Shown here one piece after another: positions 1 through 36,414 of a stretch of 36,414 nt of DNA (the stretch's first letter is position 1; each line of letters opens with the position of its first letter). The stretch is from Gammaproteobacteria bacterium. GTDB taxonomy: Bacteria; Pseudomonadota; Gammaproteobacteria; Steroidobacterales; Steroidobacteraceae. A program made the position numbers and the translations under genes. The stretch spans positions 1 to 36,414 of the forward strand of contig JASHPX010000371.1 in the NCBI GenBank assembly GCA_030037905.1, in the 5' to 3' direction. Below the pieces are notes generated by a model. The model saw nothing but the letters and a program-made list of their open reading frames with translations. It was not told where the DNA came from and made no database searches.

Positions 1-1277
1 GCGCCAGCTCCGGCGCGACCTCCAGCGTCCGCTCCGGCGCCAATGCCGACCGCCGGACGCGGCAGCGGCAGACCGAGATCTGCCGGCTCGATGACCCCTG
101 CGCGCGCCAGGAGCTTCGCGCGCTCGATGCAGTTGCGCAGCTCACGCACGTTGCCCGGCCACGCATGCCGCAGCAGCATCTCGCGCGCCTCATCCGACAG
201 GTGGAGTGTCCCCGGCCCAGTAGCCAGGCCGGCGGACCCGGCGGCCGTGCCGTCAGCGAGAAAATGCTCGGCCAGCGGCAGGATGTCCTCCTGGCGCTCG
301 GCGAGGGCGGGCACGCCGATCTCGATGAGGTTCAGCCGGTAGTAGAGATCCTCGCGGAAGCGCCCCGCGCGGATCATCGCCGACAGGTCCGCGTTGGTCG
401 CGCTGACGATACGTACTCGTGCGGTGCGCGTGCGGCTCGAGCCGAGCGGCTCATACTGGCCACTCTCCAGCACGCGCAGCAACTTCACCTGGCCGGAGAG
501 CGGCAGGTTGCCAATCTCGTCGAGAAACAGCGTGCCACCGTCGGCCGCCTCGAAGCGCCCGGCGCGCGCGCGCTGCGCGCCGGTGAAAGCACCGGCCTCG
601 GCGCCGAACAGCTCCGCCTCCAGGAGCTCGGGAGGAAGAGCGCCGCAATTGACGACCACGAAGGGACCGCGCGGCGTGGGCGAGTTCGCATGCAGGATCG
701 CCGCGATGCGCTCCTTGCCTGCTCCGTTGGGTCCGGTGATGAGCACCGGCACCGCGGCGCGCGCCACCCGGCAGGCCAGCTCCACGGCGGCCTCCATGGC
801 CTCGGACTCGAATACCACCCCGGCAAGGTCGTACTGGTGCGCGAGCTGCTCGCGCCGGCGGCGGCGCGCGCTCTGCAGCCGTGCGCGCTCGCGATTGCTC
901 TCTGCCAGCTCCAGCAGGTTCTCCACCGTGGCCAGCAGCTTCTCGTTGTCCCAGGGCTTGGCGATGTAGTCGGCCGCGCCCGCCTTGATGAGCTGCACAG
1001 CCGCCGGCAGGTGTGTCCACCCGGTCAGCAGGATCACCGGCAGGTCCGGGTGCAGGCCGCGGACGGCGCGGAACAGCGCCGCGCCCTCCTCGCCCGACGT
1101 GGTGTCGGCGCTGAAGTTCATGTCCGCGATCACGAGGTCCACCGCTTCGCTCGCCAGCAGCGCGAGACCCTGCGCAGGCGAGGGAGCCGCGAGCGTGCGT
1201 ATGTCGTGCAGACCGAACAGCAGCTCGAGCGCGGTGGCGACCGCGGGGTTGTCGTCGATGACCAGGACGGTGCGCAT
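1..1277 (-). CDS. Sigma-54-dependent response regulator, NtrC family (3' end off the left edge)
   Basis: Reverse complement from ATG at 1277 reads MRTVLVIDDNPAVATALELLFGLHDIRTL...VIADMNFSADTTSGEEG...AADYIAKPWDNEKLL (receiver), then an AAA+ domain with GAFTGA (GAEAGAFTGAQRARAGRFEAADGGTLFLDEIGNLPLSGQVKLLRVLE). Open to the window edge, which probably explains its absence from the ORF track. Confidence 0.93.
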   Translation of the reverse strand, partial: MRTVLVIDDNPAVATALELLFGLHDIRTLAAPSPAQGLALLASEAVDLVIADMNFSADTTSGEEGAALFRAVRGLHPDLPVILLTGWTHLPAAVQLIKAGAADYIAKPWDNEKLLATVENLLELAESNRERARLQSARRRRREQLAHQYDLAGVVFESEAMEAAVELACRVARAAVPVLITGPNGAGKERIAAILHANSPTPRGPFVVVNCGALPPELLEAELFGAEAGAFTGAQRARAGRFEAADGGTLFLDEIGNLPLSGQVKLLRVLESGQYEPLGSSRTRTARVRIVSATNADLSAMIRAGRFREDLYYRLNLIEIGVPALAERQEDILPLAEHFLADGTAAGSAGLATGPGTLHLSDEAREMLLRHAWPGNVRELRNCIERAKLLARAGVIEPADLGLPLPRPAVGIGAGADAGGRAGAG

Positions 1278-1311
1278 GCGCCTCGCTGACTGCCGGGGAG
1301 CGGGCTACGCG

Positions 1312-2553
1312 TCAGGCAATGCGCGTCGCCACCGCCGGGGGCACCGAGGCGGCACGCAGCGCGGGCCAGAGCACGGCGAGTTGGCCGAGCGCGAGCATCG
1401 CGGCAACACCGATGATGAGGTAGTCGAGCGGCAGGCGATGCATGGCGAAGCGGTCCACCATCCAGACGTTGCCGGCCAGTGCCAAACCCAACCCCACGAC
1501 GATGCCGGCGACGCTGATCATGAGGTTCTCCGTCTGAAAGTATCGCACGATCGCGGGCCGCGTCGCTCCGAGCGCGCGGCGGATGCCGATCTGGCGCCGC
1601 CGCTGCGACACCCAGTAGCTGGTCAGGCCCACGATACCGAAGGCGGTGACGGCGACCAGGATCGCGCACACCAGCGCCAGCATCGTGACGATGGTGCGGT
1701 CGGCGCGGTAGATCTCGCGGCGTGCCTCGGTGAGCGAGCGCACCTGCCGCACCACGCGCTCACGGCTGACGGCGGCGAGCGCACCGGGGGCGGCGCGCAT
1801 GGCGGTGGCGAGCGCACCGGGCTTGACGTGCACGATGTAGAAGGCGCCCCCATAGCCCACATCCAGGAACCGGTACGGCAGGATCATCGAATTCTCGATC
1901 ATGCTGCCGACGAGATTGTCGGGCGCGTTCACGAACGGCGCCTGCAGCCGGTCGACGATGCCGATGATCGGAGCGGTCAGCGACAACGGGTATATGGAGG
2001 CGACGCGGCCCAGCACGTTGCCTCCCGGCGCAAGTTTGGCCGCCAGCGCGCGCGTGACCAGGATGCCGTCGATGGGCGGCGTCTTCAGCTGAGCCGCGTC
2101 CATGTCGCGCACGTCGCTCGCCGCAAAGTCCCGGCCGGCGACGAGCCGCGCGCCGAGCGTGTGCAGCGCGTTCTGATCGCCCAGGTACGTGGCAGCAAGC
2201 ACCAGGGTGTTCGTATTGTCCGGATGCAGCGTGATCCCGAGTGTCATGGCAGCATCGTTGAGTGGCACGGCATTGCTCTCGAAAACATCCGTGACTCCGG
2301 GGATGGCGCGCAGCGCCGCGAGATCCGCCTGCAGGCGCGCACCCTCGTCGCCGGTTTGACCGATCCACTGGTTCTGCAGAGTAAACACGTCCGCCTCATC
2401 CACGCCGCTCGGCCGGGCGATCAGCGCCAGGCGCTGCTGCACGATGTACAGGGCGTTGCACAGAATCGCCAGTGTCACGCCCACCTGCAAGGCGATCAGC
2501 AGGGCGCCGACTTTGTTGCGCCCTAGAGCCGAGAGGACCGGACGCAGTTCCAT
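1312..2553 (-). CDS. FtsX/MacB-type ABC permease, B-type (B1)
   Basis: MELRPVLSALGRNKVGALLIALQVGVTLAILCNALYIVQQRL...GIVGLTSYWVSQRRRQIGIRRALGATRPAIVRYFQTENL...LWPALRAASVPPAVATRIA; MacB_PCD + FtsX architecture. ORF track starts at 2568; MELRP at 2553 aligns with the paralogues. Confidence 0.9.
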   Translation of the reverse strand: MELRPVLSALGRNKVGALLIALQVGVTLAILCNALYIVQQRLALIARPSGVDEADVFTLQNQWIGQTGDEGARLQADLAALRAIPGVTDVFESNAVPLNDAAMTLGITLHPDNTNTLVLAATYLGDQNALHTLGARLVAGRDFAASDVRDMDAAQLKTPPIDGILVTRALAAKLAPGGNVLGRVASIYPLSLTAPIIGIVDRLQAPFVNAPDNLVGSMIENSMILPYRFLDVGYGGAFYIVHVKPGALATAMRAAPGALAAVSRERVVRQVRSLTEARREIYRADRTIVTMLALVCAILVAVTAFGIVGLTSYWVSQRRRQIGIRRALGATRPAIVRYFQTENLMISVAGIVVGLGLALAGNVWMVDRFAMHRLPLDYLIIGVAAMLALGQLAVLWPALRAASVPPAVATRIA

Positions 2554-2641
2554 GGGCAGCGGCTCCAATCATGCATGTTGCGTTGACCTTCCAGGCACTC
2601 GCCCCGATATCACGGGGGGCAATGGCGCAGCGCTTCGATCA

Positions 2642-3970
2642 TTACTGCACCTTCAGCTGCCACGCCGGCTGGATACGCGCGGCGCGCCAGGTGAGATAGA
2701 GCCCGGCGAGCAGCGCCGTCGCGACGCTGAGCGCGATGGTGATGAGCACATCGCTGCCGGCGAGGTGCGTCAGGGCCGCGGCCGCATCCCCGAAGAGCCC
2801 ACGCGCCACGCCCAAACCGAGGAACGTCAGCGCAAGTCCCACCGCTCCACCCGCCAGACCGATCGTGCCGGCCTCGACCAGGCATTGTGAGAAGATCGCG
2901 CGGGCGTCGGCTCCAAGGGCTCGGCGCACGCTGACCTGCGCGATGCGTGCCATGAACTTGGCCAACATCAGTCCGACCGCGTTGAGCAGGCATACCGCGA
3001 GAAAGGCGAACGACACCAGCACCAGCATGCTGACGTCGCCGGAAACCACGTGGTTGTAGGCGAGCCACCGGGGCACGTCACGCAGCGCGACGCGCGGCGG
3101 CCAATTGAAGCGGCCAGTGTCGCGCTGGGCTGCTGCATAGTTGACGAGGAAATCGTGGTAGGCGCGCACGGCGGCGGGCGTGGGTAGCTGCACCCAGAAT
3201 TCCGTCCACACGCACTCGGAATGCAACACCGCGTCGACGCCCGTGCCGAGAGGCTTCAGACACGACATGTTGTTGCTCGGCAGGTGCCGCGCGACGGCAC
3301 GCGTGAAGGGCAGGTACACCTGCTCATCATTGCCGAAGCCGCCGGGGCCGCCGCCCAGATCGTAGAAACGCGGCGCGGCTTTCCAGTCTTTGATCACTCC
3401 GGCCACCCGGTAGTCATCCGTTCCGATGCGGATGGTGCGCCCGACGCTGTTCGTACCGCCGAAGAGCTGCTGGTTCAGCTCACGGGTGATCACCACGACG
3501 GCCGAGCGCGACTCGTCATCGGCGGCGCTCCAGGGCGCTCCGTACTGGAACGGCACCTCGAACATCGAGAAGAAGTCCGCGTAGGTGGCGCGTGCGGCAA
3601 CCTGGAATGGCAACTGGCCAGCGCGCGGCGGCGTCACGGGCACCGTGGTGCCAAACATGGCCGCCTGGTGGGCAGCAGCGTGTGCGCGCATCAGCGCGAC
3701 GGCATCGATGTAGGTCAGATTGGGCGGCAGCTGGTCGCTGGTCTGGAAAGCCTTGAGCGACCCGAAGTGCAGCGGTCCGTAGTTGTCGATCTGGGCGGCG
3801 AACAGCTGCCTTGAGCGGTCCGGGATCGGATCACCCGACATGGTGCGAAAAATCGTCAATGTGGTCATCGACGCTCCGATGCCCACACCGATGGCGAGGA
3901 TCATCAGCGCCGTCAGCACGACGTTACGGCGCAGGCTGCGCAGGGCGAGGCTGAAGTAATAGCCGAACAT
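2642..3970 (-). CDS. FtsX/MacB-type ABC permease, A-type (A1)
   Basis: [66 protein letters not shown]...; FtsX motif [23 protein letters not shown]. Confidence 0.9.
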
Positions 3971-3987
3971 GGCTCCCCCGCAGAGCG

Positions 3988-4695
3988 CTACGCGAGCGCC
4001 GCCGTGCGCAGCGTCTCATCCGCGAATGGCACCAGCTCGAGCAGCTGGCCGTCCATGATGTGCACCTGGCGCTGCGCGCGCGCCGCAAGCTGCGGGTCGT
4101 GCGTGACCATCACGATCGTCGCGCCACCGCCGTGCAGTTCCTCGAGCAGCTCCATGACGCCACGGGCCATGTGCGTGTCCAGGTTGCCGGTCGGCTCATC
4201 CGCCAGCAGCAGGGCCGGCCGGCCCACCAATGCCCGCGCAATCGCCACGCGCTGCTGCTGGCCGCCGGACATCTGCGCGGCGTAGTGGCGGGCGCGGGCG
4301 CAGAGACCCACGCGCTCGAGCACCTCGCCGATGCGGCGGCGGCGCTCGGCGGCAGGCAGTCCGCGGTAGCGCAGCGGCACGTCGACGTTATCGAACACGT
4401 CGAGGTCCGGAATCAGATTGAACGACTGGAACACGAAGCCGATTTTTTCGTTGCGCAGCCTGGAGCGCTGCCGATCGTTCAGACCGCGGGTATCCACCCC
4501 GTCGAGCCAGTACTCTCCGCCGCTGAACTCCTCGAGCAGTCCGGCGATCGTCAGGAACGTCGTCTTGCCAGAGCCGGAGGGCCCGGTGACGGCGACGAAC
4601 TCGCCCTCGCGCACCTGGAGAGAGAAATCGCGCAGCGCATAGGTCTCCACGACCTCGGTGCGGTAGACCTTCGACAACCCCTGCATGTTCAGCAT
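3988..4695 (-). CDS. ABC transporter ATP-binding protein, MacB/LolD type (ATPase 1)
   Basis: Walker [10 protein letters not shown], signature [15 protein letters not shown], Walker [14 protein letters not shown]-loop MVTHD. Confidence 0.97.
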
Positions 4696-4759
4696 GTTCC
4701 CCCCAAAGGACTGCAGCCCGATCGGCTCCCCGGGCCGCGACCCGCGGTCCGGGATCTGA

Positions 4760-4773
4760 GCAATGCGCGCACC
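4760..4773 (-). promoter_or_regulatory. Weak candidate sigma-54 promoter upstream of ATPase 1
   Basis: Minus strand CCGGTGCGCGCATTGCTC: GG-N10-GC spacing with TTGCT -12 element; -24 element is a poor match; about 50 nt leader to the ATPase start at 4695. Confidence 0.3.
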
Positions 4774-4904
4774 GGACCGGCGGTGTCGGCTCCACCCTGC
4801 CTTGGACTCCGAGGACCCGCGTTCGGTTTACGACGCCTGGATAGAACACACGGGGAGAAGAAAGGTTGCAGCGGACGGCTTTGGGGAAGGGATTTTCTGG
4901 GATA

Positions 4905-5603
4905 ATGGCGAACTCGTCCTCAGCACCTCCTGATAACAGCACATCGATCGGAACGCAGAGGTCGACAAAACTGATGAGTCGTCGTCGGCGTCGACAGCGA
5001 TCTGAGATCGCACGCGATGCACAGCTTGGTCTCGCCTGGTACAGCCGCGACGCCTGGGAGCGGCTGCGCCAGGTGGCCGATGACGTGCAAGCACTCGATG
5101 ACACGTACGAAAACTGGGAACGGGGAGCGCTCGCGGCTATTCGCGACCTGGAGTCCGTCGGACGGCAGATCCAGAAGGTTCCTATCGATGTGGAGGCTCT
5201 CGTTGACTGGTGCCGGGAGCGAAACCGGCGCATCGACAGCGCTGCTCGCGCGGAATACACCACGTACCTGCTGCAGCGAACTGCCGAGATGCTTATACCC
5301 GCACCCCTGCAGATCACCTGGGATTCGCTCAAGGCAGAGGCCAATATCACCAAGCACGGGGTGAGCTTCGCCGAGGCCGCTACCGTGCTGCTCGATCCCC
5401 TGGCACTGACCGTCTTCGATGCAGAGCACAGCCAGACCGAGGAGCGTTGGTTTACACTGGGTACCTCGAGTGAAGGCAGGCTGCTGACCGTCTCCCACAC
5501 CCATCACCGGCCCGACGAGTCCGCACCGCCCGAGGCACGCATCATCTCCGCGCGAGATGCCACGCGCCGCGAACGTCACCAGTACGAGAGCGAGCCACGA
5601 TAG
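4905..5603 (+). CDS. BrnT-like toxin domain fused to an N-terminal uncharacterised helical domain
   Basis: C-terminus ITWDSLKAEANITKHGVSFAEAATVLLDPLALTVFDAEHSQTEERWFTLGTSSEGRLLTVSHTHH is BrnT-like; N-terminal ~120 aa (GLAWYSRDAWERLRQVADDVQALDDTYENWERGALAAIRDLE...) is a distinct domain. Start chosen at ATG 4905. Confidence 0.8.
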   Translation: MANSSSAPPDNSTSIGTQRSTKLMSRRRRRQRSEIARDAQLGLAWYSRDAWERLRQVADDVQALDDTYENWERGALAAIRDLESVGRQIQKVPIDVEALVDWCRERNRRIDSAARAEYTTYLLQRTAEMLIPAPLQITWDSLKAEANITKHGVSFAEAATVLLDPLALTVFDAEHSQTEERWFTLGTSSEGRLLTVSHTHHRPDESAPPEARIISARDATRRERHQYESEPR

Positions 5604-5605
5604 AT

Positions 5606-5833
5606 ATGAGCACCAGCCCACCTGACGATGAAATGCCCACCGAGGTCGACTTCTCCGGTGGCGCGCGCGGCAAGTTTTACCGGTCCGGCGCGACGTTGAG
5701 CCTGCCAGTGTATCTCGAGGCCGAAGTGCAGAATCGCCTCACGCGGCTCGCCAATGCCAAGGGCGTCGATTTCTCGACCCTGGTCAATGCCATGCTGCGC
5801 AAAGATATCGAACTCATCGAGATGACGAAGTAG
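5606..5833 (+). CDS. BrnA-like antitoxin
   Basis: GKFYRSGATLSLPVYLEAEVQNRLTRLANAKGVDFSTLVNAMLRKDIELIEMTK; 2 bp downstream of the BrnT-like ORF. Confidence 0.75.
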   Translation: MSTSPPDDEMPTEVDFSGGARGKFYRSGATLSLPVYLEAEVQNRLTRLANAKGVDFSTLVNAMLRKDIELIEMTK

Positions 5834-6043
5834 TCGAGCAGGAAGCTGACGCCGGACCATTGACCTGCTGTACGGATCGAGGGGACGCCCCCGATCCTCT
5901 GTTGCACAGGACCTCTCCGGGCTGCTGATGAGAGGCCTATGGCGTACGTGCCGAGGCCCGGGCGCTGCGGTCAGCCTTCCCCGGAAGAGGCGAGGCCCAC
6001 CGCCCGGGACCAGCCCGCAGGAGCAGATGTTGCTCGATCTATC

Positions 6044-6469
6044 TCAGTGTTCCGGGACACGAGGGGCGATGCGGGTGCCGAGACGATCGAAGTGCCTGAG
6101 GTTCCACGTATACAGGTTCTGCGCATTAGCCTTCTGTGCGCAGTGCGCGATGATCGCGTCATACGTGGAGCCGCCCCTCACACCCGAGGCGGCAGCGTTC
6201 TCCAAGGCCTCGAAATATTCCGCATCGTCCAGTGTGAGCGTGGCAAGCCGATCACGGACGTCGCGTAGAAAGAGCAGCGCTTCATCCGGACTCACACGAT
6301 TTTTGCCAGGCATGCCCGTGAGCACGCAGTACACTTCGGCCAGGCAATGCGCGGCCGTGCACCCGGTCGACCTCTTCTGCTCGGCAAGCAGCCGGATGCT
6401 GCGTTCGTGATGCTCGTGATCACCGTAGAACGCGGCGACCAGGACCGATGTATCCAGGAAGGCCTTCAC
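6044..6469 (-). CDS. PIN-domain toxin (VapC-like)
   Basis: MKAFLDTSVLVAAFYGDHEHHERS...AEVYCVLTG...YDAIIAHCAQKANAQNLYTWNLRHFDRL. Confidence 0.88.
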   Translation of the reverse strand: MKAFLDTSVLVAAFYGDHEHHERSIRLLAEQKRSTGCTAAHCLAEVYCVLTGMPGKNRVSPDEALLFLRDVRDRLATLTLDDAEYFEALENAAASGVRGGSTYDAIIAHCAQKANAQNLYTWNLRHFDRLGTRIAPRVPEH

Positions 6470-6753
6470 GCGGATGTTCCGCGCCCCCGGCGTTCACGCT
6501 CCTGCCGCACGCCGTCGAGTGCCCGGTCCGTCTCCTCGGCCGTGAGCCCTGCGCCGCTGCGAAATACCCAGATCCCGCGCTCCTTGGACAGGCCCGGGCC
6601 GGACCGCACCGGTTGCAGTGTCACGTGCTCGCCATCGGATTGCAGCGCAAGAGCATCCCCGGGTGCCAGTCGCAACTCGTCCCGCACGGCCTTGGGAATT
6701 ACCACGCGCCCCGCGCTATCGAGGGTAATAATAATGGCATCCATCGATGCCAT
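6466..6753 (-). CDS. AbrB/MazE-like antitoxin
   Basis: MASMDAIIITLDSAGRVVIPKAVRDELRLAPGDALALQSDGEHVTLQPV; stop overlaps the PIN toxin start by 4 bp. Start uncertain (6786, 6753 or 6744). Confidence 0.85.
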   Translation of the reverse strand: MASMDAIIITLDSAGRVVIPKAVRDELRLAPGDALALQSDGEHVTLQPVRSGPGLSKERGIWVFRSGAGLTAEETDRALDGVRQERERRGRGTSA

Positions 6754-6860
6754 TTTCTGATGGAAAATGCCATTCGTCAATGCCATGATACATTCCATAT
6801 TTGAATCTGCCGCGCGCGTGGCGCAGCGCCAGCTCCCATACCCGCGAACCATAACGGCGC

Positions 6861-7160
6861 TCAGACTCCGACGACTTTGAGCCCAAGATCCCGCGCCGCT
6901 GCGCACTGGCGCGTGTCAGCCGAGACGAACACCTCGGCGCCGCACACCGACGCCGCAGCCACGTGGATCGCGTCCATTGCCCTCAGCCGCCGCGCTTCGA
7001 GCGCTTGGACGGTCTTCTGCACGACCTGCAGGGAGGTATCACAGATCAGCGCATCGGCCAGATCGGCCAGCAAATCATCCTTGATACGCGCGTACTGCGC
7101 GGGACGGAGCCGGTGCTCCCGCAGCAGGCGGCAGAAAGCCGCTATGAGTTCCGGCACGGC
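6861..7160 (-). pseudogene. N-terminally truncated PIN-domain (VapC-like) remnant
   Basis: AVPELIAAFCRLLREHRLRPAQYARIKDDLLADL...ALEARRLRAMDAIHVAAASVCGAEVFVSADTRQCAAARDLGLKVVGV is the middle and C-terminus of a PIN domain; the expected N-terminal LDTSxLV strand is absent, and the ORF reads upstream into low-complexity sequence. Confidence 0.7.
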
Positions 7161-7242
7161 CCGCTCCGGCGGCCAACTGGGGGCACGAGCGCGCGGCCCG
7201 CCGCCGGCGCGCCCGTGACCCCACGCCCGTGACCCGCGAGCG

Positions 7243-8325
7243 TTATTTCGCCCGATCCAGGTAGCCCTGCGCGATCGTCGGGATGCTGAAGATCTCATCG
7301 ATCAGGCCGCCCGGACCGCCGACCAGCGCCACGACGAACAGCGTCTTCTTGTCCGGACCGGCGAAGGTCGAGCTGATCACGTCGTAGGGCGTCGGAATCG
7401 TGCCGTCATAGTGTCCGTTCGGCTCGAACACGCGCACGCCGTGATAGCCGGTCACGTAGACGCGTCCCTGCGAATCGACCGTGCTGCCATCGCCGCCTTT
7501 GCCGGGCATATTGGCGATGACGCGCTGATGGGCGAGCGAGCCGTCGGGCTGCACGTCGAAAGCGACCAGCGTGCCCTTGGTGTTATCCGAGACATACAGG
7601 GTGCGCTCATCCGGGCTCAGGGAAATCGCATCGGTAAAAGCCAGACCGTGGCTTTGCTGGGTGATGACGCCCTGTGGATCGGCGTAATAGACCTCGCCCA
7701 TCGAGATGTACATGCCGCCGTTGGCGGTGACGACGAAGTCATTCAGGACTCCCCCGGTGCAGTCCAGCGGATCACCGTTCTGCATCCGGTCGGCCACCAG
7801 CTTGCGCTGCGGTGACAGCTCCCAGATGGATGCGATCAATCCCCGCTCGCCCACGTACAGAACGCCGCTCTTGCTCTGAAACAGAGCCCCGCCCGTGTCC
7901 GTGTCCTGATAGACGACCGACGCCTTGCCCGTGTCGGTGAGCTTCACGACATCGCTGCGGTCATTCTGCGCGATCAGAATGCTGCCATCGGGCTGGCCGA
8001 TGATGCCATCGGCATTGTTGCCGTTGGCGACCCAGAGCAATTGCCAGCGCGCGCCTGCTGCGACGACGCCCGGGATTGCCTTCACCGTGTAACTGTAGGG
8101 GAGCAGCGGCGCAGGACCGCGCGCCCCACCGCCGGGGAAAGGTTGCGGCGGCGGTGGCGGCTGCCTGCACAGCGGCAGGATGACTTTCTCTCGGGCATCC
8201 CTGGCGGACTGCACGCCGGGTCCGGCATCCTGCGGAGTATTGAGGGGTATCTGGCCGAGCGCGATGGTCGCGCCGCCCAGGAACAGGAGGACCGCGGGTA
8301 GAAAAGCGATTCGTCGTAGTTTCAT
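7243..8325 (-). CDS. SMP-30/gluconolactonase-like beta-propeller protein, predicted secreted
   Basis: Signal peptide MKLRRIAFLPAVLLFLGGATIALGQ; repeats such as GIIGQPDGSILIAQNDRSDVVKL, ISLSPDERTLYVSDNTKGTLVAFDV, GGDGSTVDSQGRVYVTGYHGVRVFEPNG. Confidence 0.85.
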   Translation of the reverse strand: MKLRRIAFLPAVLLFLGGATIALGQIPLNTPQDAGPGVQSARDAREKVILPLCRQPPPPPQPFPGGGARGPAPLLPYSYTVKAIPGVVAAGARWQLLWVANGNNADGIIGQPDGSILIAQNDRSDVVKLTDTGKASVVYQDTDTGGALFQSKSGVLYVGERGLIASIWELSPQRKLVADRMQNGDPLDCTGGVLNDFVVTANGGMYISMGEVYYADPQGVITQQSHGLAFTDAISLSPDERTLYVSDNTKGTLVAFDVQPDGSLAHQRVIANMPGKGGDGSTVDSQGRVYVTGYHGVRVFEPNGHYDGTIPTPYDVISSTFAGPDKKTLFVVALVGGPGGLIDEIFSIPTIAQGYLDRAK

Positions 8326-8423
8326 GACTAGAACCCCTCTGGACTGTTGTTTTGCGTCTATCTTACCGCGACGGCATGCAGACGAGGGTCACAGGGCCAC
8401 AACTGCACTGCGCACCCCATTTA

Positions 8424-8468
8424 CAATTAGACTAATCACGATTAACCTAATCCTGATTAGGCTAATTG
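8424..8468. promoter_or_regulatory. AT-rich nested dyad cluster (operator-like) upstream of the DUF234-type ATPase
   Basis: CAATTAGAC-TAATC-AC-GATTA-ACC-TAATC-CT-GATTA-GGC-TAATTG: two TAATC-N2-GATTA dyads 15 bp apart within a CAATTAG...CTAATTG outer repeat. Confidence 0.6.
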
Positions 8469-8476
8469 GACACCCC

Positions 8477-9982
8477 GTGTTTATCGGGCGCCACAGCGAG
8501 CTCGAGGCCCTGCGAGAGGAACTCACGTCCTCCCGCGCCTCGCTTTGCGTCGTTTACGGCCGTCGCCGTGTCGGCAAGTCGACGCTGATCCGGCAGGCCG
8601 CCCAAGGCTCCTCATACGTACTCTATCAAGCGACCCGGGTCACGGCTTCCTTGAACCTGGAGGCATTCAAGCTGGAGATCGTCCGGGCGCTCGGCACGGA
8701 TGAGTTGCTCACGGGCGTCACCGACTGGTTGGCAGTGTTGCACTACCTCGCACGTGAGGCCGAGCACCGCCAGGGATTGATCGTCCTGCTGGACGAATTC
8801 CCGTATCTGGCCGATGCGGACCCTGCCCTACCCTCGATCATTCAGAAATTCTGGGACTCCGGAGCAGCCCGAGCTGGAAACCTGAAGCTGCTGCTCTGCG
8901 GCTCGGTGATCGCCCAGATGCAGGAGCTGCTCGCCGAGCGCAACCCACTGTACGGACGCAAGACCTTGGCGCTGGACCTGACCCCCTTGTCGCTGCGGGA
9001 AGCGGTGCAATTCGTGCCGCGCTACAGCCCCGCGGACAAGCTACTCACCTACGGAATATTCGGCGGCATCCCTTTCTATCTGCAACTTCTCGATCCGCAA
9101 GCGCCACTGCGAGACAACGTCGTAAGGCTGCTGCTGACTCCGACGGGGAGCCTCGTAGATGAGCCGGTTGTTCTGCTGCAATCCGAGCTGCGGGAGATCC
9201 CCAGATACGCCAGCATTCTCGCGGCCATCGCGGACGGCTGTACGAAGCATGGGGAAATCATCGGCAGAGTGAAGGAAATCGGGGATTCGAAGGCTCTCGG
9301 GCCGTATCTTGCGAAGCTGGAGCGGATGAGATTGATCCGCGTCGTCAGATCCATGGATACGACCCCACGAGAGCGCGACCGCCGCTACTTCATCGCCGAC
9401 CCATTGATCGCCTTCTGGCATCGTTTCGTGCAGCCGAACCTGTCCAGCATCACCCAGGGCTTCGGATCCGAGGTCTGGAGGCACTCGATCGCCAATCATC
9501 TGGATACATTCATGGGGTGGATGTTCGAAGAGATCGGTCGCGAACACGCCGCTCGATACTCTCAGGAGGATTTCTCCGCGCCTGCCCAGGAGATCGGCCG
9601 CGTATGGCAAGCCGATTACGACATCGACATCGCGGGGCGGCTGCTGGATGGATCCATGCTGTATGGGGAATGCAAATGGTGGGAAGGCCTCGTGGGCGAA
9701 AGCGTCCTGGATGGACTCATTGATCATGCGACACGTACCCATTACGGTCGTAATAACGACAGACGTCATTTCGTCCTGTACGCCAAAAAGGGGTTCACTG
9801 GCGCGCTGCGCCGGCGGGCGGGCACCGAGCCTGGCGTCGTTCTGCATACGCCCAGATCCATGCTCGGCGCGAACCGCGCGTCCCGGCTCAAGGGCGATTC
9901 GGGCGATGCTCACGGCCGAGCCGCTTCGGCGCGGCGTGGGCGAGCGCGGAGGCCCTCGGTTGACGGGCCGGTTCGCCGCTGA
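8477..9982 (+). CDS. AAA ATPase, archaeal ATPase_2/DUF234 type with a C-terminal nuclease-like region
   Basis: VFIGRHSELEALREEL...VVYGRRRVGKSTLIRQ (Walker A), LIVLLDEFPYLADAD (Walker B), C-terminal DYDIDIAGRLLDGSMLYGECKWW resembling a PD-(D/E)xK core. GTG start at 8477 is in frame with the track ORF. Confidence 0.85.
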   Translation: MFIGRHSELEALREELTSSRASLCVVYGRRRVGKSTLIRQAAQGSSYVLYQATRVTASLNLEAFKLEIVRALGTDELLTGVTDWLAVLHYLAREAEHRQGLIVLLDEFPYLADADPALPSIIQKFWDSGAARAGNLKLLLCGSVIAQMQELLAERNPLYGRKTLALDLTPLSLREAVQFVPRYSPADKLLTYGIFGGIPFYLQLLDPQAPLRDNVVRLLLTPTGSLVDEPVVLLQSELREIPRYASILAAIADGCTKHGEIIGRVKEIGDSKALGPYLAKLERMRLIRVVRSMDTTPRERDRRYFIADPLIAFWHRFVQPNLSSITQGFGSEVWRHSIANHLDTFMGWMFEEIGREHAARYSQEDFSAPAQEIGRVWQADYDIDIAGRLLDGSMLYGECKWWEGLVGESVLDGLIDHATRTHYGRNNDRRHFVLYAKKGFTGALRRRAGTEPGVVLHTPRSMLGANRASRLKGDSGDAHGRAASARRGRARRPSVDGPVRR

Positions 9983-9998
9983 TCAATCATCCCCGTCC

Positions 9999-11219
9999 TC
10001 ACACCGTCCGCGTGGCTTCGGCCGGGGGTACGGAAGCGGCGCGCAACGCCGGCCGCAGTGCTGCGAGCTGCCCCAGAACGAGAATAATCGCCACGCCGAC
10101 CAGCAGATACACGACCGGCAGGCGAGCCATGGCGAGCTTTTCGACCATCCACAGATTGGCGCCTAGCGCCAGCGCCACGCCCAGGAGCGCACCTGCAGCG
10201 CTGATGAGCAGCGTCTCGGTCTGGAAGTGGCGCATGATCATCACGCGCGTGGCACCCAATGCGCGGCGGATACCGATCTGCCGACGCCGCTGCGCGACCC
10301 AGTGGCTCGCCAGTGCGACGATACCGCAGGCCGTGACCGTGAGCAGCATCGCGCACACCAGCGTCAGCACCACGGCGAGTCCGCGCTGGCCCCGATAGGC
10401 GGCACGGCGGGCAGCGGTCAGCGCCTGGACTTTCTCGATGATGCGCCCGCGGCTGATGGCAAGCAGCGCCGCCGGTGCGGCCTTCATCGCGCCTGCGATC
10501 GCCCCCGGACGCACGCGTACCACGTAGAAATTGGATGGGCCTAATAACCGGTAGGGCAGCAGTGCCGCGTTATCGATGAGCGCCGGTGGCGCCGTGGGCC
10601 ACGGAACCTGCAATCGATCGACCACCCCGATGATCGGCGCCGTCTGCGAGGTCGGCATGATGGTCACCACGCGGCCGAGCACGTCGCCCCCGGGGGACAG
10701 CTCGTCGGCAAGCGCTCGGGTGACGATCACACCGCGCAGGGGCTTGCTGGACATGCCGGTGAAATTCTCGATCTCGCTGGGATCGAAGTTCCGGCCGGCC
10801 ACGAGGCGCAGCCCGAGAGTACGCAGGGTGTGCTCATCGCCGAAATACGCCGCCGCCTGGGTCAGTGGGCGGTGCGCATCCGGATGCAGCGTAAACATGT
10901 ATCCCCAGCCGCTGTTCTCCAGCGGATAACTGTTGGTGACGTAGGCGTCGATCACGCCCGGCAGCGAACGCAGGGCCTCGACGTCGGCCTGCGCCAGCGA
11001 GCGCACCTGAGTACCGGTGAGGGTCCAGTCGTTGGAAACGACGAAAATATCCGCCTCATCGACGCCACTGGGGCGGGCCATCAGCGCCAGCTGGTGCTGC
11101 ACGATGAACAGCGCGTTGCCCAGAATCGCCAGGGTGATCGCCATCTGGAGTGCGATCAACCCCGCGCCGATGCGGTTGCGGCGCAGGGCGGAGAGGATCG
11201 GAGGCAGATCCAGGAGCAT
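9999..11219 (-). CDS. FtsX/MacB-type ABC permease, B-type (B2)
   Basis: MLLDLPPILSALRRNRIGAGLIALQMAITLAILGNALFIVQHQLALMARPSGVDEADIF... Confidence 0.9.
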   Translation of the reverse strand: MLLDLPPILSALRRNRIGAGLIALQMAITLAILGNALFIVQHQLALMARPSGVDEADIFVVSNDWTLTGTQVRSLAQADVEALRSLPGVIDAYVTNSYPLENSGWGYMFTLHPDAHRPLTQAAAYFGDEHTLRTLGLRLVAGRNFDPSEIENFTGMSSKPLRGVIVTRALADELSPGGDVLGRVVTIMPTSQTAPIIGVVDRLQVPWPTAPPALIDNAALLPYRLLGPSNFYVVRVRPGAIAGAMKAAPAALLAISRGRIIEKVQALTAARRAAYRGQRGLAVVLTLVCAMLLTVTACGIVALASHWVAQRRRQIGIRRALGATRVMIMRHFQTETLLISAAGALLGVALALGANLWMVEKLAMARLPVVYLLVGVAIILVLGQLAALRPALRAASVPPAEATRTV

Positions 11220-11223
11220 GTTC

Positions 11224-12555
11224 TCACGGTGCCTTGAGATATTGGACCGGTGGTACCCGCGCCGCGCGCCACGTGGGATACAGGCCCGCCAGCAATGTCG
11301 CGCCGACCGCCAGCGCGATGGCGATGGCCACGTCGGCGCCATCGAGCCGCGTCAGGGCGGTGGAAGTCTCGGGCAGCAGCCCCGTGCTGCTCGCAAGACC
11401 CAGCTTGGTGAGCGTCAACCCGAGCAGGCCGCCGCCTAGCCCGATCATCGCCGCCTCCATCAGGCACTGGGCGAACAGCGCGCCGCGGGCGGCGCCCAAG
11501 GCACGCCTGACACCGAGGCTGCCGGAGCGGCCGAGAAACTTCACCAGCAGCAGCCCCATGGCGTTGAGCAGGCAGACCGCGAGGAAGCCGAACGACACGG
11601 CCACCAACAGCCGCACGTCCCCGTTCACGACGTGGTGATAGGTGAGCCACTGCGGCACGTCTCGCAGGGCAATACGGGACGGCCACGTGAAGCGGCCGGA
11701 CTGACGCTGAGCAGCGGTGTAATTCAGCAGAAACTGCCGGTAGTGGCGCACGTCAGAGCGTGTCGGCAGCTCCACCCAGAACTGAATCCACACGCATTCG
11801 GTGTGCAGCAACGCCTGCAGTCCCGAGCCGATCACATTGCGCCCGCAGGTTACCCTGACGCCGACGTGTGCGGCCTGATAATCCATGCTATTGGTGAACG
11901 GCACGAAGGCCTGCTCTGAATCGCCGAAAGCGTCGAATCCCAGGTCGTAAAAGCGCGGCGTGGCCGCCCAGTCGGCGATCACGCCGGCGACGGTATAGTC
12001 TTCATCACCCAGCCGCAGCGTTTTGCCGAGACTATTGATTCCGCCGAACAGCCGATCATTGAGCGCACGCGTGATCACGACGCGCGGCGCATGCGCGGCG
12101 TCGTCAGCGGCGCTCCAGGGCCCGCCGTAACGAAACGGCACGTCGAACATCGCGAAGAAGTCGGCGTACGTTGCACGCACCGGGATCTCGAACGCTGCCT
12201 GGCGCGGATCGGGTGGGATCAGCGAGAGCTGCAGCTCGTACATGGCCGCCTGGCGCTTTGCGGCATGTGCACGCATCAGCGCCGTCGCGTCCATGTAGGT
12301 CAGCGCATCAGGCAGGCGATCATCCGTCCGCGCAGCCCCGGGACCCGAGCCATTCACCGGCCCCCAGTTATCGATCTGTGGAGCGAACAGCTGTGTCGAC
12401 TTCTGCGGTATCGGGTCCCCCGACATGGCACGCAGAATCGTCAGCATCGTCATCGAGGTGCCGATGCCAACGCCGATCGCGATGATCACGAGCGCGGTCA
12501 GGATCGGATTGCGGCGCAGACCGCGTAGTGCGAGGCTCAGGTAGTAGCTGAACAT
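11224..12555 (-). CDS. FtsX/MacB-type ABC permease, A-type (A2)
   Basis: MFSYYLSLALRGLRRNPILTALVIIAIGVGIGTSMTMLTILRAMSGDPIPQKSTQLFAPQIDNWGP... Confidence 0.9.
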   Translation of the reverse strand: MFSYYLSLALRGLRRNPILTALVIIAIGVGIGTSMTMLTILRAMSGDPIPQKSTQLFAPQIDNWGPVNGSGPGAARTDDRLPDALTYMDATALMRAHAAKRQAAMYELQLSLIPPDPRQAAFEIPVRATYADFFAMFDVPFRYGGPWSAADDAAHAPRVVITRALNDRLFGGINSLGKTLRLGDEDYTVAGVIADWAATPRFYDLGFDAFGDSEQAFVPFTNSMDYQAAHVGVRVTCGRNVIGSGLQALLHTECVWIQFWVELPTRSDVRHYRQFLLNYTAAQRQSGRFTWPSRIALRDVPQWLTYHHVVNGDVRLLVAVSFGFLAVCLLNAMGLLLVKFLGRSGSLGVRRALGAARGALFAQCLMEAAMIGLGGGLLGLTLTKLGLASSTGLLPETSTALTRLDGADVAIAIALAVGATLLAGLYPTWRAARVPPVQYLKAP

Positions 12556-12570
12556 GGCCTCACCTCCACC

Positions 12571-13794
12571 TCAGCCCGCTCGCGCCGCCACCGCCGGTGG
12601 CACCGCCGCCGCGCGCAACGCCGGCCAGAGCGCTGCGAGCTGGCCGAGCGCCAGCACGGCCGCGGTGCCGGCTGCGAGATAGCCTGGCGGCAGGCGCAGC
12701 ATCGAGAAGCGCGCGACGAGCCACAGATTCCCCGCCTCCGCCAGAGCGACTCCGGCCGCGATGCCGGCCGCCGTGATCAACAGGTTCTCGGTCTGGAAGT
12801 AGCGCACGATCGCCGGCCGCGTTGCCCCGAGCGCCCGGCGGATGCCGATCTGTCGCCGCCGCTGCGATACCCGGTAGCTCGTGAGCCCGACGATGCCCCA
12901 GGCCGTGACGGCCAGCAGGGCCGCGCACGCCAGCGAAAGAATCACGGCAACGCTGCTATCGATGTGATAAACCCCGCGGCGCACATCCGCGAGCGTCTCC
13001 ATCCCGGAGACGGCCCGTGCGCGGTCGATGCGGAATAGCGCGCGCTGCGCGCTGGTCATGACGGTGGCAACGTGGCCGGGCTGGGCGCGCACCAGGTAGT
13101 CGGGTTCGGAGCCGGCACGATACGGAACCAGCACTGCGTTGTCTGCGGCCCGCGCCAGGGCCGCCATCGTGACCGCCTGCAGCTGCTGGACCACCCCGAT
13201 GATGGGAGCGGAGATCGATGTGGGCTCGAGCACCGCCACCCGTCCAACCACGTTGCCGTGCGGCGCGAGCCCGCGCGCCACGGCCTGCGTGACGATGATC
13301 CCGTCCAGCCTATTGGAGCGACCGCTGGCAAGGATGCTTTCATCCACGATCTCCTCGGGCTGAAAGTTGCGCCCCGCGACGAGCTTCAGCCCGAGCGTAC
13401 GCAACGCGTGATCATCGGCGTAGTAGGCTCCGGCAAACACGCCGCGCCGCGGCTCGTCCGGGTGCAGCGTGACACCGAGTCCCTGAATCGGGCCGCCCAA
13501 GGGATACGTCTGGGACACCGTGGCATCCACGACTCCGGGCAATGCGCGCAGGGCGGTCAGATCCGCCTGCACGCGCGCCGCCGCGTCCGTCGGGTGACCG
13601 GCCCAGCGGTTCTCGATCACCAATACATCCGCCTCGTCGCTGACCCCGCTCGGCCGCTCACCGAGCGAGAGGCGCTGCTCGACGATGAACAGCGCGTTGC
13701 AGAGAATGGCGAGCGTCACTGCGATCTGCAGGCTGACGAGGACCGCTCCGGCCTTCTGACGCCACATCGACGCGAGAATGGGTCGCAGCTGCAT
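12571..13794 (-). CDS. FtsX/MacB-type ABC permease, B-type (B3)
   Basis: MQLRPILASMWRQKAGAVLVSLQIAVTLAILCNALFIVEQRLSLGERPSGVSDEADVL... Confidence 0.9.
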   Translation of the reverse strand: MQLRPILASMWRQKAGAVLVSLQIAVTLAILCNALFIVEQRLSLGERPSGVSDEADVLVIENRWAGHPTDAAARVQADLTALRALPGVVDATVSQTYPLGGPIQGLGVTLHPDEPRRGVFAGAYYADDHALRTLGLKLVAGRNFQPEEIVDESILASGRSNRLDGIIVTQAVARGLAPHGNVVGRVAVLEPTSISAPIIGVVQQLQAVTMAALARAADNAVLVPYRAGSEPDYLVRAQPGHVATVMTSAQRALFRIDRARAVSGMETLADVRRGVYHIDSSVAVILSLACAALLAVTAWGIVGLTSYRVSQRRRQIGIRRALGATRPAIVRYFQTENLLITAAGIAAGVALAEAGNLWLVARFSMLRLPPGYLAAGTAAVLALGQLAALWPALRAAAVPPAVAARAG

Positions 13795-13821
13795 GGACGG
13801 TACCTCGACTCCTCGTCCGCG

Positions 13822-15162
13822 CTATTGCGCCTTGAGCTGCCAGGCCGGCTGGACCCGGGTGGCTCGCCACGCCGGGTACAGCCCGGCGATCAGTGCCGCC
13901 GCAATCGCCAGCGCCACGGCGATCAGCACATCGGCGCCGTCGAGCCGGCCCGGGCTCGATAGGTCACGGCCGAGCAGCAGGCCGCCGGCCGCGAGACCGA
14001 GCGTGGTCAGCGCCAGACCGATCAATCCGCCGGCAAGCCCAACGATGCTCGCCTCCGCCAGGCACTGCGCGAACACCGCGCGGCGATTGGCCCCGAGCAC
14101 GCGGCGCACACTCAGGCTCGCAGAACGCGCCAGGAACTTCGCCAGCATCAAGCCCATGGCGTTCAGCAGGCAGACCAGCAAAAAGCCAAACGAAACCTCC
14201 ACCAGGATGTTCACGCTGTCCGGTACCACGTGGTTGTAGGCGAGCCATTGGTGCACATCCCTGAGTGCGATCCGCGGCAGCCAATCGAAGCGTCCGTCGC
14301 GCTGCTGCGCCAGGACGTAACCGCGCAGAAACGAATGGTAGCGGCGCACCGCGGCGGCACCGGGCAGCTCGGCCCAGTACTGGATCCAGATGCACTCCGA
14401 ATGCAGCAAGCCGCTCCAACCGGCTCCCGCTCCCTTGCCGCGCGTGCTGCAGCCCAAGGACTCGGTAGGTCCCAGCTGCTGATCGACGGCGTCGTTGAAT
14501 GGCAGCAGCAGTTGCTCGGCGCCACCGAAGCCGAAGGTGCCGCCCGCTGTATTCAAGTCGTAGAACCGGGGCATCGGAGCCCAGCGCCGCAGCACTCCGA
14601 CGACCCGATAGGGCCTCTCGCCGAGCACCAGGGTTCTGCCCACGCTATCGCCGCCGCCGAACAGCCGGTCGTCGAGAGCCCGGCTGATGACGACCACGGC
14701 CGCATGCGCCTCGTCCTCGGCCGAGTTCCACGGCCCGCCGTATTCGAACGGTACGTCGAACATCGGGAAGAAATCGGCAAACGTGGCGCGCGCACCGGCC
14801 TGAAAGGGATAACGCTGCGCATCCGGAGGCGTGACCACGAGTTGCGTTTCGTACATCGCCGCCTGTCGCGGGGCCGCGTGGGCACGCATGAACCCCATGG
14901 CGTCCTGGTACGTCAGGTTGGTCGGCAGACCATCGCTGGACACTGGCCGGGCCTGCGTATTCCCCAGCCCCCAGTTATCGATCTGCGGCACGAACAGCTG
15001 CGAAGACTTGCGCGGGATCGGGTCGCCGGACGCCGCCCGCAGGATCGCCAGCATGGTCATCGAGGCGCCGATCCCTACACCGATGGTGGCGATCATCAGT
15101 GCCGTCAGCACGGCGTTGCGCTCGAGGCTGCGCAGCGCGAGGCTGAGGTAGTAGCGGAACAT
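13822..15162 (-). CDS. FtsX/MacB-type ABC permease, A-type (A3)
   Basis: [66 protein letters not shown]... Confidence 0.9.
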   Translation of the reverse strand: MFRYYLSLALRSLERNAVLTALMIATIGVGIGASMTMLAILRAASGDPIPRKSSQLFVPQIDNWGLGNTQARPVSSDGLPTNLTYQDAMGFMRAHAAPRQAAMYETQLVVTPPDAQRYPFQAGARATFADFFPMFDVPFEYGGPWNSAEDEAHAAVVVISRALDDRLFGGGDSVGRTLVLGERPYRVVGVLRRWAPMPRFYDLNTAGGTFGFGGAEQLLLPFNDAVDQQLGPTESLGCSTRGKGAGAGWSGLLHSECIWIQYWAELPGAAAVRRYHSFLRGYVLAQQRDGRFDWLPRIALRDVHQWLAYNHVVPDSVNILVEVSFGFLLVCLLNAMGLMLAKFLARSASLSVRRVLGANRRAVFAQCLAEASIVGLAGGLIGLALTTLGLAAGGLLLGRDLSSPGRLDGADVLIAVALAIAAALIAGLYPAWRATRVQPAWQLKAQ

Positions 15163-15196
15163 GCCTTCTTCCTTTCAGGCGGCCCCTGCCTGCCCT

Positions 15197-15334
15197 TCAC
15201 ATCGCCCGCGTGGCTTCCACCGGTGGCACCGAGGCGGCGCGCAGCGCAGGCCAGAGCACGGTGAGCTGGCCGAGCGCGAGCACGATCACGGCTCCGGCGA
15301 CGAGGTAACAGTCGTCCAGCCGCGGCATATCGAA
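15197..15334 (-). pseudogene. C-terminal remnant of a B-type permease (B4')
   Basis: FDMPRLDDCYLVAGAVIVLALGQLTVLWPALRAASVPPVEATRAM matches the final ~45 aa of the B paralogues; homology stops upstream. Confidence 0.85.
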
Positions 15335-15464
15335 GCCTGACTCGGGCGCTTCGGTTTCGAGGAGCTGCCGTTCGTCGCCCTCAGGGGATGATCGTGCGCT
15401 TGATCCACCTGGAGCGCAGCGGCATCGCCGACTGATGCATTGGCGTTCGACACCTCTGCCCAAA

Positions 15465-15480
15465 AGCAAGCTGTGTGCCA
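15465..15480 (-). promoter_or_regulatory. Sigma-54 (RpoN) promoter
   Basis: Minus strand TGGCACACAGCTTGCT: close to TGGCACG-N4-TTGCW with exact GG-N10-GC spacing; predicted start near 15454, firing toward A3/B3/A2/B2. Confidence 0.7.
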
Positions 15481-15541
15481 ATTCAAAGTGGCGTGTATAC
15501 CTTTGACTCTATGGTCGGAAATGACAAGTCATGCCCGGAAT

Positions 15542-15572
15542 GTTGTCCGCGGACACTGCGGACAACTGTCCG
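15542..15572. promoter_or_regulatory. Clustered TGTCCG/CGGACA half-sites; candidate enhancer site for the NtrC-type regulator
   Basis: gtTGTCCGCGGACActgCGGACAacTGTCCG: perfect 12-bp palindrome TGTCCGCGGACA (15544-15555) followed by CGGACA-AC-TGTCCG; centre about 100 bp upstream of the sigma-54 promoter. Confidence 0.55.
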
Positions 15573-15621
15573 AAAGCATCGTCGAGACGAGCGCGCATCT
15601 TCCCGACTGTCCATCTTCAGA

Positions 15622-16911
15622 TCAGGGCCTCACCACGCTCGCCGGAAACGACCAGAGGACAGAGAGCGGCAGGGCGAGCCGGGCCGGCCCGAAAGAAAGG
15701 GTCTGCTCCCCGAGATAAATCACGAAGGCTGTTCCTCGGTAGGACTTGCCGGGACCGTCCGCGAGAAACCAGTCCATGTGCCGGAAGTCCTCGGAGCCGA
15801 CGGTTGTCGATGCCTTCACTTCAAACAAAGCAAGCAAGCGACCGGGCGCCTGAGCCACGATGTCCACTTCCCGGGCGTCGTGGCGCCAGTGATAGAGTTG
15901 CCAGCGCCGCTTCAGGAGCGGCAGCGATTTCTCGAGCTCGCAAAAGACGAAGGTCTCCAAGATGTGACCCAGCGCCGCCGGATCGGCTCGCAGGCCGAAA
16001 CTGTGCGAGTCCTCACCGCGCAGCGCGGTGGCGCATCCGGTGTCCATGAAATGCAGTTTGGGCGATCTCACTTCCTTGCGCGCGCCGGACGCGGTCCACG
16101 CGCCGAGACGGTGCACGATGCCGAGACGGGATAGCGCGTCGAGATAGGCATTGATGGTCTCTTGGCGTGCGCCGAGAGCGGCGCACAGCTTGGCGACGTT
16201 GAGCTCCTCGGCTGTGCGATGGGCGAGCTGCTGGATCAGCCGCCGCAGGGTATCGGGCTTGCGAATGGGCGCGACCGGCGCGACATCCCGCTCCACGATG
16301 CTGTCGACATAGGACTCATAGCGGGCCATCCGATCCCGATCCTCGAGTCCGCGGATCTCGGCAAATCCGCCCCGAACCAGCAGATCGATCGCCTCTTGGC
16401 GTGCGAAGCGTCTGGAAACCGGCACATCGGCCGGGGAGACGGCCGCCTCCGCGGCAAGGTCGAGCAACCGGCAGGGACCGGCGCGCCGGATCTCGGCGGC
16501 GCTCAGAGGCCACAGCCACAAAGTGATGACCCGGCCGGCCAGGGAATCGAATGCCTTGGGCAAAGTGAAGATATCCGAGGAGCCGGTGAGAACGAACTGA
16601 CTCGCGCGGCGCTCCCGGTCCACGATGCGCTTGAGGGCAAGCGTGATCCGGGGCAACCGCTGAACCTCATCGACGACGATCGGCAAACCCGGTTTTGCAC
16701 TGGCCGATAGGATGCTCAATTGGCCATAGGGATCGAGCCCCAATGAGGCCAAGAGCGCTTCGTCGTCGAGGTCCAGGAATTCGGCTGCCTGCAGCATGTC
16801 CCTCACCAATGTCGTCTTGCCGCTCTGGCGAGGTCCCACGACATTGACGACGCGGCTCGTGCACAAGGCCGCTGTGAGCCTCTCGGTAAGGTGCCGGGGG
16901 ATCAGCGTCAT
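15622..16911 (-). CDS. AAA ATPase, AAA_14/DUF4143 type
   Basis: VVNVVGPRQSGKTTLVRDML, LPIVVDEVQRLP, VLTGSSDIFTL, YHWRHDAREVDIVAQAPGRLLALFEVKAS. Alternative start at 16932. Confidence 0.92.
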   Translation of the reverse strand: MTLIPRHLTERLTAALCTSRVVNVVGPRQSGKTTLVRDMLQAAEFLDLDDEALLASLGLDPYGQLSILSASAKPGLPIVVDEVQRLPRITLALKRIVDRERRASQFVLTGSSDIFTLPKAFDSLAGRVITLWLWPLSAAEIRRAGPCRLLDLAAEAAVSPADVPVSRRFARQEAIDLLVRGGFAEIRGLEDRDRMARYESYVDSIVERDVAPVAPIRKPDTLRRLIQQLAHRTAEELNVAKLCAALGARQETINAYLDALSRLGIVHRLGAWTASGARKEVRSPKLHFMDTGCATALRGEDSHSFGLRADPAALGHILETFVFCELEKSLPLLKRRWQLYHWRHDAREVDIVAQAPGRLLALFEVKASTTVGSEDFRHMDWFLADGPGKSYRGTAFVIYLGEQTLSFGPARLALPLSVLWSFPASVVRP

Positions 16912-16931
16912 GCCGGCATTGTGACAAAACA

Positions 16932-16987
16932 TCTATTAGTAATAAAGAAAAACTTCTATTACGTGACTAGAAAAACTTCTATTACGT
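16932..16987. repeat. Iteron-like AT-rich repeats upstream of the DUF4143-type ATPase
   Basis: TCTATTA at 16932, 16955 and 16978 (exact 23-bp period); 19-bp direct repeat AGAAAAACTTCTATTACGT at 16946-16964 and 16969-16987; TATTA-G-TAATA dyad at 16934-16944. Confidence 0.75.
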
Positions 16988-17028
16988 AGCCTGTGGCGCA
17001 GCGAGGCCATCCAAGCCGCAGCCTCCCC

Positions 17029-18261
17029 TCACACCGTTCGTGTCGCCACCACCGGCGGTACCGACGCGGCGCGCAGCGCAGGACACAGCACCGCCAGCTG
17101 CCCGAGCGCGAGCACCGCGGCGAGACCCACGAGCAGGTAGCTCACCGGCAGGCGCGACATCTGCAGGGTCTCGACCATCCAGAGATTGGCCGCGAGACCC
17201 AGCCCGACACCGGCAACGCCGCCCGAGGCCGCAATCACGAGGTTCTCGATCTGAAAGTACTGTACGACCACCGGCCGCGTCGCCCCGAGCGCCCGGCGGA
17301 TGCCGATCTGCCGCCGCCGCTGCGACACCCAGTAGCTCGTCAGCCCGACGATGCCGAAGGCGAGCACCACCAGCAGCACCGCGCACACGGCGCCCAGGAT
17401 CACCGCGAGACCCCGGTCATCGTGATACACCGCGGCGCGCGCCGCGCTGAAGGGCTGCACCTTTTCGATCAGGCGGTTGGGGTCGATCTGCAGCAGCCGC
17501 TGCGGCGCCGCTCTCATTACGGCGGCGAGCTGCCCCGGTTTTGCCCGCACCACGTAGTAGGCCTCGTCGGTCACGTCGCGGTACGGCATCAGCACCGAGT
17601 TGTCGACGTTGGCGCCGCCGAGATCGCCGCCGCCCGAGACCCATGGGCCCTGCAATCGCTCGACCACGCCGATGACCGGCACCGTGCGCGTCCAGCCCAT
17701 GATGTAGAGGCCTCGGCCGACGGCCGGGCCATGCGGAAACAGCTTGCGCGCCAGCGCCTGGGTGATGATCAGTCCATCGGGCACCGGCTGGCTGTCGTCG
17801 GTGCTATTCAGGATGTCCGTGGCGCTGAAGTTACGGCCGGCGGTCAGACGCAGACCCAGCGTCTGCAGCGTTTGCTCATCGCCGTCATACACCGCAGTGT
17901 CGGCCGCCGCCGGCTGCGTGCCGTCAACGGGCAGCCGGATCCACACGGCGCTGCCACCACCCTTGTCGCTCAACGGATAGGTGTTGGTGACGTAGGTGCC
18001 GGCAACGCCGGCCATGGCGCGTAGCGCCGCCAGGTCGTTGATGACTCCCGGCGTATGATCCCCGGCGCCGATCCAATCATTGGCGATCGCGAACAGAGTC
18101 GCCTCGTCGGTACCACTGGGACGCCCCAGCTGCGCCAATCGCTGCTGGATGATGAACAGAGCATTGCACAGGATCGCGAGCGTCACGGCGATCTGCAGGC
18201 CGATCAGCGCTGCACCGACTTTGTTACGACGCATGGCCGAGAGGATGGGATGCACGGACAT
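17029..18261 (-). CDS. FtsX/MacB-type ABC permease, B-type (B5)
   Basis: MSVHPILSAMRRNKVGAALIGLQIAVTLAILCNALFIIQQRLAQLGRPSGTDEATLF... Confidence 0.9.
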   Translation of the reverse strand: MSVHPILSAMRRNKVGAALIGLQIAVTLAILCNALFIIQQRLAQLGRPSGTDEATLFAIANDWIGAGDHTPGVINDLAALRAMAGVAGTYVTNTYPLSDKGGGSAVWIRLPVDGTQPAAADTAVYDGDEQTLQTLGLRLTAGRNFSATDILNSTDDSQPVPDGLIITQALARKLFPHGPAVGRGLYIMGWTRTVPVIGVVERLQGPWVSGGGDLGGANVDNSVLMPYRDVTDEAYYVVRAKPGQLAAVMRAAPQRLLQIDPNRLIEKVQPFSAARAAVYHDDRGLAVILGAVCAVLLVVLAFGIVGLTSYWVSQRRRQIGIRRALGATRPVVVQYFQIENLVIAASGGVAGVGLGLAANLWMVETLQMSRLPVSYLLVGLAAVLALGQLAVLCPALRAASVPPVVATRTV

Positions 18262-18271
18262 CGACCTGGCC

Positions 18272-19594
18272 TCACTGCGCCTCGAGTTGCCAGGCGGGCT
18301 GCACGCGCGTGGCACGCCAGGTCGGGTACAGGCCCGCCAGTATCGTCGCGACAATCGCAACCGCGACCGTAATCAACATGTCAGCGGCGTCCAAATGCGA
18401 CAGCACACGCATGTCGCTGCCGAGCAGCGCCCGCAGGGCCGCGAGGCCCAGAGCCGTCAATACGAGCCCCAGCAGCGCCCCGACGACACCGATGACGAGA
18501 GCCTCGATCAGGCACTGCGCGAACACCACCGCGCGGCCGGCCCCGAGCGCACGCCGCACGCCGATGTCAGCGGCGCGACGCATGATCCGCGCGAGCATCA
18601 GCCCCATGGCATTGAGCAGACAGACCAGCAGAAAGCTGAAGGACACCAGCAACAGGATGCGCGATTCGTTCGACACGACGCGCCGATAGACGAGCCACTG
18701 GCGCACGTTACGCAGCTGCACGTGTGGCGGCCAGTGGAAACGGCCGATGCGCTGCTGTTCGGCCGCGTAATCGGTCAGATACGCACGGTAGCGCGCCACA
18801 TCGGTGCTTGTCGGCAGCTCGACCCAGAATTACAGCCACGTACAATCCGAGCGCAGCAGCCCGTCCCAGCCGGGCGGCGTAGGAGCCACGCAGGGACCGC
18901 CCTCGCTGGAGTGCTTGCGCAGGTCGATTGCGGTTGTGAAAGGCAGGAACACATCTTCAGGCGTGCCGCCGAAGGCGTCCTGCGGATCGTAGTAGCGCGG
19001 CACCGGATCCCAGCGGGCGAGAACCCCGACAATGCGGAATACGTCAGCGTCGAGCCGCAGCACCCGGCCGACGCTGTTGGCGCCGCCGAACAGCCGATCA
19101 TTGAGCTCGCGGCTGATCACGACGACGGGTACGTGTCCTTGATCGTCGGCAGAGCTCCACGGGCCACCGTAGCGGAACGGCACGTCGAACATGCGGAAAA
19201 AATCCGCGTACGCTGCGCGCGCACCAGCCCGGAAGGGCGGCAGCTGCGACTGCGACTGCGACTGCGGCGGCCACACCGCAAATTGCGTCTTGTACAGCAC
19301 CGTCTGTCGCTCGCCGGCGTGCGCGCGCATGAGCGCCGTGGCGTCGATGTAGCCGAGCTGATCGCTCAGATGGTCCGGATTGGGTCCGTTCGCGCCCAGG
19401 CCCCAGGCATCGATCTGCGGGGCGAAGAGCTGCGTGGCGTGGTCGGCGATCGGATCGGCGGCCATGGCGCGAAACACCGTCAACGTGGTCATCGCGGCGC
19501 CGATGCCCACGCCGATCGTGAGGACCATCAGCGCCGTGAGCGCGGGGTTGCGGCGCAGGCTGCGCAGGGCGAGGGTGAGGTAGTAGCCGAGCAC
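18272..19594 (-). pseudogene. FtsX/MacB-type ABC permease, A-type (A5), interrupted by an in-frame TAA
   Basis: [25 protein letters not shown]...GLLRSDCTWL-stop-FWVELPTSTDVARYRAYLTDYAAEQQ...; both halves in the same frame, TAA at 18832-18830 (minus). Confidence 0.88.
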
Positions 19595-19606
19595 GGCCCT
19601 CGCCAA

Positions 19607-19822
19607 TCAGTCTTTTTCGTGTCCAGCCGGTCCGGGCGGTTCCGGGAATGCCCTCAGCGCATCCTTCACCACCGACAGCAGTGCGGGCGCATGTCTGACC
19701 GCGACGTCGTACACCTTACGGTGATCGAGCTCCGCATAGCCATGCACGAGTATGTTGCGAAAACCGATGATCTCGCGTGACTCGATGTCTTCGAGATAGA
19801 CTCCAGGGTCACGCTGCGGCAT
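19607..19822 (-). CDS. HepT-like HEPN protein, internally shortened
   Basis: MPQRDPGVYLEDIESREIIGFRNILVHGYAELDHRKVYDVAVRHAPALLSVVKDALRAF: N-terminus joined to the RX4HXY (RNILVHGY) region, central helices missing. Confidence 0.75.
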   Translation of the reverse strand: MPQRDPGVYLEDIESREIIGFRNILVHGYAELDHRKVYDVAVRHAPALLSVVKDALRAFPEPPGPAGHEKD

Positions 19823-20117
19823 AGACAGGCGATTTGCTGTGTTCGATGTAGTGGCGCAGCCGGCGATTTCGAATGGCATGCAGCTCGACCAGGTCCACGG
19901 AACGCCCAAAGAGAGCCTGCAACGATTCTTTCAGATCCAGAAAATTGCTAAAGCTGCCAGCTGCATGCGCCTCGAATTCGATCAGGACATCTATGTCGCT
20001 GCGGTCCGGATCGAAGTCGTCACGAAGAATCGAACCGAACACGTCGAGCTTGCGCACGCCATGACGTCGGCACAGTCCGACAATGGCGTCACGGTTGATT
20101 TCAATGAGGGGATGCAT
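19809..20117 (-). CDS. MntA-like nucleotidyltransferase antitoxin
   Basis: MHPLIEINRDAIVGLCRRHGVRKLDVFGSILRDDFDPDRSDIDVLIEFE: minimal nucleotidyltransferase GS...DxD motif; overlaps the HepT-like ORF by 14 bp. Confidence 0.88.
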   Translation of the reverse strand: MHPLIEINRDAIVGLCRRHGVRKLDVFGSILRDDFDPDRSDIDVLIEFEAHAAGSFSNFLDLKESLQALFGRSVDLVELHAIRNRRLRHYIEHSKSPVYAAA

Positions 20118-20327
20118 GGTCAAATCCCGACCGCTAGGCTGCCACGGAGCCACCAAAAAGACGAGGATAAAAATGAGGTCCGCCGTTCAAGCCGGCCTTA
20201 CAGATTGCCAGCACGCGGCTACGCCTGCCCGCGTGCAGCTGCATGCCGATCTCGTCCAGAAAGTGAGCGAATTTTAACATAGAACGCGATAACTTCTGTG
20301 CGGTCGGCGCGCGGGTCCGCCCGAGTC

Positions 20328-21587
20328 TCATAGGGTCCGCGCGGCTTCCGCCGGCGGCACCGACGTGGCGCGCAGCGCCGGCCATAGCGTCGCGACCTGC
20401 CCGAGCAGCAGCATGACGATGGCTCCGAGCACGGCATAGCGGTAATCCAGGCGGGCCATCTGGAAGCGGTCGACCATCCAGAAATTCGCCGCGATCGCGA
20501 GTCCAACGCCTGCCAGTACCCCTGCGCCCGCGATCAATAGATTCTCTGTCTGAAAATGTCGCACGATGGCTGCGTGGGTTGCACCCAGCGCGCGCCGGAT
20601 GCCGATATGCCGGCGACGCTGATTGACCCAGCAGCTCGTCAGCCCAACGATGCCCCACCCCGTCATCGCCAGCAGGACCGCGCTCACCCCCGTCAGCATG
20701 ATCACCTGGCCGCGGTCACCGCGATACAGGCGCTGCCGGGCGGCGGACAAGGACTCGACGTCGCGCAGCACCCGGGCTCGACTGACGGCATAGAGCCTGG
20801 CCGTCGCGACCTTCATCGCTGGTCCCACCTGCGCGGCGGACGCCACGCGCACCACGTAGTAGGCGTTCGCAGCCGCGTCACGGTACGGCAGCAGCATAGA
20901 ACTGTATGCCGACATGTGGAACGGGCGGAACAGGGGCGGCGGGTCCGCCGTCGCGACCTGCAGCGCTTTGACGACCCCCACGATCGGCACCGACGCGCCG
21001 GGCAGCGTAGGGAACCCGACGAGGGTTGCCACGCGCCCGAGGACATTGCCGTCCGGAGCCAGTTGCCGTGCAAGCTGTTGCGTGACGATGACGCCGTCCG
21101 GAGGCGGCACTGGCGGCCCGGAGCCGTAATAGGACTGCACGTCATCGCCGCCGAAGTTGCGGCCGGCGATCAGCCGCAGTCCCAGTGTGCGCAGCGTCTG
21201 GCTGTCTGCCAGATAGACGCCGACATTGATCTCGGAACCCTTGACACCAGGATGGAGCGTAATCGCGAAGGTGTCGCCGAGGTCGCTGAGCGGGTAAGAG
21301 TTGGTGGCGTAGACATCGACGACCCCCGGCACTGAGCGCAGTGCCGCCAGATCAGTCTGCACGCGTGCGCCGATGTCGGCCGGCTTGCCAATCCATTGAT
21401 TCTGGATCGCAAACAAACGCGCTTCGTCGACCCCGGTTGACCGCGCCATCGATACCAGTCGCTCGTGAATGATGAACAGCGCGTTGCTGAGGATGGCCAG
21501 CGTCAAGGCGATCTGTATCGCGATCAGCACCGGGCCCAGTGCGTTGCGGCGCATCGCTGCCAGGATCGGATGTATGGGCATCCGCAC
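20328..21587 (-). CDS. FtsX/MacB-type ABC permease, B-type (B6)
   Basis: MRMPIHPILAAMRRNALGPVLIAIQIALTLAILSNALFIIHERLVSMARSTGVDEARLFAIQNQW... Confidence 0.9.
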   Translation of the reverse strand: MRMPIHPILAAMRRNALGPVLIAIQIALTLAILSNALFIIHERLVSMARSTGVDEARLFAIQNQWIGKPADIGARVQTDLAALRSVPGVVDVYATNSYPLSDLGDTFAITLHPGVKGSEINVGVYLADSQTLRTLGLRLIAGRNFGGDDVQSYYGSGPPVPPPDGVIVTQQLARQLAPDGNVLGRVATLVGFPTLPGASVPIVGVVKALQVATADPPPLFRPFHMSAYSSMLLPYRDAAANAYYVVRVASAAQVGPAMKVATARLYAVSRARVLRDVESLSAARQRLYRGDRGQVIMLTGVSAVLLAMTGWGIVGLTSCWVNQRRRHIGIRRALGATHAAIVRHFQTENLLIAGAGVLAGVGLAIAANFWMVDRFQMARLDYRYAVLGAIVMLLLGQVATLWPALRATSVPPAEAARTL

Positions 21588-22910
21588 TTACTGCACCTTG
21601 AGCTGGAACGCCGGCTGCACACGGCTCATACGCCAGGTGGGATAGAGCCCTGCGAGCAGCGTCGCGAGAATCGACAGTGCGACGGCGATCGCCGCATCGG
21701 CGCCATCGAAGCGAACCAGCTCGAGTAGGTTGACCGGTAGCAGCAGGCGGCTCACCCGCAGCCCCAGGCCCGAGAGCAGCAGCCCGAGCCCGGCGCCGAG
21801 CACACCGATCATGCCGACTTCGATCAAGCTCTGCAGGAAGATGGCGCTTCGGGTTGCACCGGTCGCGCGGCGGACGCTGACATCGAGAGCGCGCGGCAGG
21901 AACCTCGCCAGAATGATGCCCATGGCATTGACCAGACAGGCGACGAGCAGCGCGAAGGCGACGATCACGGCGATACGCACCTGGGCCGGCACCACATTCT
22001 GGGCACGCAGCCACTGGTTGACATCGCGCAGCCGGACGCGCGTGGGCCATTGAAAACGGCCGGTGAGACGTTGCTCGGTGGCATACGCCGTCAGGAGCTG
22101 TGTATAGCGCTGCACGGCGGCTGCGGTCGGCAGCTCTACCCAGAGCTGTACCCAGGTGCACTCCGAGGTCTGCAGCTCTTGCCACAGCTTGAAAGGAGCT
22201 GAATGGATGCTCCGGCAGGCGAGCATCGAATTGCTCGTCAGTTGCAGGTCCACGGCGCGGGTGAAGGGCATGAACAGCGCGTCAGCACTGGTGAGTGCCC
22301 CCGGGCTGACGTCATAGAAACGCGGCACCGGCTGCCAAGTGTCGGTGACCCCCACGATGCGATAGTCCTGCGTGTCGACGCGCAGCGTTCGGCCGACGCT
22401 GTCTGCTCCACCGAACAGACGGTCGTTGAGTGCTCGCGACAGGACAACGACCGCGGCATGGGCCGCATCGTCCTGCCTGCCCCACGGCGCACCGTACCGG
22501 AACGGCACGTCGAACATCGGAAAGAAATCCGCACCCGTCGCGCGCGCGACGACCTGCAACGGGTAGATTTGCGGATCGGGCGGCGTCACCGCCACCGCGG
22601 TTGGATACATCACCGCCTGTGCCGCGGCCGCGTGCAGGCTCATCAGCGCCATGGCATCCCGGTAGGTCAAACCCACCGGTATTCGATCGGCGGTCATGGG
22701 AGGAAGACGGCAATCCCCGCAGTTGTCGATCTGCGGCGCGAACAGCTCGGCGGACTTCCCAGGAATCGGGTTGCCCGCCGCGGTCCGGAAGATGGCGAGC
22801 GTGGTCATCGATATGCCGATGCCCACCCCGATCGCCACGATCATCAATGCCGTGAGCGCGGGGCTGCGCCGCAGGCTGCACAGCGCGAGGGTCAGGTAGT
22901 AGCCGAACAT
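21588..22910 (-). CDS. FtsX/MacB-type ABC permease, A-type (A6)
   Basis: MFGYYLTLALCSLRRSPALTALMIVAIGVGIGISMTTLAIFRTAAGNPIPGKSAELFAPQIDNCGDC... Confidence 0.9.
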   Translation of the reverse strand: MFGYYLTLALCSLRRSPALTALMIVAIGVGIGISMTTLAIFRTAAGNPIPGKSAELFAPQIDNCGDCRLPPMTADRIPVGLTYRDAMALMSLHAAAAQAVMYPTAVAVTPPDPQIYPLQVVARATGADFFPMFDVPFRYGAPWGRQDDAAHAAVVVLSRALNDRLFGGADSVGRTLRVDTQDYRIVGVTDTWQPVPRFYDVSPGALTSADALFMPFTRAVDLQLTSNSMLACRSIHSAPFKLWQELQTSECTWVQLWVELPTAAAVQRYTQLLTAYATEQRLTGRFQWPTRVRLRDVNQWLRAQNVVPAQVRIAVIVAFALLVACLVNAMGIILARFLPRALDVSVRRATGATRSAIFLQSLIEVGMIGVLGAGLGLLLSGLGLRVSRLLLPVNLLELVRFDGADAAIAVALSILATLLAGLYPTWRMSRVQPAFQLKVQ

Positions 22911-23041
22911 CAGTTCGCCCCCTTCACCGCAACCCGCCCTGCCGTCCGTAGCCGCGAGCGCCGCAGGCGGTGTCCAGCCGCCGTACGAGCTCAACTCCAG
23001 CCGGCGAGGCAGGATTGCGGGTACCGAAATAATTCTCTAGC

Positions 23042-23061
23042 ATACACATTCGGAGGTGTAT
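23042..23061. promoter_or_regulatory. Inverted repeat over the vapB ribosome-binding region
   Basis: ATACAC-N8-GTGTAT; the GGAGG Shine-Dalgarno at 23052-23056 abuts the right arm. Confidence 0.5.
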
Positions 23062-23063
23062 AC

Positions 23064-23279
23064 ATGCGTACCAACATCGTGCTGGACGATCGCCTCGTCA
23101 AGGAGGCGATGCGGCTTTCCAGGGTTAAAACCAAGCGCGAAGCCGTGGACTTGGCGTTGCGCGATTACGTCGCTAGAGGCAAGCAGCGCGACATCCTGCG
23201 CCTGATCGATGCTCAGTTGATCGCTCCCGATTACGACGTTCGTGCCGTGCGGCGGCACATGACCCGTGATCCTGGTTGA
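23064..23279 (+). CDS. vapB: VapB-family antitoxin
   Basis: MRTNIVLDDRLVKEAMRLSRVKTKREAVDLALRDYVARGKQRDILRL. Confidence 0.9.
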   Translation: MRTNIVLDDRLVKEAMRLSRVKTKREAVDLALRDYVARGKQRDILRLIDAQLIAPDYDVRAVRRHMTRDPG

Positions 23280-23667
23280 CTCGGCCGTCTGGATCGATCT
23301 ACTTCGCAACCGGGACAGCACAGCGGTGGCTCGACTGCGGGCGCTGCTGGATCTGGGCGAAGCGGCGGCGACGTCGGTCATCGTCCAAGAGGTTCTGCAA
23401 GGGGCGGCGAGTGCAGCGGCGTTCGCCGAGCTGCGCCGGTATTTCACGGCAATACCGCTGCTTGGTACCGCCGAAACCCTCGAGCTGCACATTGCGGCGG
23501 CGGACCTGTATGCGCGGGCCCGCTGGCGTGCCATCACGCCGCGCAGTCCGAACGACTGTCTGATCGCTGCCGCGGCCATCCGGGAGGATGTCCCGCTCCT
23601 GCATGATGACCGGGACTTCGAGCAACTGGCCACGGTGGAGCCTCGATTGAAGCTACTGCGGCGGTAG
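23266..23667 (+). CDS. vapC: VapC-family PIN-domain toxin
   Basis: GTG start; MILVDSAVWIDLLRNRDS...TSVIVQEVLQG...SPNDCLIAAAAIREDVPLLHDDRDFEQLA; overlaps vapB. Confidence 0.92.
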   Translation: MILVDSAVWIDLLRNRDSTAVARLRALLDLGEAAATSVIVQEVLQGAASAAAFAELRRYFTAIPLLGTAETLELHIAAADLYARARWRAITPRSPNDCLIAAAAIREDVPLLHDDRDFEQLATVEPRLKLLRR

Positions 23668-23697
23668 GGCATGAGCGCGGAGGCGCCGCGATCGACG

Positions 23698-23816
23698 ATG
23701 GCCAGCGTGGTCATCGAAATGCCGATGCCCACTCCGATCGCGGCGATCATCAGCGGCGTGAGCACGACATTGCGCCGCAGGCTGCGTAGCGCCAGGTTGA
23801 GGTAATAGCCGAACAT
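23698..23816 (-). pseudogene. N-terminal remnant of an A-type permease (A6')
   Basis: [40 protein letters not shown], then homology to the A family ends. Confidence 0.88.
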
Positions 23817-23842
23817 CAGCTCGCCCCCTTTTACCGTGGCCC

Positions 23843-25069
23843 TCACACCGCACGCGTGGCTTCCGCCGGCGGCACCGCGGCAGCACGCAGCGCCGGCAGG
23901 AGCGTCGCGACCTGCCCCAGTCCGACGATGACGATCGCCCCGCCGATTAGATAGTCCGGCGGCAACCTGGCCACCGCGAAATGACCGATCATCCACAGGT
24001 TCGCGGCGACGGCGAGCGCGACACCGACCACGACACCGCTGGCGGCGATGACAAAGTTCTCGGTCTGAAAGTGGCGCACGATACCCGGCCGCGTCGCACC
24101 GAGCGCGCGTCGGATGCCGATCTGATGCCGGCGCTGCTCGACCCAGTAGCTCGTCAGGCCGACGATGCCCAGCGCTGTGACCGCAGCGAGCACGGCGCAG
24201 ATCTCGGTCAGCATGTGTGCCAGACTGCTGTCACCGTGGTAGATCTGCCGGCGTGCCTCGCGCAGGGATTGCACTTGCTGGATGACCCGTGCCCGGCTGA
24301 GCCGCAGCAGCGCCGCCGGCGCGGCCCTCATCGTGGCATCGAGCCGTCCGGGAGCGCTACGGACGATGTAGAACAGTGACGCATTCACTTCGCGGCACGG
24401 CAGCAGGATCGAGTTCTCCACCGCGGCGCCGCTACCGTACTCATCCACCGCCGGCGCCTGCAGCCGCCGGATGATGCCGATGATCGGTGCGCTCACTCGC
24501 GCGCCGCCCAACAGGGTTGCGACCCGGCCGAGAACCCGGCCGCCGGGAGACAGCTCCTCGGCCAGCGCCCGCGTCACCAGGATCCCGCTCGGCGGCCCGA
24601 CAGTCGCCAGATTGCAATCGGATATCTCTGTAGCGGTGAAGTTCCGGCCAGCCGAAAGCCTCGCGCCGAGGGTGTGCAAAGCCTGGGCGTCGCCGAAGTA
24701 GGCCGCGGCGAGCTGTACGCTCGCCGGTCGATCCGGATGCAGGGTGATTCCGATGTTGAAGTCGTTATCGCTGAGAGGCTGAGTATTGGACGCGAATGCG
24801 TCCACGACGCCCAGGACAGTGCGCAGCGCGGCGACGTCGGCGCTTATCCGCGCCGCCAGATCGCGCGGCTGGCCGACCCATTGGTTTTCGATCGCAAAGA
24901 TGTCCGCCTCATCGACGCCGCTCGGACGATTGCTCAGCGCGAGCCGCTGCCGCACCACGAACAGCGCATTGCAAAGGATGGCAAGCGTCACGGCCATCTG
25001 CAGTGCAATCAGCGCCGCAGCGACCTTGTTACGGCGCATTGCGGAGAGGATCGGGTGTAGCTGCAGCAT
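23843..25069 (-). CDS. FtsX/MacB-type ABC permease, B-type (B7)
   Basis: MLQLHPILSAMRRNKVAAALIALQMAVTLAILCNALFVVRQRLALSNRPSGVDEADIFAIENQW... Confidence 0.9.
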   Translation of the reverse strand: MLQLHPILSAMRRNKVAAALIALQMAVTLAILCNALFVVRQRLALSNRPSGVDEADIFAIENQWVGQPRDLAARISADVAALRTVLGVVDAFASNTQPLSDNDFNIGITLHPDRPASVQLAAAYFGDAQALHTLGARLSAGRNFTATEISDCNLATVGPPSGILVTRALAEELSPGGRVLGRVATLLGGARVSAPIIGIIRRLQAPAVDEYGSGAAVENSILLPCREVNASLFYIVRSAPGRLDATMRAAPAALLRLSRARVIQQVQSLREARRQIYHGDSSLAHMLTEICAVLAAVTALGIVGLTSYWVEQRRHQIGIRRALGATRPGIVRHFQTENFVIAASGVVVGVALAVAANLWMIGHFAVARLPPDYLIGGAIVIVGLGQVATLLPALRAAAVPPAEATRAV

Positions 25070-25077
25070 CGCCGCCC

Positions 25078-26397
25078 CTACCGAATCTTGAGCCGCCAGG
25101 CCGGCTGCACCCGGGCCGCCCGCCACGTGGGATACAGCCCGGCGAGCACGGTCGCGCTGACACCCAGTATCACGGCGATCGTTGCATCCGCGCCGTCGAG
25201 CCGCGTCAAAACGGATGCGGCGGCCGGAAACAGCCCCCGGGCGTCGGTCAGTCCGAGCACCGCAAGTCCCAGCCCGGCGACTCCGCCCGCGACGCCAATG
25301 ACTCCGGCCTCCACCAAGGACTGGGCAAAAATGGCGCCGCGGGCGGCGCCCAGGGCACGTCGAATCGCGATCTGCACGGACCGTCGCAGGAATTTCGCCA
25401 GCATCAGCCCCAGCGCGTTCAGCAGGCAGACGACCAGGAAACCGAAGGACACCAGCACCAGCAGCCGCACGTCGTCGTTGACGACGTGGTTGTAGACGAG
25501 CCATTGCCGTACGTCGCGCAGCGCCACCCGCGCCGGCCAATTGAAGCGGCCGCTCTGCCGTTGTGCGGCCGCGTAGTTCTGCAGGAACTGCCGGTACCCG
25601 CGCACCGCCGCCGTGGTGGGCAGCTCCGCCCAAAACTCTACCCAGGTGCATTCCGACTGCAGCACATTGGGTCCGGTACTCTTGAAGCAGCTCAAATAGC
25701 CCTGTGGAAGCTGCCGCTGCACCGCGAGCGTGAACGGCATGAAGATCTGCTCGGGATCCGAGAAGGAACCGTCCCCGGTCAGATCGTAGAAGCGCGGCAC
25801 CGGGTGCCAGTCGTCGATCACACCGGCGACCCGGTAGTCATCGGTGCCAAGCATGAGGGTCCGGCCCACGCTGTTGCGGCCGCCGAACAGCCGATCGTTG
25901 AGCTTGCGCGACAGTACGACCACGGGTGCATGAGCATCATCGTCGGCCGCGCTCCACGGGCCCCCGTATTCGAACGGCACCGCGAACATCGGAAAGAAAT
26001 CGGCATAGGTCGCGCGCACCGGGACCCGCAGGGGCAATTGCTGCGGGTCGGGCGGCGTGACGGTGATCGTCGTCGCGTACATCGCTGCCTGCCGGCGGGC
26101 CACATGCGCACGCATCAGCGCCATGGCGTCGATGTAGGTCAAGGTCAGCGGAAGTTGATCGTTGGTGAAATGCCTCCTGAACGGCGCCGGAACGCCGGCG
26201 GGACCGAGGTTATCGATCTGTGGTGTGAACAGCTGTACCGACTTGCGCGGAATCGGATCGCCGGCCATGACGCGAAAGATCGCCAGCGCCGTCATCGATG
26301 CACCGATGCCCACCGCGACGACGACGATCATCAGCGTACTCAGGATGCTATTGTGCCGCAGGCTGCGCAGCGCCAGGTTGAGGTGGTAGCCGAACAT
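25078..26397 (-). CDS. FtsX/MacB-type ABC permease, A-type (A7)
   Basis: [66 protein letters not shown]... Confidence 0.9.
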   Translation of the reverse strand: MFGYHLNLALRSLRHNSILSTLMIVVVAVGIGASMTALAIFRVMAGDPIPRKSVQLFTPQIDNLGPAGVPAPFRRHFTNDQLPLTLTYIDAMALMRAHVARRQAAMYATTITVTPPDPQQLPLRVPVRATYADFFPMFAVPFEYGGPWSAADDDAHAPVVVLSRKLNDRLFGGRNSVGRTLMLGTDDYRVAGVIDDWHPVPRFYDLTGDGSFSDPEQIFMPFTLAVQRQLPQGYLSCFKSTGPNVLQSECTWVEFWAELPTTAAVRGYRQFLQNYAAAQRQSGRFNWPARVALRDVRQWLVYNHVVNDDVRLLVLVSFGFLVVCLLNALGLMLAKFLRRSVQIAIRRALGAARGAIFAQSLVEAGVIGVAGGVAGLGLAVLGLTDARGLFPAAASVLTRLDGADATIAVILGVSATVLAGLYPTWRAARVQPAWRLKIR

Positions 26398-26422
26398 CAG
26401 CTCGTCCCCTACACCGCGGCCC

Positions 26423-27655
26423 TCAGACCGTCCGCGTGGCTTCGGCCGGCGGCACCGACGCGGCGCGCAACGCGGGCCATAGTACGGCGAGCTGGCTCAG
26501 CCCGAGCACCATCAGTGCGCCGGCGGCGAGGAACCCGACACCGATGCGAGTCATCTGTGCGTTTGCCGCGAGCCATAGATTCAGCGCGAGACCCATCGCA
26601 ATGCCGAGCCCGGCGCCGCCTCCGGCGATCAGCAAATTCTCCTGTTGAAAATAACGCAGGATGTCGATCCGCCGCGCTCCCAGTGCTCGGCGAATGCCAA
26701 TGTGTCCACGCCGTTGAGCCACCCAATAGGCGGTCATTCCGACGATCCCGCAGGCGGTGACGGCCAGCAGCAGCGCCGAGAGGGCCGTGAGCGTCAGGGC
26801 CAGTGCGCGGTCGGAGCGATAGATCTGCGCGCGTGCCTCGGAGATCGTCTGCACGTCGTCTATGACGCGCGCCGGACTGAGCGCGAACAGCGTGCGCGGC
26901 GCGGCACGCATGACGGCGTTGACCCGTCCCGGCCGCGTGCGCACGACGTAGACGAGCCGCGTGGCGACGTATCGGTACGGCCAGAACATGGAGAGCTGAT
27001 CGGGCATACCGGTCTCGACATTTTCGCCCCACGAGCTCTGCGCGCGCTGCACGATACCGATGACGCGCGTTGGGGCGGGCCGGTCCATGTTCAGATAGAC
27101 GGTCCTGCCGAGCACCTCGCCGCCGGGGAACAGTGTCTGTGCCAGAGCCTGCGTCACGACCACGACCGGCGGCGGCGAGCTTCCAAGATCGTCGAGGCGG
27201 CGCGGACTGACTTCATCGGCACTGAACCAGCGCCCGGCGATCAGCCGCGCGCCGAAGGCGGCCAGCGCCTGCGTCCCGCCCATGTACACCGCAACGTGCT
27301 GCGCGCTGGGCTGCTTTTGCAGCGGGTCCAGCGCGACGTCCCACGCCAGCCCATAGCCTCGCAGCGGAAAGCTGTTGAGCGCGGAGACGGCGACGACGTC
27401 AGGCAGGGCGCGCAGCGCCGCCACATCTGCGCGTATGCGCGCGCCCAGGTCGTCGTTCGAGTCAATCCATCGGTTCTGCAGCGTGAACACGTCCGGCTCG
27501 TCCAGGCCGCTCGGCTGAGCCATCTGCTGCAGGCGCTGCTGAATAATCGATAGCGAGTTGCACACGATCGCCACCGTCAGGGCGATCTGCAACACGATGA
27601 ACAACACCCCGGCCTTGTTGCGCCGGAGGACAGAAAGAGCGATCGGGAGCTGCAC
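26423..27655 (-). CDS. FtsX/MacB-type ABC permease, B-type (B8)
   Basis: MQLPIALSVLRRNKAGVLFIVLQIALTVAIVCNSLSIIQQRLQQMAQPSGLDEPDVFTLQNRW... Confidence 0.9.
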   Translation of the reverse strand: MQLPIALSVLRRNKAGVLFIVLQIALTVAIVCNSLSIIQQRLQQMAQPSGLDEPDVFTLQNRWIDSNDDLGARIRADVAALRALPDVVAVSALNSFPLRGYGLAWDVALDPLQKQPSAQHVAVYMGGTQALAAFGARLIAGRWFSADEVSPRRLDDLGSSPPPVVVVTQALAQTLFPGGEVLGRTVYLNMDRPAPTRVIGIVQRAQSSWGENVETGMPDQLSMFWPYRYVATRLVYVVRTRPGRVNAVMRAAPRTLFALSPARVIDDVQTISEARAQIYRSDRALALTLTALSALLLAVTACGIVGMTAYWVAQRRGHIGIRRALGARRIDILRYFQQENLLIAGGGAGLGIAMGLALNLWLAANAQMTRIGVGFLAAGALMVLGLSQLAVLWPALRAASVPPAEATRTV

Positions 27656-27664
27656 GGCCGGTCC

Positions 27665-28969
27665 CTACAGCGCCCTGGCGCGCCAGGGCGACCCGGCCAT
27701 GCTGGCGCGCCAGGCGGGGTAGAGACCCGTACACACCGCCGCGACCACCGCCAGTGTAATCGTGATCAAAAGCACATCGCCGCTGAAGCGCGCGAATTGG
27801 GTATAGTCTTCCCTCAGCAACCGGCGTTCGGCGGCCAGACCCACTGTCGCCAGTAACAGCCCGGGCAGAGCGCCGCCGACTCCGGTCAGCGCGGCTTCGA
27901 TCAGGCACTGCAAAAAGATGTGCACCCTGGAAGCCCCGAGCGCGCGCCGGATACTCAAGTCGGTACCACGACTTCTGAACTTCGCCAGCATCAGCCCGAT
28001 CGCGTTCATCAGGCACACCGCCAGGAAGCCGAACGCCAGCAGCGTGCTGAGTCGCAGCCCCTCAGGCACCATGTTCTGCTTCACCAACCACGCTGGCACG
28101 TCGTATAGAGCGACATTCGGCGCCCAGCGGAAGCGGCCGAGGCTCCGCTGCTCGAGCGCATAGTCGTACAGAAAGCTGCGATAGCCGCGCACCGCCGCGG
28201 CGCCGGGGAGCTCGACCCAGAGCTCCAGCCAGCGGCACTCCGAACGCAGCATCGCGGCCCAGCCTGGCGCCGGCGGCTGCTGGCAATCGATAGCCCCGTC
28301 GGTAGCCATCTGCCGATCAATCGCGGTGGATAGTGGCAGGAACACATCCTCCGTCTGCTGATAGAGGCCCGAAGACAGGTCATAGACACGCGGCTGTAGG
28401 TGCCAGGGTCGCAGGACCCCGGTTACGCGGTACTCGCGGTGGTCCAGTTGGACGGACTGGCCGACAGCATCTCCGGACGGAAACAGTGCGCGCGCCAGCT
28501 TCGCGCCCAGCACCACGACATTGGCGCCGTTCGTGTCCTCGGCCGCGCTCCACGGGCTGCCGGCTCGAAATGGCGCCTGGAACATCCGGAAGAAATCCAG
28601 GCCGACGGCGCGGCCGGTCGCTACCAGCGGCCGTACCGCTGCGTTGGACGGCGTCACCACGAATTCGACCGAATACATCGCGGTCTGTCGTCTGCCGCGA
28701 CGAGCCCGCAGCAGCGCGGCGGCATCCGGGTAACTCAGCAGCTCCTGCGCCCACGGATTGCTGACGGCCTCAGGACCCCAGTTGTCGATCTCGACGGCGA
28801 ACAGCTGTGACGACTTGGCGGGAATCGGGTCGGCGGACATCGCATGCAGCACCGCCAGGGTCGTCACTGACGCGCCAACGCCCATCGCAATCGCAGCGAT
28901 CATCAGCAGTGTGAGAACGACGTTGCGCCGCAGGCTGCGCAGGGCGAGATGCAGGTAGTAGCCGAGCAC
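27665..28969 (-). CDS. FtsX/MacB-type ABC permease, A-type (A8)
   Basis: GTG start; [66 protein letters not shown]... Confidence 0.9.
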   Translation of the reverse strand: MLGYYLHLALRSLRRNVVLTLLMIAAIAMGVGASVTTLAVLHAMSADPIPAKSSQLFAVEIDNWGPEAVSNPWAQELLSYPDAAALLRARRGRRQTAMYSVEFVVTPSNAAVRPLVATGRAVGLDFFRMFQAPFRAGSPWSAAEDTNGANVVVLGAKLARALFPSGDAVGQSVQLDHREYRVTGVLRPWHLQPRVYDLSSGLYQQTEDVFLPLSTAIDRQMATDGAIDCQQPPAPGWAAMLRSECRWLELWVELPGAAAVRGYRSFLYDYALEQRSLGRFRWAPNVALYDVPAWLVKQNMVPEGLRLSTLLAFGFLAVCLMNAIGLMLAKFRSRGTDLSIRRALGASRVHIFLQCLIEAALTGVGGALPGLLLATVGLAAERRLLREDYTQFARFSGDVLLITITLAVVAAVCTGLYPAWRASMAGSPWRARAL

Positions 28970-28985
28970 GCTGGTGTCGCCTCTG

Positions 28986-30215
28986 TCAGGCCGCCCGCGC
29001 CGCTTCCGCCGGCGGCACCGAGGCTGCGCGCAGCGCGGGCCACAGCGTTGCAAGCTGTCCCAGCGCGAGCACAATGACCGCGCCGAGCGCCGCGTAGCGG
29101 TAATCCAGGCGGTCCATCTGGAAGCGGTGGATCATCCACAGGTTCGCCGCGATCGCGAGCCCTATTCCGATCACGACGCCCGCGCCGGCGATCAGGAAAT
29201 CCTCAGTTTGAAAATACGCCACGATGGCCGCACGGCTCGCACCCAGCGCACGCCGGATGCCGATATGCCGGCGGCGCTGGTTGACCCAGCAGCTGGTCAG
29301 CCCCACGATGCCCCACGCCGTCATCGCCAGCAGGATGGCGCTGACCGCCGCGAGCATGACCGCCTCACCACGATCCCCGCGGTAAGCGCGCTGGCGAGCA
29401 GTAGACAATGACTCCACCCGGCGCACCACCCGGAGGCGATTGATCGCGTACAGCCTGGCGGTCGCAGTGCGCATCAGAGGGCCCACCTGCGCGGCGGATT
29501 GCGCGCGGACCACGTAATAGGAGTTCACCGCGGTGTCGCGGTATGAGATCAGGGCCGACCCGTCTTCGAACAAGTGGACAAAGGCTGGCGGATGCACCGC
29601 CGCGACCTGCAGCGCCTGGACAATGCCGACGATCGGCGCTGAGAACCCGCCCAGAGAGCGCACCGTCAGCCGACGCCCGATCACATTTCCCGCCGGCGCC
29701 AGCGAGTCCGCCAGCTGTTGCGAAACGATGATGCCGCCCGGTGGTTGATGCGCATCATCCGCTCCCGAGAAGTTCTGCACATCATCGGCGCTGAAATTTC
29801 GTCCCGCAATCAACTTCAAGCCGAGCGTTCGCAGCGTATGATCGTCGGCAAAGTACGCGCCAACCTGCCGGTTGGCCGACTTGTCATCCGGGCGCAGCGT
29901 GACTGGAAAGCTATAGAGAACCCCACTCAGTGGATATGAGTTGGTGACATAGGCGTCCACAACACCCGGCAGCGCACGCAAGGCAGCTAGGTCGGTCTGC
30001 GCGCGTGCGGCAACGTCGCGGGGCTCACCGACCCATTGGTTCTGGATCGCGAAGAGCTGTGACTCATCGACCCCGGACGATCGAGCCATCGACGCCAGCC
30101 GCTCATGAATGATGAGCAGCGCGTTGCACAGGATCGCGAGCGTCAGCGCGGCCTGCACTGCGATCAGCATCGGGGCGAGGGCGTTGCGGCGCATCGCCGC
30201 CAGGATCGGATGCAT
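28986..30215 (-). CDS. FtsX/MacB-type ABC permease, B-type (B9)
   Basis: MHPILAAMRRNALAPMLIAVQAALTLAILCNALLIIHERLASMARSSGVDESQLFAIQNQW... Confidence 0.9.
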   Translation of the reverse strand: MHPILAAMRRNALAPMLIAVQAALTLAILCNALLIIHERLASMARSSGVDESQLFAIQNQWVGEPRDVAARAQTDLAALRALPGVVDAYVTNSYPLSGVLYSFPVTLRPDDKSANRQVGAYFADDHTLRTLGLKLIAGRNFSADDVQNFSGADDAHQPPGGIIVSQQLADSLAPAGNVIGRRLTVRSLGGFSAPIVGIVQALQVAAVHPPAFVHLFEDGSALISYRDTAVNSYYVVRAQSAAQVGPLMRTATARLYAINRLRVVRRVESLSTARQRAYRGDRGEAVMLAAVSAILLAMTAWGIVGLTSCWVNQRRRHIGIRRALGASRAAIVAYFQTEDFLIAGAGVVIGIGLAIAANLWMIHRFQMDRLDYRYAALGAVIVLALGQLATLWPALRAASVPPAEAARAA

Positions 30216-30223
30216 GCGCCCTC

Positions 30224-31561
30224 CTATTGTACCTTGAGCTGGAAGGCGGGCTGCACCCGGCTCATGCGCCAGATCGGGTAGAGCCCTGCGATCAGCGCAG
30301 CGGCGATGGACAGCGCGAAGGCGATCCCAGCGTCGGCAGCGTCAAAGCGAACCAGCGCCAGAAGGTTGACCGGCAGCAGCCTGCGGCTGACCTGCAGCCC
30401 CAGCGCCGTGAGCAGCAGGCCGAGCCCTGCTCCAAGCACGCCGATCAGGCCGAGCTCGATCAGGTTCTGCAGAAAAATGGCCGGTCGGGTTGCGCCAGTG
30501 GCACGGCGAACACTGATGTCGAGCGTTCGCGGCAGAAACCTCGCCAGGATCAGACCCATCGCATTGATCAGGCAGGCCGCCAGCAGCCCAAAGGAAACCA
30601 TCACGGCAACCCGCACTTCCGCCGGTACCACGTCCAGGTAGCGCAGCCACTGCGTGACGTCCCGCAGCTGAACGCGCGGGAGCCACGGGAAGCGGCCGTC
30701 GCGTCGCTGATCATTCGCATACGCAGCCAGCATTTGCCGGTAGCGCTGCAAGGCGGCGGCGCTGGGCAGCTCCACCCAGAAATCCACCCAGTTGCACTGG
30801 TCGGACTCGATCAAGCCATCCCACGCATCTCTCGCTGGCCGGGTGGGCCCGCCGCTGCAAACCATGTATCCGGCAGGCTGCAGGTGTATGTCGACCGCCT
30901 TGGTGAACGGGATGAAGAGTGCGTCGCTGTCACCGAGCGGCCTGGACAAGAGATCATAGAAGCGCGGGACCGGCTCCCAGTGATCGGTGACCCCGATGAT
31001 GCGATAGTCGTCGTCATCCAAACGCAGTGTTCTGCCCACACTATTGGTTCCGTCGAACAGCTCGTCGTTCAACGCCCGCGTGATGACCACCACTGCGGCG
31101 TGCGCGTCGTCCTCGCGCCGGCCCCAGGGCGCGCCATACTCGAACGGCACCTGGAACATCGGAAAGAACCCGGCTCCGGTAACGCGAGCGGCGGCCTGTA
31201 GTGGATGCGAGCGCGGATCGGGCGGGATCACCGTCACTCCAGTCGCATACATCGCCGCCTGCGTGTCGTGCGTCGGCAGTTGCAGCAGTCCGACGGCATC
31301 GCGATAGCTCAGCAGCAGCGGCATCCGATCAGACGGAGGACGCGCTTGAAAAAACGTACAGCCCGATCCGCAATTGTCGATCTGCGGCGTGAACAGCTCC
31401 GCGGACTTTCCCGGAATAGGATCCGCCGCCGCGGTCCGGAACATCGCCAGCGTCGTCATCGAGGCTCCGATGCCCACGCCGATCGCGAGGATCATCAGGG
31501 CGGTGAGTGCGGGAGTGCGCCGCAGGCTGCGAAGGGCGAGGATGAAGTAGTAACCGAACAT
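30224..31561 (-). CDS. FtsX/MacB-type ABC permease, A-type (A9)
   Basis: [68 protein letters not shown]... Confidence 0.9.
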   Translation of the reverse strand: MFGYYFILALRSLRRTPALTALMILAIGVGIGASMTTLAMFRTAAADPIPGKSAELFTPQIDNCGSGCTFFQARPPSDRMPLLLSYRDAVGLLQLPTHDTQAAMYATGVTVIPPDPRSHPLQAAARVTGAGFFPMFQVPFEYGAPWGRREDDAHAAVVVITRALNDELFDGTNSVGRTLRLDDDDYRIIGVTDHWEPVPRFYDLLSRPLGDSDALFIPFTKAVDIHLQPAGYMVCSGGPTRPARDAWDGLIESDQCNWVDFWVELPSAAALQRYRQMLAAYANDQRRDGRFPWLPRVQLRDVTQWLRYLDVVPAEVRVAVMVSFGLLAACLINAMGLILARFLPRTLDISVRRATGATRPAIFLQNLIELGLIGVLGAGLGLLLTALGLQVSRRLLPVNLLALVRFDAADAGIAFALSIAAALIAGLYPIWRMSRVQPAFQLKVQ

Positions 31562-31577
31562 GCCGTTCGCCGCTACC

Positions 31578-32810
31578 TCAGACCGACCGCGTGACCACCG
31601 CAGGCGGTACTGCCGCGGCGCGCAGGGCCGGCCATAACACTGCCAGTTGTCCGAGGACGAACATCGCGATGACGCCGACGATCGGATAGATCACCGGCAG
31701 GCGCGCCAACGCTATGCTCTGCAGCATCCAAAGGTTCGCCGCAACCCCTAGCGCTATCCCGATGATGCAGCCACCGGCCGCGATCAACAGATTTTCCGTC
31801 TGAAAGTAGCGCAGGATGCCGCCGCGCGTAGCGCCGAGCGCCCGCCGGATACCGATGATCCTCCGCCGCTGCGAGACCCAGTAGCTCGTGAGACCGACGA
31901 TACCGAGGGTTGTGGCTCCAAGGAGGATCGCACAGACGACGTCCATGATCAGACTCACGCTACGCGCCCCACGATACGACTCGCGGCGCGCATCGGTCAG
32001 CGACTGCATATCGGTGATGATGCGCTGACGACTGATGCGCAATAGCTGGTTGCGCGCCGCGAGCATTGCCGCCGCGAGCTGTCCAGGCTTCGCGCGCACC
32101 AAGTAGAAGACTTGCGAATCCTCCCATCGATACGGCAGCAGCATCGAGGCGGCCGCGAACGGCGCATTTCCTGCGAGTCCTGCGAAGGGACTCGACTGCA
32201 GCTGAGCGATGACGCCGATGATTGGCGCCGTTGTGCCGTCCCCAAGGATCGAGGCCGTGCGCCCCAGTACCTTGCCGTCGGGCGAGAGTCGACGTGCTAC
32301 AGCCTGTGTAACGATGACGCCGCCCAGGCTCGCGGCGCGCTGAGCGAGCCCGTTGCGGTTGACTACCTCATCGGGGTAGAAGTTGCGGCCGGCGATCAAC
32401 TTTAGTCCTAGCGTATTCAGACCGTGATCGTCCATCAGATAGGTTGCTGCCCGCACTCCGGATCTCGGTTGATCAGGATGCAGTGTGATCACATCAGCAC
32501 CCACCGGGCCCCCAAGGGGATGAGCATTGGATACGGTCGCATCGGCCACTTGCGGCAGGGCTCTCAGTGCAGCCAGGTCCGTCTGCTCTCGGGCACTCAG
32601 ATCGTCCGTTGTCCCCGCCCACTGATTGGTAATGACGAAGACGCTCGCCTCATCCCTGACGCCGCTAGGCTGGCGGCTCAGCGCTAACTGCTGTCGGATG
32701 ATGAATAACGCGTTGCAAAGCACCGCCAGCGTCACGGCGATCTGCAGTGCGATCAGCGCCGGGCCAACTTTGTTGCGGCGGAGCGAAGCAAGGATCTGGC
32801 CGAGTTCCAT
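31578..32810 (-). CDS. FtsX/MacB-type ABC permease, B-type (B10)
   Basis: MELGQILASLRRNKVGPALIALQIAVTLAVLCNALFIIRQQLALSRQPSGVRDEASVFVITNQW... Confidence 0.9.
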   Translation of the reverse strand: MELGQILASLRRNKVGPALIALQIAVTLAVLCNALFIIRQQLALSRQPSGVRDEASVFVITNQWAGTTDDLSAREQTDLAALRALPQVADATVSNAHPLGGPVGADVITLHPDQPRSGVRAATYLMDDHGLNTLGLKLIAGRNFYPDEVVNRNGLAQRAASLGGVIVTQAVARRLSPDGKVLGRTASILGDGTTAPIIGVIAQLQSSPFAGLAGNAPFAAASMLLPYRWEDSQVFYLVRAKPGQLAAAMLAARNQLLRISRQRIITDMQSLTDARRESYRGARSVSLIMDVVCAILLGATTLGIVGLTSYWVSQRRRIIGIRRALGATRGGILRYFQTENLLIAAGGCIIGIALGVAANLWMLQSIALARLPVIYPIVGVIAMFVLGQLAVLWPALRAAAVPPAVVTRSV

Positions 32811-32826
32811 GGTATCTCCGCCCGCC

Positions 32827-34152
32827 CTACTGCGCCTTGATCTGCAAAGCCGGCTGCACCTGGGAAGTGCGCCAAGTGGGGTACAGGCCGGCGAGCAGTG
32901 TCGCTACGATCGCCACGATCAGCGCGATCAGCATGTCCCCGCTATGGAGCCGTGCCAGGACCGACAGATCCTCTGGCAGTACTGCACGGGAGCCCATTAA
33001 TCCGAACTTCGTCAACGCCAATCCAAGCAGTCCGCCAGCCAATCCGATGATGCCGACCTCCACCAGGCACTGCGCAAAAATCGCCGGACGATTGGCCCCG
33101 AGGGCACGACGAATGCCCGTGCCGCCGACGCGCGCCATGAATTTCGCCAGCATCAGTCCTGTAGCATTGAGCAGGCAGACCAGTAGGATTGCGAAGGAAA
33201 TGGGCGTGAGCGTGTCGACCGAGCTCGGCACTACATCCCTGTAGGTCAGCCATTGCATGACATTGCGTAGCGCGACGTGCGGCGGCCAGTCGAACCGTCC
33301 AGCCTGCTGCTGCTGCGCGGCGTAGTTGTGCAGAAACGCGAGGTATTTGGCGGCCCCGCTGTGGGTCGGCAAATCGACCCAGAACTGGATCCAGATGCAG
33401 TTGGAGTGCAGGATGCCGTTCCATCCGTGACCCGTCAACGCGCGGTCGCAGAGGAAGGTCTCCGTTCTAGGAGTTCGCATCTGTTCATCGATTGCACGCG
33501 TGAAAGGTAGAAACAGCTGGTCGACGCCAGTGAAGCTGTTCTGGCCCAGGTCATAAAAACGGGGACTCGGGTGCCAGTCGTCCAATACACCGATGACCCG
33601 GTACGGCTTGCCGCCGATCGTCAGCGTCCGACCGACACTGTTTGCTCCATCGAATAGCCGATCGTTGAATGCCCGACTCAGCACGACGACCGCCGCATGC
33701 GTATCGTCCTCCGCACTGCTCCAGGGCGCTCCGAATTCGAATGGCACGTTGAACATCGGGAAGAAGTCACTGTACGTGGCACGCGCGTATCCTTGAAGCA
33801 GGGTCTGGCTTGAACCCGGTGAGGTTACCGACACCGTCGTCGCATACATCGCGGCCTGGCGGCCCGCAGCGTGAGCGCGCATCAGCGCCAAGGCGTCTGT
33901 GTAGGTCAAATCGAAAGGCAGTACATCCCCGCTCTGTGGCGGTCCATTCGGCCGCGGGCCGAAGTTGTCGATCTGCGGGACAAACAGCTGCGCGGACTTC
34001 TGCGGGATCGGATCTCCGCTTGCCGCCCGGAAGATCGTCAGCATCGTCATCGAGGCACCAATCCCGACACCGATGGCGATGATCATCAGACATGTGAGCA
34101 CAATATTGCTTCGGAGACTCCGCAGCGCCAAGCCGAGGTAGTAGCCGAACAT
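32827..34152 (-). CDS. FtsX/MacB-type ABC permease, A-type (A10)
   Basis: [66 protein letters not shown]... Confidence 0.9.
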   Translation of the reverse strand: MFGYYLGLALRSLRSNIVLTCLMIIAIGVGIGASMTMLTIFRAASGDPIPQKSAQLFVPQIDNFGPRPNGPPQSGDVLPFDLTYTDALALMRAHAAGRQAAMYATTVSVTSPGSSQTLLQGYARATYSDFFPMFNVPFEFGAPWSSAEDDTHAAVVVLSRAFNDRLFDGANSVGRTLTIGGKPYRVIGVLDDWHPSPRFYDLGQNSFTGVDQLFLPFTRAIDEQMRTPRTETFLCDRALTGHGWNGILHSNCIWIQFWVDLPTHSGAAKYLAFLHNYAAQQQQAGRFDWPPHVALRNVMQWLTYRDVVPSSVDTLTPISFAILLVCLLNATGLMLAKFMARVGGTGIRRALGANRPAIFAQCLVEVGIIGLAGGLLGLALTKFGLMGSRAVLPEDLSVLARLHSGDMLIALIVAIVATLLAGLYPTWRTSQVQPALQIKAQ

Positions 34153-34183
34153 CATCAGCATCAGCCCCTAAGTCGTCCCGCCG

Positions 34184-34972
34184 CTACACCTTCGCCGGCG
34201 TCGTCCCCGGCGCCCCCCCCTGCGCACCTCGCCCCGCCCCGCCCGTCGCCGCGGCGGCCCCGCCCTCGCCCTCTCCCCGCTCCTCCCGCACCAACCTTGG
34301 ATCGGCGGTCAGCTCCACGATCGTCCCATCGATGATGTGCACCTGGCGCTGCGCGCGCGCGGCGAGGTCCGGGTCATGCGTGACCATCACGATGGTCGCG
34401 CCGCCACGGTGCAGCTCTTCGAGGAGCTCCATGACCCCGCGCGCCATGTGCGTGTCGAGGTTGCCGGTGGGCTCATCCGCGAGCAGCAGCCGCGGCTCTC
34501 CGACCAGCGCACGCGCGATCGCCACGCGCTGCTGCTGGCCACCGGACATCTCGGAAGGGTAGTGACGCATGCGCGAGGTGAGTCCGACGCGCTCGAGCAC
34601 GGCGTGAATGCGGCGCTTGCGCTCCGCCCCCGGCATGCCGCGGTAGCGCAGCGGCACGTCGATATTGTCGAACACGTTCAGGTCTGGAATCAGATTGAAC
34701 GACTGGAACACGAAGCCGATCTTTTCGTTGCGCAGCCGCGAGCGCTGCCGATCGTTCAACCCGCGCGTATCCACGCCGTCCAGCCAGTACTCTCCGCCGC
34801 TGAACTCCTCCAGCAACCCCGCGATCGTCAGGAACGTCGTCTTGCCGGAGCCCGAGGGCCCGGTCACGGCGACGAACTCTCCCTCGCGCACGTTGATGGT
34901 GAAATCGCGCAGGGCGTAGGTTTCCACCACTTCGGTGCGATAGATCTTCGACAGATGTTTCATGTCCAGCAT
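34184..34972 (-). CDS. ABC transporter ATP-binding protein, MacB/LolD type (ATPase 2), with low-complexity C-terminal tail
   Basis: [41 protein letters not shown]; tail EERGEGEGGAAAATGGAGRGAQGGAPGTTPAKV. Confidence 0.97.
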   Translation of the reverse strand: MLDMKHLSKIYRTEVVETYALRDFTINVREGEFVAVTGPSGSGKTTFLTIAGLLEEFSGGEYWLDGVDTRGLNDRQRSRLRNEKIGFVFQSFNLIPDLNVFDNIDVPLRYRGMPGAERKRRIHAVLERVGLTSRMRHYPSEMSGGQQQRVAIARALVGEPRLLLADEPTGNLDTHMARGVMELLEELHRGGATIVMVTHDPDLAARAQRQVHIIDGTIVELTADPRLVREERGEGEGGAAAATGGAGRGAQGGAPGTTPAKV

Positions 34973-35050
34973 GGCTGCCTCGGGGTATTGAGTAGATGTG
35001 TGCGCTGCTGCGTGCTCGCGATAACGTTCGTTGGGGCGGTGTGCGTGCGC

Positions 35051-36292
35051 TCACTGCGCGAGGATCACGCGGTCGGCGTTGTTGAACTCGTCGGTACCGG
35101 AGACCACCACCTGGTCGCCGGCCGCCAGGCCGTCCAGGATCTCGACTTTCTGGACGCTGGCCGCGCCGAGGCGCACCGGGACGCGCTCGGCGATGTTCCC
35201 GTGAACCACATACGCAAAGCCCCCGCCCCCCTGATCCATGAAGGTGCCGCGATCCACCATCAGCACGTTCGGCCGCCGATCGATGAGAATGCGCACCGAC
35301 ATGCGCTGGTTCTGGCGCAGTCCATCGGGCTTGGCGCCGTTGAAACGCACACGCGCCACGACCTCCCCGTCCACCACCTCGGGAGACACGGCGCTGACGC
35401 TTCCCGGCCAATGCACCCCGTCGCCTTCGAGGTCGGCGGTCATGCCGGGCGCGAGGTCGTGCGCCTGGCTCTCGGGCACCTGGATCTGCACCTCGAGCGC
35501 GGATAGATCCACGACGGTGAGCAAGGCCGTGTCCTTCGCCACCGTGGCGCGATCGTCGATCTGCACCTGTCCCACGCGGCCGTCCACGGGCGAGAGGATG
35601 TTCAGCGCCTCGACCTGGCGCTTCTCATTCGCGACCAGGTACTGCTGGCGGTCGAGCAGCTCCTTCTTGCTGTCGATGTCGAAGGTGTTCTGCTGTGGCT
35701 GCAGGTCGTAGTTGAGTTTGGCCGCCGCGAGCGCAAACTGCGCCTTCTCGAGCGCATCCTGCGCCGTCAACATCTGCAGCTGCGTGTAGGAGCCGAGCTT
35801 GTAGGCCTGCCGGCTGCGATCGAGGTCGCGCTGCGCGGTGGTCTGATCCACCTGTGCCTGCTTGTAGGCTTCCTGCATCTGCGTGAGCGAGGTCTTCGCC
35901 TGCAGCTGCGCGCGCTGCCAGTCCAGTCGCAGGCTGTCGAGTGTCGCCTCGTCCTGTGCGAGCTGTGCGGTGAGATCGGGACTGTCGACCACTGCGAGAA
36001 CCTGACCGTCATGCACGGCGTCTCCGGCATGCACCTTCAGCGACACGGTGCCGGTCTCCGGCGCATACAGCGTCGGGCTCACCGGAGCCACGACCTGCCC
36101 ATCGGCCGCGACGTCGCGCACGAACAGGCCACGCTCCACCGTGGCAATGGTGAGGCGTGAGCGATCCACCGAATTGGCCGCGCCGGCCACGTGCAGCAGC
36201 GCCCGCACGAGCACCACCACCGCGACCGCGGCCACGATCCATCCGCCGATCCAGTAAGTACGCCGCCGGCGCCACCACGGCGCGGGCCCCAC
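35051..36292 (-). CDS. Periplasmic adaptor / membrane fusion protein (HlyD/MacA-like)
   Basis: N-terminal TM YWIGGWIVAAVAVVVLVRALL; lipoyl-like GTVSLKVHAGDAVHDGQVLAVVDSPDL and ILSPVDGRVGQVQIDDRATVAKDTALLTVVDLS; coiled-coil between. True start may lie upstream. Confidence 0.93.
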   Translation of the reverse strand: MGPAPWWRRRRTYWIGGWIVAAVAVVVLVRALLHVAGAANSVDRSRLTIATVERGLFVRDVAADGQVVAPVSPTLYAPETGTVSLKVHAGDAVHDGQVLAVVDSPDLTAQLAQDEATLDSLRLDWQRAQLQAKTSLTQMQEAYKQAQVDQTTAQRDLDRSRQAYKLGSYTQLQMLTAQDALEKAQFALAAAKLNYDLQPQQNTFDIDSKKELLDRQQYLVANEKRQVEALNILSPVDGRVGQVQIDDRATVAKDTALLTVVDLSALEVQIQVPESQAHDLAPGMTADLEGDGVHWPGSVSAVSPEVVDGEVVARVRFNGAKPDGLRQNQRMSVRILIDRRPNVLMVDRGTFMDQGGGGFAYVVHGNIAERVPVRLGAASVQKVEILDGLAAGDQVVVSGTDEFNNADRVILAQ

Positions 36293-36350
36293 GGGCCGAT
36301 CCGTCCCCGCCGTGCTGTAGAACAGGCTGGGCCCGTCGCCGCGGGGCTCG

Positions 36351-36400
36351 CCCCCGCCGCCCCCGCCGCCCCCGCCGCCCCCGCCGCCCCCGCCGCCGTG
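36351..36400. repeat. Short GC-only tandem repeat (~9-bp unit CCCCCGCCG)
   Basis: Repeated cccccgccg units at the right edge of the window. Confidence 0.8.
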
Positions 36401-36414
36401 ACCGGTACCGGCCC

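Follow-up and report, generated by a model that had tools for sequence, protein, structure and literature searches.

The window analysed here, 36,414 nucleotides of DNA from a member of the Steroidobacteraceae, is the entire contig C135 of a 4.5 Mb assembly in 403 contigs, and nearly all of it is a single minus-strand locus comprising an HlyD adaptor, an ABC ATPase, alternating A- and B-type permeases, a second ATPase with the pair A1-B1, and a response regulator. The HlyD-type adaptor (35051..36412) is truncated at the contig end. It is followed by the ABC ATPase (34184..34972), whose best NCBIfam model is DarD with a score under that model's cut-off, and by an upstream permease array running from A9-B9 to A4-B4 (17029..34161) that features gaps and decayed copies. 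The row is interrupted by an AAA_14/DUF4143 ATPase gene (15622..16932, minus strand), a DUF234 ATPase gene (8180-9982, plus strand) and toxin-antitoxin genes. Directly downstream of the DUF4143 gene lies the element of interest at 15465-15572, followed by a 44-codon 3' remnant of a B-type permease (15200..15334, minus strand) with 51-75% identity to the B proteins by tblastn and up to 88% over 76 bp by blastn. This remnant occupies the leader ahead of permease A3 (MacB_PCD plus FtsX; 13822..15162), the first intact gene behind the element, which is followed on the same strand by B3 (FtsX plus MacB_PCD; 12571..13794), A2 (11224..12555) and B2 (9999..11342, with a start codon probably nearer 11225). 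All four are intact, and the element faces them, as the sequence-only reading had stated. The response regulator gene (3..1277, minus strand) lies at the far end of the contig.

Decayed copies and toxin-antitoxin genes are spread along the array. A4 (18275-19594) carries one in-frame TAA, indicative of either a decayed copy or an assembly error, and the start fragment of an A gene is found at 23831-23650. Toxin-antitoxin genes fill array gaps at 4866-5833, 6044-6469, 19607-20156 and 22203-23667; their types are BrnT with a BrnA-like ORF, a PIN toxin, a nucleotidyltransferase/HepT pair, and VapB with PIN. A MazE/MazF-like pair likewise follows a stand-alone A-B pair in a related genome (L114), and on contig C39 of the present assembly a DUF4143-like stretch (L156:7945-8358) adjoins an A-B pair.

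The element consists of two parts. On the minus strand, 15480-15465 reads TGGCACACAGCTTGCT, with TGGCAC at -24 and TTGCT at -12, zero mismatches to TGGCACRN4TTGCW and the GG-N10-GC spacing that defines a sigma-54 promoter; the earlier call of a sigma-54 box was thus correct to the letter. It is the only perfect match in a pattern scan of the window, and it would place a transcription start at about 15453. Sigma-54 promoters remain silent until an upstream-bound AAA+ activator contacts the polymerase, and a predicted activator site with four TGTCCG half-sites is present at 15544..15572 (minus strand). The plus strand reads TGTCCGCGGACA-ctg-CGGACA-ac-TGTCCG and the minus strand, accordingly, CGGACA-gt-TGTCCG-cag-TGTCCGCGGACA. 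These four half-sites had been described as two dyads, but they are better read as one perfect 12-bp inverted repeat with zero spacer (15544-15555) plus tandem half-sites. Similarly, the stated distance of about 100 bp holds only when measured from the inferred start; between the -24 element and the nearest half-site there are 63 bp, a distance within the tens to hundreds of bp expected of an upstream activator site and kept in relatives. The intervening 63-bp spacer (15481..15543, minus strand) contains a weak IHF-like match, AGTCAAAGGTATA, with two mismatches and not significant when taken alone.

In 300 dinucleotide shuffles of the window, perfect boxes occurred at a mean of 0.023 per shuffle, and neither clusters of at least four half-sites nor the joint occurrence of box and cluster appeared. 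Across the 4.5 Mb assembly there are five TGGCACN5TTGCW sites and three places with an exact TGTCCGCGGACA, and an exact box coincides with an exact TGTCCGCGGACA only at 15465-15572. At the other exact inverted repeats (C17, C311), which are probably unrelated, there is no nearby sigma-54 box; the perfect boxes on C318, C72 and C329 are without a half-site pair or cluster. No sigma-70 alternative was found near the 15465-15572 promoter, and terminator-like matches near it are no more frequent than chance. A tblastn match that seemed to carry permease homology through the promoter (15565-15206) was rejected on inspection, with true identity confined to 15334-15200. The genome encodes RpoN (PF04552 on C281, E 1.2e-66).

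A second contig of the same assembly, C22 (L008), encodes TolC and the beginning of an HlyD, 87-91% identical to the HlyD of the window. The genome holds no close HlyD beyond those on C22 and C135, so the two contigs are probably opposite ends of a single operon, with the break at a glycine-rich repeat; the TolC partner and main promoter of the window operon would then probably reside on C22. Their 230-bp overlap is not identical, and two copies or strain variants are therefore possible. Upstream of this TolC gene is a perfect box (C22:1844-1829) with three half-sites, TGTCCG...TGTCCG...TGTCCGCGGACg, and a cluster-to-box spacer of 135 bp, longer than the 63 bp of the window.

To avoid circularity, loci in relatives were picked by protein similarity, to either the regulator or TolC, and not by motif. 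Of twenty further loci fetched with the regulator (57-63% identical), 16 have the operon start on the contig, and every one of these features three to five half-sites, a sigma-54 box and then the order HlyD-ATPase-A-B-regulator; the 182 kb of these loci contain no additional cluster of three or more half-sites. Selection on TolC (at least 48% identity) gave ten homologues, eight of which are preceded by the cluster, counting one locus (L135) whose site overlaps the aligned start, versus none of 13 outer-membrane paralogues at 31-37% identity. Two TolC homologues, L164 and L165, lack the module. Conservation at homologous transporter operons, the check proposed along with the sequence-only reading, is thereby borne out.

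The architecture of the module is also retained. Relatives share the layout of a zero-spacer inverted repeat plus tandem half-sites, and the cluster-to-box distance is mostly 60-78 bp (77 bp in L214). IHF-like matches in their spacers total 33 mismatches relative to 46.5 in shuffles, with none of 200 shuffles as good. A scan of 217 family genomes for TGTCCG-N50-80-TGGCACN5TTGC returned 28 sites, where the reversed control returned 7, and several of the 28 have tandem TGTCCGCGGACA dyads ahead of TolC-HlyD-ATPase-A-B-regulator operons; a strict pattern across 397 genomes of the order returned 6 sites, all within the family, against 0 for reversed controls. Since the module also heads homologous operons, the TolC-HlyD genes on C22 and lone permease units in two other genomes, 15465-15572 is very probably one copy of a conserved operator-promoter that normally heads TolC/HlyD/ABC-ATPase/FtsX-permease export operons.

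Within the family, the module is also encountered outside of transporter operons. In L115, L118 and L120, a dyad and perfect sigma-54 box directly precede genes for related small proteins (M-x-T-x-ISSKL...ALMMNSLIIGGV) that have one N-terminal membrane-like stretch and, where tested, no family match. In a genome of the same genus, a UrcA-family gene (TIGR04433; L122:3356-3724) follows TGTCCGCGGACA and a sigma-54 box.

The lone permease units bear on the proposal that the array contains separately inducible permease blocks. Genome G104 has, besides a full operon, a solitary A-B pair immediately following a module of its own (L114). An A gene in G006, from the same genus, likewise follows a module, whose box has two mismatches, on a contig that ends soon after A (L073); aligned with the window element, both show the same layout. 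That part of the proposal is supported, while its attribution to the same two-component system is less direct. No internal module was seen in the longer arrays L159 and L213, which shows that such arrays do not generally carry an internal copy. The A and B trees give matching groups (A3/A9 with B3/B9, and A5/A8 with B5/B8), which indicates that A/B pairs were duplicated as units; A3 is sister to A9, and A9-B9 is the first pair behind the main ATPase, while A7 and B7 group with L161 and L114.

The co-encoded regulator combines a receiver (PF00072) with a sigma-54 AAA domain (PF00158) and has GAFTGA in its translation, as previously noted, which places it among NtrC-type response regulators. Its C-terminal DNA-binding domain, a Fis-type HTH, is lost beyond the contig end; relatives feature a LSRQALYRRMEK-type recognition helix there, which is nearly invariant among regulators of relatives with the module and is of a common type. 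A histidine kinase gene adjoins the regulator in L113 and L121. The module is present in each of the six genomes whose regulator homologue is 68% or more identical, and the L164 operon has neither an adjoining regulator nor the module. For these reasons, together with the near-invariant helix, the co-encoded response regulator is the likeliest activator, and our best inference from sequence. Control by the same two-component system is a tentative reading, as some genomes with the module are without a close regulator homologue and the DNA-binding end of the window regulator is off the contig.

Several characterized systems resemble parts of this arrangement. In Enterobacteria, GlrR (QseF) binds TGTC-N10-GACA sites upstream of a sigma-54 promoter; the likeness extends to an NtrC-type response regulator and a TGTC/GACA inverted repeat, whereas the window has TGTCCG half-sites, with no spacer in the inverted repeat and further copies in tandem. 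The window regulator, which is without its C-terminus, scores 289.1 against the GlrR model (NF011695; cut-off 763) and 305.8 against the PrsR model (TIGR02915; cut-off 502.6); in this truncated form it falls below every curated equivalog cut-off among the models shown. PrsK/PrsR with RpoN controls PEP-CTERM genes (PMC1569441; PMC9850573) through modules of an activator motif, a spacer with a mean of 62.8 nt and a sigma-54 box (PMC1569441). Like the present system, it pairs an NtrC-type regulator with a kinase and uses a two-part, dispersed activator-motif/sigma-54 layout; its motif, however, ends in TTTACA rather than TGTCCG, and its targets are PEP-CTERM proteins. A 2025 survey reports that sigma-54 promoters are enriched for ABC-type antimicrobial-peptide permeases (FtsX-type/COG0577) in Gammaproteobacteria, Opitutia and Bacteroidia (PMC12316311); its prediction is at the COG level, and the keyword-matched passages mention neither an activator operator nor a cognate regulator, and no promoter inside an array.

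The transporter itself is likewise related to known families without falling neatly within one. A corresponds to the N-terminal half and B to the C-terminal half of the ADOP model (TIGR03434), as in a split ADOP-like pair, but these are two genes rather than one permease of ~800 aa, their scores of 134 and 151 lie well under the cut-off of 622, and the window ATPase is separate from the permease. As in MacAB-TolC, there are a TolC, an HlyD adaptor, an ATPase and an FtsX permease; adaptor and outer-membrane factor are encoded with the ATPase and permeases in L113, L159 and L161 (gene order TolC-HlyD-ATPase-A-B), and TolC-HlyD is found on C22. In contrast to MacAB-TolC, there is no fused ATPase-permease MacB, as ATPase and permeases are separate genes. 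In the darobactin exporter DarB-C-D, DarD is the best curated model for the window ATPase and DarC a weak match for the adaptor, all below cut-off. In the literature searched, neither the TGTCCG operator nor its position inside an array was encountered, and TGTCCGCGGACA appeared only in an unrelated human promoter paper. Overall, the combination of a cognate NtrC-type regulator and sigma-54 modules of this layout has a precedent in PEP-CTERM genes, and what is unusual here is the placement inside an array.

We consider it highly likely, from sequence comparison, that 15465-15572 holds a genuine sigma-54 promoter together with an upstream activator site, the two forming a copy of the control module of the export operon. 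A chance consensus match in a GC-rich genome is the least credible alternative, with a negligible probability: TGTCCG-type palindromes do occur 0-7 times per genome in relatives, but the absence of box-plus-cluster from shuffles and of reversed-pattern hits from the strict order-wide scan weighs against it, and conservation at homologous operons already refutes it. Many dimeric regulators typically recognise palindromes without a spacer, and the half-sites could accordingly bind a repressor or other regulator independently of sigma-54. Such a role is quite improbable in view of the near-constant distance to the sigma-54 box, a cluster of three to five half-sites outside the polymerase footprint, and the linkage to a GAFTGA-type regulator gene.

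Two other explanations accept the module as real and deserve more weight, though both are unlikely. The internal promoter could be a relic of rearrangement with no present role, such as a duplicated operon head that has lost TolC, HlyD and ATPase, since it adjoins the B-gene remnant and other decayed copies, including A4 and the fragments in other gaps; the sister relationship of A3 to A9 fits the same history. Against this, box, half-sites and spacing are all intact, as are A3, B3, A2 and B2, and permease units in other genomes retain their own module. Somewhat less probable still is that an NtrC-type activator other than the co-encoded regulator binds TGTCCG. Five genomes (G006, G011, G021, G110 and G114) possess the module without a regulator homologue at E<=1e-110, and the targets in the family extend to small membrane peptides and UrcA; yet these genomes are MAGs of 74-86% completeness, the module accompanies the regulator in the six close genomes and the 16 operons described above, and the L164 operon, with no adjoining regulator, is also without the module.

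Returning to a functional internal promoter under the co-encoded regulator, we infer transcription, looping, the activator and a benefit of the internal copy as follows. The kinase would sense a signal and phosphorylate the regulator, dimers of which would occupy the TGTCCG half-sites. The ~63 bp of DNA in between, which in many relatives contains an IHF-like site, would loop, and the AAA+ domain would open RNA polymerase-sigma-54 at 15480-15465, with transcription beginning near 15453 and producing A3-B3-A2-B2. The internal module could thereby keep these four genes expressible despite the DUF4143 gene and decayed permeases between them and the main promoter. As the module was copied into the middle of the array, this part of the row can probably be switched on separately by the same sensor-regulator pair.

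More speculatively, A/B pairs may be portable cassettes, each copied as a whole and capable of bringing along a TGTCCG/sigma-54 module of its own. If this rather doubtful scenario is true, one two-component system would deploy swappable permeases on a shared ATPase, adaptor and TolC, and the small membrane peptides that the module precedes at other loci of the family may serve as substrates or as signals. Finally, the predicted operator belongs to a family-wide, unstudied export operon, such that the regulon could be compiled computationally and a single binding assay would test the activator. A working internal promoter would show how extended rows of duplicated permeases remain expressed once they have been interrupted, and would provide a way into the questions of what they export and at what times.
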